DNA from: Streptomyces gossypii
Lineage (GTDB): Bacteria > Actinomycetota > Actinomycetes > Streptomycetales > Streptomycetaceae
Reading direction: 5' to 3'
Length of the DNA stretch: 64,000 nucleotides
NCBI RefSeq assembly: GCF_025165795.1
Contig: NZ_JAJAGO010000002.1
Coordinates: forward strand, 453,663 to 517,662
A model generated the notes under the pieces. That model did not search any database and was not told the origin of the DNA. It saw nothing but the letters and a program-made list of their open reading frames with translations. Shown here piece after piece: positions 1-64,000 of this stretch (position 1 is the first letter of the stretch; every line of letters starts with the position of its first letter). A program made the translations under genes and the position numbers.

Positions 1-79
1 GGGGGGCCACACCCCCCGCCTCAGGCCGCGGGGTCCGGGGGCCAACATCTCGTCCGCCGTCCGTGCCCGGTCGCACCTG

Positions 80-108
80 CGGCGCGGGCGCTGGAGGCGC
101 CCGCGCCG
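80..108 (-). terminator. Hairpin terminator of the aminopeptidase gene
   Basis: A perfect 12-bp stem (80-91 with 97-108) closes a 5-nt loop and begins 27 nt beyond the aminopeptidase stop codon on the minus strand. There is no U-tract, which is normal for streptomycete terminators. The remaining bases 1-79 hold no recognisable gene. Confidence 0.7.
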
Positions 109-135
109 ACCGGAAACGCTTGTGCTGCCGTCCCG

Positions 136-1755
136 CTACTTGGTGATGTGGTGCGTGTGCGGCCCGCCCTGACCGCCCGCCGTCCGTACGGTGGGCCGTA
201 CGGGTGCCTTCCGCTCCAGTGCGCTGGTGTCCCAGGCGTAGTTGCCGACCGCGTCGGCGATCACGTCGATGTTGACGTCGAACGCCTTCTGGCTGAGGTT
301 GTCCAGCCGGTCGCACTCCGCGTGATAGCACTTGTCGTACGCGACGCCCGCCTCACCGCCCCACAGGGCGGCCTCCTGCTCGGACTTGATGCCCTCGGCG
401 CCGGTGAAGGTGCCGCCCGAGGGGATGCCGACCTCGATGAAGGGCCCGTAGTCGGAGCGTCCCGAGAAGTCGGTGCCGCGCGGTTCCTGGCCCTGCGAGC
501 GCATGAACTCGTTGATCCCGTGCTCCAGTTGCGCCGAACCCTCCGGCCCTGGGCCCGCGCCGACGCCGTCGGAGTCGTCGCCGTCGTAGACGAAGAGGCC
601 GTAGTTCGGCGAGGCGATCATGTCGAAGTTGAGGTAGAGGGCGATGTCCTGGCGCTCCTCCTCGGAGAGTTCGGCCACATAGTGCTCGGAGCCGACGAGC
701 CCGAGCTCCTCTGCGGTCCAGAGGGCGAAACGCACCTTGTTCTCGTGCTTACCCCGCTTGCCGTGCTTGCCGTGCTTGCCGTGTCCGTCCGCCCGGGCGA
801 GCTGGAGAGCGGTCTCCAGGAGTCCGGCCGAGCCGGAGGCGTTGTCGTTTATACCCGGACCGTCCGAGACGGAGTCCAGGTGGGCGCCGAGCATCACCAC
901 GTTGTCCGGGTCGCCGCCGCGCGTCTCGGCGATGACGTTGGGTGTGGTGCGCTGCTCCCGGAACTCCCGGATCTCCAGGTTGACGGTGACCTCGCCCTTC
1001 GCAGCCTCGGCGGCCAGCGCCGCACCGTCCGCCTGGGTGATGCCGCCGGTCGGGATGCGGCCCGCGTCCGGCGCGCCGAGAGTGCCGTTGAGCGCGCCGT
1101 CGGTGTTGTTGTAGATGAGGGCGCCGATCGCCCCGGCGTCCGCAGCGTTCGCCTGCTTGTCGGCGAAGGAGCAGCTGCCGCGCTGGATGAGCGCGATCTT
1201 GCCGGTGTAGTCGCCGTCGGCGAAGTCCGCGGCCTCGCAGCCGGTGCCCTCGTCCTGCGGCACCACGGCGACGGGTGCTTCCGTGCCGCCTTCGGGGGTG
1301 CTCTTCGTGTACGTCATCAGATTGACGGGGACATCGCGCCCGTTGGCGCCCAGGACCTTCAGCTTCTCGGCCAGGGCCTCCACATAGGTGAACTCGAACT
1401 CCTGGTACGTGACGTCGTACCCGGCGCGCTTGAGCAGCGTGCCCGCGTAGCGCGCGGAGCGCTCATGGCCCGGCGCGCCCGCCGCGCGGTTGCCGCCGCT
1501 GCGGTCGGCGATCGCCTGGAAGGCGCGCATGTGCCGCATCGCGCCCTTGGCGCTGCTCCGCCTCACCAGCTTCCTGGCGAGCTTCTCCCCCTCCTTCGAC
1601 TGCTTCGCGGCGCTCTGGGCGGAGCCGGAGCGGGAGCCGGAGTCTGGTGCGGCGGTGGCGCTGGTCGCGCCGGTGGCCAGCAGCAGCGGTGCCGCGAGCG
1701 TGGTGGCGGCGAGGGCCGCCACGGCCCTGCGTCTGGTGCGGTTCTGTACGTACAC
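136..1755 (-). CDS. Secreted M28 family metallo-aminopeptidase with PA domain
   Basis: A 539-residue exported zinc peptidase. The GTG at 1755 is chosen because AAGGA lies just upstream and it opens directly onto a signal peptide (Arg-rich n-region, Ala/Leu core, likely cut near residue 36); the further 104 upstream codons look spurious. A protease-associated domain spans about 160-250. The M28 catalytic domain follows: AHLDS (His292), GINDN (Asp304), TAEELG (Glu349/Glu350), NFDM (Asp378) and His478, the expected pattern of a co-catalytic di-zinc site. By family knowledge it removes N-terminal residues from extracellular peptides. An unusual His-Gly-Lys tract at 325-337 sits just before the TAEE strand. 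It stands alone with its own terminator. Confidence 0.93.
   Translation of the reverse strand: MYVQNRTRRRAVAALAATTLAAPLLLATGATSATAAPDSGSRSGSAQSAAKQSKEGEKLARKLVRRSSAKGAMRHMRAFQAIADRSGGNRAAGAPGHERSARYAGTLLKRAGYDVTYQEFEFTYVEALAEKLKVLGANGRDVPVNLMTYTKSTPEGGTEAPVAVVPQDEGTGCEAADFADGDYTGKIALIQRGSCSFADKQANAADAGAIGALIYNNTDGALNGTLGAPDAGRIPTGGITQADGAALAAEAAKGEVTVNLEIREFREQRTTPNVIAETRGGDPDNVVMLGAHLDSVSDGPGINDNASGSAGLLETALQLARADGHGKHGKHGKRGKHENKVRFALWTAEELGLVGSEHYVAELSEEERQDIALYLNFDMIASPNYGLFVYDGDDSDGVGAGPGPEGSAQLEHGINEFMRSQGQEPRGTDFSGRSDYGPFIEVGIPSGGTFTGAEGIKSEQEAALWGGEAGVAYDKCYHAECDRLDNLSQKAFDVNIDVIADAVGNYAWDTSALERKAPVRPTVRTAGGQGGPHTHHITK
757..783. repeat. Tandem 9-bp repeat coding for His-Gly-Lys
   Basis: Three near-perfect copies of CTTGCCGTG inside the aminopeptidase gene encode the His-Gly-Lys tract (residues 325-337). 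Being in-frame nonamers, copy-number changes would lengthen or shorten the loop without a frameshift. Confidence 0.8.
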
Positions 1756-2004
1756 AGTCAAAGTCCTTCCGGACGTACGGCAGGAACAACACTGTTCGGC
1801 GTGGGGGGCACCGCGTCCGGGCTGCGAACGCGTGTGAGGAAGGTAGCGATCAGGCGCACGTCTGGGAACGCCTGCGACACACCTTCCGTACGGGCGCGGT
1901 CCGCGGAGGCGGTGCCGGTGGCCGCCCGGTGATCGAGTTGCCGGGCGGGGCGCCGGGGTGTGACCTGGTAGGGGCGGTGAAGGGGTGAGTGAGAGGAGTC
2001 CGCC

Positions 2005-2487
2005 ATGCACGCGCGCACAGCGGTCCCGGGACTGCGCCACCGGAGGCACCGGCCGGATCAGCGGCACCAGCCGCGTTCAGCTCAGCCGACGCAGCCGACG
2101 CAGCAGGCTCAGCAGGCGTATCGGGCACAGCAGGCGCATCCGAGGCATCGGACGGCCTTCTGGACGCTGTCCCTCCTGATCGGCGTGGCCTTCGGCATGT
2201 ATGCCTGGTTCCTGTCGCGCGCCGAGGACTTCACGGCGAAGGCGACGGTTACCGGTCTGGTGTCCGGAGCCGCCGCGCTCCTCATCTGCCTGGCCATCGG
2301 CAAGTGGCAGTTCGCGCTGGGACACGAGCCGCGCGCGCTGGCCTATGGAGCGGCCTTGGGCGCGGGCACCGGATATCTGTACAGCCTCAGCGGCGGCAGC
2401 CCGCTGACCTCGGTGGTGCTGGGGTTGGTACTCGGCAGCGGCATGGGCGCCGCGGCCTTCTACTTCTTCCACACCCACGAGGACTGA
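2005..2487 (+). CDS. Small integral membrane protein, unknown function
   Basis: 160 residues. The first 50 are Gln/Arg/His-rich and probably cytoplasmic. About four hydrophobic segments follow (near 50-68, 78-96, 105-125 and 130-155), ending in a short acidic tail. The ATG at 2005 has a GAGGAG-type ribosome site about 10 nt upstream. I recognise no functional motif. It converges with the small ORF at 2496-2621, leaving 8 nt between the stops. Real gene likely, function unknown. Confidence 0.75.
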   Translation: MHARTAVPGLRHRRHRPDQRHQPRSAQPTQPTQQAQQAYRAQQAHPRHRTAFWTLSLLIGVAFGMYAWFLSRAEDFTAKATVTGLVSGAAALLICLAIGKWQFALGHEPRALAYGAALGAGTGYLYSLSGGSPLTSVVLGLVLGSGMGAAAFYFFHTHED

Positions 2488-2495
2488 CCCGCCGC

Positions 2496-2621
2496 TCACC
2501 ACTGGCGGTCACGGACCATCCCGGCCCGGCCGTGGGCAGGTCTGCCGTACGCGGGCGCGCGGAAGACGTACGTGAGGATCGCGCCGATGAGGGTCAGCGC
2601 GAGGCCACCCGCTGCGGTCAT
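2496..2621 (-). CDS. 41-residue single-span membrane protein (DUF6458-like)
   Basis: The ATG at 2621 follows AAGGAG with 9-nt spacing, which decides this start over an upstream one. The product is one hydrophobic helix (MTAAGGLALTLIGAILTYVF) followed by a basic tail. The N-terminal pattern resembles the small actinobacterial DUF6458 proteins, from memory. Function unknown. Confidence 0.6.
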   Translation of the reverse strand: MTAAGGLALTLIGAILTYVFRAPAYGRPAHGRAGMVRDRQW

Positions 2622-2991
2622 GGCGGTGTACTCCTTGGCTGGCTCGGATCGGGCTGGCTCGGATCGCCGTGCGTGACGAAGGCTCTCCCCTCCAGCCAAG
2701 ACCGGCACGCGGCGCTGCGCGAGCCGGGTTGCTGCGTCGGGGTGACGACGGACCCCAGGGCCTCTTTGGCGCGGGCCCTATGCGGCGGGCATCCGCACCC
2801 GGCGGGCGGCGGTGCCCGACGGGCGGCCGGGAGCCGGAGCGGCGAGACTGGACGAACCGCCCGGTCCCGGCCTGGTGCCGCGGCCGGCAAGGTCTGCCCT
2901 GTAGCGCCGCCCTGCACGCACGCTCCTCGACGGGCAGACATTGCCGGTCACGGCACTGGCACCCCCGTCCCGTCGGCTCGGAGACGCCCCG
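2622..2991. other. Intergenic region with a 15-bp direct repeat
   Basis: 370 nt between the small membrane protein and the antiporter. It contains two adjacent copies of GGCTGGCTCGGATCG at 2637-2651 and 2652-2666. The rest is GC-rich and I see no convincing gene. It presumably carries both divergent promoters, but no clear -10/-35 pair stands out. Confidence 0.6.
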
Positions 2992-4515
2992 ATGACCTTG
3001 CAGCAGCTCTACGTCGTGCTGCTCATCGGTGGCACCGTGCTCCTCGCCAGCATCGCCGCCGCCCGCACGGCCAGCCGGGTGGGCCTCCCGAGTCTGCTGC
3101 TCTTTCTCGCCGTCGGCCTGCTGCTCGGCGAGGACGTTCTCGGGGTGGACTTCGACGACGCCCAGCTCGCCCAGAACCTCGGCGCCGCCGCGCTCGCGGT
3201 GATCCTTGTCGACGGCGGTCTCACCACCCAGTGGCGGGACGTCAAGCCGCTGCTGCTGCCGGCCGGGCTGCTGGCCACGTTCGGCGTAGCGCTGTCGGTG
3301 GTGATCACCGCCCTCGGGGCCCGCCTGCTGCTCGGCATGGAGTGGAGGCTCGCGCTGCTGCTGGGCGCGATCATCTCCTCCACGGACGCCGCCGCCACCT
3401 TCGCCGTGCTGCGCGCGCTGCTGTTGCCGAAGAAGGTGACGGGGCTGCTGGAGGCGGAATCCGGCTTCAACGACGCGCCGACCCTCATCCTGGTGCTGGT
3501 GTTCAGCACCGCCGCCGCCGACTTGCCCAGCCCGCTGTCGATCTTCGGTGACGTGCTCTACCAGCTGAGCGTAGGCGCCGCGTCCGGAGTGCTGATCGGC
3601 TGGACCGGGGCGCTCGCGCTGCGGCACATCGCGCTTCCGGCGACCGGCCTGTATCCGCTGGGGACGTTCGGCTTCGGCATCGTCGCCTTCGCCGCCGCCG
3701 GGGCGGTGGGGGCGAGCGGGATCATCGCCGCGTATCTCGCCGGGCTGGTGCTGGGCAACTCCTCGCTGCCGCATCGCGCCGCCACCCGTTCCTTCGCCGA
3801 GGGCGCCGGCTGGCTCGCACAGATCGGGCTCTTCGTCATGCTCGGGCTGCTGGTGACGCCCCGCGAGCTGTCGTCCGCCGTACTGCCCGCCGTCGCCGTG
3901 GGGCTGGTGCTGCTGCTGGTGGCCCGGCCCGTATCGGTGGCGCTCTGCCTCGCGCCGTTCCGTACGCCCTGGCGGGAGCGGGCCTTCGTCTCCTGGGCGG
4001 GCCTGCGCGGCGCGGTGCCGATCGTGCTCGCGACCTTCCCGATGGTGGCCGGGGTGGGCGGGAGCCGAGGGCTGCTGAACATCGTCTTCGTGCTGGTCGT
4101 CCTCTTCACCCTGGTCCAGGGCCCGGTGCTGCCGGCCGCCGCGCGGCTGCTGCGGCTTGCCCAGTCCGGAGGGCTGCGGGACATCCAGGTCGAGGCGGCC
4201 CCGCTGGACGTGCTGGACGCCGATCTGCTCACCGTCGCCATCCCGGCGGGCTCCCGGCTGCACGGCGTCACGATCTTCGAACTGCGGCTGCCGCCCCCGA
4301 CCGTCGTCGCCCTGATCGTGCGGGAGAGCACCAGCCTGGTGCCCGGACAGGACACTGTGCTGCATACGGGGGACGAGCTGCTGCTCGTCACCACGCCGAA
4401 GGCGCGGGAGGGGGCGGAGCGGCAGCTGCGTGCGGTGGGCAGGCGCGGGAAACTCGCACGCTGGTTCGGCGAGTACGGCGACCCGGAGTCACCGGAAAAG
4501 GATTCCGGGCTCTGA
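2992..4515 (+). CDS. CPA1 family cation (K+ or Na+)/proton antiporter with TrkA_C domain
   Basis: 507 residues; ATG 2992 follows a GGAG site, preferred over the upstream TTG at 2941. About 12 membrane helices span residues 5-400. The ion-binding region of the CPA1/NhaP family is visible as SSTDAAATFAVLR followed by ESGFNDAP, which carries the conserved Asp residues. The C-terminal ~110 residues look like a TrkA_C/RCK_C regulatory domain, as in NhaP2-type potassium/proton antiporters, and end in a charged tail. It exchanges monovalent cations for protons across the membrane. It lies just upstream of a second, CPA2-type antiporter module, suggesting a small ion-homeostasis cluster. Confidence 0.9.
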   Translation: MTLQQLYVVLLIGGTVLLASIAAARTASRVGLPSLLLFLAVGLLLGEDVLGVDFDDAQLAQNLGAAALAVILVDGGLTTQWRDVKPLLLPAGLLATFGVALSVVITALGARLLLGMEWRLALLLGAIISSTDAAATFAVLRALLLPKKVTGLLEAESGFNDAPTLILVLVFSTAAADLPSPLSIFGDVLYQLSVGAASGVLIGWTGALALRHIALPATGLYPLGTFGFGIVAFAAAGAVGASGIIAAYLAGLVLGNSSLPHRAATRSFAEGAGWLAQIGLFVMLGLLVTPRELSSAVLPAVAVGLVLLLVARPVSVALCLAPFRTPWRERAFVSWAGLRGAVPIVLATFPMVAGVGGSRGLLNIVFVLVVLFTLVQGPVLPAAARLLRLAQSGGLRDIQVEAAPLDVLDADLLTVAIPAGSRLHGVTIFELRLPPPTVVALIVRESTSLVPGQDTVLHTGDELLLVTTPKAREGAERQLRAVGRRGKLARWFGEYGDPESPEKDSGL

Positions 4516-4890
4516 CGAGGCGCCCGCCGGGGAGGGTTTTCGGGGGTGCAGGGGCTACCTGGTGTGCTGGGAATGAAAAAAGTGCCCGGAATTATGCACC
4601 ATAATCCGGGCATCCATGCGGAATTGCCTGCTCTGCCGCCAGGTAACGTACTGGTCAAGCGAGGAGCCTCGCATGTACGCAGCGTGATTTTTTTGATGGA
4701 GCCGGTTCACGGAGGGGGATTCGACCGCACCGCATGCGCCAACGTCCTGTGTGCCCATGACCTGTGCACCGATGGCCCTCTGCCCCGCACATGTGCGGCC
4801 CCTACGCGCGGCCCATACTCTCCTTCGCGGTCCTTTCCGGCGAGGATGGACCGTCGCGAACTCAATGGACCGTCTCTTTGGAGCACTCGC
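4516..4890. other. AT-richer intergenic region with hairpins, possible structured RNA
   Basis: 375 nt, noticeably less GC-rich than its neighbours. A 12-bp stem with one bulged A lies at 4584-4611, loop CAC. Read on the minus strand it is followed by a run of six U, the form of a Rho-independent terminator, although no minus-strand gene lies to its right. TACCTGG (4556-4562) can pair with CCAGGTA (4639-4645), enclosing that hairpin. A GCGAG/CTCGC hairpin near 4660 is followed by seven T at about 4688-4694. Candidate small RNA or leader of the antiporter pair. Confidence 0.45.
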
Positions 4891-5376
4891 ATGGAGCACA
4901 CCGCGCACTGGCGCAAGACCACCCTGCCGGGGGTCGGCACCCGCTACGACCTCACCACCGACGCGGGCCGCCACCTGTCCGTCGTCGCGCACCAGGACGG
5001 CCGCCGCATCCTCTCCTTCCATGACCCGGAGGACGACGACAACTGCAAGGAGGCCGCCCCGCTGGCCCGCCACGAGGCCGCCGCGCTGGCGAAACTGCTG
5101 ACCCCCGACCCCGTCGGGCACCTGGCCCAGCACGTCGAGATCGACCTGGTCACCGAACACATCCCGGTCACCTCCCGCTCGCCGTACAGCGGACGCACCC
5201 TCGGGGACACCCAGGTCCGCTCCCGTACGGGCGCCTCGATCGTCGCCGTACTGCGCCGCACTTCCGCTGAGCCCTCACCCACACCCGACTTCCGGTTCGC
5301 CTCCGGCGACGTGCTCGTCGTCGTCGGCACCCGGGAGGGCGTGGACGCCGTCGCCGAACTGATCGCCGGAGGATAA
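4891..5376 (+). CDS. KhtT-like regulatory subunit of a cation/proton antiporter (TrkA_C/RCK_C protein)
   Basis: 161 residues; the ATG at 4891 is preceded by GGAG, and upstream in-frame codons look non-coding. The N-terminal half (LPGVGTRYDL, VAHQDGRR, DPEDDDNCKE) matches the conserved front of KhtT-type subunits. Residues ~85-160 form a TrkA_C domain ending in DVLVVVGTREGVDAVAELI. In Bacillus KhtT gates the KhtU antiporter, and the streptomycete RCK_C protein CpeA, paired with antiporter CpeB, is reported to bind c-di-AMP. That this protein does so is inference. Stop and next start are separated by 6 nt, so the two products are probably made together. Confidence 0.85.
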   Translation: MEHTAHWRKTTLPGVGTRYDLTTDAGRHLSVVAHQDGRRILSFHDPEDDDNCKEAAPLARHEAAALAKLLTPDPVGHLAQHVEIDLVTEHIPVTSRSPYSGRTLGDTQVRSRTGASIVAVLRRTSAEPSPTPDFRFASGDVLVVVGTREGVDAVAELIAGG

Positions 5377-5382
5377 ACGCCT

Positions 5383-6741
5383 GTGCACGACACCACCGCC
5401 CTGCTCATCGAACTCGGAACGCTCATCCTCGGCTTGGGCATCCTCGGCAGATTCGCCGTGCGGATCGGATTCTCCCCGATCCCGCTGTACCTGCTCGCCG
5501 GACTCGCCTTCGGCCACGGCGGTCTGCTGCCGATGGGCGCCAGTGAGGAATTCGTCGCCACCGGTGCGGAGATCGGCGTCATCCTGCTGCTGCTCCTGCT
5601 CGGTCTGGAGTACAGCGCCTCCGAACTGGTCACCACCCTCAAGACCCAGTATCCGTCGGGCGCGGTCGACTTCGTACTGAACGCGACGCCCGGAGCCGTG
5701 GCGGCGTTCCTCCTCGGCTGGGGTCCGGTGGCGGCGGTGGCGCTGGCGGGGGTCACCTGGATCTCGTCCTCGGGTGTCATCGCGAAGGTGCTCGGCGACC
5801 TGGGCAGGCTCGGTAACCGCGAGACGCCCGTCGTCCTCGGCGTCCTCGTCCTCGAGGACCTGGCGATGGCGGTCTACCTGCCGGTCCTCACCGCACTGCT
5901 GGCCGGGGTGAGCCTGGCGGGCGGCAGCCTCACCGTGCTGATCTCACTGACCACGGTCGGCGCCGTGCTCTATGTCGCGCTGCGGCACGGGCGGCTGATC
6001 AGCAAGGCCGTCTCCTCCGACAACCCGGAGATGCTGCTGCTCGTCGTGCTCGGACTGACGCTGCTGGTGGCCGGAGTCGCCCAGGACCTCCAAGTCTCCG
6101 CGGCCGTCGGCGCGTTCCTCGTCGGCATCGCGCTCTCCGGCGAGGTGGCGGAGGGCGCCTACCAGCTGATGACCCCGCTGCGGGACCTGTTCGCCGCCGT
6201 CTTCTTCGTCTTCTTCGGGCTGAGCACCGACCCGGAGCAGATTCCGCACGTCCTGGTGCCCGCGCTGATCCTGGCGGCCGTCTCGGTGTGCACCAAGGTC
6301 GCCACCGGCTGGTACGCGGCGCGGCGGGCCGGGATAGGCGTCAAGGGCCGGTGGCGTGCGGGCGGAACGCTGGTGGCGCGTGGCGAGTTCTCCATCGTCA
6401 TCGCCGGGCTGGCGGTCGGGAACGAGCCCCGCCTCGGCCCACTGGCCACCGCGTATGTGCTGATCCTGGTCATCCTCGGCCCGTTGACCGCGCGCTGGAC
6501 GGAACCGCTGATGCGGCGCGTCACCAAGCCGGGCGAGCCGGTGAGCCTGGCCAAGGCGGACCGGCCGAAGGGCGGCGCGGACCCGGCGCTGGCACCGGAC
6601 CCGGCACGCGAGGACGCGTCCGCGTCCGCGTCCGGTGAAGCGGTCTCCGCGACGCGCGAGGGGGCGACTTCCGCGGAGCCTGGCGGCGCCGGACCCAAGG
6701 GGCTCAGCGGCCCCGCTGGCCCGGCCGGTGCGCACGGCTGA
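5383..6741 (+). CDS. CPA2 family cation/proton antiporter (KhtU-like)
   Basis: 452 residues; the GTG at 5383 uses GGAGGA that overlaps the end of the preceding gene. About 12-13 membrane helices span residues 5-385, with the Na_H_Exchanger pattern (LLLLLGLEY, LVLEDLAMA, and ARGEFSIVIAGL near residue 330). Unlike KefB/KefC there is no cytoplasmic RCK domain after the last helix; the ~70-residue tail is Ala/Pro/Gly-rich and low in complexity. Gating is therefore expected from the separate KhtT-like subunit just upstream. Likely role: potassium or sodium efflux and pH homeostasis. Confidence 0.9.
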   Translation: MHDTTALLIELGTLILGLGILGRFAVRIGFSPIPLYLLAGLAFGHGGLLPMGASEEFVATGAEIGVILLLLLLGLEYSASELVTTLKTQYPSGAVDFVLNATPGAVAAFLLGWGPVAAVALAGVTWISSSGVIAKVLGDLGRLGNRETPVVLGVLVLEDLAMAVYLPVLTALLAGVSLAGGSLTVLISLTTVGAVLYVALRHGRLISKAVSSDNPEMLLLVVLGLTLLVAGVAQDLQVSAAVGAFLVGIALSGEVAEGAYQLMTPLRDLFAAVFFVFFGLSTDPEQIPHVLVPALILAAVSVCTKVATGWYAARRAGIGVKGRWRAGGTLVARGEFSIVIAGLAVGNEPRLGPLATAYVLILVILGPLTARWTEPLMRRVTKPGEPVSLAKADRPKGGADPALAPDPAREDASASASGEAVSATREGATSAEPGGAGPKGLSGPAGPAGAHG

Positions 6742-6795
6742 CGTCCGGCCGGACGGACCCGAGCCGCCGCTGGCGCGCCCTCCGCTTCGAATCCG

Positions 6796-6987
6796 TCAGA
6801 CGTGCGACCCCACCGCGTGTCCGGTGAACGCGGCCCACGCGCGGGGGGAGACGGCCAGCGGGCGCCGGTCGGTGTCCTTGGAGTCGCGAATGAGGACGGC
6901 CTCGGGGCGTATGGCGATCTCGACGCAGTTGCCGCCCCCACCCCCGCTGTAGCTGCTCTTGAACCAGTTCGGTTCGGTGGTGCCCAT
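6796..6987 (-). CDS. DUF397 domain protein
   Basis: 63 residues with the DUF397 signature: WFKSSYSGGGGGNCVEIA, then a central VLIRDSKD and a C-terminal WAAFTG. The ATG at 6987 has GAGGAG upstream. In Streptomyces these small proteins usually sit next to an XRE/DUF5753 regulator, but none is present here, so this looks like an orphan copy. A complete pair is found at 44.1-45.2 kb. The 291 nt upstream (6988-7278) show no recognisable gene. Confidence 0.88.
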   Translation of the reverse strand: MGTTEPNWFKSSYSGGGGGNCVEIAIRPEAVLIRDSKDTDRRPLAVSPRAWAAFTGHAVGSHV

Positions 6988-7278
6988 AGTGCTCCTCTCG
7001 CATCCCGATTACCGACGGTTACCGATCCGGTCCACAGGGTGCACCAGTGCAGTCCGATCTGTACGGGTGGCGTGCCTCCCGAACACGGCGTTTACGCCGT
7101 GAAGCTGACCGCATGACCGCATGACCGCCCCACACCCCCAAACCCCCGTCACCGTACGTACGTTCGCGCAGCGGCTCCCGTCGACCAGTCCCTGCGGCTC
7201 GCCTGCGAGGGTGCGCAAGACGGCGCGAGGACGCACGGCGTCGTACGGATCGAGCGGTTGCTCCATCGGGCGACGGGG

Positions 7279-7554
7279 TCAGCCGCCTCCTCCGCCGCCG
7301 CCCCCGCCGTCTCCGCCTCCGGAGCCACCTCCGCCGCCGTCCCCGCCGAAGCCACCTCCGCCGTCGCTGCCGCCATCTCCCCCTCCCCAGCCGTCACCGC
7401 TGGCCCCCGGGCCGGAGTCGGAGGAGCCGGTGACCCACCGTCTGCCCCACGCCTCGGAGTCGTCCCGGTCGCTCAACTGGTCCCGGGCGCTGAACCGCAG
7501 AGTGCCGGTGCTGTCGCCCAGACCGAACGACACCGCGAGAGTGTGGTCGCTCAT
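7279..7554 (-). CDS. Small protein with Gly-rich C-terminal tail, unknown function
   Basis: 91 residues from the ATG at 7554. Residues 1-45 look like an ordinary small domain (MSDHTLAVSFGLGDSTGTLR, then a Trp-containing stretch). The second half is almost pure Gly with scattered Ser and Asp, probably disordered. The ribosome-binding site is weak. The opposite strand reads as a Pro-rich ORF that is probably only the shadow of the Gly tract. Function unknown. Confidence 0.5.
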   Translation of the reverse strand: MSDHTLAVSFGLGDSTGTLRFSARDQLSDRDDSEAWGRRWVTGSSDSGPGASGDGWGGGDGGSDGGGGFGGDGGGGGSGGGDGGGGGGGGG

Positions 7555-7739
7555 TCGGGCCCCCGGTTGGCGGTACTCAGGGGAAGGACGCCCGCACCAT
7601 GGCGGCGGTTGCATCCGCTTCCGGCGAGGGGGGCGGGCTGGGTGCGGGCCTGGCAGGCCGTTGCGCAGGGCGACAACCGCCGAGGATTCACACGTCTGAA
7701 CCAGTGGCGGGCAGTCCGTCGATTGGCGATCATTCCGCT

Positions 7740-8654
7740 ATGACTGCAGAGATGATCGACGCGGCGGCATCGGGTACCTGGAAGCTCGGCGACCTGGAGG
7801 TCAACCGGATAGGTTTCGGCGCGATGCGGCTGGCGCAGGACGGTGAGGCGCTCAAGGCCGACGCCGCTTCCAGCCCTCGCGCTCGGGCGATCAGCGTGCT
7901 GCGCCGCGCGGTGGAGTTGGGTGTGAACCACATCGACACAGCCGCCTTCTACTTCTCGCCGCTGCGTTCCGCCAACGAACTGATCAACTCGGCGCTGGCG
8001 CCCTACCCGGACGACCTGGTCATCACCACCAAGGTCGGGCCGGGACGGGACGCGGCGGGCCAGTGGCAGACCCACGCCCGCACGCCGGAAGGGCTGCGCG
8101 GCCAGGTCGAGGAGAATCTGCGCCAGTTGGGCCGTGACCACCTCGACGTGGTGAACCTGCGCATCGTCGGAAGCGACTCGATCGCTGAGCGATTCGGCGC
8201 GCTGGCCGAACTGCGCGAGGCCGGTCTCATCCGCCATCTGGGCATCTCCAACGTCACCGCCGCGCACCTCGCCGAGGCGCAGGCCATCGCGCCGGTCGTC
8301 TGCGTCCAGAACCCGTACGGCATCGGTGTCCGCCCCGAAAGCGACGATTTCGTGCGCGGCTGCGGGGAAACGGGCGTCGCGTTCGTGCCGTTCTACGCGA
8401 TCGCCGGTGCCGGGCGGGAGGCGGGCGCGAGCGGTACCGAAAGCGACGAGGTGCTTGCCGTCGCGCGCGCCCACGAAGTCAGCACCGCCCAAGTCCGGCT
8501 GGCATGGACCCTCCAGCGCGGACCGCACGTCCTGGCGATCCCCGGCACCGGCAATCCGGACCACCTGACCGCCAACATAGCCGCCGGCGCACTGCGCCTC
8601 ACCGAGGACGAACTGACTCTTCTGGACTCCCTCCACCAGCGCGACAGGCGGTGA
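7740..8654 (+). CDS. Aldo/keto reductase family oxidoreductase
   Basis: 304 residues; ATG 7740 chosen because the homologous region begins there and upstream codons look random. TIM-barrel AKR features: GFGAMRL at the start, HIDTAAFYF with the catalytic Asp and Tyr, TTKVG with the Lys, LGISN, and QNPYGIG. The position that usually holds the catalytic His reads VVNLRIVG, so His seems absent, a variant I believe occurs in other actinobacterial members. A C-terminal IPGTGNPDHLTAN stretch fits NADPH binding. Substrate unknown. The last 56 nt overlap tail-to-tail with the helicase gene. Confidence 0.9.
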   Translation: MTAEMIDAAASGTWKLGDLEVNRIGFGAMRLAQDGEALKADAASSPRARAISVLRRAVELGVNHIDTAAFYFSPLRSANELINSALAPYPDDLVITTKVGPGRDAAGQWQTHARTPEGLRGQVEENLRQLGRDHLDVVNLRIVGSDSIAERFGALAELREAGLIRHLGISNVTAAHLAEAQAIAPVVCVQNPYGIGVRPESDDFVRGCGETGVAFVPFYAIAGAGREAGASGTESDEVLAVARAHEVSTAQVRLAWTLQRGPHVLAIPGTGNPDHLTANIAAGALRLTEDELTLLDSLHQRDRR

Positions 8655-10740
8655 GCGGCGCCGGAAGCGGGCGGCGGTGCAGGATGTCGAGGCGGGAGAC
8701 CGCACGGGTCAGCACCACGTAGAGCCGGTTGAGGCCCCGCGGTTCGGCCTCCACGATCGCCGCGGGCTCCACCACGACCACATGGTCGTACTCCAGCCCC
8801 TTGGCCTCGGTAGCCGCCAGGACGGTGACACGGGGGGCGCCTCCGAGTTCCCCGGCGCCGGGGCCGGTGGTGTCGATGCCCGCCGCGCCGAGGGCCTCGC
8901 GCAGCGAAGCCACGTCAGGTCCGTGCGCGATGACGCCGATGGACCCCTCCCGCGCGAGGGCCGCCCGCACGGCCGCGACGGTGTCCGGGGCCAACTCCGC
9001 GATACGGCGCAGGGAGAGCTCACCGCCGCGCCGCAGCGAACGGGCCGCCGGAAACTCGGCGGGGAAGGACCCCAGCAGCCGGTTGGCCAGTGCGAGGATC
9101 TCCTCCGGGACACGGAACCCGGTGCTCAGCGGGATCACTGCGGCCTCGGCTATGCCCAGATGGGCCAGGTGGCCGGACCAGGCGCGGGCGGCCCAGGGAG
9201 TGGTGCCCTGCGCGAGGTCACCCAGCACCGTCAGCGAGCCGAAGCCGGCTCGGCGCGCGATCGCGCGGCACTGCATGGGCGACAGGTCCTGTGCCTCGTC
9301 GACCACCACATGCCCGTAGCCCGCAGGGCGTTCGATCAGCCCGGCGAGCTCGTCCAGCAGTACCAGATCAGCCGCCGACCACCGCGCGGTGCGCCACGAG
9401 CGCGGCGGTTCCGCCCAGCACAGCGCCCGCTGCTCGTCCGGCTTCAGGATGCCGTCAGCCGCGACGGCGAGCGCCTCCGCACCGCCCAGCAGCGCGGCGA
9501 GGATCTCCTCCGGCTGCACCTTGGGCCACACCCCGTCGACGAAGGCGGAAACCGGCCGCGCCCGGCCCATCCGGCGCAGCCACTCGCCGCCCCGCGGGCC
9601 CGCACGGCGCTCCGCCTGCTGGTGCAGCAGCCGGGCGACCCGCGCCCGTACGCGCTCGCGCCCCACCGCGTACGGCGGCTGCTCCGCGCGGACCTCGGCG
9701 ACGATCCTGGCGAGCTCCCCGGTGGTCACCCGCCAGCGGTAGGAGCCGTCGGGCACCTCCACCGGGCCGCACGCGCGAGCGACCCGCCCGTACAGCGCAC
9801 GGCGCAGCACCCGCGCCATCCGGGCGTCGTGCTTGACCGACGCCGCCGTCTCGCCGTCGACCGCCCGCACCGGGTGGCGGGCGATCTCCTCGTCCACCGT
9901 GGACTGCCGCACCCCGCTCTCGCCGAGCGAGGGCAGTACATCGGCGATGTAGGCCAGGAACGCCGGGTTGGGTCCGAGGATCAGCAGTCCGGCGCGCTGG
10001 ATGCGCCGGGGGTGGGTGTAGAGCAGATACGCGGCGCGGTGCAGCCCGACGGCGGTCTTTCCGGTGCCCGGTGCGCCCTGGACGCACAGCGAGGTCTCCA
10101 GGCCGGCGCGGACCAGGTCGTCCTGCTCGGGCTGGATGGTCGCGGCGATGTCGCGCATGGGGCCGACGCGTGGGCGCTCGATCTCGCTGCGGAGGATGCT
10201 GCCGGGGCTGCCGCCGCTGCCTGCGTCGCTGCTGCCGCTGCCGCTGCCGGAGCCTGCGTCGGTGCCGGGGCCCGTGAGGTGTTCGTCCTCCAGACTCGTC
10301 AGATCCTCCGGAGAGCCGTCGCTCCATGGAGCCCAGCCGAACCGGCGGCGCACCTCGACACCCTGCGGGGCCCGCGCACTCGCCTGGTAGAACGCACGGG
10401 AAACGGGGGCACGCCAGTCGATGACGAGCGGCGGCGCGGCCTCCCGCTCGGTGATGCGGCTGCGGCCCACGTAGTAGCGCTGGCCCCGGTGGTCTCCCGA
10501 GGCCGGGCCGCTCCCGTAGTCGAGGCGGCCGAAGAAGAGGGGACGCTCCGGCTCCTCCAGGAGCCGCTTGGCGTGGCTGCGCAACTGGTGGCCGAGGGTT
10601 TCGGCGTCCGCGCCGGAGGCGGAGACGTCCGCACCCGTGACGACACGCGCCTCCGCGCCCTCGGCCATGGCTGCTCTGGCGGCACGGCAGAGCTGGTGGT
10701 GGGCTCGTTCGCTGCTGAGTTCCCGGTCGAGTGAGGTCAC
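8599..10740 (-). CDS. HelD-like UvrD/SF1 helicase, probable RNA polymerase recycling factor
   Basis: 713 residues from GTG 10740. Walker A GAPGTGKTAV lies near residue 245, Walker B is VVDEAQDLSP, and C-terminal SF1 motifs include ATEAKGLEYDHVVV and RLYVVLTRA. The N-terminal ~190 residues form the extended arm typical of HelD, followed by a Ser/Gly linker. HelD proteins bind RNA polymerase, open its clamps and release it from DNA; the Streptomyces relative HelR gives rifamycin tolerance. Whether this one does so is inference. No purine-rich site precedes the start, and a -10 element lies 7 nt before the GTG, so the message is probably leaderless. Confidence 0.87.
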   Translation of the reverse strand: MTSLDRELSSERAHHQLCRAARAAMAEGAEARVVTGADVSASGADAETLGHQLRSHAKRLLEEPERPLFFGRLDYGSGPASGDHRGQRYYVGRSRITEREAAPPLVIDWRAPVSRAFYQASARAPQGVEVRRRFGWAPWSDGSPEDLTSLEDEHLTGPGTDAGSGSGSGSSDAGSGGSPGSILRSEIERPRVGPMRDIAATIQPEQDDLVRAGLETSLCVQGAPGTGKTAVGLHRAAYLLYTHPRRIQRAGLLILGPNPAFLAYIADVLPSLGESGVRQSTVDEEIARHPVRAVDGETAASVKHDARMARVLRRALYGRVARACGPVEVPDGSYRWRVTTGELARIVAEVRAEQPPYAVGRERVRARVARLLHQQAERRAGPRGGEWLRRMGRARPVSAFVDGVWPKVQPEEILAALLGGAEALAVAADGILKPDEQRALCWAEPPRSWRTARWSAADLVLLDELAGLIERPAGYGHVVVDEAQDLSPMQCRAIARRAGFGSLTVLGDLAQGTTPWAARAWSGHLAHLGIAEAAVIPLSTGFRVPEEILALANRLLGSFPAEFPAARSLRRGGELSLRRIAELAPDTVAAVRAALAREGSIGVIAHGPDVASLREALGAAGIDTTGPGAGELGGAPRVTVLAATEAKGLEYDHVVVVEPAAIVEAEPRGLNRLYVVLTRAVSRLDILHRRPLPAPLTACRAGGGSPEESVRPR

Positions 10741-10760
10741 GGGAGGAAGGATAGCAAAAA
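10741..10760 (-). promoter_or_regulatory. Leaderless promoter of the HelD-like gene
   Basis: On the minus strand TATCCT (10748-10753) ends 7 nt before the GTG, placing transcription start at or next to the start codon. The sequence in between is pyrimidine-rich and carries no Shine-Dalgarno. Upstream is an unusual A/T-rich stretch with two runs of T; no good -35 is evident. Confidence 0.6.
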
Positions 10761-10805
10761 ACGTTACCGGGTTAAAAAATTGACCGAGTCTCTTGCCGGT
10801 CCCCG

Positions 10806-11483
10806 TCAGGCGTACTGGCCGAGCCCGGACCGCAGCTGGCCGAAGGCGAGGTCGGCGTCCTGGACGGCCTGCGGGAAGGCCGCTTCCGCCGTTCGACCGG
10901 CGTGGATGCGGGCCCAGTTCTGCTCCGCGAGAATGCGCTGAGCTGCGATGATCTGTCCGCCAGCCAGTCGCGCCGTGAGGTCGTCCGACGCCACAGGCGC
11001 CAGCGCGTCGGCCAGCGCCTGCTCCGAACGGTCCAGATACGCGTGCAGCCGGGCGACCAGGCTCGGCGTGCTGTACAGCAGGCCGTGGAACTCCAGCACC
11101 CGCGGCTCGTCGTTCAGTCCGGTCACCGGATCGTGCCGGTCCAGCGCCTCCCGGAAGTGCCGGTGCAGCGCCGCCAGTGGTGAGCGGCCGGCGGCCCGGC
11201 CCGCCGCCACGACACGGGCGGCCTCGTCCTGGTGGTCGGCGAAGCGGTGCAGCGCCAGATCCTCCTTGGCCGGGAAGTAGCGGAAGAGCGTGGGCTTGGA
11301 GATCTCGGCCGCCGCGGCCACCTCGGCTACGGACACATGCTCGAACCCCTTCTCGAGGAAGAGGGTGATCGCGGTGTCGGAGACCGTCTGGTACATCCGC
11401 TGCTTCTTCCGCTCCCGCAGGCCCGTCAGGCTCGCGCCCGTGTCACCGCCCCCGCCACCGCGTCTGTCGCCACTTTTGCCCAT
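10806..11483 (-). CDS. TetR family transcriptional regulator
   Basis: 225 residues. The N-terminal ~20 residues are Gly-rich, then a TetR helix-turn-helix spans about 24-75 (TLFLEKGFEHVSVAEVA, ISKPTLFRYFPAKEDL). The C-terminal ligand domain is divergent, with RVLEFHGLLYSTPSLVARL resembling the second domain of regulators that control efflux or oxidoreductases. Target unknown. It lies 26 nt downstream of the kinase of the vWA/PP2C operon on the same strand. It also has its own -10 (TAGCCT, 6 nt from the ATG) and a short palindrome, so it may be expressed separately as a leaderless, self-controlled gene. Confidence 0.9.
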   Translation of the reverse strand: MGKSGDRRGGGGGDTGASLTGLRERKKQRMYQTVSDTAITLFLEKGFEHVSVAEVAAAAEISKPTLFRYFPAKEDLALHRFADHQDEAARVVAAGRAAGRSPLAALHRHFREALDRHDPVTGLNDEPRVLEFHGLLYSTPSLVARLHAYLDRSEQALADALAPVASDDLTARLAGGQIIAAQRILAEQNWARIHAGRTAEAAFPQAVQDADLAFGQLRSGLGQYA

Positions 11484-11489
11484 ACGGGA

Positions 11490-11512
11490 AGGCTACGACC
11501 TGACGGACGTCA
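11490..11512 (-). promoter_or_regulatory. Leaderless promoter and palindrome before the TetR gene
   Basis: TAGCCT on the minus strand (11490-11495) ends 6 nt before the ATG. Just upstream TGACG-GA-CGTCA (11501-11512) is a two-fold symmetric 12-mer overlapping the kinase stop codon. Its position suits an autoregulatory operator; this is inference. Confidence 0.45.
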
Positions 11513-12484
11513 TGAGGCCCGGCCCGGTGGGTGGAGGGGGATGGAGCCGCGGGGGCGGGCGGAGTCCAGGACGGAGGGGTCCGGGGCCGGGCGCGGGCGG
11601 GGTGCGGGGGCCCGGTTCAGTTTGATGGTGTCGCGAGGGGAAAGCGCTGTGCGCCACTCCGCGAGGGTGGGCCGGGAGCCGTATGCGCCGTCCGCCTCGG
11701 CAAGACGTCTGCGTACGGCGCCCTCCTGCCGGTCGTCCAGCTCGCCCGGCACCAGCGCGGGCGGCTTCCCGGGGGAGGCGTAGGCGTCGCGCGTGAGGAT
11801 GCGGACGACGGCCAGCGCCGCCTTGTAGCGGTCGCTGTCCACGGTTGCCGTGCCGGGCGTGGCCAGCGGGTCGTGCCAGTCCGGGGTTTCGGCCTGGGCG
11901 AGCACGGGGTCGCTGCCGGTGGTACGGAAGCCGTCGCAGTCCAGCAGATAGACGGCGGCCTGCGGGCGTACCGTCCACAGGACGTTGGCTTGTGAGACAT
12001 CGCCCAGCACCAACTGCAGGTTGTGCAACCGTTCGACCAACTCGACGAGCGCGAGGGCCAGTTCACGCCGCTGCCCGGCGGCGGGCTGGACGACGTCCTG
12101 CCAGGCCGGGCGTGGGGCCCGCAGCAGGAACTGGAGTTCGGTCAGCTTGGCCGCGCCACTGGGAGCGCGCCAGGTCATCGATGAGGGCGCCCGGTGCATC
12201 AGGAAGCCCGCCGTACGGTCACCGCGGCCGCCGTCCACCACCCGGCACAGCGGCCAAGCGGTCTGTGCGTCGAGCCGGGCCCGCCGCTCCGGCGGCAGCG
12301 CGCGGCGTACGCGGACGAGGGCGGCCAGCGAGTGCCCGTTCACCCTTTCCGGCGCGCGGTAGCTCTTGTACAGCAACGTGTCGTGGCCGCGTACGGCGAG
12401 CACTTCGCCCTGGCCGCCGTCGCCGATCTTCTCGCCGGTCGCCAGCGTGGCCAGCGGGACGTCCGCACCGTCGTCGGCGCTCAC
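11510..12484 (-). CDS. YegI-like protein kinase of a TerY phosphorylation triad
   Basis: 324 residues from GTG 12484, whose GTGA overlaps the stop of the phosphatase gene, implying translational coupling. A glycine loop GDGGQGEVLAV lies near residue 22, followed by LLYKSY with a candidate ATP-binding Lys. The catalytic loop is LVLGDVSQANVLW, replacing the usual HRD with GDV but keeping the Asp and Asn. The metal-binding motif is DCDGF instead of DFG. These are features of the divergent YegI-like kinases that accompany TerY and PP2C proteins. The C-terminal ~60 residues are Pro/Arg-rich. Likely partner: the vWA protein encoded two genes upstream. Confidence 0.82.
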   Translation of the reverse strand: MSADDGADVPLATLATGEKIGDGGQGEVLAVRGHDTLLYKSYRAPERVNGHSLAALVRVRRALPPERRARLDAQTAWPLCRVVDGGRGDRTAGFLMHRAPSSMTWRAPSGAAKLTELQFLLRAPRPAWQDVVQPAAGQRRELALALVELVERLHNLQLVLGDVSQANVLWTVRPQAAVYLLDCDGFRTTGSDPVLAQAETPDWHDPLATPGTATVDSDRYKAALAVVRILTRDAYASPGKPPALVPGELDDRQEGAVRRRLAEADGAYGSRPTLAEWRTALSPRDTIKLNRAPAPRPRPAPDPSVLDSARPRGSIPLHPPGRAS

Positions 12485-13617
12485 GGGGCCGCGACCCCTT
12501 CCCACAGACAGATCACCGTACGGTCGTCGTCGTACGACTTGACCCTGGTCTGCGCCTGCCACAGGAAGTCGGCGGGCTGCGGCACGGCCGCACCGGAGCC
12601 CCAGTGAGCGGCCAGCAGGCGGCGCAGCTCCGGGTTGCCCGTGAGGGGGCCTTCGAGGCCGTCCGTGCACAGGACGAGGACGTCGCCGGGCTCGGAGGGG
12701 GCGAGCAGACTGGTGGTGACCCGGTCGTACGCCGCGGGGAGCGCGGCCGTCCTGGTGTCGATGATGTCCTGACTGTGCGGAGTGCTCCGGTCGTACGAGG
12801 GGTGGGGTCCGTGCGCGCTGTGGAGGGCGTGCGAGTCCTCCGGACCACCGCCCCTGATGCTGTGCCAGCCGTCGGGCCGCAGCCGGAAGAGGCCGCCGTC
12901 GCCCACGGCGAAGAAGCCGCGTACCCGCACCTCCGGATCGAGCGGCACCAACAGGGCACGCAGTGTTGTGGCGTACTGCTCCGGGCGCTCGGACGGCCGG
13001 GTCCGCCGCAGCCGCGCCGCGGCGAGGTCCACGGCGTCCTCGACCAGCGTCCGGAGAGCGCCCGCGTCCTCGGCGCGCAGCGCGGCGGCCAGTTGGCCCG
13101 CCACGCGGTCCAGGCACTGGGCGGCCATGGCGACCATCCCGTGCGATCCGCGGTGCGACAGGGGCGCGGAGCCGACGCCGTCCGCGACGGCCAGCAGAAG
13201 CAGCCCGTCCTCGGTCGTGTCCGTTGCTGTGGCTGTGGCTGGCGAGCTGGTGGGGCCGATCCGGATCACGCCGAGCGCGTCCTGGCGGCACTCGTGCAGA
13301 TGACGATGGGCGTCGCCGCGTACGGAGGCGCCGCGCACGGTCAGCGGCCCGTACGAACCGCCGTCCAGCTCGATGTCGGGGAGCGTGGCGCCGTACCAGT
13401 CGCCACCGTTGACCGAGGGGGCGCCCGAGGGCGCGGGCGGATAGCTCGGCGGGCGGGCGCCGATGTGCTGGGGGACACCGCGCGGCTCGGTCGGCTCGGG
13501 TGCCGCACGGCGCGGGCGCAGCGACTCCCGCAGATTCGGCGGCAGATCTTCGAGCAGGCCGTCGGAGGGGTCACCTCCGGCTTGGTGCCGGTCGCCGTAC
13601 TGACTGTCCTGGTGCAT
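12481..13617 (-). CDS. PP2C-type serine/threonine phosphatase of the triad
   Basis: 378 residues. The first ~95 are Pro/Gly-rich and probably disordered. The catalytic domain follows with the PPM metal-binding pattern: CRQDALG, VADGVGS, AVGDGGLF, VLCTDGLEG and a terminal YDDDRTVICL. The Asp residues that bind the two metals are all visible, so it should be active. It starts 18 nt after the vWA gene and overlaps the kinase gene by 4 nt. In known TerY triads the phosphatase opposes the kinase on a shared target. Confidence 0.9.
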   Translation of the reverse strand: MHQDSQYGDRHQAGGDPSDGLLEDLPPNLRESLRPRRAAPEPTEPRGVPQHIGARPPSYPPAPSGAPSVNGGDWYGATLPDIELDGGSYGPLTVRGASVRGDAHRHLHECRQDALGVIRIGPTSSPATATATDTTEDGLLLLAVADGVGSAPLSHRGSHGMVAMAAQCLDRVAGQLAAALRAEDAGALRTLVEDAVDLAAARLRRTRPSERPEQYATTLRALLVPLDPEVRVRGFFAVGDGGLFRLRPDGWHSIRGGGPEDSHALHSAHGPHPSYDRSTPHSQDIIDTRTAALPAAYDRVTTSLLAPSEPGDVLVLCTDGLEGPLTGNPELRRLLAAHWGSGAAVPQPADFLWQAQTRVKSYDDDRTVICLWEGVAAP

Positions 13618-13635
13618 GCCTTGCCCCCTGGGCGG

Positions 13636-14301
13636 TCAGAGCTTGTCGAGAGAGACCGTGCTGAATCCTGGCACGGTGTCGTCCACGGCGAGGGTGAACC
13701 CGGAACCTCCGTCGGCCGGGATGCTGCCCGCCGAGCGCACGATGGACCGGGTGAGGCTGGCCGCGAACTCGCGCAGCGCGGCTGCCGGGGAGACCGAGGA
13801 GTCCTGCTGCATGAAGGCGCGGAAGTTCGCCACCTGGCTGATCGTCGAGGTGTCGGCCTCGCCGATCCCGAAGGCGATGATCTTCGGTCCGTAGCGGGAG
13901 GAGGTCAGCTGCTTGAGCGCCTGCTCCCAGCCGGAGTCGGTGGGCACCCCGTCGGAGAGGAAGAAGGCGACGGGCCGGTAGACCTCGTGGCCCTCGCTCT
14001 TGAGGGCGGCGACGTCCGCTTCGATGCTCTGCTGGAGGGTGTGGAAGGCACTTCCGTACGAGGTGATGCCTCCGGCGGTGAGTGCGGGCAGCTCCTCCAG
14101 CTCGCTGAGGTCCACGAGCGGCTGGAGGACCGTGGCGTCGTCCGAGAACCCGATCAGGGCGAACCGGGTCTTGTCGGCCACGGTCGGATTGGTGCTGATC
14201 TCCTGATGCAGCTCGGGCAGGGCGGAGTTGATGGCGTCGATCGGCGGGCCGCCCATGGAGCCGGATTCGTCGCACACCATGTAGAAGGGCAGAATTTGCA
14301 C
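13636..14301 (-). CDS. TerY-like von Willebrand factor A domain protein
   Basis: 221 residues, essentially a single vWA domain, from a GTG at 14301 with a strong GGAGGAA site. The MIDAS residues are intact: CDESGSMGG (DxSxS) at the start, a Thr in GGITSYGSA, and Asp in FFLSDGVPTD. TerY proteins act as cytoplasmic metal-binding scaffolds in tellurium-resistance/stress systems and are often coupled to a PP2C phosphatase and a kinase, exactly as here. The gene follows the small membrane protein by 56 nt. Confidence 0.92.
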   Translation of the reverse strand: MQILPFYMVCDESGSMGGPPIDAINSALPELHQEISTNPTVADKTRFALIGFSDDATVLQPLVDLSELEELPALTAGGITSYGSAFHTLQQSIEADVAALKSEGHEVYRPVAFFLSDGVPTDSGWEQALKQLTSSRYGPKIIAFGIGEADTSTISQVANFRAFMQQDSSVSPAAALREFAASLTRSIVRSAGSIPADGGSGFTLAVDDTVPGFSTVSLDKL

Positions 14302-14357
14302 GGAAGTTCCTCCAGGTGAGGGGTTGTTCGTCGTTCAGGGGCAGGGGGCCGCGGGGA

Positions 14358-14855
14358 TCAGCGGGTGAAGAAATAGATCTCCAGATCCGCGTGTCCGACG
14401 GATCCGCCGAGATCCATGAAGTCGCGGGTCGTCGTCTTCTCGAACATCGCCGGACGGGCCTCGTCCAGCAGCGAGTTGACCCGGTGGGCGTAAGCGATGC
14501 CCGCTCGCGCCTCCCGGGTGCGGCCGAAGGTGAGGACGATGGCCGCCTTGCGGCCTCCGTACTTCTGCGTGACCTCGCGCAGCTCGCGGACGATGCGCTT
14601 GCGGTCGGAGGAGGCCGCGTCGATCGACACCTTCACCGGCTCGCGCTCCACGGAGCGCGGCCCGGTCGGGGTCGGAGACGGGGAGGGCGACGCGGAAGGG
14701 GAGGGAGAAGGCGACTTGGAGGCATCCCCGCGAGCGGCCTCCCTGGCCTTCACCGGGTCTCCCTGGTCGCCCATGGAGACGAGGGCGAGCACGAGCAGCA
14801 TGTCCGCGAACAGCCAGCCCGCGAGGTGCAGTGGATTCAGCCCGCGGCCCCTCAC
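14358..14855 (-). CDS. MotB/TolR/ZorB-like single-span membrane protein
   Basis: 165 residues from GTG 14855, which overlaps the upstream stop as GTGA. One membrane helix near the N terminus reads HLAGWLFADMLLVLALVSMG; the Asp (residue 18) followed by M-L-L-V-L closely resembles the TolR/ExbD/MotB helix whose Asp carries protons. A Ser/Pro linker (about 45-70) leads to an alpha/beta domain of ~95 residues (VKVSIDAASSDRK, KAAIVLTFGRT, HADLEIYFFTR) presumably outside the membrane. It would pair with the long coiled-coil protein encoded immediately upstream. The assignment rests on topology and this motif; no search was run. Confidence 0.65.
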   Translation of the reverse strand: MRGRGLNPLHLAGWLFADMLLVLALVSMGDQGDPVKAREAARGDASKSPSPSPSASPSPSPTPTGPRSVEREPVKVSIDAASSDRKRIVRELREVTQKYGGRKAAIVLTFGRTREARAGIAYAHRVNSLLDEARPAMFEKTTTRDFMDLGGSVGHADLEIYFFTR

Positions 14856-16252
14856 CGGGGCTCCGCGACACTGCCGGGGCGGCCATCGAACACGTCTGCC
14901 GGATGGTCCTGCCCCTCCGGGTGTCGGCCGCCACCGTGCACGTCGGTACGGGCGGACCCGTCCCGCTGCTGCGCGCGGGCGCCCGCGCGCTCTTCGGCAC
15001 GTATCCACTCCTCCGCGCGCGTCCGCTCCTCCAGGCGCAGCCGCAGCCGTACCGCGAGCTCCAGTTCGGCGAACCGTTCCGCGGCCGTGCGCAGGGCGTC
15101 GGTCTGCTCGTTGAGTTGGCGCGAGGTCTCCTGGGAGGCGGTGACGGCCGCCGCGGTCTGCTCGGCTACCTCGCTGAGCCGGGTCAGTGTCCGCCCCGTG
15201 AGGTCTGCGGCCACCTCGGTGCTGGTGGTGAACGACCGCTGCGAGGCGTTCAGCGCGCTGAGCGCGTCCTCGACCCTGACCCCCGCCTCGTGCAGTTGTG
15301 TGCCTATCTCGCCGTTGACCGTGTGGATCTCGCCGAGCGCCTCGGTGACCGAACTGCCGTTGTCCCGCACGGCCCCCTCCACCGCCGCACGCACCTGGTC
15401 GAGCGTCTTGTCGAGCGCGTTGCCGTGGTGGCGCACCGCGGTGTCGATCCGGTCGGCCGCATCCGCCAGCGGGCGGACCGCGGCGTCGGCGCGCCGCAAC
15501 CGCTTCTCGGCAACGGTCACCGAATCCCCCACCTGCTTGGCGGTCTTCTCCAGCGAGACCTGCACCTTGACGGCCTTGTCGGTGAGGCTGGTCAGGGTGT
15601 CCGCCGCCTTGGCCAGCTCCCCGCTGAACCGGCTGGGAGAGGTCAGCCGTTGCTCGTTCAGCTGCAACTGCGCCCGGACGAGCACCGGGACGAGCTTCGC
15701 GAGCAGATCCTCACCGCTGGCCCGGGCCGTCTCCTCCGCACGGTCGACCGCCACGCGGCGCATCCCGTGCAGGGCCGCGCAGCCCAGCAGCAGCACGATG
15801 GCAGTGGTGGCGGAGCCGGCGACATGGCCGAAGGTGAACCAGCCGGACAACTCCCCCTCGAAGCCGGTCTGCCACAGCTGGAGGAACGGACGGCCCGCGT
15901 GCTTCGCGTCCTTCTCGATCAGCGATTCGTACGCGTTGGACGCTCGGGTCAGCCCTAGCCAGGTGAGCAGCAGCGGCACGAAGACCAGCGCACCGAGCCC
16001 GGCCTCCAGCCAGCGCCAGAAGGGTTGTTCGGCCGGGGTGCGGGTCGCGGAGCGTACGCTCTCGGGCCGCGCGTATGCCTGGACGAGGTCCAGTTCCGTC
16101 CATGGAGCGAGGGCCTCGGTGTCTGTTCCGTCACTCAGCGCCTTCGCCAGCGTGTCGAGTTCGTCCTGCCGGGATTTCAGACCCGGATCCTGAGCAAGCT
16201 CGGCGAGCTCCTCGCCGACCTGCTGACGTGCCGTAAGTGCCCTGGCCAGCAT
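14852..16252 (-). CDS. MotA/ZorA-like membrane protein with long coiled-coil tail
   Basis: 466 residues from the ATG at 16252 (GGGGGTGG upstream; further upstream codons look spurious). An N-terminal soluble helix region of ~75 residues is followed by two membrane helices near 79-101 and 141-163. Then about 250 residues are heptad-like and rich in Ala, Glu, Thr and Arg (roughly 165-420), a predicted coiled coil that should project into the cytoplasm. The C-terminal 45 residues are charged and Gly/His-rich. This matches ZorA in outline, a two-part membrane base plus cytoplasmic tail, though MotA/ExbB usually show three or four helices. A methyl-accepting-type sensor is an alternative reading of the coil. 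Confidence 0.6.
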   Translation of the reverse strand: MLARALTARQQVGEELAELAQDPGLKSRQDELDTLAKALSDGTDTEALAPWTELDLVQAYARPESVRSATRTPAEQPFWRWLEAGLGALVFVPLLLTWLGLTRASNAYESLIEKDAKHAGRPFLQLWQTGFEGELSGWFTFGHVAGSATTAIVLLLGCAALHGMRRVAVDRAEETARASGEDLLAKLVPVLVRAQLQLNEQRLTSPSRFSGELAKAADTLTSLTDKAVKVQVSLEKTAKQVGDSVTVAEKRLRRADAAVRPLADAADRIDTAVRHHGNALDKTLDQVRAAVEGAVRDNGSSVTEALGEIHTVNGEIGTQLHEAGVRVEDALSALNASQRSFTTSTEVAADLTGRTLTRLSEVAEQTAAAVTASQETSRQLNEQTDALRTAAERFAELELAVRLRLRLEERTRAEEWIRAEERAGARAQQRDGSARTDVHGGGRHPEGQDHPADVFDGRPGSVAEPR

Positions 16253-16672
16253 GCCACCCCCATGAAAACACCCGGGGGAACAAGGTGTCCGGCCATGCTC
16301 TCCCGAGGCAGCCCAGCAGATGAGCTCCCCGTCGCGGCACCGTGTTCGCCACTGGCGAGGATCACTGATGGTAGCCCACCCTTCACCCGTTCGGCATAGA
16401 CTTCGGGACCCCCGGATCGAGGCCCGCCGCAGGGCGGCTGATGCGGAAGGGGCGGCAGGGACATGGGCACCGGAGGGGACGGCGGGAGCGCGGCAAGGAG
16501 GCGAGGACACCGGACGGTCGTTCGCGAGGACGGATTCCGCTGCGCCCAAAAGGCGCTGGTGCGGCACCTCGCGAAGCGCAACTCCAGGCACGGCTCGGGT
16601 GGTCGGGCGGGAGCCGCGCGAGTGCGGATGCCGGACCCGGTACGGGGAGCCCGGTCCTGAGTCTGGGGCTGT
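16253..16672 (-). promoter_or_regulatory. Promoter region of the stator/TerY operon
   Basis: 420 nt between divergent transcription units. On the minus strand TACCAT (16368-16373) is a plausible -10, giving a leader of about 110 nt before the ATG at 16252; no strong -35 is visible. No gene is convincing in this stretch. Confidence 0.35.
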
Positions 16673-17843
16673 ATGGCGGCGTACACCGACGGGAGCGCGA
16701 CGGCGGTACAGGCGCTGGGCAGCACCTTCGGCTCGCTCAGCTCGTGGCCGTATCTCACCCTCGACCAGGACGACGACACCCCGGCCGGGGAGTTGCTGCG
16801 GGTGAACCTGGCGTTCACGACGGCCTTCCGCCGGCTCCTCTTCCATGTCTGCGTGGGAGAAACGATTGCGGCCGTGCCGTCCGGCTTCCGTGGCCTCGGC
16901 GCGACGGTGACCATCACCGCGCCCGGAGCGGGCAGCGGGCGCATCGCACTCGACGAGGCACCCCGGGAGGCGACGGCGTGCGCCGTGGCAGAGGCCGTGA
17001 CCGAGGGCATGCGAACGAGGCGCTGTCCGCGACGGCGCCGGTAACGTCCCCTGGACTCGCGGGGCTTGGGGCCGGCCCGGCGGCGGACGAGCTGCGGGAC
17101 GCGCTGCTGGCGGAGTGCCGCTACCGGGCCGGGCAGCCGTCCACGGGCCTGTGGCAGGTGGCCGACCACTGCCGGGAGGGCCGCTACGACGCGGTTCGCA
17201 AGTCGCTCCGGCACCTCACCGCCCTGGACGGTACAGCCTCCGATGCTCTGGGCACCTGGCACACCTGCCGCGCCGTCCGCTGCCACCGCCGCTGCCACGC
17301 CGGACCCGTGCACCGGCGACGCCGCCGGACACCGCGCCGAGTTCGACCGTCTGATCGGCATCGAGCTGGGCGAGGCTGCCAGTGGTGAGACCCATGTCGC
17401 CACCCGCCTGGGCACGCTCGGCAGGCAGGTCTGCGACCTGCTGCTCCCCCCGCCCCTGAGCGCCTGCATCCGCCAGGCGCAGAAGCGGGCGCAGAAGCAG
17501 AAGCGCGGCAGGCAGCAGCGCACCGCGAGCGGCCTGCGGCTGAGCTTCAGCCTGCCCGGCGCGCTGGTCGGCCTGCCGGTCGAGACCCTGACGCCGAGCG
17601 CTGGCTGCTGTGCGCCTACCATCACGACCCGACGAACGTACGGCTACGCCAACTGCTGGCCGAACGGCTCTACGAGTACGCGCTGTTGCTCCAGGAGCAG
17701 GTGACCGGCCCAAGGCGCTGGCCGCGCTCAGGAGGTGTGTGGGCTGGGGGCCCGAGCACCGCGCGGCCCATGAACTCCTCACCCGGCTCACCCGGAAGGG
17801 CGCGGGCCGCCGCGACATCGGGCCCCACGGGCAGCCAGGCTGA
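16673..17843 (+). pseudogene. Frameshifted ORF divergent from the stator/TerY operon
   Basis: Protein-like sequence runs through 16673-17843 but only by changing frame about four times. It starts at 16673 (MAAYTDGSATAVQALGSTFG), shifts near 17015 to a frame reading ADELRDALLAECRYRAGQ, and returns near 17270 (FDRLIGIELGEAASGET). It shifts again at 17588-17590 to DAERWLLCAYHHDPTNVRLR, and near 17705 to KALAALRRCVGWGPEH, ending at a TGA at 17841-17843. Two of the shifts are explained by one missing base each. The mix of charged helices in the second half suggests an alpha-helical protein of perhaps 380 residues. Family not recognised. It is either decayed or affected by sequencing errors. Confidence 0.6.
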
Positions 17844-17881
17844 GACCACGACCGTGCGCGACCGCCCGTACCGGCCACGAC

Positions 17882-17920
17882 GGCGTCCGCGCCCCGCCGT
17901 TGGTGGCGGGGCGGGACGCC
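17882..17920 (+). terminator. GC-rich hairpin terminator
   Basis: GGCGTCC-GC-GCCCCGCC pairs with GGCGGGGC-GGGACGCC around GTTGGT, followed by TTT. It ends the frameshifted ORF 38 nt after its final stop, which suggests a real transcription unit once existed there. Confidence 0.7.
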
Positions 17921-18581
17921 TTTCGCGGGCAGGCGTCGGGCACCTGAGGTACGGCCCCTCGGCGCCGATCCTGCCGGGACCAGGCGGTCGTGGAGAAGCA
18001 GACCGAGTCCTCGCGCGGATCGCCGCGCTCACGCCTCCGCCCTCCCCTGCTCCCCGTGATTTCCGCCAATTGGTGCCGCAGTTGTTCTTCGGTGCCCCGC
18101 ATCATGACGCATTGCCGCGTGAATTGAGTTGCGCGCGACGGAGTGGCTCCTCGACGGCTGAATCTCATCTCCTCCTCGAAACGCGCGTATTTTCGAATCA
18201 CCAGGGCCGAGGTGTGACCGGCGAGCCTCCGGGCGGTCCCGGACCGGACAGGAAGAGAGGGCCGAGGCGCTGAGCCAGAAGATCAGCGCTCCCTGGCAGG
18301 GCCGCGAAAGACTGATCCGTTCACGCTACCGGTACCGGTCGTACACTTTTACGCCCGACGAGGAGCCGGACGCGAACCCGTGGCCTATGGCATTTCGTGT
18401 GCGGTCTGTGAAGAATCCGGACCGACGGAACTTATCGGGGCCGATGGCCGTCCGGGTATTCCGGCGTCTCCAGAGAACACACAGCATCTGAGCAGCATGT
18501 GACCTACCGTTCGCCGCCTGTCCTTCCGTATCGTGCGGTTCCGGGCGTGTGGAAATGAAGAAGCCGCAGAAAGGAAGAGTC
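17921..18581. other. Intergenic region, relatively AT-rich
   Basis: About 660 nt with lower GC than the surroundings, especially 18050-18540. Open frames here (for example minus 17788-18201) lack a codon pattern like that of neighbouring genes and I do not call them. The right end carries the promoter of the Nudix gene; no clear -35/-10 pair was identified. Confidence 0.5.
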
Positions 18582-19079
18582 ATGAACGAGGGTACGGATC
18601 TCGCCACCCCGCCTCGCCGGAGGATCGGCGCGCTGGCCGTCATCAGGGAGGAAAGCGGAGCAGTTCTCCTGGTGAAACCACGCTACAAAAAAGGCTGGAA
18701 TCTACCCGGTGGTGGCGCACACGCCGACGAAATGCCCCATGTGGCCTGCGCACGCGAGGTGCTGGAGGAGACCGGGCTCGAAATCGACGCCTTGCATATC
18801 CTCGCCCTGGACTACGTTCCCGCCAACCCGAGGGAGGGCGCCGCCGAGGGGTACAACTTCGTCTACGACGGGGGAGTTCTCGCCACCGGCACCCCCGTCA
18901 CCCTCCAGCAGAAAGAGTTGAGCGCGTACGCGTGGGTGCCGCTCGACGAACTGCCCGCACACACGGAAGCTCAGCAGGAACGCCGCATCCGGGCATCCCT
19001 CGCGCAGGTCGGCACCGGCGAGACGGCGAACCTCGTCCAGGGCCACCCCGTCGCGGACGAGGACACCCAACCGGCGTGA
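18582..19079 (+). CDS. Nudix hydrolase
   Basis: 165 residues from the ATG at 18582, chosen for the AAAGGAAG site just upstream; GTG 18549 would add 11 residues. The Nudix box is complete: GGAHADEMPHVACAREVLEE followed by TGL fits GX5EX7REUXEEXGU, so it should bind magnesium and cleave a nucleoside diphosphate linked to another group. Residues 25-50 hold the usual strand KPRYKKGWNLPGGG. Substrate unknown. It is followed after 43 nt by the ECF sigma gene on the same strand. Confidence 0.92.
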   Translation: MNEGTDLATPPRRRIGALAVIREESGAVLLVKPRYKKGWNLPGGGAHADEMPHVACAREVLEETGLEIDALHILALDYVPANPREGAAEGYNFVYDGGVLATGTPVTLQQKELSAYAWVPLDELPAHTEAQQERRIRASLAQVGTGETANLVQGHPVADEDTQPA

Positions 19080-19122
19080 CCGGGCGTGAACCGGCCTGGC
19101 GCGTGCGGACAGACAAGGGGCT

Positions 19123-19737
19123 GTGAAGACGAATCAGGCAGAACTGAGACGCCGGCTGCAAGCCGGTGATCCGGACGCCTTCGGGACGCTCTTCGACACG
19201 TACGCGCGCTCGGTCTACAACCATGCTTTTCGGCTCACGGGAGACTGGTCATCAGCCGAGGACATCGTGTCGCTGACCTTCCTGGAGGCGTGGCGGCTTC
19301 GTGAACGTGTCGAACCCGAAGGCGGCTCCGTACGGCCGTGGTTGCTCGGAGTGGCCACCAACGTCGTGCGCAACACGCGTCGGGCCGCCCGAAGACACGC
19401 CGACGCCGTCGCCCGCATGCCACGGGCCGAGGCCGAGCGCGACTTCACCGACGACGTCGCGGCACGCCTGGACGGCGAGGAGGAACTCGCCCTCGTACGC
19501 ACCGCGCTCCGCACGCTGGGCCGCAAGGAGCGGGAGGTGCTGGCGCTCTGCGCCTGGTCGGGGCTCGACTACGCGTCGGCGGCCCAAGCCCTCGGCATCC
19601 CGGTGGGCACGGTGCGCTCCCGGCTGTCCAGGGCCCGCAAGCAGCTCACGGCGGCACTGGAACGCGTCGGCCGCAGCGGACAGATGAAGGGTGGCCGAGG
19701 CATTTCGGCCAGGTCGATCCAGGAAGGAAGCCGATGA
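19123..19737 (+). CDS. ECF-type RNA polymerase sigma factor
   Basis: 204 residues from a GTG at 19123 with AAGGGG upstream. Region 2 spans about 20-85 (FGTLFDTYARSVYNHAFRLT, SAEDIVSLTFLEAWR) and region 4 about 120-180 (LRTLGRKEREVLALCAWSGL, GIPVGTVRSRLSRARKQL). No typical anti-sigma gene with a zinc-finger motif follows. The next gene overlaps by ATGA and encodes a one-span membrane protein, which may play that part. Confidence 0.93.
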   Translation: MKTNQAELRRRLQAGDPDAFGTLFDTYARSVYNHAFRLTGDWSSAEDIVSLTFLEAWRLRERVEPEGGSVRPWLLGVATNVVRNTRRAARRHADAVARMPRAEAERDFTDDVAARLDGEEELALVRTALRTLGRKEREVLALCAWSGLDYASAAQALGIPVGTVRSRLSRARKQLTAALERVGRSGQMKGGRGISARSIQEGSR

Positions 19738-20756
19738 CCACGCCCAACGAAAGTACGGAGTCCTCCGGGCCCGCCCCGCTCTCCCCGCTCCCCGAGCGTG
19801 AGCTTCCGCACGACCGCCACCGACTGCTCAGGGAGCACTTCATGACCGAGCTGCGCAGCCACGGGTCCGTGCCGTCCGCGTCACCCTCGTCCCTGCCCTC
19901 GCTCTCATCGTCCCCGACGCCGTCCCCGTCCCCGGTGCCGCGCAGGAGGTGGCGGCGTCCTCTGCTGACCGCCCTGGCCACGGCCACCGCCGTCGCCGTC
20001 GGGCTGACCGTGGTGCTGCTCACCGGCGACGAGGGCACGCAGCCGCCGTCCGCCGCGTCCCAGCAGACGGCGGTGGAGCTGCTGGAGGACGTGGCGCTCG
20101 CCGCCGAGCACCAGAGCGTGCCGGACGGCATCCGGGACGAGCAGTTCGTGTACATCAAGAGCAAGGTCGGCTACATGAGGGTCGAGGAAGGCAAGAAGTC
20201 GGAGCTGGAGCGCATCCACCAGCGGGAGGTGTGGTTGTCCGTCGACGGCACCCGCAAGGGCCTGCTGATCGAGCAGAACGAGCTGGGCAGGATGGAGCTG
20301 GACCGGGAGACCCCGGGCATCGAGTCCAACACCAACTACCGGCATCTGCAGACCCTGCCGACCGACCCCGGCAAGATGCTGGAGTGGCTGCACAAGGTGA
20401 GCGAGGGCGGGCAGAGCGAGGACCAGGCAACCTTCGTACTCGTCGGCGACCTGGCGCGCGAGTCGCTGCTGCCCCCGCAGGTCGCCGCCACGCTGTTCCG
20501 GGCCGCGGGCAGGATTCCCGGCGTCCGCGTGGTCCAGGACACGGTGGACGCGGCGGGCCGTCACGGTATCGCCGTAGCGCTGGAGAGCGAGGGTGAGCGG
20601 ACGGAGCTGATCTTCGACCGGAAGACGAAGGAGTTCCTGGGGGAGCGCACCGTGGCGGTGGAGGACCTGGTCCACGGCCCGAAGAAGGGGGATGTCACCG
20701 GACGGAGCGCGGTCTTGGGGCGCTCGGTCGTCGACAAGCCCGGCCAGCGGCCGTAA
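19734..20756 (+). CDS. CU044_5270-type membrane-anchored protein, sigma factor partner
   Basis: 340 residues. The ATG at 19734 overlaps the sigma stop codon as ATGA and has AGGAAGGAAG upstream, so the two genes are coupled. Residues 1-75 are cytoplasmic with a Ser/Pro stretch; one membrane helix lies at about 80-102 (LLTALATATAVAVGLTVVLL); the remaining ~235 residues are extracytoplasmic with LEDVALAAEH and GDLARESLLPPQVAATLFRA motifs typical of CU044_5270 family proteins. This topology resembles an anti-sigma factor, but no ZAS motif is visible, so a regulatory role is inference. Confidence 0.8.
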   Translation: MTTPNESTESSGPAPLSPLPERELPHDRHRLLREHFMTELRSHGSVPSASPSSLPSLSSSPTPSPSPVPRRRWRRPLLTALATATAVAVGLTVVLLTGDEGTQPPSAASQQTAVELLEDVALAAEHQSVPDGIRDEQFVYIKSKVGYMRVEEGKKSELERIHQREVWLSVDGTRKGLLIEQNELGRMELDRETPGIESNTNYRHLQTLPTDPGKMLEWLHKVSEGGQSEDQATFVLVGDLARESLLPPQVAATLFRAAGRIPGVRVVQDTVDAAGRHGIAVALESEGERTELIFDRKTKEFLGERTVAVEDLVHGPKKGDVTGRSAVLGRSVVDKPGQRP

Positions 20757-20776
20757 CCGCCAGTCGCACCTCGCAG

Positions 20777-20879
20777 CGGTCGACGGAATGGACGCTTCCA
20801 TGGGGGGGGGGCGGCCCATCCCGCGCCCCGCACCGGGGGCCGGGGGCCGCGCCGGTGGAGGCGTCCATTCCGTCGACCG
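20777..20879. terminator. 19-bp perfect inverted repeat between convergent genes
   Basis: CGGTCGACGGAATGGACGC at 20777-20795 is repeated in inverse orientation at 20861-20879 with 65 nt between, including a run of about ten G. It sits between the convergent CU044_5270 and AhpD-like genes and may terminate both. Its outer arm resembles another 19-bp inverted repeat at 45583-45635. Confidence 0.65.
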
Positions 20880-20906
20880 GCACGGCGAGCAGGGGCAGGA
20901 GCAGGG

Positions 20907-21380
20907 TCAGCCGAACTGGCCGGGCTGGTAGTCGCCCGCAGGCTGCTGGACCATGACGTTCACCCGGTTGAAGGTGTTGATGAGGGCGATCGCGGACACC
21001 AGGGCGACGAGCTGCTCCTCGTCGTAGTACTTGGCGGCGTTCGCCCATGCCTCGTCCGTGACGCCACCGGCCGCGTCGGCGATGCGGGTGCCCTGCTCCG
21101 TCAGCTCCAGGGCGGCCCGCTCGGCGTCGGTGAACACCGTGGCCTCGCGCCAGGCCGCGACCAGGTTGAGGCGCGTCTGGGTCTCCCCGGCGTGCGCGGC
21201 GTCCTTGGTGTGCATGTCGGTGCAGAAACCGCAGCCATTGATCTGACTGGCGCGGAGCCTCACCAGTTCCTGCGTCTTGAGCGGCAGCGTCGAGTCCGCG
21301 AGTACCTTGCCTGCGGAGATGATGTGCTTCAAGATCTTCTCTGCGACCGGGCTGGCGAAGAGGTTCAAACGAGCTTCCAT
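20907..21380 (-). CDS. Carboxymuconolactone decarboxylase/AhpD-like protein
   Basis: 157 residues. The AhpD-type redox motif is present as NGCGFCTDMHTKDA (CxxC with a nearby His), preceded by ELVRLRASQI. These proteins reduce peroxides through the paired cysteines or use the same fold for carboxymuconolactone decarboxylation. The CxxC favours a peroxidase-type role. The ATG at 21380 begins a self-contained gene. The 233 nt between it and the TetR gene upstream contain three tandem copies of a GCGGTAT-type unit near 21580. Confidence 0.9.
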   Translation of the reverse strand: MEARLNLFASPVAEKILKHIISAGKVLADSTLPLKTQELVRLRASQINGCGFCTDMHTKDAAHAGETQTRLNLVAAWREATVFTDAERAALELTEQGTRIADAAGGVTDEAWANAAKYYDEEQLVALVSAIALINTFNRVNVMVQQPAGDYQPGQFG

Positions 21381-21613
21381 GGTGCACTCCTTGCCGTTTT
21401 GGTGGTTACACCTCTTAGACGGGATAGCTGGGGCAAGCTGTGACCTGACACGAATGTGAAGTGCGTCTCCTCTCCCGTCCAGCGGCGGAGATCACCTGCG
21501 ACGAGGTTCAGGATCGCTGCCGGGGCGCCGCCCCGCAAACGCGACTTGAGCGCGAACCGCGCGGGCGTGGTGGGCGTGGTATGCGCGGTATGCGCGGTAT
21601 GCGCGGACAGGGT

Positions 21614-22312
21614 CTAGGCGTCTGTCCGCAGTTCCGCGGTGAGCGTCAGGGCGCCGGGTACGGCGGCGAAGGCTTCGCGCAGGTCAGCCGCGAGGCTGGC
21701 GCGGGTGGGGGTGCCGGGCCGCGACGCCCAGTCGTCCAGCGCCTGTTGGAAAGCGGAGACCACCAGGTCGAGCGCCAGCCGCGGGCGCAGATCCGCCGGG
21801 TCGCCGAGCTCGAACCTGCTGTGCAGGACGGCCAGCACGGCGCGGCTGGTGCGGTCGCAGAAGTGGAGGCCGTGCGCGTTCATCGAGGGTGTCGCTTCCG
21901 CCAGGCGCCGGCTGAGCAGTACCCGCCGGGCCCATCCCTCTGCGGTCATCTGGTCCAGGGCGGCGAGCAGCGTGTCCCGAAGCATCTCCAGGACGGTTCG
22001 GCCACCGGGTTCGCAGGTCTCCAGCTCCTCGAGGACGACCCGCCACAGATCCTGGGTCGGCGCGCTGGCCACGTCTTCCTTGCTGAGGAAGTTGCGGAAG
22101 AACGTGCGCTTGGAGACCTCCACCGCGTCACAGAGCTGGTCGAGCGTCGTGCCGTCGAAGCCGCGCTCGGTGAACATCTCGAGTGCCGTGTCGATCAATG
22201 CCTGCCGCGTGCGGAGCTTCTTGCGCTCGCGCAGGGGCAGCCGCTCGCTCGCGGTCTCCTGTGCGGTTCCACTCGCGATCGGGGTGGCGGCTGCGCTCCC
22301 GGGTTCGGACAT
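21614..22312 (-). CDS. TetR family regulator divergent from an MDR oxidoreductase
   Basis: 232 residues. The TetR DNA-binding domain lies at about 30-75 (ALIDTALEMFTERGFDGTTL, VEVSKRTFFRNFLSKEDV). The C-terminal part is ligand-binding and divergent (AEGWARRVLLSRRLAEATPS). Its start is 128 nt from the ATG of the quinone-reductase-like gene on the other strand, and a palindrome lies in the gap. Most likely it represses that gene and itself; the ligand is unknown. Confidence 0.9.
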   Translation of the reverse strand: MSEPGSAAATPIASGTAQETASERLPLRERKKLRTRQALIDTALEMFTERGFDGTTLDQLCDAVEVSKRTFFRNFLSKEDVASAPTQDLWRVVLEELETCEPGGRTVLEMLRDTLLAALDQMTAEGWARRVLLSRRLAEATPSMNAHGLHFCDRTSRAVLAVLHSRFELGDPADLRPRLALDLVVSAFQQALDDWASRPGTPTRASLAADLREAFAAVPGALTLTAELRTDA

Positions 22313-22353
22313 GACGGCAGTCTAACCGGAAGTACCGGGGTAGCGATCGCCGC

Positions 22354-22386
22354 TTGACAGCTAATGCCACTAAGTGGCAAAAATAT
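22354..22386 (+). promoter_or_regulatory. Promoter with TGCCACT palindrome, probable TetR operator
   Basis: TTGACA at 22354-22359 is a consensus -35. TGCCACT-A-AGTGGCA at 22365-22379 is a perfect 7-bp inverted repeat lying in the spacer, followed by A/T-rich AAATAT at 22381-22386. A repressor bound here would block the promoter of the oxidoreductase gene. The likely protein is the divergent TetR regulator. Confidence 0.6.
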
Positions 22387-22439
22387 GCGAGGGCGTCTCC
22401 ACCGAGGCGCCGCACCACCCCGCCGAAAGGTGCACCACG

Positions 22440-23375
22440 ATGCGCGCTCTGCTCGTCGACCGCTCCGCTCCCGCCGGGCTCCGGCTCGGCCAGGCACCCG
22501 ATCCCGTGCCCGCTCCCCACCAGGCCCTGATCCGGGTGGCGGCCACGTCCTTCAACTACGGCGAGATCCGGCACGGTCTGGAGGAGGCGCCCGACGGCTC
22601 GGTCCCCGGCTGGGATGCGGCCGGTGTCGTGGAGCAGGCCGCCGCCGACGGCTCCGGCCCGGCCGTCGGCACCCTCGTGACCACCCTGGCCATGGACGGC
22701 GCCTGGGCCGAACTCCGCGCTGTGGACACCGAATGGATGGGTACGGCCCCGGCGGGCGCCGACCCCGGAGCGCTCAGCACGATCCCCGTGGCCGGGGCCA
22801 GTGCCCTGCGCGCCCTGCACCGCATCGGCCCGCTGCTCGGCAGGCGGGTCCTGATCACCGGGGCCACGGGCGGCGTCGGGCGGTACGCCGTCCAACTCGC
22901 CCGGCAGGGCGGTGCACACGTCGTCGCCTCCACCGGCAACCCGGAGGCGCACAGCGACGCCCTGCGCACCCTCGGCGCCCACGAAGTGATCGTCGGGCCG
23001 GGCCCGAAGGCCCTGGGCACGCCGGTGGACGGCGTGGTGGACCTGGTGGGTGGCAGCCAACTCGTGGACGGCTACCAGATGCTGGCCGAACACGGCACGC
23101 TGGTATCCGTCGGCCACGCGACGGACGAGCGCGAACACTTCCCGGCCCGAGCCTTCTTCGGCGACCAGGGAGGCCACGACCGCACGATCGCCTCCTTCTA
23201 CTTGGCCGCCTGTACCGGTCTCACCCGCGACCTGACCTGGCTCGCCGAGCGGGTCGCCGGGGGCGGCCTCGACCCGCAGATCTCCTGGCGCGGCAGCTGG
23301 GACGGCGCGGCGGAAGCGGCCGAAGCACTCCTCGGCCGCCACCTCCACGGCAAGGCCGTCCTCGAACTGGACTGA
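22440..23375 (+). CDS. Zinc-independent MDR/quinone oxidoreductase-like dehydrogenase
   Basis: 311 residues from ATG 22440 (GAAAGG upstream). Medium-chain dehydrogenase fold: N-terminal GroES-like part (ATSFNYGEIR, PGWDAAGVV), then a Rossmann domain with TGATGGVGRYAVQLARQGGA for NADP(H). No zinc ligands are evident, as in the quinone reductase branch. It probably reduces quinones or enones. Expression is likely controlled by the divergent TetR regulator through the palindrome upstream. Confidence 0.9.
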   Translation: MRALLVDRSAPAGLRLGQAPDPVPAPHQALIRVAATSFNYGEIRHGLEEAPDGSVPGWDAAGVVEQAAADGSGPAVGTLVTTLAMDGAWAELRAVDTEWMGTAPAGADPGALSTIPVAGASALRALHRIGPLLGRRVLITGATGGVGRYAVQLARQGGAHVVASTGNPEAHSDALRTLGAHEVIVGPGPKALGTPVDGVVDLVGGSQLVDGYQMLAEHGTLVSVGHATDEREHFPARAFFGDQGGHDRTIASFYLAACTGLTRDLTWLAERVAGGGLDPQISWRGSWDGAAEAAEALLGRHLHGKAVLELD

Positions 23376-23826
23376 CCCGGCGGGGGATTCGGCGGACACC
23401 TTGCCTGTCCCCGCCGATCGTGCGGGTCCCTCGCCCAGCGAGGGCACGGCTCGACGGCCGACTGGCACCCTGGCGGGCACAGCCAGGCGTCAGCCCTCGG
23501 CAGGCGCGGGGGGTGACGGAAGCTTGCCGCTGGCCGGGGCCCTGGCGTCAGCCGATCCGGCGACCCATCGCCGAGCCGCCCCCGCGGTGACGCCCGCTGT
23601 CGTGAGCCGCGTCCGCATGGCGCCCCGTGCGGTGCCATGCGGCGTCGTGACGTCCGCCATCGTGCGTCCGGTGCCGTGACGGTCCTGTGCGGTGATGTAC
23701 GTCGTGGTGACGTCGCCGTCGCGACTCCACTGTCGCGACGTGCCTCGTTGTGAGCCCACAGTTGTGAGCCCCGTCGTCATGGCGCGCTGTGTGGGGTGTT
23801 GTGGCACCCGGCGCTGTCAGTCCGCG
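23376..23826. other. Convergent intergenic region with degenerate repeats
   Basis: 451 nt between two converging genes. From about 23580 onward the sequence is built of loosely repeated GTGACGTC-, CGTCGTGA- and TGTGAGCC-like words. Frames through it code for Thr/Arg-rich low-complexity peptides that do not look like genes. No clean terminator hairpin was found. Confidence 0.5.
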
Positions 23827-26800
23827 TCATGCGTCCGCTGCCGTGACGTTCGGCGTTGCGACGCCCGTCGCAGTGAGGGCCGCCTCCGGGGGGAGGGCTT
23901 GGCCGCGGGTGAACTCCGCGGTGAAGGCGGCGTCGCCCAAGGCGGCTTGAGCCGCAACCGTGGCGCGGTCCGCGTCGCCGCGTTCGGCGGCGGGGCGCGG
24001 CGCGCCCGCCGCCGCGCGGGCCGCCGTGGCGGAGCCGAGCAGCAGTGCGGCGGTCCTCGGCCGTCCGCCGAGAGCCTCCGCCCCGGCCAGCCCCTCCAGC
24101 GCCAGTGCCAGTGCGCGCGGGTCGCCGGTCGTACGGGCAGCCGCGAGGCCCGCCAGTTGCCGGTCGCGGGCGGCCACCGCGTCGCCGCGCTGTTCGGCGA
24201 CGAAGCCCAGCTCGGCGAGGACCAGCGCGTTCGCGTCGTCGAGCCCGATCCGCCGGTGCCATTCCAGGACGCCGCGCAGGTGCTCCTCGGCCAGATCGAG
24301 CAGCCCCTCGCGCCGGGCGCCGAGTCCGAGTCCCAGCAGGGCGTTGAACTCACCCGCACGGAAGCCCTGTTCGGAGGCGAGCCGCCGTGCGTGCTCATGG
24401 TGCTCGCGGGCCGCGTCGTGGTCCCCGGTCAGCAGCGCGATCCGGCCGAGTCCGGAAAGCAGGTCGACGGCGAGAGTGGACAGCCGCAGGTGTTCAGCCT
24501 TGCGCAGCCCTTCGCGGTACAGGCGTTCGGCGTGCTCGTAGTCGCCCCGGATCTCGGCGAGTGAGGCGAGCGGGTAGACGGTCCACAACCGGCCGCTCTC
24601 GTCTCCTGCTTCGCGGAAGAGTTCGGCGCTGCGGGTGCCGTCCCGTCCCGCGCCGTCCAGGTCGCCCCGGAGCAGCCGCTGTATGGAGCGGTCGCTGAGC
24701 GCGGCGGCGGTGCCCCATCGGTCGCCGAGGGTGCGGAAGTCGTCCAGGGCGAGGGCGGTGAGCCGCTCTCCCTCCAGCAGGCCGCCGGTGCCGCACAGGG
24801 CGTGGGAGAGGAACCACCGGGCCTGGGCCAGCCCTGCCGGGTCGTCCAGTTCCTCGTACGGGGCGAGGGCGGCCTCGATCCGCCCCGGACGGTCGGCGCC
24901 GTCGCCCGCCAGGATGCTGATGCCGGTGTGCCAGGCGCCGACCCGGGCGCGCAGCTGTGTGCGCGCCGGGGTGTCGGCCCCCTCGGTGCCTGCGGCGGCG
25001 GCCCCCGTATCGAGGGACAGCGCCGCGGTCAGCGAGCGGCGGGCCTCGCCGAGCCGTCCGCGCAGCCCCCAGTACCAGCTGAGCGCCGCGACCAGGCGCA
25101 GCGCGGCGGACGCGTCGGCGCCGCGCACCGCGGTGTCCAGGGCGGCGCGGAGGTTCGCCGCTTCGGCGTCCAGCCGCTCCAGCCACAGGTGCTGGTCGGG
25201 TCCGCGCAGCGCGGGCTCGGCCCGCTCGGCGAACGCGACATGGTGGGCGAGGTGCCGCGCCCGTACGGTCTCCAGCTCACCGGCCTCCCGCATGCGGTCC
25301 GTGCAGTAGGCGGCGACGGACTCCAGCAGGCGGTAGCGCGGCCCGTCCCCCGGGTGGGGCCCGGAGACGGCGACCACCAGGGAGCGGTCCACCAGGCGTA
25401 CCAGCAGATCCGGCACATCGTGGGCCGCCAAGCCCCCGCCTGCGCACACCGCTTCGGCCGCCTGCAGGGTGCAGCCCTCCGCGTGGACGGCGAGCCTGCG
25501 CAACACCGTGCGCTCCGGCTCGCCGAGCAGTTCCCAGCTCCAGTCGATCATCGCGCGGAGCGTCTGCTGCCGGGCGGGGGCGCCGCGTTGCCCCTGGCCC
25601 GGCAGCCGGAAGCGGTCGTCCAGCCGCGTGAGCAACTCCCTTATGCCCAGGGCGCGTACGCGGGTGGCGGCGAGCTCCAGGGCGAGCGGGATGCCGTCGA
25701 GGCGGCGGCAGACGGCCCGTACGGTCTCGGCGCCGTCCGCGTCCGCCGTGAATCCCGGGGAGGCGGCGGCGCGCGCGAGGAACAGTTCGACCGCGCTGTC
25801 CGGCGCCAGCGGCGGGACGGACCACAGCGTTTCACCCGCCAGCGCCAGCGCTTCCTGACTGGTCGTCAAGATGTGGAGTCCCGGCGCCGACCGCAGCAGC
25901 AGCTCGACCAACGAGGCGGCCTGTTCGACCAGATGCTCGCAGTTGTCGAGGACGAGCAGCAGTCGCGTCTCGCGCAGCGCCTCCGCCAACCGGTCGGCCA
26001 CCTCAGGCTGTTCATCCTGCGGCAGTACGCCCCACGCGCCGTCGTCGCGTACGCCCAGCGCGGCGCACACCACCTCGGCCAGTTCCGCCAGTCCCGCGTG
26101 CTCACCTCCGAGGCCCGCCAGTTCGATCAGCCACACGCCGTCCGGGAAGGTGCCGGTCAGTTCGTCGGCGGCGGCCGTCGCCAGTCGTGTCTTGCCTACC
26201 CCGCCGGGCCCGGTGAGCGTGACCAGGCGCCGCGTCTCGACCAGCTTCCGCACCTCGACGACGGCCTCCGCACGGCCCACCAGCTCCGTGAGCGGGGCGG
26301 GCAGCCGGTGTACGGGCCGTGTGGCGCGCGCCGGTGCGGGAAGCGGTGCGGGCGCCGCAGCAGGCCGAGTCGCGGACGCGGGAACGGCGGACTGCGGGGC
26401 GGACGCCGCGTCCGCCTCCGTGCCGGGCTCGGTGTCCGTCCCCGGCCTCGCGCCCGCCTCCGTGGCGGCGTCCGCGTCCAGCGTCGGGTCCTGGGCCAGA
26501 ATCGCCCGTTGCAGGGTTACCAGTTCCGGGCTCGGATCGAGTCCCAGATCCTCCGCAAGCCGCGCCCGCAGTTCCTCGTATCCGGCAAGCGCCTCGCTCT
26601 GCCGCCCGGCCCGGTACAGCGCGCGCAGCTGTACGGACCGCAGCCGCTCGCGCAGCGGGTGCCGGGTGATCAGTTCCGCGAGTGCGCCGGCGAGCGCGCC
26701 GTGCTCGCCGAGCCGGAGCCGGGCCTCGGCGTGATCCTCCAGCGCGCCCAGCCGCTCCTCCTCCAGCCGGTCGGCGGCGGCACGGGCGAACGGTTCCCCC

Positions 26801-27225
26801 GCGAAGTCCGCGAACGCGGGCCCGCGCCACAGCGCCAGCGCGTCGGCCAGCAGCGCGGCCCGTACGGCCGGATCGGTGCCCGCCCGCGCCCGTGCGGTCA
26901 GCTCCGCGAAGCGGCCGGAGTCGACCGTGCCGGGCGCGGCCGCCAGCAGGTATCCGGGCGCCTGCGAAACCACCAGCCCCCGGCCGCCCGGCTCCGCCTC
27001 CTCCAGCGCCCGGCGCAGCTGGGACGCCTTCGCCTGGAGCGCCCGCGTCGGGTTCGACGGGGGCCGTTCGCCCCACAGGTCATCGATCAGCCGGTGCGCG
27101 GAGACCGGACGGCCCTCCTCCACCAGCAGCGACGCCAGGAGTGCGCGGACCTTCAGCTCGGGGATCGTGACCGGCTGCCCGTCCGCCGTCCACACGCCTA
27201 CCGGCCCCAGCACCCCGAATCGCAT
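23827..27225 (-). CDS. AfsR/SARP-family regulator with BTAD, NTPase and TPR regions
   Basis: 1132 residues; the ATG at 27225 starts exactly at MRFGVLGPVGVWTADGQPV, the usual front of the SARP winged-helix domain. A bacterial transcriptional activation (BTAD) domain spans about 100-245. After an Ala/Pro linker comes a STAND/NB-ARC-type NTPase with Walker A GPGGVGKTRLATAA and Walker B-like LLLVLDNCEH. The C-terminal ~400 residues are alpha-helical and TPR-like (LGLGARREGLLDLAEEHLR). Such proteins activate secondary metabolism or stress genes. No biosynthetic cluster is adjacent; the divergent SDR gene is the nearest candidate target. Confidence 0.9.
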   Translation of the reverse strand: MRFGVLGPVGVWTADGQPVTIPELKVRALLASLLVEEGRPVSAHRLIDDLWGERPPSNPTRALQAKASQLRRALEEAEPGGRGLVVSQAPGYLLAAAPGTVDSGRFAELTARARAGTDPAVRAALLADALALWRGPAFADFAGEPFARAAADRLEEERLGALEDHAEARLRLGEHGALAGALAELITRHPLRERLRSVQLRALYRAGRQSEALAGYEELRARLAEDLGLDPSPELVTLQRAILAQDPTLDADAATEAGARPGTDTEPGTEADAASAPQSAVPASATRPAAAPAPLPAPARATRPVHRLPAPLTELVGRAEAVVEVRKLVETRRLVTLTGPGGVGKTRLATAAADELTGTFPDGVWLIELAGLGGEHAGLAELAEVVCAALGVRDDGAWGVLPQDEQPEVADRLAEALRETRLLLVLDNCEHLVEQAASLVELLLRSAPGLHILTTSQEALALAGETLWSVPPLAPDSAVELFLARAAASPGFTADADGAETVRAVCRRLDGIPLALELAATRVRALGIRELLTRLDDRFRLPGQGQRGAPARQQTLRAMIDWSWELLGEPERTVLRRLAVHAEGCTLQAAEAVCAGGGLAAHDVPDLLVRLVDRSLVVAVSGPHPGDGPRYRLLESVAAYCTDRMREAGELETVRARHLAHHVAFAERAEPALRGPDQHLWLERLDAEAANLRAALDTAVRGADASAALRLVAALSWYWGLRGRLGEARRSLTAALSLDTGAAAAGTEGADTPARTQLRARVGAWHTGISILAGDGADRPGRIEAALAPYEELDDPAGLAQARWFLSHALCGTGGLLEGERLTALALDDFRTLGDRWGTAAALSDRSIQRLLRGDLDGAGRDGTRSAELFREAGDESGRLWTVYPLASLAEIRGDYEHAERLYREGLRKAEHLRLSTLAVDLLSGLGRIALLTGDHDAAREHHEHARRLASEQGFRAGEFNALLGLGLGARREGLLDLAEEHLRGVLEWHRRIGLDDANALVLAELGFVAEQRGDAVAARDRQLAGLAAARTTGDPRALALALEGLAGAEALGGRPRTAALLLGSATAARAAAGAPRPAAERGDADRATVAAQAALGDAAFTAEFTRGQALPPEAALTATGVATPNVTAADA

Positions 27226-27326
27226 GGCGTCACCGTAACGCGCTCCGAACACGGCCATAACCGCAGCCGAGCCGTACGCGAAGCGCCCGCGGTCAATGTG
27301 GCTCCTGTCCGGAACAGCACGGACCC

Positions 27327-27350
27327 TCACGAGATCACGAGATCACGAGA
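27327..27350. repeat. Three tandem copies of TCACGAGA
   Basis: Three perfect 8-bp units lie 20 nt upstream of the SDR start, in the gap between it and the divergent AfsR-like regulator. SARP proteins bind direct repeats, though usually spaced at 11 bp or so. A regulatory role is possible but the 8-bp period is not typical. Confidence 0.7.
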
Positions 27351-27370
27351 TCAGGAACAGGGAGCACATC

Positions 27371-28192
27371 ATGGGCAAGCTCAGCGGCAAGACGGCACTG
27401 GTCACCGGCGGCAGCCGCGGCATCGGGCGGAGCATCGCGGAACGACTGGGCTCCGAGGGCGCGCTGGTCGCCGTGCACTACGCGTTCAACGAGCAGGCCG
27501 CGAAGGAGACGGTGACCGCCATCGAGCAGGCGGGCGGCCGGGCCTTCTCGCTCCGTACGGAGCTGGGAGTCCCGGGTGACGCCGAGGCGCTCTGGGCGGC
27601 CTTCGACGAGGGCATCGGCGAGTTCACCGGCGCTGCGGGTACGGGAGCAGGGCCGGGAGCCGATGCGGATGCCGGTACGGGGGAGGGCGGCGGCCTGGAC
27701 ATTCTTGTCAACAACGCGGGCGTCGCGGGCCACGGGCTGATCCACGAGGTGGAGGAGGCGGACTTCGACCGGGTCTTCGCCGTCAACGCCAAAGCACCGT
27801 TCTTCGTCATCAAGCACGGGCTGAAGCGGCTGCGCGACGGCGGCCGGATCATCAACATCTCCTCCGGCGTCACCAAGGTCGCCTTCCCCGGCATGACCTC
27901 GTACGCCGCGAGCAAGGGCGCCGTCGAGGTGCTCACGCTGACCCTCGCCCAGACGCTGGGGGAACGCGGCATCACGGTCAACGCGGTCTCGCCCGGCACC
28001 ATCGAGACGGACATCCACCCGTGGATGGCGGACCCGGACGCGAAGGCGCACGCCGCGTCGTTCTCGGTCTTCAACCGGGTCGGTCAGCCCGCAGACGTCG
28101 CCGACGTCGTCGGCTTCCTGGCCTCACCCGACGCCCGCTGGGTGACCGGCCAGAACATCGACGTCAGCGGGGGGTCCGGCCTCGGGCTCTGA
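27371..28192 (+). CDS. Short-chain dehydrogenase/reductase
   Basis: 273 residues from ATG 27371 (GGGAGC upstream). Classical SDR motifs are present: TGGSRGIGRS for the cofactor, NNAGV, the catalytic Ser in INISSG and YAASK (Tyr/Lys), then VNAVSPGTIETD. An Ala/Gly/Asp-rich insert of about 20 residues (near 88-110) precedes DILVNNAG and is unlike typical members. It ends with the SGGSGLGL tail common to FabG-like enzymes. It is followed after 82 nt by a flavodoxin-fold reductase, with which it may be co-transcribed. Confidence 0.92.
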   Translation: MGKLSGKTALVTGGSRGIGRSIAERLGSEGALVAVHYAFNEQAAKETVTAIEQAGGRAFSLRTELGVPGDAEALWAAFDEGIGEFTGAAGTGAGPGADADAGTGEGGGLDILVNNAGVAGHGLIHEVEEADFDRVFAVNAKAPFFVIKHGLKRLRDGGRIINISSGVTKVAFPGMTSYAASKGAVEVLTLTLAQTLGERGITVNAVSPGTIETDIHPWMADPDAKAHAASFSVFNRVGQPADVADVVGFLASPDARWVTGQNIDVSGGSGLGL

Positions 28193-28274
28193 GAGCCGCA
28201 CCCCCGCGCGCCGGAAGCCGCCCTGTCCCGTGCCCGGCCGCTGCCCCGTCCTGACACCCGAGGGAGACCCCGTC

Positions 28275-28898
28275 ATGCCCCACACACTGCTCGTCCTCGC
28301 CCACCCGCGCCGTGACTCGCTCACCGCCCAGGTCGCGGGCCGCCTGCACCGCAGGCTGACCGACGAGGGGCACACCGTCGACCTGCTCGACCTCTACGCC
28401 GAGGATTTCGACCCCCGCCTCCACCCGGCAGACGAGCCCGACTGGGAGGACCGCGACAAGACCTACTCCCCGGAGGTACGGGCCCACATGCGCCGGATAG
28501 AGGCGGCGGACGATCTCGTGGTGGTCTTCCCTGTCTGGTGGTTCGCCGCACCCGCGATCCTCAAGGGCTGGATCGACCGGGTGTGGAACTACGGCTTCGC
28601 CTACGGGCGCGGCAAGCCCCGGCTGGCCGCCAAACGGATGGTGTGGCTCGGCCTGGCGGGCGGCCCCAGCGCGGACTACGCCGGCAGCGGTCTGGATGTG
28701 GCGATGGAACACCAACTGCGCAAGGGGGTGTCGGAGTTCTGCGGCATCACGGCGTCGTCGGTACGGCTGCTGCACGACACCGAACTCTCCGGCGTACCGA
28801 AGGCCCAGCGGGCCGCCCGGGTCCGCGACGTGTTCGCGGCCGCGGACGCCGCACTGACGTCCTTCCACGCCTCGGCCCTCGAGCCGGCGAACACCTGA
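28275..28898 (+). CDS. NAD(P)H dehydrogenase (quinone)/flavodoxin-like oxidoreductase
   Basis: 207 residues from ATG 28275 with AGGGAGA upstream. The flavodoxin fold of the MdaB/KefF/NQO family is visible: VLAHPRRDSLT for the FMN phosphate, then VVVFPVWWFAAPAILKGWID with the diagnostic WW and GWIDR. It likely performs two-electron reduction of quinones using FMN or FAD. It follows the SDR gene and ends at a very strong terminator. Confidence 0.92.
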   Translation: MPHTLLVLAHPRRDSLTAQVAGRLHRRLTDEGHTVDLLDLYAEDFDPRLHPADEPDWEDRDKTYSPEVRAHMRRIEAADDLVVVFPVWWFAAPAILKGWIDRVWNYGFAYGRGKPRLAAKRMVWLGLAGGPSADYAGSGLDVAMEHQLRKGVSEFCGITASSVRLLHDTELSGVPKAQRAARVRDVFAAADAALTSFHASALEPANT

Positions 28899-28906
28899 AC
28901 AGCCGC

Positions 28907-28945
28907 CACAGGGGGCGGGACGGCATCGCCGTCCCGCCCCCTGTG
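28907..28945 (+). terminator. 18-bp perfect terminator hairpin
   Basis: An 18-bp stem (28907-28924 with 28928-28945) closes over ATC, 8 nt after the reductase stop codon. It has no U-tract but is extremely stable. Confidence 0.88.
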
Positions 28946-29041
28946 CGTGCCATGGGTCTCCCCTGTGCGGGGGAGGAGCACTGGCCGAAGTCATCCACAG
29001 GGTGATGTGCGAGGGGTGTGACGGCGCGCACGCTCGTGTCC

Positions 29042-29629
29042 ATGAACGAAACGACGCTGCGGGACGCGGCGGATCACCGGAGAACGATGATGACGGTGAC
29101 GGCGGGAACCGCGACCGCGCTGTGGGCGCTGGTCTTCGCCGGGTTCCACGTGCACTGGGCGGTGGGCGGTGACCTGGGCCTGGGGGACGGGAAGGCGGCG
29201 ACGGACAGCCTCACCGGGGCCTTCCTCGTCTACGACCTGGTGGTGGCCGCGATGTGCCTGGCGGGGGCGGGAGTCGCACTCGAACTGCGCCGCGCCGACG
29301 GCCGCAGCGTGGTGCCGCGATGGGTGCTGCTGACGGCGGCATGGGCGGCGACGCTGCTGCTCCTGGCACGCGGCGGGATCGGCGTGGCCGATGACGTGCT
29401 GCGCTCCACCGGCGCGCTCACCAACGGCCTCAGCGGTATGACGACCGCACAGGTCTACGGAGAGGCCGACCCGTCGGCGTACACGCTCTGGTCGATGCGG
29501 GCCGTGGACGCGTACTTCGTGATCGGCGGCGTGCTCTTCGGCACGGCCCTGCGCGGTCGCCTGCGCCAGCGAACCACCGCGCCCACACTCCGCACCCGGG
29601 CGGCCCGCCCTTCCACGCACACCGCCTGA
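29042..29629 (+). CDS. DUF3995-like four-helix membrane protein
   Basis: 195 residues. Four hydrophobic helices lie near 20-42, 60-82, 98-118 and 155-175. The first contains the FHVHWAVGGDLG pattern found in DUF3995 proteins. There is no good ribosome site for the ATG at 29042; a GTG at 29018 with GAGGG just upstream would add 8 residues and is an alternative start. A strong hairpin follows the gene. Function unknown. Confidence 0.75.
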   Translation: MNETTLRDAADHRRTMMTVTAGTATALWALVFAGFHVHWAVGGDLGLGDGKAATDSLTGAFLVYDLVVAAMCLAGAGVALELRRADGRSVVPRWVLLTAAWAATLLLLARGGIGVADDVLRSTGALTNGLSGMTTAQVYGEADPSAYTLWSMRAVDAYFVIGGVLFGTALRGRLRQRTTAPTLRTRAARPSTHTA

Positions 29630-29680
29630 CCAGACGGCGGCTGCGCCGGACAACGGGCACCGGGTGCGGGTGACGGGGGG

Positions 29681-29716
29681 AAGGGGCTGGTACGGCCGTG
29701 GCCGTACCAGCCCCTT
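29681..29716 (+). terminator. 17-bp terminator hairpin, member of a twin pair
   Basis: AAGGGGCTGGTACGGCC at 29681-29697 pairs with 29700-29716. It lies 51 nt after the membrane protein gene. A second hairpin with the same plan and nearly the same sequence lies at 29999-30034; only the five central base pairs differ. Confidence 0.85.
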
Positions 29717-29998
29717 CACACGCCCCCTGCGGCCCGGCTCTCCGCGGTTCCATGTCGCGCCTCGCGCTGCTCTGCCGTCGCGGCGAGCACTTCGCCGGGC
29801 TGGGCGCGGCGGCGTGGGAGTCCTCCGGCGCCCTGCCTCGTCTCGTCCGGGGCCGGGCGGCGGTGCGGGTTCGGCCGGTGCGGCACCGTCGGGCCGCGAT
29901 TCGGCGGTGTTCGCCGCCGCGCCGGGAGGATCCGCCTCGGGTACCTCCGCGCGGCGCGGTTTCGGGGCAGCAGTGAGGGTGAGGGCGGGGCAACGCGG
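29717..29998. other. Gene-less segment between twin hairpins
   Basis: 282 nt of very GC-rich sequence bounded by two similar terminator-like hairpins. Frames on both strands give only Arg/Pro-rich peptides with no recognisable pattern. I see nothing functional in it apart from its symmetrical boundaries. Confidence 0.5.
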
Positions 29999-30034
29999 AA
30001 GGGGCCGGGACGGCCGTGGCCGTCCCGGCCCCTT
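29999..30034 (-). terminator. 17-bp terminator hairpin of the DHA2 transporter, twin of 29681-29716
   Basis: AAGGGGCCGGGACGGCC at 29999-30015 pairs with 30018-30034, 21 nt beyond the transporter stop codon on the minus strand. Confidence 0.85.
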
Positions 30035-30055
30035 GGGCGGGCGTTGCGGATCTGC

Positions 30056-31747
30056 TCAGCGGGTCTCCGCCGAGGCTGCCACCGGCGGCGCCGGGTTCCC
30101 GTTCTCGGCAAGGACCGGGGCGCTCGCCGCCGCGGGCTCCGCGTCGGTGCCGTCCGCCGCCGCGGGCTCCGCGTCGGCGCCGATCGCCGGCACCTGCCGC
30201 AGCAGTACCACCGCCACCCCCACCGCCGCCAGGGCGAGACCCGCGCTGACCAGCGCGCCCGCGTGGAAGCCCGTGGTGAACGCTTCACGTGCCGCGACCA
30301 GCAGTTCGTCGCCGAGTCCGCCCGGCAGCGAGTCCGCAGCCGCCGTCGCTCCGCCGATCGTGTCGCGGGCCGCCTCCGCCGCCTCGGCGGGTATCCCGGC
30401 GGGGGCGTGCGCCGCCAGCTCGTCCCGGTAGACGGCGACCGAGACGCTGCCGGTGCCCGCGATTCCCAGGGCCAGTCCCAGGTCGTACGCGGTCTGCCCG
30501 GTGGCCGCCGCAGAACCGGCCTTCGCGGGCGGGGCGGAGCCGACGGCGAGCGCCGTGCCCAGCACGCTGATCGGTGCGACGCCGAACATGATGAGGGCGA
30601 GCCCCAATGAGGCGAGCCGGCTGCCTGCGTCGCCGCTCCCGGCGATCGCGGACATCCAGAAGCCGGGCAGTGTGAACAGCACCCCGGCGATGATCACGTA
30701 CGCCGGACGGATGCGCCGCGCCAGTACGGGCGTCAGCTGTGAGCCGAGGATCAGCGCCGCCGCGCCGGGCAGCAGCCACAGACCGGCCGCGAGCGGCGAA
30801 AGCCCGCCGATGACCAGCAGATACTGCGGGACGAGGTACTCGACGCCGTTCAGCGCCATCATGCCCAGCAGCAGCGTCAGCAGCGCCCCGGTGAACGCCC
30901 GGTTGGCGAAGAGCCGCAGGTCCAGCAGCGGATGGGTCAGCCCGCGCTGGCGGCGTACGAAGAGGACCGCTCCGAGCGTACCGACCGCGAACGCCACCAG
31001 CTGCTGCGCTCCGGCACCGTACTCGGCGAACCTCTTGATGCCGTACACGACCGGCAGGATGCCCAGCAGGAACAGCAGCACGCTGGCCGGGTCGAGCCGG
31101 CCCGCGTCAGGGTCGCGGTACTCGGGGAGCAGCAGCGGGGCCGCGACCAGGACCGGCAGCATCACCGGGACGCCCAGCAGGAACACCGACCCCCACCAGA
31201 AGCTGTCGAGCAGCAGACCGCCGACGACCGGCCCGATGGCGATGCCCGCCGACAGTGCGGTGACCCACATGGCGATGGCCGTGGCCCGCTGCCTGGCGTC
31301 GGTGAACATGTGGCTGATCAGCGCCAGCGTCGAAGGCAGTACGGCGGCCCCGGCGACGCCCAGCGCGGCACGGGCCGCGATCAGCATGCCGGGGCTGGTG
31401 GCGTACGCGGCGAGCAGCGAGGCGGCGATCACCCCGGCCGAGCCCGCCATCAGCAGTCTGCGACGGCCGACGCGGTCGCCGAGGGTGCCCATGATGACCA
31501 GGAATCCGGCGGTCATGAAGCCGTACATGTCGGTTGTCCACAGCAGTTCGCTGCTGCTGGGTTCGAGGTCGGCGGTCAGATAGGGGGTCGCCAGCCACAG
31601 CACGCCGAGGTCGGCCGTCATCAGGGTGACGGGCAGCAGGAGCAGGGCGAGGCCCAGCCACTGGCGCGGGCCCGCCGCGCGGCGGACGGGGGCTGGTGCG
31701 GGTCCTGCGGGGGCGGGGCCGGGGGCGGTTTCGGATGCGGAAGTCAT
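30056..31747 (-). CDS. MFS drug exporter, DHA2 (14-helix) family
   Basis: 563 residues. About 14 membrane helices between 30 and 500 and the DHA2 signature are visible: WTTDMYGFMTAGFLVIMGTL, GDRVGRRRLL between helices 2 and 3, and AMWVTALSAGIAIGPVVGG (motif C) in helix 5. The C-terminal ~50 residues are Ala/Pro/Glu-rich. It probably expels hydrophobic or cationic drugs by proton exchange. No linked regulator is adjacent. It has its own terminator. The 276 nt upstream separate it from the divergent DprA-like gene. Confidence 0.92.
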   Translation of the reverse strand: MTSASETAPGPAPAGPAPAPVRRAAGPRQWLGLALLLLPVTLMTADLGVLWLATPYLTADLEPSSSELLWTTDMYGFMTAGFLVIMGTLGDRVGRRRLLMAGSAGVIAASLLAAYATSPGMLIAARAALGVAGAAVLPSTLALISHMFTDARQRATAIAMWVTALSAGIAIGPVVGGLLLDSFWWGSVFLLGVPVMLPVLVAAPLLLPEYRDPDAGRLDPASVLLFLLGILPVVYGIKRFAEYGAGAQQLVAFAVGTLGAVLFVRRQRGLTHPLLDLRLFANRAFTGALLTLLLGMMALNGVEYLVPQYLLVIGGLSPLAAGLWLLPGAAALILGSQLTPVLARRIRPAYVIIAGVLFTLPGFWMSAIAGSGDAGSRLASLGLALIMFGVAPISVLGTALAVGSAPPAKAGSAAATGQTAYDLGLALGIAGTGSVSVAVYRDELAAHAPAGIPAEAAEAARDTIGGATAAADSLPGGLGDELLVAAREAFTTGFHAGALVSAGLALAAVGVAVVLLRQVPAIGADAEPAAADGTDAEPAAASAPVLAENGNPAPPVAASAETR

Positions 31748-32023
31748 GGGGGAACTGTGCGGACCACCCCTTCGGGTGGGGCTCGGGCGGAGTTACGGCG
31801 CCGTTCGGCAGCTGTTCCGCCGCCCGTCCCTGCTGCCCGTGACGCTTGTTCCTCGCCTCCCGCACCCCTACCGCGACAGCGGTGAGCCGCACACACCGGC
31901 ACCGGGCGCTCCTGTGTAAGGAACTGACACACGCTCATAGTGGTGAGAAGATGCTCACGGCCCGTGAGGAAGACGAGTTCCCTTCGAACAGTTCGGGGCC
32001 GCGAGTAGAAGGAAGAGTCTGTG

Positions 32024-32989
32024 ATGGACGGTATCTGCTTAGAGCAGGAGAACCTGCTCACCTTATGTGCGCTCCACCACGAGAGCGCGACGCTGGACTG
32101 GCAGTTGGTCGCCCGGGTGTGCCAGTCGCGGGCGGGCCTGGAGGCCATGCTGGCCGGTGACATCCCCGAGGAGTCCGCAGCGGCGCGCAAGAGCCTGCCG
32201 GTACTACGAGGCGCACTCACCTCCGGCGGTCTGGATGCGGCACGATCCCGCGTCGCCGGTGAGGTGGAGGCCGCCGGCTTGGCGGGGGCCCGGATGGTGA
32301 CCGTGCTGGACGACGCCTACCCGGCGAACCTGCGGCCGGTGCCGAACCTGCCGCCGTTCCTCTTCCACCGCGGCCCCCTCCAAGCGCGGGATGTCCGGTC
32401 GGTCGCCGTGGTCGGCACCCGCGATGCGAGCGCGGACGGGCTCAGCCGCGCGGCGCGGATGGCCGAGGGCCTGACCCAGGAAGACGTCGTCGTCGTCAGC
32501 GGCCTCGCTAAGGGAATCGACGCCGCCGCACACCAGGCCACCCTGGACGTCGGCGGCCGTACCGTCGCGGTGATGGGCACGGGGATCGCCGCCCCGGTCT
32601 ACCCGGCGCAGAACCGGCCCCTCGCCGACCGCATCCTGAGCCAAGGCGGCGCGCTGGTCTCGCAGTTCTGGCCCACCAGCTCCCCCGCACGCTGGACCTT
32701 CCCCCGACGGAACGTGGTCACCTCCGGCTACACCAGGGGCAGCGTCGTCATCGAGGCGTCCAGCACCTCGGGCGCGAAGATGCAGGCCCGGATCGCGGCC
32801 GAGCACGGCAAACAGGTCTTCCTCCTGCGCTCTCTGATCGCCGCACAGCCATGGGCGGCGAAGATGATCGACCAGAAGAAGGCCGTCGAAGTCACCGAAC
32901 TCGACGACGTCCTGCGTCACCTCGGCCGCCCGGAACCGCAGCACCCGACCGGGCAGCAGCAGATCCAGTTAGCCCTGGCGGGCGTGTGA
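32024..32989 (+). CDS. DprA/Smf-like Rossmann (SLOG) protein
   Basis: 321 residues; the ATG at 32024 is favoured over the GTG at 32021 by its spacing from GGAAGAG. An N-terminal helical region (~100 residues) precedes the DprA core: VAVVGTRDASADG, VVSGLAKGIDAAAHQ, VMGTGIAAPVYPAQN, then WTFPRRNVVTSGYTRG and VVIEASSTSGAK. The arrangement follows DprA, which binds single-stranded DNA and loads RecA. This one is divergent and is not in the usual housekeeping dprA context. Its stop overlaps a ComF-like phosphoribosyltransferase gene as GTGA. The pairing of two competence-type proteins suggests a nucleic-acid or nucleotide-sensing module, possibly defensive (inference). Confidence 0.85.
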   Translation: MDGICLEQENLLTLCALHHESATLDWQLVARVCQSRAGLEAMLAGDIPEESAAARKSLPVLRGALTSGGLDAARSRVAGEVEAAGLAGARMVTVLDDAYPANLRPVPNLPPFLFHRGPLQARDVRSVAVVGTRDASADGLSRAARMAEGLTQEDVVVVSGLAKGIDAAAHQATLDVGGRTVAVMGTGIAAPVYPAQNRPLADRILSQGGALVSQFWPTSSPARWTFPRRNVVTSGYTRGSVVIEASSTSGAKMQARIAAEHGKQVFLLRSLIAAQPWAAKMIDQKKAVEVTELDDVLRHLGRPEPQHPTGQQQIQLALAGV

Positions 32990-33747
32990 GCCGACCTCGC
33001 TTACCCGAACCGCTGGGATTCCCCGGCTGCTTACAGTGCCCCTACCAGGCGGGCGGCACCCCGCCGATATGCGGGGACTGCGCCGCCCAGACGCTGTTAC
33101 CGATCGGTAAGGGTTCTTGCCCGGTGTGCAGCCAGGAGCAGTCGCCAGGACAGAAGTGCCGGAACGATCTCTGCAGCTGGAGCCCGGGCACCGGCCGCCG
33201 CCAGCGCAGCATCACCCGTATCCATGCCGTAGCCCGGTGCCCGCGGAACAGCACCTTCTCCAGCTGGCTGCGCTTCTACAAGGCCGACCAGTGGCGCACC
33301 CCCATAGTGCAGATTTTCGGCCGCCTCCTGATCAGGTGGATGGAGACCCATCCGGAGTTCCTCGACGGCATCGACCTCGTCGCCGCCAACCCGACACCCC
33401 CTGACCGCACGCCGATCCGCCACATCGAAGCGATAGTGGCAGCGGCCCGCGTCGCGGACACCGCCCGGCGCTGGCCGATCCCCCAAGATCCCGTCCTTCT
33501 CAAGAGCGCGACCACCCGAGAGTCCAAGGACCAGACGTCGTGGGGGAAGGAGCAGGCGGCCTGGGACCACGCCCAGACCGTCCACAGCAGCGGACACCAC
33601 GAGATCACCGACCAGCGCATCCTGCTCATCGACGACGTGTGCACCACCGGCCACCAGCTCAACTACGTCGCCAGCCGCCTGCTGAAGGACGGCGCGGCCG
33701 AGGTGCACGGCCTGGTACTGGGCCGCATCTCCTGGGACACCCTCTGA
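32986..33747 (+). CDS. ComF-like phosphoribosyltransferase with zinc-finger N terminus
   Basis: 253 residues from GTG 32986, overlapping the DprA-like stop. The first ~70 residues carry paired cysteines (CLQCPYQ, ICGDC, SCPVCSQ, CRNDLC), suggesting one or two zinc sites. A phosphoribosyltransferase domain follows, with the PRPP loop ILLIDDVCTTGHQL near residue 210. Both parts agree with ComFC, which acts in DNA uptake in competent bacteria. Here it sits beside a DprA-like gene and no other competence gene. Function in Streptomyces unknown. Confidence 0.83.
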   Translation: MSRPRLPEPLGFPGCLQCPYQAGGTPPICGDCAAQTLLPIGKGSCPVCSQEQSPGQKCRNDLCSWSPGTGRRQRSITRIHAVARCPRNSTFSSWLRFYKADQWRTPIVQIFGRLLIRWMETHPEFLDGIDLVAANPTPPDRTPIRHIEAIVAAARVADTARRWPIPQDPVLLKSATTRESKDQTSWGKEQAAWDHAQTVHSSGHHEITDQRILLIDDVCTTGHQLNYVASRLLKDGAAEVHGLVLGRISWDTL

Positions 33748-34281
33748 CCCCAGCGGGCCCCGCTCCGCCGCGCTCCCCAAGTGCGGGGTTCCTGCACTGG
33801 GCTGTGGGCACCCGTCGACCGACCGCCGATGTGGTGCTTCGTCCCGCGGACCGAGGCCGGTTGTGACCGGCTGTGCTCTGTCGGCGGTCGACTGCATCCG
33901 GCAGGGTGGGAGCGGTCCAGACGCTCAGCGGGAGGGGACACGCGATGGCATAGCAGGACCGTACTCAACCGACGCACGTCCTGCGGGAGCTGCCCGAGCC
34001 GGAGGACAGCGGATTCGGTTGGGGATCAACGACGGCGGTACCAGCGCGGCGGCTGTGATGCTCGCCGACACCCTTGACCCGGGTGATCCCGAATCGTGCA
34101 TCGGCCACGCGGCTGCGGCCTACCCTGAGGACGCCGTCCTGCCGCCACCGCAGGGCTATGGACGTACTCCGTGTACTGGGACCTGCCGGAACTCGCCTTC
34201 GCGATCAGCGATGCGATGCAATCACCGACATCGTGATCCCGAGAAGCGCGTAAACGTGCAGGCGTGAGACGCGTGCAGGCG
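33748..34281. other. Intergenic region with fragments of a decayed gene
   Basis: 534 nt. Short protein-like pieces appear in different frames: VLRELPEPEDSGFGW (about 33977-34021), a stretch around LDPGDPESCIGHAAAAYPED, and WTYSVYWDLPELAFAISDAM (about 34159-34218). No single frame connects them. I read this as the remains of a small gene and cannot name its family. Confidence 0.35.
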
Positions 34282-34908
34282 TCAGGAATTCGATCCAGCC
34301 TTCGAGCTGGATTTCTGCGTCGGCTTCTTGGCAGTCTTCTTCTGCGCCTGCTTGGCCTCCTGCTTGCGGGCGCGGACCTTCTGCAGCGAGTCCGGCCCGG
34401 TGATGTCGGCCACCGAAAGATACGTGCCCTGCTCGCCGTACTCCCCCGCCGCCTCCCGCCAGCCCTGGGGCCGCACTCCGAACTGCTTGCCCAGCAGCGC
34501 GGCGAAGATCTGCGCCTTCTGCTTGCCGAAGCCCGGCAGTTCGTGCAGCCGCCGCACCAGTTCGGTGCCGCTCGACGCGTCCTGCCACACCGCGCGGGGA
34601 TCGCCGTCGTAGTGCTCCACGAGGTGCGCGCACAGCTGTTGCACCCGTTTGGCCATCGACCCCGGAAAGCGGTGCACGGCGGGCTTCTCGGAGAGCAGCG
34701 CGGCGAAGTCCTCGGGCGGGTAGGCGGCGATCTCCTGCGCGTCGAGGGCGTCCCGGTCCATGCGCTGCGCGATCGTGTAGGGCCCGGAGAACGCCCATTC
34801 CATGGGGACCTGCTGGTCCAGCAGGGAGCCGACCAGCAGGGCCAGCGGGTCGCGTTGCAGCAGTTCGTCTGCCTCCGGCTGCTGGGCGAGGCGAACGGTG
34901 TTGTCCAT
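34282..34908 (-). CDS. HhH-GPD family DNA glycosylase-like protein
   Basis: 208 residues from the ATG at 34908. The domain (about 20-165) contains the helix-hairpin-helix HELPGFGKQKAQIFAALLGK and the start pattern DPLALLVGSLLDQQVPMEWA found in base-excision HhH-GPD proteins. I cannot see a lysine/aspartate pair with confidence, so whether it is bifunctional is open. The last ~30 residues are Lys/Gln/Ser-rich (KKTAKKPTQKSSSKAG), a histone-like tail that should bind DNA non-specifically. Likely role: removal of damaged bases. Confidence 0.85.
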   Translation of the reverse strand: MDNTVRLAQQPEADELLQRDPLALLVGSLLDQQVPMEWAFSGPYTIAQRMDRDALDAQEIAAYPPEDFAALLSEKPAVHRFPGSMAKRVQQLCAHLVEHYDGDPRAVWQDASSGTELVRRLHELPGFGKQKAQIFAALLGKQFGVRPQGWREAAGEYGEQGTYLSVADITGPDSLQKVRARKQEAKQAQKKTAKKPTQKSSSKAGSNS

Positions 34909-35107
34909 CCCCCGATGATGCTTCCGGTACGGCGGCGCCGCATGCGGGCCGGGGCCGTACGGGGGATGGCTCGCGCGCCCCGAACACGGCCGTCGCACCC
35001 CTGCCGCTACCCCCACCTGCGCGCACTGTCCAAGCGGCAGGGTGTTGCCTACGGTTGGGCGATCGGCGGCACCTACCGTGCCGCGAGGGAACCCTGCGGG
35101 AGGGCAA

Positions 35108-35569
35108 GTGGAGCCTGAACTGGTGACACTGACGACGACGGCGGCGACGACGCTGGTCGGCCTGATGGTCACGGACTCCTGGAACCGCGCCAGGGAGCGC
35201 GTCGTCGCTTTCCTCGCACGTGGCGACGACGCCCGAACCCCTGCCGTCGAGGAGGACCTGGAGGTCGTACGGGTGGAACTGACCGAGGCCGTGGACTCCG
35301 GCGAGGAACCGGTGCTCGCGGACGCCGAGGCCGGGTGGCGGACCCGGCTGCGGCGGGTGCTGGCGGCGGACCCCGAAGCGGCGGCGGAGCTGCGGGCGCT
35401 GCTGGACGAGCTGGCCCCGCTCGCCGCCGGGTCCGAGGGGCGCGGCACGGTGCACAACGTGATCGGCGGCGGGACGCAGGAGTCGGTCATCCAGGGGCGG
35501 GACTTCTCCCACCTGACGATCCACACACACGGTAGGCCGGGCACACCGGGTACGCCCGGCCGCCCGTAG
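35108..35569 (+). CDS. Small protein with a possible RHIM-like amyloid tail
   Basis: 153 residues from a GTG at 35108 with GGGAGG upstream. The front LVTLTTTAATTLVGLMVTD looks like the conserved helix of a streptomycete family often near NTPase/TPR genes. A helical middle (about 30-115) has ELRALLDELAPLA. The last ~35 residues read VHNVIGGGTQESVIQGRDF then LTIHTH, with the V/I-Q-x-G core resembling RHIM-type amyloid signalling motifs of bacterial NLR-like systems. That similarity is inference. The extreme tail is Pro/Gly/Thr-rich. No NLR-like partner is adjacent. Confidence 0.7.
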   Translation: MEPELVTLTTTAATTLVGLMVTDSWNRARERVVAFLARGDDARTPAVEEDLEVVRVELTEAVDSGEEPVLADAEAGWRTRLRRVLAADPEAAAELRALLDELAPLAAGSEGRGTVHNVIGGGTQESVIQGRDFSHLTIHTHGRPGTPGTPGRP

Positions 35570-35738
35570 ACCCGGCGGTCGCGTCCCACCGCGGCTCTCC
35601 TCTCACTCCGCACCCGCTGGTGCCGGGCGAGCACCGCCGGTTACGGTGACGGGCACACGCCGAGCTCCGGCGCGCGCGCCCCCGCGTGCGAGCGCCGCGT
35701 GCGGCGGTCGGCAGCGCACCCCCAGGACTGGAGCGATT

Positions 35739-36542
35739 GTGAACGACGCGCACACGGACGGACTCCCGGGCACTATCGACGCCAGCGTCCCGCACTCCGC
35801 CCGCATCTGGAACTACTGGCTCGGCGGCCAGGACAACTTCCCGGCCGACCGTGAGGCGGGCGACGCCTACCGGGAGTCGTTCCCCGGCATCGAGGACCTC
35901 GCCCGCACCGCCCGGCACTTCCTGGCCCGCACCATTCGCCACCTCGCGGGCGACGCCGGCGTCCGCCAGTTCCTCGACGTCGGCACCGGGCTGCCCACGG
36001 TCGACAACACCCACGAGGTCGCCCAGCGTGTCGCCCCGGAGTCCCGGATCGTCTACGTGGACAACGATCCGCTGGTCCTCGTCCACGCCAACGCGCTGCT
36101 CACCAGCCATCCCGACGGCGTGACGGACTACATCAGTGCCGACCTCCACGACCCCGCGGCGATCCTCGCCGGGGCGCGCGAGACCCTCGATCTCACCCAG
36201 CCCGTCGCCCTCATCCTCAGCGGGGTCATGGGCCATGTCGCCGACGACGGGGAGGCCCGCGAGACCGTCCAGCAGTTGATGGCCGGGCTCCCCTCCGGCA
36301 GCTACCTCTCGCACAGCGACGGCGTGGACGAGAACCCGGAGAACACCGCCGCCCAGGACGACTACAACGACTCCGGCGCCATCCCCTACGTGCTGCGCAC
36401 ACCCGAGCGGCTGCTCACCTTCTACGACGGGCTGGAGTTCGTCGACCCGGGCCTCGTACGCGTCACCCACTGGCGCCCGGAGACCGACCCCGCTCTCGCG
36501 CCGGTGGTCGCCCAGTTCGGCGCTGTGGCCCGCAAGCCGTAG
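35739..36542 (+). CDS. DUF574 family SAM-dependent methyltransferase
   Basis: 267 residues from GTG 35739 with GGAG upstream. Conserved DUF574 features: SARIWNYWLGGQDNFPADRE near the N terminus, FLDVGTGLPT as SAM motif I, then VYVDNDPLVLVHA. These proteins are abundant in Streptomyces and most have no assigned substrate. It is a single-gene unit between oppositely oriented neighbours. Confidence 0.9.
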   Translation: MNDAHTDGLPGTIDASVPHSARIWNYWLGGQDNFPADREAGDAYRESFPGIEDLARTARHFLARTIRHLAGDAGVRQFLDVGTGLPTVDNTHEVAQRVAPESRIVYVDNDPLVLVHANALLTSHPDGVTDYISADLHDPAAILAGARETLDLTQPVALILSGVMGHVADDGEARETVQQLMAGLPSGSYLSHSDGVDENPENTAAQDDYNDSGAIPYVLRTPERLLTFYDGLEFVDPGLVRVTHWRPETDPALAPVVAQFGAVARKP

Positions 36543-36593
36543 GCGCTGCGGAGGGGTTCGCCCCCTGCCGAGGGTTCGCCCCTGCCCAGCGGC

Positions 36594-37676
36594 TCACGTC
36601 CGGACCTCGGCTGCCCCGAAGCCGTCCGAGACGAGGCGCGACGCCCAGCGCCGCAGCGCCTCGTCCACCGGCGGGTGCCTCAGGCCCGACGCGCGCGCCA
36701 AGGCGTCGGCGGAGGCGGTGTCATAGCGCTCCTCGGTGAGGAACGAGAGCGTTTCCGGGTCCGCACCGGTCAGGCCGCGGGGCAGGCGCCGCACCAGGCC
36801 GACGGGGAGCAGCAGCCGTGGCGCGCGGACGTCCAGGTGGTCGGCCAGCAGGGCGACCAGGTCCGGCAGGCAGGGCGTCGCCGGATCGAGAACGGTATGG
36901 AGGCGGACAGGACCCCCGTCCCGTTCGGGGACGGTCACCAGGAACCTGGCCAGGTAGTCGATCGCCACCACCGGTACGAAGGTGCGCCGGCTCCCGGCCA
37001 GCGCGGGCAGTCGGCCTTTCCACAACTGCTCGACGAGGCCCGCGAGTCCGATGTACTGCGCGGCCTCTCCGGTGACCGAGTGCCCGATCACCGTGCTGGG
37101 GTTGACCACAGTCAGGGGTACGCCGAGTTCCGGCGCGGTGACGCGCACCGCAGCGTCGCCCTCCGCCTTGGATGCCTCGTAGGCGCCCAACCGGGTGTAG
37201 ACGGCCCGGGATTCAGCCGACGGCAGCGGGTACCGGGGGCGCCTGTCGTGGCCGACCCGGTAGCCCGAGAGGTGAACAAGCCTCCGCAGACGCGGCAGGG
37301 TTGCCGCCCAGTGCAGTACGTGCAGCGCTCCGTCCACGTTCGCGGCTCGCGCCTCCTCGACGGGGAGGCCGAACCCATAGCGCCCGGCGACGTTGAACAC
37401 GTCGCGGACATTCTCGAGTCGGGCCGCGTCCGCCGGGGCGAGGCCGAGGCCGGGCCGGGTGAGGTCGGCAGCCACCGTCAGCATGGCGCCGTCGTCCACA
37501 TCGTGCCCGCGCAGCCACTCACGCAGTCCGCCGTCGCGTCGGTCCCCGCCGCGCACCGCGGCGGCGACCGGCACTCCGCCGGTGAGGAGTTCGCGTACCA
37601 GCCAGCGCCCCAGGAAGCCGGTGGCCCCGAGTACCAGGCTGTGCGCCGACCGCCCTCCGGTGATCCCCTTGCTCAT
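36594..37676 (-). CDS. NAD(P)-dependent epimerase/reductase (extended SDR)
   Basis: 360 residues; ATG 37676 has GGGGAG 6 nt upstream. The Rossmann motif is LVLGATGFLGRWLVRELL; further motifs are FNVAGRYGFG and YEASKAEGD (YxxxK catalytic pair). The C-terminal half (LRRWASRLV at the end) resembles thioester-reductase or hopanoid-associated epimerase-like proteins. Substrate unknown. It is controlled through a TAGACCAGTC element also found before the linked TetR gene. Confidence 0.88.
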   Translation of the reverse strand: MSKGITGGRSAHSLVLGATGFLGRWLVRELLTGGVPVAAAVRGGDRRDGGLREWLRGHDVDDGAMLTVAADLTRPGLGLAPADAARLENVRDVFNVAGRYGFGLPVEEARAANVDGALHVLHWAATLPRLRRLVHLSGYRVGHDRRPRYPLPSAESRAVYTRLGAYEASKAEGDAAVRVTAPELGVPLTVVNPSTVIGHSVTGEAAQYIGLAGLVEQLWKGRLPALAGSRRTFVPVVAIDYLARFLVTVPERDGGPVRLHTVLDPATPCLPDLVALLADHLDVRAPRLLLPVGLVRRLPRGLTGADPETLSFLTEERYDTASADALARASGLRHPPVDEALRRWASRLVSDGFGAAEVRT

Positions 37677-37692
37677 CTGAACTCCCCACATG

Positions 37693-37715
37693 TAGACCAG
37701 TCTGCATATTTTCGA
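37693..37715 (-). promoter_or_regulatory. YxaF/LmrA-type operator before the reductase gene
   Basis: TAGACCAGTC (37693-37702), three variable bases, then ATATTTTCGA (37706-37715). The same two blocks with the same spacing occur at 38337-38359, before the TetR gene. AGAC-CA-GTCT is an inverted repeat and fits a TetR operator. Confidence 0.8.
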
Positions 37716-37753
37716 ATCCGCCTTCCGCTGACGAGCGAGGTGGTCGCCGCCAG

Positions 37754-38326
37754 TCAGCCGGCGAGCAGCAACTCCACGGCCCGCGCGGCCTGGCCGAGCG
37801 GCACCAGGCTGTGCTGGACGCGAGCGAGCAGTACCGCACCCTCCACCTGCGCCAGCACCGCACCGGCGGTTGCCTCCGCCGCCGCGCGGGACCGCCCCTC
37901 GTCGACCAGCCGGTCGGCCAGCGCGCCCTGCCACCGCTCGTACGCCTCGGTGCAGACGCGCCGCAGTTCCTCGTTGCCCCCGGCGACTTCCAGTGCCACG
38001 GTCGCGAGGGGGCAGCCCTTGCCGTACTCGGAGCGCTCCATCCGGTCGGCGAAGATGCCGAGCAGCCGATGGATGATCACCGCTGCGGAGGCCCGGTCGG
38101 CGCTCAGCGACTCGATCAGGTCGCCGACCTCCTGGCCGCTCTGGGTCAGGGCCGCGCTGACCAGTTCGTCCTTGCCGGACGGGAAGTGGAAGTACAGCGA
38201 GCCGCGCGGCGTACCGCTCTCGGCCAGCACCTGGTTCAGCCCCGTGCCGAAGTAGCCCTGCGCCTCGACCAGTGTGCGCGTGGCGGCGATCAGCCGGGCG
38301 CGCGTCTCCTCACCCTTGACACCCAT
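37754..38326 (-). CDS. TetR family regulator, LmrA/YxaF type
   Basis: 190 residues. The helix-turn-helix lies at about 8-55 (LNQVLAESGTPRGSLYFHFP). The C-terminal segment GCPLATVALEVAGGNEELRR carries the signature of the LmrA/YxaF branch. A TATTAT -10 ends 6 nt before the ATG with no ribosome site, so the message is probably leaderless. Its operator overlaps this promoter, predicting autorepression as well as control of the reductase gene just downstream (77 nt). Inducer unknown. Confidence 0.93.
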   Translation of the reverse strand: MGVKGEETRARLIAATRTLVEAQGYFGTGLNQVLAESGTPRGSLYFHFPSGKDELVSAALTQSGQEVGDLIESLSADRASAAVIIHRLLGIFADRMERSEYGKGCPLATVALEVAGGNEELRRVCTEAYERWQGALADRLVDEGRSRAAAEATAGAVLAQVEGAVLLARVQHSLVPLGQAARAVELLLAG

Positions 38327-38332
38327 GAAGTG

Positions 38333-38359
38333 ATAATAGACCAGTCGCTATATTTTCGA
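38333..38359 (-). promoter_or_regulatory. Leaderless promoter and second YxaF-type operator
   Basis: -10 TATTAT on the minus strand at 38333-38338; the operator blocks TAGACCAGTC (38337-38346) and ATATTTTCGA (38350-38359) cover the region up to the -35. Confidence 0.8.
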
Positions 38360-38388
38360 GGCGGTGGGCCGGCCTTCCGAACAGGGCG

Positions 38389-38613
38389 CTAAGGGGACCG
38401 CTGCCAGACCGGTTCCAAGCCGCGCAGTTCATCCCGGAGTTGCCGGACCCGGCTGAAGAAGGCGGTGGGGTCGTTGTCGAGTTGGCGCAGCATCTCGCCG
38501 TAGAGCAGGCAGGCGTCCTCGGGCATCGCGTAGGCGCACTCGTGCCCGGAGCAGGTGCGCCATGACGACGGACGGGGTGTGAGACCGGCTCCGCACCGGG
38601 GGCAGGCGATCAT
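38389..38613 (-). CDS. 74-residue protein with zinc-ribbon-like start
   Basis: From ATG 38613, which overlaps the stop of the preceding tiny ORF as ATGA. Cysteines are arranged as CPRCGAGLTPRPSS then CSGHEC, suggesting a zinc ribbon. The C-terminal half is a charged helix (ELRGLEPVWQRSP at the end). I know no family with certainty. Coupling to the 30-residue cysteine protein upstream suggests a two-piece unit. Confidence 0.6.
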   Translation of the reverse strand: MIACPRCGAGLTPRPSSWRTCSGHECAYAMPEDACLLYGEMLRQLDNDPTAFFSRVRQLRDELRGLEPVWQRSP

Positions 38614-38702
38614 GGCGCCGGCTTGCTGGTGCCGCATGGGTAGCAGATGTACCAGCCGTCCTGGGTACGGGTCATCCGGCCGCCGCATTTCTCGCACGTC
38701 AT
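38610..38702 (-). CDS. 30-residue zinc-ribbon-like micro-protein
   Basis: A tiny ORF that a length filter would miss. ATG 38702 follows AGGAGG at 8 nt, an excellent ribosome site. The product reads MTCEKCGGRMTRTQDGWYIC and continues YPCGTSKPAP. The two CxxC pairs (Cys3/6 and Cys20/23) are spaced like a zinc ribbon. Its TGA overlaps the start of the next small gene. Likely a metal-binding peptide of unknown role. Confidence 0.65.
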   Translation of the reverse strand: MTCEKCGGRMTRTQDGWYICYPCGTSKPAP

Positions 38703-38798
38703 GGGAGCCGCCTCCTGAGCCGTGGGATCCATGTGGCCTGCCCGCAATCTACCGGTGCCCCGCCCCCACACGGCAGGGCGGCCGCCACCCCGCTGTGG

Positions 38799-39626
38799 TC
38801 AACCCGGGGAAGGCCGCTTCGCAGTGCCTTGCTGCCGTGCTCGGGTCGCACCCCGTTTCGGGTCTACGCGCCGGAGCTTGGTCCAGCCGGTCCAGCCTCG
38901 CTGCTTCAGCAGCTCGACCAGTCGAAGGGCGGGCGGCGCGGTGTCGAATGCCAGGGCGTCCATCAGCTGGACGAACGGTGGCTCGATGTCGGCATCGTCG
39001 ACGTAGTCCTCGCCCTGCTCGTCGGCCATCCGCGTGATGTAGGCGGCCAGTTCGTCGGCCAGGCCGACCAGCTGCGGGTCGTCGTCGGTCCGATCGAGAG
39101 CCTGGCCCAGGGTGAGATAGAAGTCGACGAAGCGCGGGTCGGCGATCTGTCGCCGCTTACGTGCCATCCACTCCTGGACGCGCTCGGGTGAGTGCGCGGC
39201 CAGCGGAATCCAGCCGTCGCGTTCGAGCTGGATGATGCGCTCGTCGACCCCGAGCGCCCGCAGCCGGTCGAGAAACCCGACAACCTCCGGGGGCAGCACC
39301 AGATTGTCCCCGGCGGCGAGGCGGGCAAGCCGCTCGCGGTGCCGCTGCCGCTCCCGGATCTCCGCCCGCAGCCGCCTGTCGATGTCTGCGACCTGCGCGG
39401 CGAACTCCTCCTCGTCGGCCTGCAGCAGCTCTCGCACGCGCGCCAGCGGGACCCCGGCCTCGGCGAGGGTGCGGATCCTGATCAGCGCGACCACGGCGCC
39501 GGCGTCGTACCTCCGATAGCCGGAGTGGTCCCGCTCCGGCTCCGGCAGCAGCCCCTTGGCGTGGTAGTGCCTCACCGCGCGCACCGTCACGTGGGCGTAC
39601 GACGCCAGCTCACCGATGGTCAGCAT
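38799..39626 (-). CDS. MerR family transcriptional regulator
   Basis: 275 residues. The MerR helix-turn-helix lies at the N terminus (MLTIGELASYAHVTVRAVRH, then LLPEPERDHSGYRRYDA), followed by a coiled coil from about 75 to 100. The C-terminal ~165 residues form a larger effector domain (DGWIPLAAHSPERVQEWM) with no visible metal-binding cysteines, so an organic ligand is likely. It is encoded 23 nt after the hydrolase gene, so both are probably transcribed from the MerR-type promoter at 40491-40515. Confidence 0.92.
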   Translation of the reverse strand: MLTIGELASYAHVTVRAVRHYHAKGLLPEPERDHSGYRRYDAGAVVALIRIRTLAEAGVPLARVRELLQADEEEFAAQVADIDRRLRAEIRERQRHRERLARLAAGDNLVLPPEVVGFLDRLRALGVDERIIQLERDGWIPLAAHSPERVQEWMARKRRQIADPRFVDFYLTLGQALDRTDDDPQLVGLADELAAYITRMADEQGEDYVDDADIEPPFVQLMDALAFDTAPPALRLVELLKQRGWTGWTKLRRVDPKRGATRARQQGTAKRPSPG

Positions 39627-39649
39627 CGGACCAGTCTCCTATGAGCCGT

Positions 39650-40483
39650 TCAGGAAGTCGGCCCGCCGGCCGGGTGCGCGATCCGGATGATCTCGGCGAT
39701 TTCCGGGGCGTGGGTGAAGACCAGCCGGTGATCGGCGTCGAGCCAGGACGTGGAGAGGTGCGGCCGCTCGCGGACGAGCCGGTCGATGCCGGCACGCCAG
39801 AGCTGGTTGTGCCGCGGTGCGCGCCCTTCACCGCCGTCGCCGGCGATCGAGGTGGACATGATCATGCTGATGGGGTGACCGATCCTCCGGTACCGGTCGA
39901 GGATTTTCGACCGGACCACATCCATCTCGAGGTTCAGGCCGTGGATGTCCTGTGCGGTGAGCAACACCTGACGCGCGGAGCCCCCGGCCCGCTCGGCCTC
40001 CTGCCGTGTCGCCAGCTCCTCCGCCATTGCGCGGAACTCCGCCAGGTCGGCGTCGGTGATGAACGGTTCGGGCAGCGGGTTCGCCCCGTCGATGAGGACG
40101 AGCCCGGCGACGGCGTCAGGATGCTCGGAGGCATAGTGAACGGCCAGGTCCGCGCCCAGTGAGTAGCCCACGAGCACGGGTGCCGAGGGCAGGCCGAGGC
40201 GTCCCAGCTCCGCCAGCACGGCGACGAGATCGCTCAGAAACGTGTCGAAGGAGTACTGGCCGTCAGCGGCCGAGGCCAGGCCATGGCCCCTGAGGTCGAA
40301 GGTCACCACGTCGTGGTCGTGCCGCAGCAGCCCGGCCAGCTCATGAAGATCGGCCTGTGTCGAGTTCAGCCCAGGGCACAGGACCAGCGGTCGTCCCCGG
40401 CCGCCGCGGGACACCGGGATCGTGACGCCGCCGTGGTGGACGGTGAAGTGCCGTACCGGCTTTCTCGTAGTCATGCCCGCCAT
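39650..40483 (-). CDS. Alpha/beta hydrolase
   Basis: 277 residues from ATG 40483 (an alternative ATG at 40474 would give 274). Motifs: an oxyanion strand LVLCPGLNSTQADLH, the nucleophile elbow VGYSLGAD (Ser), ADHRLVFTHAPE with the catalytic His near the C terminus. The acid is probably an Asp in VLIDGANPLP. It belongs to the general esterase/lipase-like group and the substrate is unknown. No ribosome-binding site is obvious, but its ATG lies 8 nt from the MerR palindrome. Confidence 0.88.
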   Translation of the reverse strand: MAGMTTRKPVRHFTVHHGGVTIPVSRGGRGRPLVLCPGLNSTQADLHELAGLLRHDHDVVTFDLRGHGLASAADGQYSFDTFLSDLVAVLAELGRLGLPSAPVLVGYSLGADLAVHYASEHPDAVAGLVLIDGANPLPEPFITDADLAEFRAMAEELATRQEAERAGGSARQVLLTAQDIHGLNLEMDVVRSKILDRYRRIGHPISMIMSTSIAGDGGEGRAPRHNQLWRAGIDRLVRERPHLSTSWLDADHRLVFTHAPEIAEIIRIAHPAGGPTS

Positions 40484-40490
40484 GCTGAAA

Positions 40491-40515
40491 GGTTGACCCT
40501 GCGGCAGGGTCAACC
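40491..40515 (-). promoter_or_regulatory. MerR-type operator with perfect 11-bp inverted repeat
   Basis: GGTTGACCCTG (40491-40501), CGG, then CAGGGTCAACC (40505-40515). It includes TTGACC as a -35 and sits before the hydrolase/MerR pair. MerR regulators bind such palindromes between promoter elements with a long spacer. Confidence 0.8.
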
Positions 40516-40670
40516 GTCGCGGCCACGCGACACGTCCACACCGGCGGACGGACGGGCGGCCCGTCAGGGGTGCCACACGGCGGCAAGCGGACGCGTACGC
40601 GCACGACAATGCTCGTCGGGGCCGGCTGCGGACGACCGGAGGCGGTCACCGCGGCGGCGCCCCGATCCGG

Positions 40671-40751
40671 TGCCCGCTGATCAGCGCCATCACCGCGTCC
40701 AACGAGCTGCCCACGGGAGACGACAGCGCCGCCGTCTACGACCGACTGCTG
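40671..40751 (+). pseudogene. Remnant of a RavA-like MoxR AAA+ ATPase
   Basis: In frame with the vWA gene but without a start codon, this stretch reads CPLISAITASNELPTGDDSA followed by AVYDRLL. That is the ASNELP...YDR signature of RavA-like MoxR ATPases, which normally are a separate, intact gene upstream of the vWA gene. Walker A and the rest are absent. The preceding bases read as unrelated. Probably a deletion joined the end of the ATPase gene to this locus. Confidence 0.6.
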
Positions 40752-40796
40752 TGCGCGAAGGACGCCCAGGAGGAGGCAGAGCGGGCAGCGGGCGCC

Positions 40797-42020
40797 GTGG
40801 CCGAAGCGCTTCGGCGGGCCGCCGACGCCGCGGACCAAGACGGCGCCGTCCCCGAGGAGACCGCCGCCGCCGTACAGCAGGCGATCGAGGAGGCCGAGGC
40901 CGCCGACGTTGCCCAGCAGGGTGCTCTGGACTCCGCGCAGGCTCTGGCGGCAGCGGCGCTGGGTGGCCGCGCAGCCGCCGCCCGGACGGCCCCGGGCGGG
41001 GACGCCGCCTCCGCTGCCCAGCAGGCCGCTGATGACGCGGCCCAGGCCCCCACGGCGGCGAGCCCGGATGTCCGTGCGGCCACCCGGGCCGCGGCGGCGA
41101 AGGCCGCTGCGCAGGCACGGGAGGAGGCCGCGTTGATGCGCGCCTGGGGAGTGGCCCCGGACGCGCTGGAACGGATGCCGTTCGACCAGCGCGCGCGGCT
41201 CGCCGACCGGCTGCGCGTCGGCCGTCTGGGGCGATTCGCCGAACTCGTCGGACGATTCCGGCAGATGGCCACCGGCGAGCGCACCCGCAAGGTCGAGCAC
41301 GCCTCCGGCGAGCTGGTCGGGATCACCCTCGGCGATGACCTCTCCCGGGTCGTCCCCTCCGAACTCGCCACCCTCGGCGTACCGGTGATGCGCTCCGTGT
41401 TCGCCGCGAGGTTCGCCGAGGCGCGGCTGATGCTCTACGACAGCCGCGGCGAGCAGAACACCGGGAAGGGCGCCGTCATCGCGTGCGTGGACTGCTCGTA
41501 CTCCATGAACGAGCCCGGCCCCGGCGGGATCACCGGGGAGGCTTGGGCCAAAGCGTGCGCCCTGGCGCTGCTCGACCAGGCCCGCACCGCGAGAGGCGAC
41601 TTCGTGGGCATCCTGTTCTCCTCCGCCGACCAGGTGAAGGTGTGCCGCTTCCCGGCCGGCGAACCGCACGCAATCGCCGATGTGCTGTATTTCGCCGAGC
41701 ACTGCTTCGCAGGCGGCACCGACTACCAGGCGCCGCTGTCGGCAGCCGTCGCGCTGCTCGACGAGGAGTTCAACACCGACGGCCGCCAGCGCGGCGACAT
41801 CGTGATGATCACCGACGGGGTGTGCGAGGTCGCCGAGGAGTGGATGCGTGGCTGGAACGACGCCAAGCACCGACTCGGCTTCCGCTGCTTCGGCATCGCC
41901 GTCGGCGCCCCCCAAGCCGCACAGCCCGGCTCGGTCCTGGACGCGCTGAGCGACAACCTCCGCACCATCGAAGACCTGAGCGACACCCGCACCGCCGCCG
42001 ACATCTTCCGGGTCATCTGA
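40797..42020 (+). CDS. vWA domain protein (ViaA/CoxE-like), partner of a lost ATPase
   Basis: 407 residues from a GTG at 40797 without a good ribosome site. The first ~115 residues are Ala-rich helices (AEALRRAADAADQDGAVPEE). The middle holds FAELVGRFRQMATGERTRKV, and the C terminus is a vWA domain with ACVDCSYSMNEPG in place of a perfect DxSxS and ITDGVCEV as the second metal site. Such proteins work with MoxR ATPases (RavA-ViaA in E. coli) in metal-cofactor assembly or chaperone roles. The partner here is only a remnant, so function is doubtful and the true start is uncertain. Confidence 0.8.
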   Translation: MAEALRRAADAADQDGAVPEETAAAVQQAIEEAEAADVAQQGALDSAQALAAAALGGRAAAARTAPGGDAASAAQQAADDAAQAPTAASPDVRAATRAAAAKAAAQAREEAALMRAWGVAPDALERMPFDQRARLADRLRVGRLGRFAELVGRFRQMATGERTRKVEHASGELVGITLGDDLSRVVPSELATLGVPVMRSVFAARFAEARLMLYDSRGEQNTGKGAVIACVDCSYSMNEPGPGGITGEAWAKACALALLDQARTARGDFVGILFSSADQVKVCRFPAGEPHAIADVLYFAEHCFAGGTDYQAPLSAAVALLDEEFNTDGRQRGDIVMITDGVCEVAEEWMRGWNDAKHRLGFRCFGIAVGAPQAAQPGSVLDALSDNLRTIEDLSDTRTAADIFRVI

Positions 42021-42051
42021 CGACCTGGTGCACGACAGCGAGGGGAATCCC

Positions 42052-43251
42052 ATGGGCTGGGGTGCGGGGCGGGTTCTGCGAAACCGCAATGCGGGGTTGT
42101 ATCTGACCGGTGTGGTGGTTTCGGGGTTCGGCAGCTCGGCCATGGGCCTGGCAGCGGGTGTGTGGGTCAAGTCGCTCACCGGATCGGACAGTCTCGCCGC
42201 ACTGACCACGTTCTGTGTATGGGCGCCTGTGCTGGCCGGCCCCCTGATCGGCACGCTGGCCGACCGGACGCGTCGGTGGCCGCTGCTGATCTGGACCAAC
42301 CTGCTCATGGCTGTTCTGCTACTGACCTTGCTCGCCGTGCGCTCAAGCGACGGGGTCTGGATACTGTTCGCCGTTCTGACGCTGTACGGCGTCAGCGCCG
42401 TCCTGACGGATGCGGCGGAGGCCGCCCTTGTGGTCCATGCGCTGCCCAGCGATCTGCGCGGCGATTTCAACGGACTGCGCATGACAGCCAACGAGGGCAT
42501 GAAACTCATCGCCCCGCTCATCGGTGCGGGTCTGTTCGTGCAGTTCGGCGGCCCGGCCGTAGCCCTGCTCGACGCGGTGACGTTCGCACTCGCCGCCGGG
42601 GCCTTCGCCTTGATGCGCGTCTCCGAACCCGTACCGCAGTCAGCCGACGGCCGGCGGTGGACCAGACAAGTGGTCGAGGGGGCCCACTGGTTGAGCCGTC
42701 ACGCCGAGCTGCGCAGCCTGGTCGGGGCCGGAGCAGTCACCATGTGCGTGGCCGGGCTCAACGGTGCGGCGGTCTATGCCGTGGTGGACATCGGCCTTGG
42801 CCAGTCACCGGCCTTCGCGGGCGTGCTGTACGCGGTGCAGGGCGGCGGATCCGTCCTGAGCGGTGTGGCTGCCGGCGCGCTGCTGCGCCGCATGCATGAA
42901 CGGGTGTTCGCGGCGGCGGGAATCACGCTGTTCGCGCTGGGGGTCGCCCTGCGGGCCGCGCCGTCGGTGCCACTTGCGCTGATCGCCAGCGCGATGATCG
43001 GCGCAGGTCTGCCGTGTGTGCTGATCGCGTCGATGACCGCAGTGCAGCGTGAGGTCCCGGACGTTCTCCTGGGACGTGTCGCCGCCACGGCCAACACCGT
43101 CCTCTTCGCCCCCAACGCACTGGCACTCGGCGCAGGCGCAGGACTGATCGCCCTCATGGACCACAGAATCCTGCTGCTCGCCGCCGGTGCCGTGGCGGCC
43201 TTGGCTGCGCTCGGCTGTCTCCTCAAGCCCAGCCCGCCGGAACGGCAGTAG
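42052..43251 (+). CDS. Major facilitator superfamily transporter
   Basis: 399 residues from ATG 42052 (GAGGGG upstream), preferred over the GTG at 42028. About 12 membrane helices; the loop after helix 2 reads GTLADRTRRWPLLIW (MFS motif A variant), and the middle loop follows RVSEPVPQSADG. It resembles the enterobactin-exporter/MFS_3 branch. Substrate unknown. It follows the vWA gene after 31 nt and may share its transcript. Confidence 0.88.
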   Translation: MGWGAGRVLRNRNAGLYLTGVVVSGFGSSAMGLAAGVWVKSLTGSDSLAALTTFCVWAPVLAGPLIGTLADRTRRWPLLIWTNLLMAVLLLTLLAVRSSDGVWILFAVLTLYGVSAVLTDAAEAALVVHALPSDLRGDFNGLRMTANEGMKLIAPLIGAGLFVQFGGPAVALLDAVTFALAAGAFALMRVSEPVPQSADGRRWTRQVVEGAHWLSRHAELRSLVGAGAVTMCVAGLNGAAVYAVVDIGLGQSPAFAGVLYAVQGGGSVLSGVAAGALLRRMHERVFAAAGITLFALGVALRAAPSVPLALIASAMIGAGLPCVLIASMTAVQREVPDVLLGRVAATANTVLFAPNALALGAGAGLIALMDHRILLLAAGAVAALAALGCLLKPSPPERQ

Positions 43252-43295
43252 CGGAACAGCTGCTCCGGTCGGGTCGGGATCTACCAGAGGAGCCT

Positions 43296-43607
43296 CTACG
43301 GCCCTCGGCTGTCCATGAGGCCCTGGTTGGGCTCCTGGACGGGCTTGCGGCAGGCCGGTGCCGGTGAGGTGCCGGAATCCGGGGTGGGCGGGATGGGCGG
43401 TTCGCCGTCGAGGGCGAAGCAGAGCTGGGCGTGCAGCGCTTCCGCTTCGGCGGGCGAGAGGTGGAGGGCGAGGTCGCAGTCGAACTTGCCGTCCCGTTGC
43501 AGCCACAGGTGGAGGGCGTAGCGCCCGTCCGCCTGCCGCCGTACGGGCTTGCTGGGCACCCGGCGGACACACAGCCCGCGCGGGACACCGCTGGTGGCGG
43601 TCGCCAT
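43296..43607 (-). CDS. Conserved streptomycete hypothetical protein
   Basis: 103 residues. The ATG at 43607 overlaps the stop of the gene upstream as ATGA. The middle reads YALHLWLQRDGKFDCDLALH then LSPAEAEALHAQLCFAL; the last 30 residues are Pro-rich. No functional motif recognised. It forms a coupled pair with the 101-residue protein. Confidence 0.65.
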   Translation of the reverse strand: MATATSGVPRGLCVRRVPSKPVRRQADGRYALHLWLQRDGKFDCDLALHLSPAEAEALHAQLCFALDGEPPIPPTPDSGTSPAPACRKPVQEPNQGLMDSRGP

Positions 43608-43912
43608 CAGGCCGCCACCTCCAGCGTGGCCAGCCGCTCATGCGCCAGGAGGTAGGGCCGTACGAGGGGGCTGGCGCCGTCGAGGGCCGGACCGTCGCCG
43701 TCCGGCGGTGGCAGCGTCCGTGCCCGCGCACGGTGCGGCTCGGGCCGCACCCACGGCGGTGCGGCGGCGCGTACGAGCAGCCGCCGCCCGGACGTGGTGC
43801 GGGGGCCCGCCTGCGCGAGCGGGTGCTCGCGGTGCCGCCCCGTCGCCGGGGCGAGCACGCGCAGAATGCGAGCGAGTGTTCGTTGCAGGATGGACCGGAT
43901 ACGGTGATTCAC
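43607..43912 (-). CDS. Conserved streptomycete hypothetical protein, basic
   Basis: 101 residues from a GTG at 43912 (GGAG 8 nt upstream), favoured over the ATG at 43927 that lacks a ribosome site. Arg-rich throughout with ILQRTLARILRVLAP near the start and a terminal DGASPLVRPYLLAHERL, a C-terminal pattern I recall from a common Streptomyces family. Its promoter carries an AT-rich palindrome over the -35. Function unknown. Confidence 0.65.
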   Translation of the reverse strand: MNHRIRSILQRTLARILRVLAPATGRHREHPLAQAGPRTTSGRRLLVRAAAPPWVRPEPHRARARTLPPPDGDGPALDGASPLVRPYLLAHERLATLEVAA

Positions 43913-44010
43913 GTTGACGCTCCACATAAGCGTTGGCCATGCCCCGGGGTGCGGACACACCGCCGGGGCGCCTTGGATCTCCGACACCCCTGGGCCTCGG
44001 AGACAACCTC

Positions 44011-44051
44011 AACATAGCGTCAAAAGCGGTGCGAATACAACGTGTTGTATT
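44011..44051 (-). promoter_or_regulatory. Promoter with AATACAAC/GTTGTATT palindrome
   Basis: Minus strand: -35 TTGTAT (44035-44040), 18-nt spacer, -10 TATGTT (44011-44016). AATACAAC-GT-GTTGTATT at 44034-44051 covers the -35. A repressor bound here would block the hypothetical gene pair 43912-43296. The XRE regulator next door is the obvious candidate. Confidence 0.65.
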
Positions 44052-44097
44052 GAGGTGTCGGGAGTGGCATATGCCGATCCCGAATCCATGGGAACCG

Positions 44098-44289
44098 TTA
44101 CGTCAAGTCGCCGTATGCTCCAGCCTTGACGTGCGCCAGGAAGGCTCGGCAAGTTTCCGGTGCCGCTTTCACAATCATGTTCGGGTCGTCACTCTCCCGC
44201 ATCATGATGTCGCCGCCCTGCCGGGCGAGTTCGAGACAATTACCGTCGGGCTGCTCGGAGAACGAGGATTTGCGCCAACGTATGTGCAC
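44098..44289 (-). CDS. DUF397 domain protein, partner of XRE regulator
   Basis: 63 residues from a GTG at 44289 with GAGAGAAGA upstream. RWRKSSFSEQPDGNCLELAR matches the DUF397 core, then MMRESDDPN and a terminal FLAHVKAGAYGDLT. It starts 13 nt after the XRE gene. Such pairs are numerous in Streptomyces and some regulate development (whiJ/abaA-type loci). The small protein is thought to modulate the regulator. Confidence 0.9.
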   Translation of the reverse strand: MHIRWRKSSFSEQPDGNCLELARQGGDIMMRESDDPNMIVKAAPETCRAFLAHVKAGAYGDLT

Positions 44290-44302
44290 TCTTCTCTCAC
44301 CT

Positions 44303-45163
44303 TCAGAGTTGCTTGGCAGCGACGCGGATGAAATCACGTGAACCGTCCGGTCCAAGACAGCGCTGCTCCATGCGGTCCAGTACCGCGCGGTAGTTCGCGA
44401 GATGGGTCTCGGCATGCAGGAAGGACGAGCCCACGGGCGTGTCCGTCTGCACCGTATCGAGCTGGGTGACCGGCCCGCACGCGTAGAGAGTCGAGCCACC
44501 GGCAGTCGGGAAGCCGCCCGCTGCGAACGGCAGCAGGCGAACGGCCACATTGTCCCGGGTGGACTGTTCCAGCACGTGAGCCAGTTGAGCTCGACTCACC
44601 TGCCTGTCGCCGAACCGCATACGCAGTGCTGCCTCATGGATGATGAACGTGCACTGCGGTGCCCCCGGCCGGTCAAGTACCTCGCTGCGCCGCAGCCGGA
44701 AGGTGAGCTTGCGCTCGAAGTCCTCCGGCGCCAGAGCCGGCACTGCCTCCTCGAAGATGGCGCGGGTGTAGTCCTCGTGCTGAAGGAGTCCGGGCATGTG
44801 TGTGATCTGGGCCGCGCGGAGCGCCACCGCGCGATGCTCCAGCTCCGCGAGATCCAGCACTGCCGACACCAGCACATCCCGGTACTCGTCCCACCAGTTC
44901 GGAAGGGCAGCGCGCCGCTCTCGTGCCATCTCGACGAGCGCTTCGACGTAGTCGGGATCCGGGCACGAATAGTTGGCAGCCCACACGCGCACTCGGTCGG
45001 AGCTGACTCCGAAGCGACCGGATTCGATGTTGCTGACGGTCGTCCGGTCCGTGCGATGCATGTCGGCAGCTTCGGTCAGGGACAGCCCCACCCGCTCCCG
45101 CATCTTGCGCAGCTCCGCACCCAGCCGCCGCTGCCGCTCGGTCGGGGGCTTCCTCGCCGCCAT
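44303..45163 (-). CDS. XRE helix-turn-helix regulator with DUF5753 domain (WhiJ-like)
   Basis: 286 residues from ATG 45163, with GGAGGGGGAG upstream. An N-terminal HTH (about 12-65) has LGAELRKMRERVGLSLTEAA and TTVSNIESGR. The DUF5753 region follows: AAQITHMPGLLQHEDYTRAI, with the C-terminal half ending RDFIRVAAKQL. This is the standard WhiJ/AbaA-like regulator paired with a DUF397 protein. Probable targets include its own and neighbouring promoters. Confidence 0.92.
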   Translation of the reverse strand: MAARKPPTERQRRLGAELRKMRERVGLSLTEAADMHRTDRTTVSNIESGRFGVSSDRVRVWAANYSCPDPDYVEALVEMARERRAALPNWWDEYRDVLVSAVLDLAELEHRAVALRAAQITHMPGLLQHEDYTRAIFEEAVPALAPEDFERKLTFRLRRSEVLDRPGAPQCTFIIHEAALRMRFGDRQVSRAQLAHVLEQSTRDNVAVRLLPFAAGGFPTAGGSTLYACGPVTQLDTVQTDTPVGSSFLHAETHLANYRAVLDRMEQRCLGPDGSRDFIRVAAKQL

Positions 45164-45236
45164 CGGTCTCCCCCTCCGTCCACCACTCCGCGCCAGGGTA
45201 TCCGTGCGGCTGGTCCGCTGGTGCCTGTGGCAGCGG

Positions 45237-45339
45237 AGAGCCCTCTGAGGGACTCCCGGTGGCCACAACCACCTCGTGGGGTGGAGGGATCCAGTTCCCT
45301 GGTTCCGGCCGTACTCCGGGCAGCCCTTCAGAGGGCTCT
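45237..45339. repeat. 12-bp inverted repeat in the XRE upstream region
   Basis: AGAGCCCTCTGA at 45237-45248 and TCAGAGGGCTCT at 45328-45339, 79 nt apart, lie between the XRE gene and the small divergent gene. The arms could be operator half-sites or a long hairpin. Confidence 0.6.
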
Positions 45340-45426
45340 TACTACGCGACCGATTGTACTCTGCGTGACCCAAGCATCACCTTTCGGGCATGAGTCGACC
45401 CTCGCTTGGACGACGGAGGAGCAAGG

Positions 45427-45597
45427 ATGAGCACGGTCCGCTGGGAAGGCGTCAAGCGCAGGGCGCAGGAGCGCCGGGTGGCCCTGGGGCTGCCAGTCCG
45501 CACCGCAGAGGAGAAGCAGGCCGCCATGGGCCGTCTCCATGCCAAGCTCCGGAGGGAGCAGCATCCGTTTCCGGATCTTGATCGGTCGATGGAATGA
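45427..45597 (+). CDS. 56-residue hypothetical protein
   Basis: From ATG 45427 with GGAGGAG at 6-7 nt. The product is charged and mostly helical (VRWEGVKRRAQERRVALGLP, AAMGRLHAKLRREQHPFPDL). It is divergent from the XRE regulator and ends inside the left arm of a 19-bp inverted repeat. Function unknown; a small regulator or antitoxin-like role cannot be excluded. Confidence 0.6.
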   Translation: MSTVRWEGVKRRAQERRVALGLPVRTAEEKQAAMGRLHAKLRREQHPFPDLDRSME

Positions 45598-45635
45598 CCA
45601 CGTAAGCGTGCTGAAAGTGGTCATTCCATCGACCG
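45583..45635 (+). terminator. 19-bp perfect inverted repeat terminator
   Basis: CGGTCGATGGAATGACCAC (45583-45601) pairs with 45617-45635 across a 15-nt loop. It overlaps the last codons of the small gene and lies between it and the convergent Uma2-type gene. Its outer 14 bases match the inverted repeat at 20777 except one. Confidence 0.85.
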
Positions 45636-45654
45636 ACTCGGGTCACGAGCGGGG

Positions 45655-46202
45655 TCACGGGGTCAGGGTCTGGAACTCGCCGGTCTCCAGGGTGACGTCC
45701 AGGACGCCGACCGGGACGGGCTCGCCGAAGGCGCTGGTGCGCTCGTTCCGGTAGTCGCGGCTTCCGGCGGAGGGCTCGGTGAGCAGGACGCACTGGCCCT
45801 GCAAGGGATCGACGATGAGATACGCGGGTACCCCCCGGCGGCGTACACCTGGCGTTTGGCCTTGTAATCGCGGTCGACGCTGGTCCGGGAGACCACCTCG
45901 ACCACCAGGGTCACCGCCCCCGAGGGGATCAGCCGCCCGGCTCCTCGCACCGCGCCGCGCTCGTACACGACGAGGTCCGGCTGCGGCTCGCTCGACTCCG
46001 CGGGGATCGCGATGTCCTGTGTCTGGACGCGATGCCACTGGGCACGGGGGATCTGGTCCATCAGGGACTCGACGATCCAGTTGAGGACCCGGTCGGGCCC
46101 AGCCATCATCAGGATCTCGCCCCTGATCAGCTCGGCCTTGAACCCTTCGGGGACGACGAGTTCCTCGAAGAAACGCAGTACGCGGTCGTCCAGTGTGGTC
46201 AT
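45655..46202 (-). pseudogene. Uma2 family (DUF820) endonuclease-like gene with a frameshift
   Basis: Would encode ~182 residues from ATG 46202. The PD-(D/E)XK-like pattern of Uma2 proteins is visible: PQPDLVVYERG, TLVVEVVS and KAKRQVYAAGG. At a run of six C (plus strand 45831-45836) the frame changes: the downstream part VPAYLIVDPLQGQCVLLTEP continues one base out of phase to a stop at 45655. One extra G on the coding strand would restore it. As sequenced, translation continues in the wrong frame to a stop at 45663. Either a recent mutation, homopolymer slippage, or a sequencing error. Confidence 0.8.
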
Positions 46203-46313
46203 GCCGCGCTCCTTCCGGACATCGCCGGTGGTGATGTGGCCAGGATGGACGGATCGCACGCGGAGACGCGGCCCCGCCCGGCGAGTGCCGGACGGGGGCC
46301 GCCCCGGCCGGGC

Positions 46314-47597
46314 CTACAGGAAGGAGTGGATCTGGATGGTCTCGTCGCGGCCGGGGCCGACGCCGATCGCGGAGATGCGGGCGCCCGACATCTCCTCCAG
46401 TGCCTTCACGTACGCCTGCGCGTTCTTCGGCAGGTCGTCGAAGCTCTTCGCCTTCGTGATGTCCTCGGTCCATCCCGGCAGGTACTCGTACACCGGCTTC
46501 GCGTGGTGGAAGTCGGTCTGGCTGTACGGGAGCTCCTCGACGCGCTTGCCGTCGACCTCGTAGGCAACGCAGACCGGGATGCGCTCCCAGCCGGTGAGGA
46601 CGTCCAGCTTGGTGAGGAAGAAGTCCGTCAGCCCGTTGACGCGCGTCGCGTAGCGCGCGATCACCGCGTCGAACCAGCCGCAGCGGCGGTCTCGGCCCGT
46701 GGTGACGCCGCGCTCGCCGCCGATGCGGCGCAGCGCCTCGCCGTCGGCGTCCAGCAGTTCGGTCGGGAAGGGGCCCGCGCCGACGCGGGTGGTGTACGCC
46801 TTCAGGATGCCGATGACCCGGCTGATCTTCGTCGGCCCGACACCCGATCCCGTACAGGCGCCGCCCGCAGTGGGGTTGGAGGAGGTGACGAACGGGTACG
46901 TCCCGTGGTCCACGTCCAGCAGGGTGCCCTGGCCACCCTCGAAGAGGACGACCTTGCCGTCGTCGACGGCGTTGTTCAGGAGCAAGGTGGTGTCGGCGAC
47001 ATAACCACGCAGCTGATCGGCGTATCCGAGGAGTTCCTCGACTACCTGTTCCGGAGCGATGGCGCGGCGGTTGTAGAGCTTGGCCATGACCTGGTTCTTG
47101 AAGTCGAGCGCCGCTTCGACCTTCTGCAGCAGGATCGACTCGTCGAAGAGGTCCTGGACGCGGATGCCCACCCGGTTGATCTTGTCGGCATACGTGGGGC
47201 CGATGCCGCGCCCCGTGGTGCCGATCTTCCGCTTGCCGAGGAAGCGTTCCGTCACCTTGTCGAGCGTCTCGTGGTACGGCGTGATCAGATGCGCGTTGCC
47301 GCTGATCAGCAGCTTGGACGTGTCGATGCCGCGCGCGTTCAGTCCGCTCAGCTCGGAGAGCAGGACCGACGGGTCGACGACGACGCCGTTGCCGATGACG
47401 GGCACGCACCCCGGCGAGAGGATTCCGGAGGGGAGCAGATGCAGCGCGTACGTCTGGTCGCCGACGACGACCGTGTGACCGGCGTTGTTACCGCCCTGGT
47501 AGCGGACCACATAATCGACCGAGCCGCCGAGCAGATCGGTGGCCTTTCCCTTGCCCTCGTCACCCCACTGAGCACCGAGCAGCACAAGTGCGGGCAC
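46314..47597 (-). CDS. purA: Adenylosuccinate synthase
   Basis: 427 residues, the usual length, from a GTG at 47597 with GGAAGGGG upstream. Complete signature: [20 protein letters not shown] with the GTP-binding GDEGKG and catalytic Asp, then [17 protein letters not shown], and [20 protein letters not shown]. It catalyses GTP-dependent condensation of IMP with aspartate in the first committed step to AMP. A 5' leader of about 125 nt carries a hairpin. The divergent neighbour is a lipid-kinase-like protein, the usual streptomycete arrangement. Confidence 0.98.
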
Positions 47598-47688
47598 AGG
47601 CGTACACCCCTTCCGGGCGGGGCATGTCCCACGTGCGTGGCGCTTGTGCCATCGCGTGATCCGTGAAACCGGTGCCCCAGATAGTTGA

Positions 47689-47733
47689 AGCCCCTGGCGC
47701 AACAGCGACAGGGGCTCTTGCACCGAGAGATTA
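47689..47733 (-). promoter_or_regulatory. purA promoter and leader hairpin
   Basis: Minus strand: TAATCT (47728-47733) is a plausible -10. The predicted transcript then begins close to AGCCCCTG/CAGGGGCT, an 8-bp stem (47689-47696 with 47709-47716) with a 12-nt loop. I see no known purine riboswitch core. Confidence 0.45.
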
Positions 47734-47842
47734 CCGGAACTGTTTACCGGGGTGCGAACAGGCGACCCTCCGCCGTCAGGCGTCAGGGGTACCGGGGCCC
47801 TGGTGGGACCTCGGAGATTCGCAGTCCTGAGAGAGGAACAAG

Positions 47843-49036
47843 GTGTCGGCTCCAGACCTGCTCGTGGTCATCGATCCCGTCGCACGGCTGACGGATGGGG
47901 AGTCCGTGAGAATCGCGCGTGACGTGCTGTGCGCGGGAGCCCCGGGCACGAAGGTATGCCTTCTCGAACACCCGACGGACGTGGCCCGCGTCCTCGCACG
48001 CCGGGGCAGTCGGCGCCCCGTCCTGATCGGCGACGACCGGGCGCTGCTGCGTACGGTCCAGCTGCTGCACCGGGAGCGGGAGCTGTCCGCGTGCGCGCTG
48101 GCGGTGGTGCCCGTGGGGCCGCCGGGGGCGATCGCGCTGGCCTGCGCGCTGGGCATCCCGTGCACGGCGGTCGACGCCTCCCGCGCGGTGCTCGGCGGCA
48201 CGGACTGCCCGATGGACCTGCTGGTCGACGACAGCGGCGGGGTGGTGCTGGGCGCGCTCCGCGTCCCGGCCGGGCCGCAGGGCGGCGGGTCGCGCGGGTC
48301 GCGGGCGTACGGACGGAAGGGCGGCGGCTGGGACGGCGAGGGCGCGGCGTACGGCGCCGAGGAGTGCGAGGAGCGCGACGCGTACGGCTACGGCTACGGC
48401 TACGGCTACGAGGGGCGGGAGGGAACGGGCAGGCGCGACGGCCGGGACGGGCGCGACGGCCGGGACGGACGGGATGGGCGTGATGGCCGCGACCAGCGTG
48501 ACCAGCGTGACCAGCGCGACGGGCGTGACGGCCGGGACGGATTCGGCGCGGAGGGCGGCACGGCCGCACCGGGCGGCGGCCGGGACACCGGGCCGGAGCC
48601 GGAGGACGGCGACCTCGGCTCCCGGTGGGCGCCGCCGCTGCGGAGCTGCCGCGCGCTGGTACGGACGCTGGCGCGGCCCCTGGCCCGTCCGCTGCCGCTG
48701 CTGGCCGCGCTGGCCGCGCCGGGCGGCGGACGGGGCGGCTCGGCGGGCGGCGGCGGGCCGCAGCGGCTGCGGGTGGAGGCGGACGGCGCGGTCCTCGCCG
48801 ACCTGGACCGGCCGGTCACCCAGGTGTCCCTCGCACCGGGTGACGGCGGGCTCGCGGAGGTCGTCGTACGGCAGCGGTCCTCCAGCACGCCGGTACGGGC
48901 GCGGGCCCGTACGGTCACCGTCTCCGGGCCGGACTTCCGCTACCGCGCGGACGCGGTGGTGGGCGGCCCGGTGCGGGCACGGACCTGGACGGCGCTGGAG
49001 TCCGCCTGGAGCCTGACGCTGCCGGGCCAGCGCTGA
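47843..49036 (+). CDS. Diacylglycerol-kinase-like protein with a long low-complexity insert
   Basis: 397 residues from a GTG at 47843. The N-terminal ~145 residues resemble a DAGK catalytic domain, but the GGDGT site reads [10 protein letters not shown], so kinase activity is doubtful. Residues ~150-250 are Gly-rich repeats: YG repeats, then GRD/DQR triplets. The remainder (about 265-397) is a beta-rich C-terminal domain ([20 protein letters not shown]) as in lipid kinases. It is divergent from purA. Possible roles: lipid or sphingosine-like phosphorylation, or a regulator that lost activity. Confidence 0.75.
48379..48540. repeat. Low-complexity tandem coding repeats (Tyr-Gly; Gly-Arg-Asp)
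   Basis: In-frame 6-bp TACGGC units, about four and a half copies, are followed by 9-bp-like GACGGCCGG/GACGGGCGC units and three GACCAGCGT-type units. They encode the insert of the DAGK-like protein and probably change length between strains. Confidence 0.8.
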
Positions 49037-49054
49037 CACGGCGCCGCAGGGCTG

Positions 49055-49133
49055 CCTGCGGTCCTGCGGTCCTGCGGTCCTGCGGTCCTGCGGTCCTGCG
49101 GTCCTGCGGTCCTGCGGTCCTGCGGTCCTGCGG
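49055..49133. repeat. Ten-copy tandem repeat of CCTGCGGT
   Basis: Nine perfect 8-bp units and a partial tenth lie between the convergent DAGK-like and WYL genes, 19 nt past the former's stop. No spacers are present, so it is a minisatellite rather than a CRISPR array. Confidence 0.95.
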
Positions 49134-49157
49134 GTCTCGTGGGTCCTGCGGGGCCGC

Positions 49158-50126
49158 CTACGGGCTGCCTGGTTCGCTTCCGTAGGCGTCGAGCAGCTCC
49201 CGGCTGCGGCGGACCAGCGCCTCCCGTACGGCGTCGGGAGCGAGCACCCGCAGCGGCGTGCCCAGCCTGAGCAGGTAGCCGGCGAGTCCGTCCGCGTCGG
49301 GGCCGCCGACGTCGACGACAGTGGCGTCCGGGCCGTCCGGGCGGTGCGTGCCGACCGTCGGCGGGATCAGGCGCAGTGCCCGGTCCATCGGCAGCGGGAG
49401 GCGGACGGTGACGTAGAGCGCGTAGCCGCTGCGTGCGAGGGTGCGGGAGACGAGGTGCACCGGGTCGGGCGGGTCGGGGAGTTCCGCCGGGTGTCCGGTC
49501 GGGTGTATCTGCGCGACCCGGTCCGCACGGAAGGTGCGCCACTCGCCGCGCTCCGTGTCCCGGGCGACGAAATACCAGCGGCGCCCCGTGTGCACGAGAC
49601 GGTACGGGTCGACCTCCCGCACCGTGGCCTTCCCGTTCCGGTCGCGGTACGACAGGCGGGTGCGCTCGCCCCTGCGGCAGACGGTGGCCAGCTCCAGCAG
49701 CATGCCGGGGGCGATCTGCCGGTCATCAGGTCGTGGGGTGTGGACGAAAGCGTCGTCCAGTTCGCCCAGCCGGGCCGCGACCCGGCGCGGCAGCACCTGC
49801 CGCAGTTTCAGCAGCGCCGAGACCGCCGCCTGGTCGCCGCCGAGGACACCGCTGAGCCCCGCTTCGCGCAGTGCGACGGCGACGGCGAGCGCCTCTTCGT
49901 CATCGAGGACCAGCGGCGGCACGCGGCTGCCGCCGCTGAGGCGGTAGCCGCCCCACGGGCCGGGATCGGACTCGACCCCGTAGCCCAGCTCCCGCAGCCG
50001 GGAGATGTCCCGCCGGACGGTGCGCTCGGTGACTTCCAGGCGCCCGGCCAGCTCTCCGGAGGTCCAGGACGGCCGCGAGGCCAGCAGGGAGGCCAGGCGC
50101 AGCAGGCGGGCGGAGGTGCTGATCAC
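49158..50126 (-). CDS. WYL domain transcriptional regulator (DeoR-type HTH)
   Basis: 322 residues from GTG 50126. An N-terminal HTH_11 (RLLRLASLLASRPSWTSGEL, VTERTVRRDISRLRELGY) is followed by a WYL domain with the diagnostic TGRRWYFVARDTERGEWR, and a C-terminal WCX-like region. The start is close to its -10 and could be leaderless. WYL proteins bind nucleic acids or ligands and often control a divergent gene; here the divergent VOC gene is the likely target. Confidence 0.93.
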   Translation of the reverse strand: MISTSARLLRLASLLASRPSWTSGELAGRLEVTERTVRRDISRLRELGYGVESDPGPWGGYRLSGGSRVPPLVLDDEEALAVAVALREAGLSGVLGGDQAAVSALLKLRQVLPRRVAARLGELDDAFVHTPRPDDRQIAPGMLLELATVCRRGERTRLSYRDRNGKATVREVDPYRLVHTGRRWYFVARDTERGEWRTFRADRVAQIHPTGHPAELPDPPDPVHLVSRTLARSGYALYVTVRLPLPMDRALRLIPPTVGTHRPDGPDATVVDVGGPDADGLAGYLLRLGTPLRVLAPDAVREALVRRSRELLDAYGSEPGSP

Positions 50127-50184
50127 CTTCCTATTGTCCGCTGGACCGGCGACGACCCGGACCGGAACTGTCCGCATCGCGTCG

Positions 50185-50190
50185 TAGCGT
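50185..50190 (+). promoter_or_regulatory. Leaderless -10 of the VOC gene
   Basis: TAGCGT ends 7 nt before the ATG at 50198. No ribosome site precedes the gene, and the WYL regulator is divergent from it. Confidence 0.6.
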
Positions 50191-50197
50191 CCTCCTC

Positions 50198-50584
50198 ATG
50201 AGCACCGGAACCGATTCCGCACCGTCGATCCGCTACGTGGCAGTCACCTTCGACTGCCAGGACCCGGCCGAGATGGCCCGCTTCTACGGCGAAGCCCTCG
50301 GCCTGCCTGTCGCCTACGCGAGCGACGACTTCATCCTTCTCGGCAAGGAGGGCGCCGCCGGGCTGGGGTTCAACCGGCTGACCGACTACCGCCGTCCCAC
50401 CTGGCCCGACCCCGCACAGGAGAAGCAGGCCCACCTGGAGCTGGGTGTCGAGGACCTGGACGTCGCCCAGGCCAGGCTGCTGGGCCTGGGCGCCGCCGAG
50501 CCTTCGTTGCAGCCCGAACCGGACAGGTGGAGGGTCCTGCTGGACCCGGCGGGTCATCCGTTCTGCATCACCACACTGGCCTGA
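50198..50584 (+). CDS. VOC family protein (glyoxalase/bleomycin-resistance fold)
   Basis: 128 residues. Typical VOC pattern: YVAVTFDCQDPAEMARFYGE at the start, HLELGVEDLDVAQARLLGLG in the middle and LLDPAGHPFCITT at the end. Metal-ligand positions are uncertain, so the activity (glyoxalase-like, dioxygenase-like or drug sequestration) is open. Paired with the divergent WYL regulator and followed by a strong hairpin. Confidence 0.9.
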   Translation: MSTGTDSAPSIRYVAVTFDCQDPAEMARFYGEALGLPVAYASDDFILLGKEGAAGLGFNRLTDYRRPTWPDPAQEKQAHLELGVEDLDVAQARLLGLGAAEPSLQPEPDRWRVLLDPAGHPFCITTLA

Positions 50585-50644
50585 GCCCGTCCGGTCCCCG
50601 CCGTCCCTCCCCTGTCGCCCCGTTCCCTCAGCTCCGTTCCGTCA

Positions 50645-50677
50645 GCCGAAGCCCCTGCCGCAGGCAGGGGCTTCGGC
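50645..50677 (+). terminator. 15-bp terminator hairpin
   Basis: The arms 50645-50659 and 50663-50677 (GCCGAAGCCCCTGCC and its complement) pair over GCA, 60 nt after the VOC gene and before the convergent GbsR-like gene. Confidence 0.85.
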
Positions 50678-50737
50678 CGTGCACAGCTACGGAGTCACGC
50701 GGGGGCGACGGCCGCCACGCTCATGAGGCGGGCGTGC

Positions 50738-51349
50738 TCACACGTTGGGCAGGCTCTGGTTCAGCTCGTCGCTGCGCTTGCGCCAGCGCCCCATCATCTC
50801 GGCCATCTCCCGCTGCAGAAAGTCGAAGAACTCGCTGGTCTCCAGGACGCGGCGGCCCTCCGGCGTGTCCAGGCCGAGGCTCTCGGCCCCCGCCCTCAGC
50901 GTGGAGGACCAGCGCCGGATGATCTGGTCACGGGTGGTGAACGTCTCGTACCAGATGTCCTCGTGGAGGCGGTACCGCTCGCGCCGGGAGCCCGGCTCGC
51001 GTTCCCGGCTGATCAGGTGGACCTGGGAGAGGTAGCGGACGGCACCGGAGACGGCGGCCGGGCTGCACTGGAGCCGTTCGGCCAGCTCGGCGGAGCTCAG
51101 CGCGGCCTTGGGTGAGGCGAGCAGGCAGGCGAAGACCCGGGAGGCCATGCGCTGCATGCCCGCTTCGGTGAGGTCTGCCGCGAAGCGTTCGACGAAGGAC
51201 GAGATCCGCGGCCCGTACTCGTCGGAGCCCTCAGGGGTGTGCTCGCGGTGCTCACCCGGCCCGTCCGGTGTGCCCGATGAGTCCGGGCCGCCCGGTGTGA
51301 CCGGATCGCCCGGCGTCGCGTGTGTGTCCTGCCCGTTCCGGTCGCCCAC
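50738..51349 (-). CDS. GbsR/MarR-type transcriptional regulator
   Basis: 203 residues. The first ~45 are Gly/Pro/Asp-rich and probably disordered. The winged helix follows (MASRVFACLLASPKAALSSA, LQCSPAAVSGAVRYLSQ), then a helical tail (FFDFLQREMAEMMGRWRK). It is divergent from an ABC exporter operon and probably represses it. The GTG at 51349 is tentative; an internal start that removes part of the disordered front is possible. Confidence 0.88.
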   Translation of the reverse strand: MGDRNGQDTHATPGDPVTPGGPDSSGTPDGPGEHREHTPEGSDEYGPRISSFVERFAADLTEAGMQRMASRVFACLLASPKAALSSAELAERLQCSPAAVSGAVRYLSQVHLISREREPGSRRERYRLHEDIWYETFTTRDQIIRRWSSTLRAGAESLGLDTPEGRRVLETSEFFDFLQREMAEMMGRWRKRSDELNQSLPNV

Positions 51350-51404
51350 CGTGGTGCATCTCCCCAGCTCAAGCCTGTGTCGCCGATCCTAACGCTTTCA
51401 TAAG

Positions 51405-51433
51405 TTCACAAATTCCTGAAATTAGCGTAGCTT
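51405..51433 (+). promoter_or_regulatory. Leaderless promoter of the ABC transporter operon
   Basis: -35 TTCACA (51405-51410), 17-nt spacer, -10 TAGCTT (51428-51433), then 7 nt to the ATG at 51441. The AT-rich area around the -35 contains imperfect TTCA...TGAA symmetry that could bind the divergent GbsR-like regulator. Confidence 0.75.
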
Positions 51434-51440
51434 CGAAATC

Positions 51441-52463
51441 ATGACCACGGCAACCACAGCCATCTCGGTATCCGGCCTCGTCAAGTCCTTCGGCCGGACC
51501 CGTGCGCTCGACGGCCTCGACCTGCACGTCGGGACGGGAGAGGTGCACGGGTTCCTCGGGCCCAACGGAGCTGGGAAGTCCACCACGATCCGCGTACTGC
51601 TCGGTCTCCTCCGAGCCGACACGGGACAGGCGACGGTCCTCGGGGGAGATCCCTGGCGCGACGCCGTCCAACTGCACCGGCGGCTCGCCTATGTGCCCGG
51701 CGACGTCGAACTCTGGCCCAACCTCACCGGCGGCGAGGCGATCGACCTGCTCTCCCGGCTGCGCGGCGGCCTGGACAAGAGCCGCCGCGATGAGCTGATC
51801 GAGCGTTTCGACCTCGACCCCACGAAGAAGGGCCGTACCTACTCCAAGGGCAACCGGCAGAAGGTCGCGATCGTCGCCGCGCTCGCCTCCGACGCCGAGC
51901 TGCTGCTGCTGGACGAGCCCACCGCCGGTCTCGACCCGCTGATGGAGGTGATCTTCCAGGACGTCATCCTGCAGGCCAGGGCGGCAGGCAAGACGGTGCT
52001 GCTGTCCAGCCACATCCTGGCCCAGGTCGAGAAACTGTGCGACCGGGTGAGCATCGTGCGGCTCGGCCAGGTCGTCCAGTCGGGCACCCTCAGCGAGATG
52101 CGGCACCTGACCCGTACGGCGATCGAGGCCGAGACCGAACGGCCGGTCACCGGGCTGGAGTCACTCCCCGGAGTGCACGACGTACAGCACGCGGACGGAC
52201 GGGTGCGGTTCGCCGTCGACGGCGCGCATCTGGACGGCGCGATGCGCAAGCTGCTCGAGAGCGGTGTGCGCAGCCTGCTGAGTCACCCGCCGACGCTGGA
52301 GGAGCTGATGCTGCGCCATTACGGGGATGTCCTGGGCGCGAACGGCGCAAACGGCGCGACCCGTGCAGGCGCTGACGGCGCGAAGCCCGTGCCGGAAACC
52401 TCCGCGACCTCCGCGGTCTCCGCAACCTCGGAAGCCTCGGATTCCTCGGAAGCGCAGCGATGA
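51441..52463 (+). CDS. ABC transporter ATP-binding protein
   Basis: 340 residues. Walker [11 protein letters not shown], signature [11 protein letters not shown] (variant of LSGGQ), Walker [13 protein letters not shown] and the switch His in SSHIL are all present. About 225 residues of NBD are followed by a C-terminal extension ending in an Ala/Ser/Thr-rich tail. With the downstream permease it forms an ABC-2 exporter of the polyketide/tetronasin-resistance kind. Leaderless and divergent from the regulator. Confidence 0.95.
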
Positions 52464-54124
52464 GCGCCGCCACCGCGACCAAGACAGCCATACCGCCGAG
52501 CGGCGGAGGGCTCTCCCGCGAGAGCCACCCGCTGGCCGGGACCGGCACCCTGCTCCGCTTCAATCTCCGCCGCGACCGCGTCCGTCTCCCTGTCTGGATC
52601 GGCGCCCTCTTCCTCGGCACGCTCAGCACGCTCTCCAGCACCGTCTCCCAGTATCCGGAGGCGGAGGACCGCAGGTCGGCCGCCGGAAGTCTCGACAGTC
52701 CGGCCGGGCTGGCCATGACCGGCCCCGGTCACTATCTGGACGACTACAACTACGGCTCCATGCTGAGCCATCAGATGCTCGGCTTCATGGCCGTCCTGGT
52801 GGGCCTGATGAGCGTGCTGATCGTCGCCCGGCACACCCGTACCGAGGAGGAGACCGGCCGCGCCGAACTGGTCCGCGCCACGGTCGTCGGACGGCACGCG
52901 CATCTCACGGCCGCGCTGGTCACCGCCGCCCTCGCCAACCTCGCGCTGGGCCTGCTCATCGCCGTGGGCGTCGGCGGACAGGGCACCGAGGGCGTCAACT
53001 GGGGCGGCTCACTGCTGTACGGCGCCGTGCACACGATGGCGGGCCTCGTCTTCGCCGCCGTCGCCGCGATCACGGTCCAGATCAGCCAGTACGCACGCGG
53101 CGCCTCCGGCATGGCGCTCGCGGTGATCGGCGTGGCGTACGCGCTGCGCGCCGCCGGGGACGTCGGCAACGGCGTGCTCTCCTGGCTCTCCCCGATCGGC
53201 TGGGCCCAGCGGACCTATCCGTATGTCGACGACCGCTGGTGGCCGGTGCTGCTGGGGCTCGCGCTGGCCGCCGTCGCGACGGTCGTCGCGTACCGGCTGA
53301 GCACCCTGCGCGACGTCGGCGGCAGCCTGCGGGCCACGCGCCTGGGCAGCCCGGTCGCCTCGGCCGCCCTTACCCGTCCGATCGGCTTCGCGCTGCGGCT
53401 GCACCGGGGCATGCTGGCCGGGTTCGGCGCCGGACTGCTCCTGATGGGCGTCATGTACGGCTCAATCCTCGGTGACGCCGAAGAGATGATCGAGGACGTC
53501 GACGAGTTGCGGGAGGCGGTCGAGAAGATCGGCGGCGCCACGATCGCCGAGTCCTTCGCCTCGACCGTCATGATCGTGATCGCGGTCGTCGCGGCGGTGT
53601 ACGTGGTGATGGCGACGCTGCGTCCGCAGTCAGAGGAGACCGCCGGGCGTGCCGAACCGCTGCTGGCGACCGGGCTGTCCCGCACCTGCTGGGTGGCGAG
53701 CCATCTCGCCGTCGCCATGGGGGGCGGGGTCGCGATCCTCTTCCTCACCGGTCTCGGCTTCGGCATCTCGGGCGCGGTGGCCACCGGGGACGGCGGCCTC
53801 TTCCTCGACCTGCTGATCGCGCCGCTCGCCTACGCCCCCGCGCTGTGGGTGACGGCGGGCATCACGGTGACGCTCTTCGGCTGGCTGCCCCGGATCACGG
53901 CAGTTGCCTGGATCGTGCCGGTGTACGCCTTCCTCGTCGGCTACCTCGGGCAGATCCTGGACTTCCCGGACTGGCTGAACAACCTCTCCCCGTTCGGTCA
54001 TGTGGCGAAGCTGCCCGCGGAGGCCATGGAGTGGACCCCGGCGCTCATCCTCACCGCGCTTGCGGCGGCCCTGGTGGCGCTGGGGCTGGCGGGCTTCCGG
54101 CGGCGGGACTTGGAGACCAAGTAA
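52460..54124 (+). CDS. ABC-2 type exporter permease
   Basis: 554 residues, ATGA overlap with the ATPase gene. About 12 membrane helices in two halves (near 45-305 and 325-545), the layout of duplicated permeases that export polyketide-like antibiotics or lipids. An N-terminal Ser/Gly segment precedes the first helix and the end reads [14 protein letters not shown]. Substrate unknown. Confidence 0.92.
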
Positions 54125-54281
54125 GGCGCGGGGAGCGGCCGGGGCTGCTGCCCCGGCCGTCCCTGGTTCCTGGGCGGGGGCCGGGAGGCTCCCGCAGACT
54201 CGTCCTCGGATGGCGCAGAGGGCCCACCCGATAGGCGGCACCGTACGTGCGGTGGGCGGACCGCGCTGCTCGCATGAGGGC

Positions 54282-55163
54282 ATGACTTCGCCGACGCAAC
54301 CGGGTAGACGTGACAGACCGGGTAGACCGGGTAGACCAGACAGACCGGACGGAACACGAGAACCCGGCGGACTCCGTGCCCGCTGCCTCACCGCTGCCGC
54401 CGGGAGGGCGGGCGTCGTGGCGGCTGCCGCAGTCGTGCTCGGATTCGCCACCCCCGCTCCCGTCTCTGCCGCCCAGACTGAGAACGGTAGTTCGGCTTCG
54501 GGAGGGAGGCTGACCCTCACTCCGGCCTCCGCCGCCGCCTGGGAATCGGTGACCGTGCGCGCCGCCTGCGCGGCCGGATCCGGGCACGGCAAGGTCTCCT
54601 CGCCCGCCTTCCGGAACCCGGCCACACTGCGGCCCGGACCCGGCGGCGCGGCCGTCGCGGACGCGGTCGTACGGCCCGGACTCCTGGCCGGCGAACGCTA
54701 TGCCGTCACCGCGGACTGCCGGGGAGCCGAGCCCCTCACCGCCTGGTTCGTGCACACGGGCGGCGGCGGAGCCGGTACCGCGCCCGCCGTCGGCCTGCCG
54801 AGCGACGTGACGGAAAGTCAGACCGGGGGCCTCGCCCAGCAGGAGGACGACGGCCCCGGAGTCGGCAGAGCGGCGCTGGCGATCGGCGGCGGCCTGGCCA
54901 CGGCGGGGCTGGCGGGCTACGTGCTCACACTGCGGGGGCGTCCGGCCCGCCCGTCGGGCAGCGGACCGCACGGGTCACGCCTGCCGTGCCGGGCACGTCG
55001 ACCACATCTGGCACCTCGACCACATCTGGCACACCCCTCCGTCAGATCGCTCAGAGCTGTCAGAGCGCCCCGGGCGCTCTGGGCAGACGGCCGGACGACG
55101 GTCTCTTCGGGGGCTTCGGTCTCTTCGGGGGCCGGGAGTCCGGCAGGCCGCGGGCGAGGCTGA
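54282..55163 (+). CDS. Exported membrane-anchored protein linked to a sortase-like gene
   Basis: 293 residues from ATG 54282. A basic Arg/Pro/Asp N terminus leads to a signal-peptide-like helix (VVAAAAVVLGFATPAPVSAA). An extracytoplasmic domain with SVTVRAACAAGSGHGKVSSP follows, then a second helix near 200-220 (ALAIGGGLATAGLAGYVLTL). The last 70 residues after it are Arg/Pro/Ser-rich with a short DNA repeat (ACCACATCTGGCAC twice near 55000). No LPXTG motif is seen. It precedes the sortase-like gene by 4 nt, so the pair is co-expressed. Confidence 0.75.
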   Translation: MTSPTQPGRRDRPGRPGRPDRPDGTREPGGLRARCLTAAAGRAGVVAAAAVVLGFATPAPVSAAQTENGSSASGGRLTLTPASAAAWESVTVRAACAAGSGHGKVSSPAFRNPATLRPGPGGAAVADAVVRPGLLAGERYAVTADCRGAEPLTAWFVHTGGGGAGTAPAVGLPSDVTESQTGGLAQQEDDGPGVGRAALAIGGGLATAGLAGYVLTLRGRPARPSGSGPHGSRLPCRARRPHLAPRPHLAHPSVRSLRAVRAPRALWADGRTTVSSGASVSSGAGSPAGRGRG

Positions 55164-55167
55164 TCCG

Positions 55168-55863
55168 ATGCCCACCCGCCACGAACGCCTCTCGCTGCGC
55201 GGCCGCCGCCTGGAAGCCGCGGCGCTGGTCGGCTCCGTACTGCTGACGGTCCTCCTCTGCCGGCTGGCCCCGGCCGAGGCGGAGCGCGGCGCGGTGGCCA
55301 GCGACCGCGGCGTCTCGTACGCGGCGACAGGCGCACGGTCCGACGCGGTCAGCGGCGAGCGTGCAGCCGAGGGGCTTCCCCGTTCCGCCCCCACGCGGCT
55401 GCGCATCGCCCGTACGGACACGGACGTCCGGGTGACGGACGTCGCCGGAGTGCCGGGAGAGGGCGGCCCGCCGGAGCCGGTCAGGGCGGCAGCCGGCCGG
55501 GTGGTCTGGTACCGGGGCGGCCCGTCACCGGGCGAGCCGGGCCCGGCGCTGCTCGCCGGGCCGTTGGGCACCCGCGGCGGCCGGGCCGCCCTCGCCGGTC
55601 TGGGCGGACTGCGCCGGGGCGCCGTCATCGACATCTGGCGCTCGGACGGCAGCCTGGCACGCTTCGTCGTCGACAGGGTCACCCGGTACGGTGCGCCGCG
55701 CCCGGGGACCGCGGGCGTCGGCCGCGGCGGCGGCCGCTTCCCGGGCGAAGAGGTGTACGGCGGCACCGAGCGGCCCGAACTGCGCCTGATCGGCCGCGCG
55801 GACGCCGCCACCGACGGAGCGGGCGTGGTGATCTTCGCCCACCTCACCGCCACCCCGGCGTAG
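55168..55863 (+). CDS. Class F sortase-like protein lacking catalytic residues
   Basis: 231 residues from ATG 55168. A hydrophobic N-terminal anchor (about 15-35) is followed by the class F sortase domain: VVWYRGG, LRRGAVIDIWRSDGSLARFV, and FPGEEVYGGTERPELRLIG. In active enzymes this region has GHVD with the catalytic His and LITC with the Cys; here the positions read GPLG and LIGR, and the Arg near the end is also missing. It should therefore not act as a transpeptidase. It may bind or present its substrate-like neighbour. Confidence 0.82.
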   Translation: MPTRHERLSLRGRRLEAAALVGSVLLTVLLCRLAPAEAERGAVASDRGVSYAATGARSDAVSGERAAEGLPRSAPTRLRIARTDTDVRVTDVAGVPGEGGPPEPVRAAAGRVVWYRGGPSPGEPGPALLAGPLGTRGGRAALAGLGGLRRGAVIDIWRSDGSLARFVVDRVTRYGAPRPGTAGVGRGGGRFPGEEVYGGTERPELRLIGRADAATDGAGVVIFAHLTATPA

Positions 55864-55881
55864 GGCCTGCCCGGCCGGTCT

Positions 55882-55924
55882 CCTCGCGGCTGCGGCGGCG
55901 AATCCTTCCGCCGCAGCCGCGAGG
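55882..55924. terminator. 17-bp bidirectional terminator
   Basis: CCTCGCGGCTGCGGCGG (55882-55898) pairs with 55908-55924 across a 9-nt loop, midway between the converging sortase-like and methyltransferase genes. Confidence 0.9.
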
Positions 55925-55931
55925 CGCGCTG

Positions 55932-56762
55932 TCACCCCACGTCGCACACGATCTCGCCGTGCAGGACGGAGAACCAGCCGTCCTCGTCCGCGCCCCACTC
56001 CCGCCAGCCGTCGGCGATGCGGTGCAGCTGCGCCTCGTCCGCGTGCCCGCCGCCGACCGCGCGGCGTGCGTACTCGGAGGCGACGGTGCGCTCCGCCCAC
56101 AGCCCGCTCCACCAGGCGCGGTCCTCGGGGGAGTGGAAGCACCAGGTGGCCGTGGTGACGGTGCGGGGGGCACAGCCCGCGCGGCGTGCCCAGGCGTGCA
56201 GTCGGCGCCCGGCGTCCGGTTCTCCGCCGTTGGCGCGGGCGACGCGTCGGTAGAGGCTGAGCCATTCGTCGAGTGCGGGTATCCGGGGGTACCAGGTCAT
56301 GGCGCCGTAGTCGGAGTCGCGGGCCGCGAGGACGCCGCCCGGACGGCACACCCGCCGCATCTCCTCCAGCGCGCGCACCGGGTCGCCCACGTGCTGGAGC
56401 AGTTGGTGCGCGTGGACGACGTCGAAGGTGTCGTCGGGGAAGTCCAGCGCGTGCACATCGGCGGTCGTGAACCGGAGGTTGTCCAGACGCCGTTCGGCGG
56501 CGACGGCGCGGGCCGGACCGAGGATGCTTTCGGCCGCGTCCACACCTGTCACCTCGCCGCCCGGTGCGACGGCGGCGGCCAGGTCGGCGGTCACGGTGCC
56601 GGGCCCGCAGCCCACGTCCAGCACGGCCTGTCCCGCCCGTAGTTCGGGCAGCAGGTAGGCGGCGGAGTTGGCGGCCGTACGCCAGCGGTGCGAGCGCAGC
56701 ACGGAGTCGTGGTGCCCGTGGGTGTACACGGCGGACTGGGGGCCCCGGGAATCGTCGGACAT
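55932..56762 (-). CDS. SAM-dependent methyltransferase (class I)
   Basis: 276 residues from ATG 56762. Motif I is VLDVGCGPGTVTADLA, followed by VTGVDAAESIL, DTFDVVHAHQLLQHVGDPV and RPGGVLAARD. The substrate domain is unassigned; it resembles UbiE/arsenite-type small-molecule methyltransferases. A -10 (TACGCT) lies 6 nt before the ATG, so the message is probably leaderless. Confidence 0.92.
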   Translation of the reverse strand: MSDDSRGPQSAVYTHGHHDSVLRSHRWRTAANSAAYLLPELRAGQAVLDVGCGPGTVTADLAAAVAPGGEVTGVDAAESILGPARAVAAERRLDNLRFTTADVHALDFPDDTFDVVHAHQLLQHVGDPVRALEEMRRVCRPGGVLAARDSDYGAMTWYPRIPALDEWLSLYRRVARANGGEPDAGRRLHAWARRAGCAPRTVTTATWCFHSPEDRAWWSGLWAERTVASEYARRAVGGGHADEAQLHRIADGWREWGADEDGWFSVLHGEIVCDVG

Positions 56763-56768
56763 GGCGGG

Positions 56769-56774
56769 AGCGTA
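56769..56774 (-). promoter_or_regulatory. Leaderless promoter of the methyltransferase gene
   Basis: TACGCT on the minus strand ends 6 nt from the ATG. TTGCTC 18 nt further upstream is a plausible -35. Confidence 0.6.
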
Positions 56775-56939
56775 GGCATGGGTCCACATCTTGAGCAAAA
56801 CCGTCTCGCTATACGAACATATCCGGACGACGAGGTGCGACTCGGCGTGCACGCGCAGGACTTCTCCGGGAACCCGCACTCGGCGTCGCAGGGCTGTGCG
56901 AGGCTGGCAGCCGGTCACGACACAGGGGGTCCGGTCAGC

Positions 56940-58319
56940 ATGGAGCTTGCCAAGGGAGCGAACGCACCGCTCGCCGGTGCGCAGGTCACGGTGGAGCTGT
57001 CGTACGCGGGCACCACGGTGGATCTCAGCGCGCTGCTCGTCGGGCCGGGCGGCAAGGTCCGGTCGGACGGCGACATGGTGTTCTACAACCAGCAGTCGGC
57101 CGAGGCCGGTGCGGTCCGGTATGCGGCGGGGAAATCGGATCACGCCGCACGGATCGTGATCGAGCCCGGCGCCCTGCCCCCCGCCGTGGACCGCGTGGTG
57201 CTGGTGGGGAGCTGCGACCCGAATGGCGCGGGGCAGACCTTCGCTCAGGTGCGGGAGGTCTCCGCGCGGGCCTGCCAGACGGGACGCGAGCCGCTGGTGT
57301 TCACGCTGCCGCCGCTGACCGAGGGCGAGCGTGCGGTGCTGCTGGTGGAGGTCTACCGCCGGGGAGACGGGTGGAAGGTCAGGGCCGTGGGGCAGGGGTA
57401 CCGGGACGGGCTCGCCGGTCTGGCCAGGGACTTCGGCGTGACGGTTGACGACGAGCCGGAGCCCGCCCCGGCACCTGCCCCCGCGCCCGCCGCCGCCCCC
57501 GCGCCCGCCCCAGCCCCGGCTCCGGCCCCGGCAGCGCCCGTCCCGTCGGCGCCCCCGGCTCCCGCGCCCGCTCCTGTGGCCGCAGCTCCCGTCCCAGCGC
57601 CAGCCCCAGCCACCGCCGTCCCGGCGAACCTGGTCAAGGCCCCGCTGGGCAGCATCAGTCTGGAGAAGGGCGGCCAGGCGTCCATCAGCCTGGACAAGGG
57701 AGACCGTGCACTGGTGGTCACCGCTGCCCTCGAATGGGACGGCGGCAGCGACCAGCGGCGGAAGCGCGGCGCCGACCTCGACCTCTATGCCCTGTTCATA
57801 CCGGCCGCCGAGGCGCTCCGCGGCTCCTTGATACCCGGAACGCTCGTCAAGAAGGGCCACATGACGCAGCCGGGCGGGAAGAGGGCGTCGAATACGGACT
57901 ACGCCGTCTACTACAAGCGTCTCGGCTCCCTCACCGAACCGCCGTACATCCAGCTCGACGGAGACGCACGTGACCCGGGCTGCGAGACGATCCGCATCAC
58001 CCACGCCGACCAGCACGGCTACGTACTGCTGTGCGCGTACTCGGCGGTGGGGAACGGGCTGGGCTCGTTCCGCAGTTTCGGTGCGAAGGCGGTGGTCAGC
58101 GACGGGCGGGGTTCCACCGTCACCGCCCCGCTCTACGAGAACACCAAGACCCGGTACTGGGTGGCGCTCGCGCTGATCGACTTCGGTGATCCGGGCGGCG
58201 TGGCGATCCGCCATATCGAGGCGTACAGCGGCCGGATGACCGAACGCCGTCCCGTGCTCCACCTCGACGGAACGATCGAGATGAACGCAGGCCCCGCGGA
58301 GTTCAAGCGCCCGGGCTGA
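56940..58319 (+). CDS. Double TerD-domain protein with Ala/Pro linker
   Basis: 459 residues from ATG 56940 with AGGGGG upstream. The first TerD-like domain spans about 1-175 (MELAKGANAPLAGAQVTVEL, FYNQQSAEAG, RVVLVGSC). About 55 residues of (Ala-Pro)n follow. The second, longer TerD-like domain (about 235-459) has ISLEKGGQASISLDKGD and GADLDLYALFIP with the acidic residues that bind calcium in TerD. Such proteins belong to the tellurium-resistance/stress (Ter) network. A TerY triad lies 41 kb away in this window, which may or may not be connected. Confidence 0.88.
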   Translation: MELAKGANAPLAGAQVTVELSYAGTTVDLSALLVGPGGKVRSDGDMVFYNQQSAEAGAVRYAAGKSDHAARIVIEPGALPPAVDRVVLVGSCDPNGAGQTFAQVREVSARACQTGREPLVFTLPPLTEGERAVLLVEVYRRGDGWKVRAVGQGYRDGLAGLARDFGVTVDDEPEPAPAPAPAPAAAPAPAPAPAPAPAAPVPSAPPAPAPAPVAAAPVPAPAPATAVPANLVKAPLGSISLEKGGQASISLDKGDRALVVTAALEWDGGSDQRRKRGADLDLYALFIPAAEALRGSLIPGTLVKKGHMTQPGGKRASNTDYAVYYKRLGSLTEPPYIQLDGDARDPGCETIRITHADQHGYVLLCAYSAVGNGLGSFRSFGAKAVVSDGRGSTVTAPLYENTKTRYWVALALIDFGDPGGVAIRHIEAYSGRMTERRPVLHLDGTIEMNAGPAEFKRPG

Positions 58320-58346
58320 GGTCACCGCTTCCGGCGGGGGCTCAGG

Positions 58347-58499
58347 TAGTGTGGGCGGCTCCAGCAGTGGACGGACGAGGAAAAGAGGGGGTGAGACCCA
58401 TTACCGCGGTAGCAGGCTGGGTGCTCTCACCTCTTGGTCGTACGGCCCTTCGGGCGTAGCCGATCGCGAGAGTGCCCTTCGGTATCCGAAAGGCTCCTC
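58347..58499 (+). promoter_or_regulatory. Structured 5' leader of the glutamine-methyltransferase gene
   Basis: TAGTGT (58347-58352) is a possible -10. The following ~140 nt fold into three stems: GGTGAGA/TCTCACC (58390-58396 with 58425-58431) extended inside by CCCA/TGGG; a TACGGCCC/GGGCGTA stem closed by TTCG (58441-58457); and CCTTCGG/CCGAAAGG (58476-58493), which hides the ribosome site GAAAGG. This suggests translational control by a riboswitch or attenuator, but I recognise no known class. Confidence 0.5.
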
Positions 58500-59393
58500 A
58501 TGTCGCTTTCCCCTTCCCCTTCTTCAGAGTTCCCGGAATCCTCCCCTTCTCCAAAGAGCCGTTCCCATGCCGCCGTCACCCTGACGCTCCGCGCCGCGGG
58601 CTGTGTCTTCGCCGAGGACGAGGCGCGTCTGCTCCTCCGCGCCGCCCGGACACCGGACGAGCTGGCCGCCCTGGTCGACCAGCGGGCAGGCGGCCTCCCG
58701 CTCGAACACGTCCTCGGCTGGGCGGAGTTCTGCGGCCGCCGGGTAGCGGTCGACGCGCGGGTTTTCGTGCCACGCCGCCGCACCGAGTACCTCGTGCGGC
58801 TGGCCACCTTCCTCGCCCATCAGGCCCCTCAGGCCGTCGCCCGGCCGCGCCCGGTGCTTGTCGATCTGTGCTGCGGTTCGGGTGCGGTGGGCGCTGCGCT
58901 GGCCGCGGCCGTGGAGGGGGCCGAGCTGTACGCCGCCGACGTCGACCCGGTGGCGGTGCGGTGCGCCCGCCGCAACCTCGACGCCGTCGGCGGCCAGGTG
59001 TACGAGGGTGACCTGTACGAGCCGCTGCCCGTCGCGCTGCGCGGCCGTATCGACGTACTGGCGGCAAATGTGCCCTATGTGCCGACCGAGGAGGTGGAAC
59101 TGCTGCCCCCGGAGGCGCGCGTGCACGAGCCGCGGGTGGCGCTCGACGGCGGCGCGGACGGGCTCGACGTGCTGCGGCGGGTGGCAGCCGAGGCGCCGCG
59201 CTGGCTGGCGCCGGGCGGATGCCTGCTGGTCGAGACCAGCGAACGGCAGGCGCCCAGGGCAATGGAGACCTTCGCCCGGAGCGGACTGACCCCCCGGCTG
59301 TCGGCCAATGAGGAGCACAACGCAACGGTCGTCGTCGGAGCCCTCCCGGACCCCCGCCCGACCCCCGACCCCAGGGCGTGTCCGCAAAGCTGA
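58500..59393 (+). CDS. HemK/PrmC-like protein-(glutamine-N5) methyltransferase
   Basis: 297 residues. The N-terminal helical domain includes EHVLGWAEFCGRRV and FVPRRRTEYLV, typical of this family. SAM motif I is LVDLCCGSGAVGAALA; the NPPY catalytic motif appears as NVPYVPT, a recognised variant. These enzymes methylate the GGQ glutamine of release factors. The variant motif and the ~30-residue Ser/Pro start make a non-release-factor substrate possible. The leader upstream suggests special regulation. Confidence 0.85.
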   Translation: MSLSPSPSSEFPESSPSPKSRSHAAVTLTLRAAGCVFAEDEARLLLRAARTPDELAALVDQRAGGLPLEHVLGWAEFCGRRVAVDARVFVPRRRTEYLVRLATFLAHQAPQAVARPRPVLVDLCCGSGAVGAALAAAVEGAELYAADVDPVAVRCARRNLDAVGGQVYEGDLYEPLPVALRGRIDVLAANVPYVPTEEVELLPPEARVHEPRVALDGGADGLDVLRRVAAEAPRWLAPGGCLLVETSERQAPRAMETFARSGLTPRLSANEEHNATVVVGALPDPRPTPDPRACPQS

Positions 59394-59401
59394 GCCCTGC
59401 C

Positions 59402-59432
59402 CCCGGCCCGCACGCCCCGGTGGCGGGCCGGG
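59402..59432 (+). terminator. Terminator hairpin
   Basis: CCCGGCCCGC (59402-59411) pairs with 59423-59432 across an 11-nt loop, 8 nt past the methyltransferase stop. Confidence 0.75.
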
Positions 59433-59481
59433 CCACGGCACCCCGAGACGGCCTGATCCAGCAAGATCCAGACGAGAGGTC

Positions 59482-61386
59482 CTAGCCGATGCGGCCCCGG
59501 ATGCGCTCGTCCTGCATCTTCGTCAGCCGGATGACGAAGATGATGGCCAGGACCGCCGCCGCGACGCCGGTGAGGCTGGCGAAGATTCCGAGGGCCAGTG
59601 AGCCTGACGCGCCGTCGATGGAGCCGTTCTCGTACCAGCTCTCCCAGGAGGCCATGAAGGTCAGGCAGAAGTAGATCACCCACAGCGTCCACCAGGCGTT
59701 CAGCAGGCCGTGCGGCGTCCGGGGCCGCATCGTGTACCAGGACATGGGCATGGCCGGGGGATTGGTCGCCGTCCAGATGTCGTTCGCGATCTGCTTGGGC
59801 ATGAAGAGGTTGCAGAACGGGATGAACCAGGTGCCCGCCGCCATGCCCGCCGCGTAGCGGATCTGTCCAGGGGCGAAGGCTTCGGCGTTCATGCGTACGC
59901 GGTAGAACCACTGCGTCCACAGGGCGACGGCACCGAGACGGATGAAGAGTCCGAAGACCTCCATCACCTGGGTCATGTCCTTCATGGACTCGAAGTCGGA
60001 GTGGTACTGGGGAGGGAGGCTCTCCGGCAGCTCGCCGAGGCTGGAGTCCACCGAGACCATGACGAAGAAGTCCGCCACCATCCAGACGAGGCAGGTGGCC
60101 AGCAGCGCCCAGGCCGGAGTGGACAGGGAGCGCGCGGACCGGGCGGGCGGAGGCGGACGGTTCCCGGCCGGTACGGGGTACGCGGGCGCGCCCTGGTAGC
60201 CCGTCTGGTAGCCGGTGGGATAGGCCGCCTGGTACGTGGCCTGCTGGGTTTGCGCCTGGGCCTGGGCATGGGCTTGTGCCTGGGCCGGGCCGGCAGGCTG
60301 GGTGGCGCCCTGCCAGCCGGGGTGCGGGTAGCCGTACGGACCGGGCTGTCCGCCCGCCGGGTAGCCGCCCGGTCCCGCCGGCATGGACGGGTACGGGGCG
60401 GCGGGCGGCGAAGGCGTCGAGGCCGCCGGAGCGGCCCCGCCCGTGCCCGCCCTGCCTTCGGCGAATGCGGCGGACTGCGCCTCCGGGTCCTCGCTGTCCA
60501 GCAGCTGCACGGCGTGCCGCCCCAGTTGCGCCAGCACCTCGCCCGGCAGCCAGGTGCCGGTGATCTCCCCCTGGGTGAGAGCCGCCAGCGTCTCAAGCGT
60601 GGGCCGGTGGGCCGGGTCCTTGGCGAGGCAGGCGAAGATCAGTTCGTGCAGCGGCCCGGAGAGCCCGCTCAGATCCGGCTCCTCCTCGGCTATGCGGAAC
60701 ATCAGCGCGTGTATGCCGCTGTCCGCGGTGCCGAAGGGCAACCGGCCGGTGGCCGCGTACGACAGCACCGCACCCAGGCAGAACACATCGCTGCCGCCGG
60801 TGACCTGCTGGCCCCTTACCTGTTCCGGCGACATGAATCCGGGGGAACCGATCACCGCTCCGGTGCGGGTCAGCCCGCCCGAGGGTTCGACGGTGGCGTC
60901 CAGGGCGCGGGCGATGCCGAAGTCGATGACGCGCGGGCCGTCGATGGTGATCAGCACATTGGACGGCTTCAGGTCGCGATGGATGAGCCCGGCGCCGTGG
61001 ATGGCGGTGAGTGCCTTGACGAGCCCGGTCGCCAGGGCCCGTACGGAGTTCTCAGGAAGCGGCCCGAAGTCCCGGTCGACGACCTCGGCGAGTGAGGGAC
61101 CGGCGATGTAACCGGTGGCCACCCATGGTTCGGCCGCCTCGGTGTCCGCGTCCAGCACGGGGGCTGTGTACTGCGCGCCGACCCGCCGGGCGGCGGTGAT
61201 CTCCTGTGCGAAGCGGCGGCGGAAGTCCGAATGGCGGGCAAGCTCCGCCTTGACCGCCTTGACCGCCACCGTCCGGCCACGCTCGGAGCGGGCGAGGTAG
61301 ACGCGGCCCATGCCGCCCTCGCCCAGTCTGCCGAGCAGGCGGTATCCGCCGATCCAGCGTGGATCCCCGGCATCCAGCCTGTCCAT
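59482..61386 (-). CDS. Serine/threonine kinase fused to a DUF4328 membrane domain
   Basis: 634 residues from ATG 61386. An N-terminal Hanks-type kinase spans about 12-270: LGEGGMGRVYLA, AVKAVK, HRDLKPSNVLI and DFGIARALD are all intact. A Pro/Gln/Tyr-rich linker (about 300-400) leads to a ~200-residue C-terminal membrane region with 4-5 helices and WYRVRMNAE-type features (TWFIPFCNLFMPKQIANDIW), resembling DUF4328. Fusion of DUF4328 directly to a kinase is unusual. It is encoded 220 nt after a closely similar kinase, suggesting tandem duplication. Confidence 0.88.
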   Translation of the reverse strand: MDRLDAGDPRWIGGYRLLGRLGEGGMGRVYLARSERGRTVAVKAVKAELARHSDFRRRFAQEITAARRVGAQYTAPVLDADTEAAEPWVATGYIAGPSLAEVVDRDFGPLPENSVRALATGLVKALTAIHGAGLIHRDLKPSNVLITIDGPRVIDFGIARALDATVEPSGGLTRTGAVIGSPGFMSPEQVRGQQVTGGSDVFCLGAVLSYAATGRLPFGTADSGIHALMFRIAEEEPDLSGLSGPLHELIFACLAKDPAHRPTLETLAALTQGEITGTWLPGEVLAQLGRHAVQLLDSEDPEAQSAAFAEGRAGTGGAAPAASTPSPPAAPYPSMPAGPGGYPAGGQPGPYGYPHPGWQGATQPAGPAQAQAHAQAQAQTQQATYQAAYPTGYQTGYQGAPAYPVPAGNRPPPPARSARSLSTPAWALLATCLVWMVADFFVMVSVDSSLGELPESLPPQYHSDFESMKDMTQVMEVFGLFIRLGAVALWTQWFYRVRMNAEAFAPGQIRYAAGMAAGTWFIPFCNLFMPKQIANDIWTATNPPAMPMSWYTMRPRTPHGLLNAWWTLWVIYFCLTFMASWESWYENGSIDGASGSLALGIFASLTGVAAAVLAIIFVIRLTKMQDERIRGRIG

Positions 61387-61546
61387 GTGTACTGCCTCCC
61401 CCGTGCGTCGAACGTCACCGAGGATAGAGGTGCGGCCGACTGCTGTTGTGGACGGGCCACGGGCCCGGCTCGGTTCCCGCCCCGGCAGCGGCGCGGAGCG
61501 GGCCGAGCAGCCGGGCCGACCGGCTGTGCCGACGGTCGGAGCCCGG

Positions 61547-61599
61547 CGTCCGTCGAAGCCTGCCGTCAGCCGCAGCCTGCCGTCCGTCGAAGCCTGCCG
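61547..61599. repeat. Direct repeat between the two kinase genes
   Basis: CGTCCGTCGAAGCCTGCCG occurs at 61547-61565 and 61581-61599, in the gap before the second kinase's stop. It may include terminator sequence for that gene. Confidence 0.7.
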
Positions 61600-61606
61600 C
61601 CGGCCG

Positions 61607-63811
61607 TCAGCCGGCCCGGGAGTAGATCTCCGGTTTCCGTCCGTCGGCGAAGCTACGGCGCAGCTGCCCGTCATCGGTCAGTTCCAGCGTGGTCGTCGGG
61701 CCCGGCTCGCACGACTCGTCCGAGGACTGGTAGGTGACCCGGGAGCCCGCGAGTGCCACCGGCGGCCCGTAGGACCGCAGATCGGCCTGGAACCGGCAGC
61801 TGAAGTTGGGGCCGTCACCGCTGATCGACACGACGGTGTCCCCGATCTGCCCCTGACTGACGACCACCCGGAAGCGGTTGACGTCGCCGGTGCCGAACGA
61901 CCGCTCCCAGGCGCCCAGATAGTCGGAGGGGATCTTGTCGTCGTCACCGTCGTCGTCGTTGTCGCCGTCCTGGTCCGGCTCCCGGTCCTGGCCCCGCTCC
62001 GAGCTGTCGTCGGAAGGGGACTCGGGCGGCTCCTCGGGCGTGCTGTCCACGTCGGTGCCGTCGGGGCCGGGGCTCTGGCTGGGCGTGGGCGGGGTCGCCT
62101 GATTGCCGCCGTCGCCGTCGTCCAGCAGCGCGTAGGCCGTCACTCCGCTCACCACGATCAGCAACGCGACCAGCGCCGCGATCAGCACGGGCGTGCTGTT
62201 CCGGCCCTGGGGCCCGGGGGGAACGGCCTGCGGGTAGTAGGTGAGCGGGACATAGCCGGGGACGGCGGTCGGGGGCCCGGAGTGCGGACCGCCGGGCCCC
62301 ATGCCGGGATGGCCTGGGTATCCGGGAAGCGGCGTGGAGGGGACGGCGTAGGCGGCAGGATCGGCCGGTGCCGCGTCCCCGCCGGTCGGGGTGGACCCGC
62401 CGGACGGGGTGGCCTGGCCGGACGGGGTGGGCGTGGCCGGGGGCAGTGCGAGCGGGGCCGACGAGGCTCCGGTGCCCACCTCCGTCGGCAGGTGATGCAA
62501 CGTGGGCGGCGTGGACGGGCCGTTGGAGGCTGGCGGCCAGGCGGGCTGCTGTCCGGGGGGCGTGGCTTTGGCGTCCAGCGTTGTCGGCGGCGGGGAGGTG
62601 GGCGGTGCCGGGATCATCACCGCGTCCGCGGCTCCTTCGGCACTGTCACCCGCGGCTCCTTCGGCACTGTCACCCGCGGTTCCGGCCGCACCCGCGGTTC
62701 CGGCCGCACCCGCGTCGGCCGCACCTGCGTCGGCCGCACCCGCGTCGGCACTGCCACCGTCCCCCGCGTCCGCAGCGCCGCCCGCATCCGCCGCGACAGG
62801 CTCGCCCGGAGGCTGGACCAGCGGCGATCCGTCCCCGTCCGTGTCGCCGTTGTGGTGCTCGACGTTCAACAACTCTGTTGCATGTCGCCCCAGTTGGGCG
62901 ACCAGCGAGCCGGGCAGCCAGGGCTCGTCCGAGCCTTCCGGGTCTGCGGGGCGCCCCAGCGTCTCTTTCAGGGTGGGAGGATCGCCAGGCGCCCGGTCGG
63001 CGGTGAGCGCCAGCACCTCCTCCAGGGTGGGCCGGTCCGCCGGGTCCTTCGCGAGGCAGCCCGCCACCAGTTCGCGGAGCCCGTCCGGCAGCTCCGAGAG
63101 GTTCGCCTCCTCCTCCGCGATGCGGTAGAGAACCGCGTGTACACCGCTGTTGGCGTCGCCGAACGGCAACTGCGCGGTCGCCGCGAACGCCAGCACCGAG
63201 CCGAGGCAGAAGATGTCGCTGGCGGGGGAGAGGCGCTCCCCGCGCACCTGCTCCGGAGCCAGGAAGCCGGGCGTACCGACGATGGAGCCGGCGCGCGTCA
63301 GCCCGTCACTGGCGACGGTCCCCTCCAGGGCGCGGGCGATGCCGAAGTCGATGACGCGCGGGCCGTCGATGGTGATCAGCACATTGGACGGCTTCAGGTC
63401 CCGGTGCACGATCCCGGCCGCGTGCACGGCCTGGAGCGCATGGGCGAGCCCCGAGGCCATCAGCCGTACGGAACGCTCGGGCAGCGGCCTGCCGTTCTCC
63501 GCGATGACCCGCTGGAGGGACGGCCCGGCGATATAGCCGGTGGCCACCCACGGTGTCGGAGCCTCAGTGTCGGCGTCCAGGACCGGTGCCGTCCAAGTGC
63601 CCCCGACGCGGCGTGCGGCGCGCACCTCCTGGCGGAATCGGGCGCGGAACTCCTCTTGTGCGATGAGTTCGTCCCGCACCAGCTTGACCGCGACCGTACG
63701 GCCGCGGTCGTTGCGCGCGAGGTAGACGCGGCCCATGCCGCCCTCGCCGAGTCTGCCGATCAGCCGGTATCCACCGATGCTTCGTGGATCCTGCGGCTCG
63801 AGCTGTTCCAT
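61607..63811 (-). CDS. Serine/threonine kinase with one membrane span and extracellular domain
   Basis: 734 residues from ATG 63811 (GGGAAGGGA upstream). The kinase (about 12-270) shares most of its sequence with the neighbouring one, including LGEGGMGRVYLA, HRDLKPSNVLI and DFGIARALEG. A long linker holds ADAGAADAGAADAGAAG-type repeats and Pro/Thr stretches. One membrane helix (VLIAALVALLIVVSGVTAYA) at about 540-562 is followed by Asp/Glu/Pro-rich sequence and a small external domain of ~100 residues with two Cys (GPNFSCRFQA, SSDESCEPG), perhaps a ligand-sensing module. Confidence 0.92.
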   Translation of the reverse strand: MEQLEPQDPRSIGGYRLIGRLGEGGMGRVYLARNDRGRTVAVKLVRDELIAQEEFRARFRQEVRAARRVGGTWTAPVLDADTEAPTPWVATGYIAGPSLQRVIAENGRPLPERSVRLMASGLAHALQAVHAAGIVHRDLKPSNVLITIDGPRVIDFGIARALEGTVASDGLTRAGSIVGTPGFLAPEQVRGERLSPASDIFCLGSVLAFAATAQLPFGDANSGVHAVLYRIAEEEANLSELPDGLRELVAGCLAKDPADRPTLEEVLALTADRAPGDPPTLKETLGRPADPEGSDEPWLPGSLVAQLGRHATELLNVEHHNGDTDGDGSPLVQPPGEPVAADAGGAADAGDGGSADAGAADAGAADAGAAGTAGAAGTAGDSAEGAAGDSAEGAADAVMIPAPPTSPPPTTLDAKATPPGQQPAWPPASNGPSTPPTLHHLPTEVGTGASSAPLALPPATPTPSGQATPSGGSTPTGGDAAPADPAAYAVPSTPLPGYPGHPGMGPGGPHSGPPTAVPGYVPLTYYPQAVPPGPQGRNSTPVLIAALVALLIVVSGVTAYALLDDGDGGNQATPPTPSQSPGPDGTDVDSTPEEPPESPSDDSSERGQDREPDQDGDNDDDGDDDKIPSDYLGAWERSFGTGDVNRFRVVVSQGQIGDTVVSISGDGPNFSCRFQADLRSYGPPVALAGSRVTYQSSDESCEPGPTTTLELTDDGQLRRSFADGRKPEIYSRAG

Positions 63812-63884
63812 GCTGCTTGGTCCCTTCCCCGACACGGAGGTTATGCCCGCGCATGTGGAGAAGGGGCGGAGCGTCGCCGATCTG

Positions 63885-64000
63885 TTACCGGTCTATGCCC
63901 TGCCGTTCTGGCGAGTCCGCCGCCTCCAGCGTCTCCAGCGCTTGCGAGAGCCTACCCAGTGCCCCGAGCACCACCTCGAACTCGGTCTCCCCGCCCAGTT
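63885..64000 (-). CDS. C-terminal end of a gene cut by the window edge
   Basis: The last 37 codons of a minus-strand gene that begins beyond base 64000. The readable end is EFEVVLGALGRLSQALETLE and stops at TAA (63885-63887), an unusual stop for this genome. A helical C-terminal tail; no family can be assigned. The gap to the kinase gene is 73 nt. Confidence 0.55.
   Translation of the reverse strand, partial: LGGETEFEVVLGALGRLSQALETLEAADSPERQGIDR

What the first reader, a model, noticed from the sequence alone, without database searches (positions are those of the whole stretch)
11510..16252. Zorya-like stator pair joined to a TerY/PP2C/kinase triad: candidate new system
Five minus-strand genes run as a unit: a two-helix membrane protein with ~250 residues of coiled coil, a one-helix protein with Asp18 in a TolR/ExbD/MotB-like segment (FADMLLVLALV), a vWA protein, a PP2C phosphatase and a YegI-like kinase. 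Two junctions overlap as GTGA and the others are 18 and 56 nt. TerY triads (vWA + PP2C + kinase) and ZorA/ZorB pairs are both known separately. I do not recall this combination; it would join a proton-driven membrane sensor to a phospho-switch, plausibly a stress or anti-phage device. The fusion of ideas is inference, and the stator identity rests on topology plus one motif.
Basis: partly seen in the sequence, partly recalled or inferred. Interest (0 to 1): 0.88.

Follow-up and report, generated by a model that had tools for sequence, protein, structure and literature searches.

The report
Stator-like membrane pair with phospho-switch operon
A five-gene operon in a soil actinomycete couples a membrane protein pair that resembles the ion-driven motors of the Zorya phage-defence system to a protein kinase/phosphatase switch, and in related bacteria the same operon runs straight into two known anti-phage genes, so it probably senses damage at the cell surface and triggers a defence.

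Summary
The five genes, their order, spacing and motifs are as described, and they are a real unit: 49 of 87 distinct loci with the membrane pair carry the complete five-gene order (the collection ranked loci by similarity to this pair, which favours this form). Gene B has an Asp in its membrane helix kept in 20 of 20 and 21 of 21 homologues (4 genomes shared) in searches that did not select for it, and an OmpA-like outer domain: the MotB/ZorB plan. Gene A has a two-helix, long coiled-coil plan with an invariant Pro and near-invariant Thr but no significant match to MotA/ExbB/ZorA; its stator identity is plausible, not shown. New here: in 7 of 7 complete five-gene loci from Streptosporangiaceae and Thermomonosporaceae the operon continues into BrxD-BrxHI of type-2 BREX, and the kinase carries the C-terminal domain of PglZ. 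The pair also occurs in other conflict-system contexts (FNIII/GAP1/Hsp70, dynamin, E2/ThiF/CHAT). The kinase-PP2C-vWA triad in GAP1-N2 systems is published; I found no description of the pair, the cassette or its BrxD-BrxHI junction. Defence is likely. The effector of the window's own version is unknown; its genome has no BrxD match.

The parts
14852..16252 (-). Gene A: cytoplasmic N-terminus, two-helix hairpin, long coiled-coil tail (466 aa)
   Evidence: (AlphaFold2 mean pLDDT 79.7); membrane helices placed by eye, no topology program run. In 76 of 87 loci it overlaps the next gene by 4 nt.
15923..16009 (-). A, first membrane helix (residues 82-110): P93 and W98 60/60, T97 59/60 (Ser in the other)
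   Evidence: conserved residues fall on one helix face (6 of 2000 shuffles as strong).
15758..15832 (-). A, second membrane helix (residues 141-165), running on into the cytoplasmic helix
   Evidence: 2 of 2000 shuffles as strong.
14963..15637 (-). A, coiled-coil tail (residues about 206-430; parts of low confidence)
   Evidence: weak ZorA matches in PADLOC (best E 0.0019) fall mainly on this part.
14358..14855 (-). Gene B: one membrane helix plus OmpA-like extracytoplasmic domain (165 aa)
   Evidence: (mean pLDDT 84.8; blocks of residues 71-160 at 95-98).
14802..14804 (-). B Asp18 codon, the candidate ion-carrying residue
   Evidence: 20/20 and 21/21, 4 genomes shared; hhalign lines it up with MotB Asp32 and ExbD Asp25.
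13636..14301 (-). vWA protein (TerY-like) with complete MIDAS (D11, S13, S15, T80, D117 in 53/53 rows)
12481..13617 (-). PP2C phosphatase with the expected acidic metal ligands kept (D113, D146, D319, D364 in 53/53 rows)
11510..12484 (-). Divergent Ser/Thr kinase, catalytic residues kept, no zinc ribbon, no PglZ-type C-terminus
   Evidence: (MkoA 7e-8, residues 126-207).
16673..17044 (+). TerD-like gene facing gene A, short and apparently disrupted here
   Evidence: E 9e-34 to a profile of the genes of relatives, present in 24 of 42 Streptomycetaceae loci of this type; that profile resembles TerD (hhalign E 8e-6) but no Pfam model hits it.

Best explanation
The operon encodes an envelope-sensing signalling system. 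A and B form a membrane complex built and probably working like the ZorA-ZorB/MotA-MotB stator: B brings an OmpA-like extracytoplasmic domain and the ion-binding Asp18, several A subunits surround the B helices with a ring that includes T97, and the A tails bundle into a cytoplasmic rod. An event at the wall or membrane (phage entry is the favoured trigger) changes B, ion flow moves or reshapes A, and the rod passes this to the vWA-organised kinase/phosphatase pair, which flips the phosphorylation of an effector. In the Streptosporangiaceae/Thermomonosporaceae versions the effector is the BrxD ATPase-BrxHI helicase pair encoded by the next two genes and probably docked through the PglZ-type C-terminal domain of the kinase. 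In the window's version the effector is not in the operon and is unknown. SHOWN: gene content, conservation, linkage, a predicted OmpA-like fold, invariant Asp, the BrxD-BrxHI operon. INFERRED: assembly, ion flow, direction of signalling, phosphorylation target, phage as trigger.
For: Five-gene order in 49 of 87 distinct A+B loci and in 9 of 19 other B loci of a 200-genome family sample. Asp18 in 20/20 and 21/21 (4 genomes shared). B domain: OmpA-like rows lead the list (Z 8.4, rmsd 2.9, 92 aligned; MotB Z 7.4), SiiA periplasmic domain prob 0.99 (E 5e-3). ExbD second and third in a PDB profile search, Asp in register. One-face conservation in both A helices. BrxD-BrxHI directly after the kinase in 7 of 7 complete five-gene loci of Streptosporangiaceae and Thermomonosporaceae plus L123/L124, with the PglZ C-terminal domain on those kinases (gene overlaps). 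DISARM DrmA-DrmB-DrmC just before gene A in L035. Protein distances of A and B track those of V, P, K (r 0.89-0.95, 47 loci).
Against: A has no significant match to MotA/ExbB/ZorA by Pfam, PADLOC (mainly the coil), PDB sequence profile, Foldseek or hhalign. B's fold match is near the noise (chorismate mutase Z 7.5; Foldseek E above 1e-3), and B's helix shows no one-face pattern (1501 of 2000 shuffles as strong). No Arg in B's outer domain is invariant. In L123/L124 vWA and PP2C are missing and the kinase has lost its catalytic Asp (sequence), so there the switch cannot work as proposed. The window's genome has no BrxD match, and strong BrxD matches are no commoner in five-gene genomes (2 of 10) than in B-negative ones (2 of 10). 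Defence-type genes lie near only 5 of 42 Streptomycetaceae loci (controls 0 of 40; one-sided p 0.03, two-sided 0.055) and 0 of 23 FNIII-type loci. Upstream flanks of 24 of 48 loci cluster together, which fits a resident locus as well as a defence gene.
Confidence: 0.56

Rival explanations
1. A-B is a passive transmembrane sensor (chemoreceptor-like coiled coil plus an OmpA-like ligand-binding partner) with no ion flow; Asp18 is a structural residue that holds the helices together.
For: A's two-helix plus coiled-coil plan also fits chemoreceptors, which score in the PDB profile search (coil only); no significant stator match for A.
Against: Asp18 near the start of the helix is invariant and lines up with the ExbD and MotB Asp; helix-then-OmpA-like domain is the MotB/ZorB/SiiA order; the genes overlap in 76 of 87 loci, as E. 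coli motA/motB do.
Confidence: 0.27
2. The window's five-gene form is a Ter-type general stress (metal or cell-wall) switch, not anti-phage; only the Streptosporangiaceae/Thermomonosporaceae branch was recruited into defence.
For: TerD-like gene faces gene A in 24 of 42 Streptomycetaceae loci; no BrxD match in the window's genome; upstream flanks of 24 of 48 loci cluster together.
Against: 5 of 42 such loci lie beside defence-type genes versus 0 of 40 controls; BrxD-BrxHI lies before gene A, with the TerD-like gene between, in Streptomyces lichenis L084; presence is patchy, 20 of 200 family genomes with a true B.
Confidence: 0.35
3. The A-B pair itself is the effector: the triad phosphorylates it and opens an ion leak that kills or stalls the infected cell.
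For: No nuclease or other obvious effector among the five proteins; the pair occurs in several otherwise different conflict-system contexts.
Against: The loci with BrxD-BrxHI have another candidate effector; the long tail and OmpA-like domain suit sensing better.
Confidence: 0.18

Closest known systems
Zorya ZorA-ZorB (5:2 stator complex of anti-phage systems)
   Same: Neighbouring A and B genes; A with a long cytoplasmic helical tail, B with one helix, an Asp (ZorB D24/D21 in PMC11890865, passages) and an OmpA-like domain; found beside defence genes.
   Different: A has two membrane helices by eye and no detectable ZorA/MotA core; B is not a PADLOC ZorB hit; no ZorC/D/E among the five proteins; effectors differ.
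TerY-P triad (vWA + PP2C + kinase)
   Same: Same three domains in one operon, MIDAS and enzyme active-site residues kept.
   Different: Kinase lacks the C-terminal zinc ribbon described for TerY-P (PMC11090510, passages; two Cys only); joined to a membrane pair.
GAP1-N2 GTPase-centric conflict systems, kinase/PP2C/vWA theme (Kaur et al. 2020, PMC7159879)
   Same: A second set of A-B loci (21 of 87) sits beside an FNIII-like gene and a convergent kinase-PP2C-vWA-GAP1 set (FNIII named from the paper's description, no Pfam hit; some loci are cut before GAP1).
   Different: The window cassette has no GAP1 or FNIII gene beside it; 8 of 10 five-gene genomes have no GAP1-C match. The paper's text holds no MotA, ExbB, TolQ or stator.
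Type-2 BREX (PglZ-BrxD-BrxHI) and Shango (SngB-SngC)
   Same: The Streptosporangiaceae/Thermomonosporaceae cassettes end in BrxD-BrxHI and their kinase bears the PglZ C-terminal domain, reported as a wHTH in type-2 PglZ (PMC12839542, section read).
   Different: A stator-like pair plus vWA and PP2C stand before BrxD-BrxHI, and the PglZ tail is on a kinase; the window's genome has no BrxD match.

Membership tests
Zorya | ZorA with MotA/TolQ/ExbB core | tested here: inconclusive
   No MotA_ExbB for the window protein in Pfam; PADLOC ZorA E 0.0019 mainly on the coil; hhalign E 0.42 and 0.28 though in register.
Zorya | PADLOC ZorB plus ZorC/ZorD or ZorE | tested here: not met
   No ZorB, ZorC, ZorD or ZorE match among the five proteins at E up to 1.
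5:2 ion-driven stator | B subunit: single helix with a conserved Asp | tested here: met
   (whether it is essential was not tested).
5:2 ion-driven stator | B subunit: OmpA-like extracytoplasmic domain | tested here: met
   Predicted model: Z 8.4 OmpA, 7.4 MotB, but unrelated chorismate mutase at 7.5 is within the tie range; Foldseek SiiA prob 0.99, E 5e-3. A moderate match.
5:2 ion-driven stator | A subunit fold with polar ring facing the Asp | tested here: inconclusive
   T97 59/60 and P93 60/60; ExbB only 13th and 18th in Foldseek, E 1.0 and 1.3.
5:2 ion-driven stator | 5:2 assembly and ion flow | not testable with these tools
   No multimer prediction on hand; needs experiment.
TerY-P triad | TerY-like vWA with MIDAS, PP2C, Ser/Thr kinase in one operon | tested here: met
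   the kinase by motifs only, no Pfam Pkinase hit at E up to 1.
TerY-P triad | Kinase fused to a zinc ribbon | tested here: not met
   324-331 aa with two Cys. The OB-fold alternative was not tested.
GAP1-N2 system | GAP1 with DO-GTPase and FNIII protein in the locus | tested here: not met
   No GAP1 or FNIII hit in window 1-36000; the genome's GAP1-C and DO-GTPase2 matches lie on another contig.
Type-2 BREX | BrxD-BrxHI with PglW/X/Y/Z | tested here: not met
   No BrxC/BrxD match in the window's genome. The relatives have BrxD-BrxHI; their PglW/X/Y/Z complement was not tested.

The most novel reading that the evidence does not exclude
A-B is a new family of ion-driven or ion-gated membrane input modules, outside detectable MotA/ExbB/ZorA homology, that actinobacteria plug into at least five kinds of conflict system: the vWA-PP2C-kinase switch with a BrxD-BrxHI effector, the same switch alone, FNIII-GAP1-Hsp70 systems, dynamin/Hsp70-like systems, and YukD/E2-ThiF-CHAT systems. 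It would be a general way in which Gram-positive multicellular bacteria turn surface damage into an intracellular phosphorylation or NTPase signal.
Probability: 0.4. Interest if true: 0.88.

Novelty: new variant of a known kind. Interest (0 to 1): 0.75.

Why it matters
Zorya showed that flagellar-type stators can serve immunity; the stators in the paper I saw are from Gram-negative hosts and drive DNA-attacking effectors (host type recalled). If the reading here is right, a diverged stator-like pair in Gram-positive multicellular bacteria feeds a kinase/phosphatase switch, which would give stator-based surveillance a second output, phosphorylation. The seven-gene operon of L112 and its relatives makes this directly testable, and a kinase that carries the PglZ tail beside BrxD-BrxHI hints at what that tail does in type-2 BREX.

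Tried and rejected
Zorya membership: rejected. ZorA in the family: 4 of 200 genomes, all at model positions 217-340 of 420, taken as coil matches. MotA_ExbB: no match in the window's genome, 53 of 246 phylum genomes. Stator homology of A: the PDB profile with the whole of A showed coil matches in the 60 of 415 rows listed, the ZorA row (8vvn) among them on the tail, and the core alone gave none; Foldseek and VIA were uninformative; Pfam over all 48 A rows lists 25 of 210 families, MotA_ExbB not among those 25. B rows against Pfam: 15 families over 47 rows, none MotB, ExbD or OmpA. TerD Pfam model does not hit the facing gene; the resemblance rests on hhalign. Mobile location: B not in 72,556 plasmid records; the vWA protein has only partial matches in 3 phage records; B was not searched in phages. 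BrxD acting in trans: not supported. Wider spread of B: an alignment search over 396 phylum genomes found only the window's own strongly. Weak B hits hold no GW..D-type motif and were dropped, leaving 20 of 200 true B genomes with the window's own. L052 has a B without an A that I could find. L281 was dropped from the A count as a weak second hit.

Caveats on counts: the genome-contig scan required the pattern [LM][AV]GWLFAD, so Asp conservation in L054-L133 is by construction and is not counted; the counts given come, which share 4 genomes (G000, G076, G095, G198), and B was recognised with a profile that includes pattern-selected rows. The scan kept the best 80 of 111 loci, so it over-represents the window's type. 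Gene calls are from my own simple caller. The 40 control regions were placed by hand at round positions in 10 genomes. The Mantel test does not separate co-evolution from shared species history; L108 and L070 were left out for doubtful gene ends. The tree left out L097, L099, L104 and L125. The order name Streptosporangiales is recalled; the tree output names the families.
Full report
OBSERVATION. Pfam recognises the vWA (6e-12) and PP2C (3e-19) proteins; A has only sub-threshold matches, B and the kinase none. The kinase is divergent (PADLOC MkoA 7e-8 over residues 126-207, NCBIfam LanL 9e-7), but its Gly-loop, Lys, catalytic Asp, Asn and second Asp are kept in 52-53 of 53 rows; the vWA MIDAS and the PP2C acidic ligands are kept too (some genomes are in that set twice; kinase numbering starts 7 codons upstream of 12484). 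The three cytoplasmic parts therefore look active.

IS IT A UNIT? In 200 genomes of the same family, 20 including the window's own have a true B. Of the 19 others, 9 carry the same five-gene order, 5 carry A-B followed by an FNIII-like gene with a convergent kinase-PP2C-vWA-GAP1 set (in one, L046, kinase and PP2C hits share an ORF), 2 carry A-B-FNIII alone, 2 carry A-B with a dynamin-like GTPase and an Hsp70-like protein, and 1 has B alone. A scan of the named genome collection found 111 loci and gave the best 80. Merged, there are 87 distinct loci with A and B (97 before removing duplicates): 49 A-B-V-P-K; 2 cut by contig ends after V (L059, L075); 21 FNIII type (11 with an Hsp70 pair upstream); 2 FNIII only; 2 on short contigs next to Hsp70-type genes (L099, L104); 4 dynamin type; 1 A-B-kinase (L123, with L124 merged into it); 6 others. 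A and B overlap by 4 nt in 76 of 87. Protein distances of A and B track those of V, P and K (47 loci; r 0.89-0.95; 0 of 499 permutations as high). In the A-B tree (83 loci) the FNIII loci form one group (support 93) beside the streptomycete five-gene loci; five-gene loci also occur on deeper branches (Streptosporangiaceae and Thermomonosporaceae, Virgisporangium, Pedococcus), so the five-gene order looks old (long branches make the deepest joins unsure).

IS A-B A STATOR? For B: AlphaFold2 gives one helix that would cross the membrane and a confident domain. Solved structures that resemble it are led by OmpA-like domains (Z 8.4), with TagL 7.8, MotB 7.4 and SiiA 7.2, although chorismate mutase (7.5) shows that the score is near the common background. 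The SiiA periplasmic domain is the only MotB/OmpA-type protein among the 50 Foldseek rows shown, E 5e-3, prob 0.99. A profile of B against all PDB sequences has ExbD second and third (E 0.054, 0.14), with Asp18 on the ExbD Asp; hhalign also places Asp18 on MotB Asp32 (P 0.09) and ExbD Asp25 (P 0.001). Asp18 is invariant in two sets that did not select for it: 20 of 20 and 21 of 21 B genes found beside A genes located by an A-only profile (4 genomes in both). No Arg in the outer domain is invariant, so binding of the wall as in OmpA is open. B's helix shows no one-face conservation.

For A: the predicted plan is cytoplasmic helices, a two-helix hairpin and a second helix that runs into a long coiled coil (which helices cross the membrane was judged by eye). 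P93 and W98 are invariant and T97 nearly so in 60 sequences, and conserved residues lie on one face of each helix. Unaided hhalign lines the first helix up with an ExbB helix so that T97 falls on ExbB Thr148 and G100 on Gly151, but the scores are not significant (E 0.42 and 0.28). Foldseek lists ExbB 13th and 18th (E 1.0, 1.3). PADLOC ZorA matches fall mainly on the coil. So A is stator-like in plan and context; homology is not shown.

WHAT DOES IT DRIVE? The strongest new evidence comes from relatives. In 7 of 7 complete five-gene loci of Streptosporangiaceae and Thermomonosporaceae (L105, L106, L112, L114, L116, L118, L119) the operon continues into BrxD and BrxHI (overlapping or touching genes in L105, L106, L112). 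In the Herbidospora loci L123/L124 BrxD-BrxHI also follows the kinase, with DISARM DrmD and DrmMI on the other side; there vWA and PP2C are missing and the kinase has lost its catalytic Asp, which speaks against the switch being needed in that case. The kinases of these loci carry an extra C-terminal part that matches the end of PglZ (1.1e-19, 5.9e-20, 6.6e-21, 1.8e-17 in L112, L105, L116, L106; 2.8e-24 in L123; found in all 7 by tblastn). A 2026 survey states that type-2 BREX PglZ has a wHTH at its C-terminus and that BrxD and BrxHI are a tightly linked dyad (PMC12839542; section 18 read, passages of others). The kinase thus carries the PglZ tail beside PglZ's usual partners. In Streptomycetaceae, BrxD-BrxHI lies before gene A in L084, with the TerD-like gene between, and DrmA-DrmB-DrmC lies before gene A in L035. 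With 8 query genes from Streptosporangium and Herbidospora only, 5 of 42 Streptomycetaceae loci have a hit against 0 of 40 arbitrary regions (one-sided p 0.03, two-sided 0.055) and 0 of 23 FNIII-type loci: suggestive, not strong. The window gives no such hit, and its genome has no BrxC/BrxD match.

Other contexts: the L133 pair (Anaerolineae) has PP2C, vWA and kinase genes within 9 kb. In L128 an A/B-like pair sits among YukD/E2, ThiF, EAD1 and CHAT genes. In 24 of 42 Streptomycetaceae loci a TerD-like gene faces gene A; in the window it is short and apparently disrupted.

MECHANISM. The most likely reading is an envelope-triggered phospho-switch: A-B senses and perhaps uses the ion gradient, the A tails carry the signal to the vWA/kinase/phosphatase set, and phosphorylation controls an effector (BrxD-BrxHI in the loci named, unknown here). 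Gene content, conservation and linkage are shown; assembly, ion flow and the direction of signalling are inferred.

WHAT IS KNOWN. Kaur et al. 2020 (PMC7159879; passages) describe kinase+PP2C+vWA as one theme of GAP1-N2 systems and note membrane components without naming a stator. TerY-P triads and OB-fold relatives in defence are described (PMC11090510; passages). Zorya stators are described (PMC11890865; passages). In the 2025 MotAB survey the terms Actinobacteri and Streptomyces do not occur (PMC12505986; passages). In the BREX survey MotA, ExbB, OmpA, Zorya, stator, transmembrane, TerY and PP2C do not occur. The listings of eight searches of the held library showed no paper on the five-gene cassette or its junction with BrxD-BrxHI; some of them matched thousands of papers of which 10-20 were listed (41,515,990), so this is a limited check. 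Most subscription papers and preprints are not held, and the 2012 paper on Ter systems (Anantharaman et al.) is known to me only through citations and recall.

VERDICT. A real, conserved, apparently undescribed composite of known parts: a stator-like pair plus a TerY-P-like switch, with a defence output indicated by gene order in one branch and likely but unproven in the window's own.

Noticed in passing
window 16673-17044 (+): TerD-like gene facing gene A, intact-looking in relatives (189 aa in L034) but short and apparently split between reading frames here.
   Followed up: partly
L123 (Herbidospora galbida) 361-15179; L105, L106, L112, L114, L116, L118, L119: A-B(-V-P)-kinase with PglZ-type C-terminus, BrxD, BrxHI; DrmMI and DrmD beside it in L123, whose kinase has lost its catalytic Asp.
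   Followed up: yes
L043/L045 and the other FNIII-type loci: Convergent FNIII and kinase-PP2C-vWA-GAP1 sets with A-B; the DO-GTPase2 model had no hit over its cut-off in the 5 genomes of this type searched (one weak hit elsewhere in G135), so A-B may stand in for the GTPase.
   Followed up: partly
L128 8709-10558: A/B-like pair inside a YukD/E2, ThiF, EAD1 and CHAT gene cluster with a weak GTPase match.
   Followed up: partly
L133 (Anaerolineae) 8565-18733: A-B pair with PP2C, vWA and a canonical Ser/Thr kinase gene nearby: the same kit outside Actinobacteria.
   Followed up: partly
L036-L042 (same family): The cassette sits on either side of a Sir2-like gene in related genomes, as if it had moved or inserted twice at one spot (Sir2 named from recall of its motifs).
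   Followed up: no
window 56937-57434 (+): A TerD-family match elsewhere in the window, one of 17 in this genome.
   Followed up: no
G000 contig C47:305362-310287: A separate GAP1 plus DO-GTPase2 locus in the window's genome.
   Followed up: no
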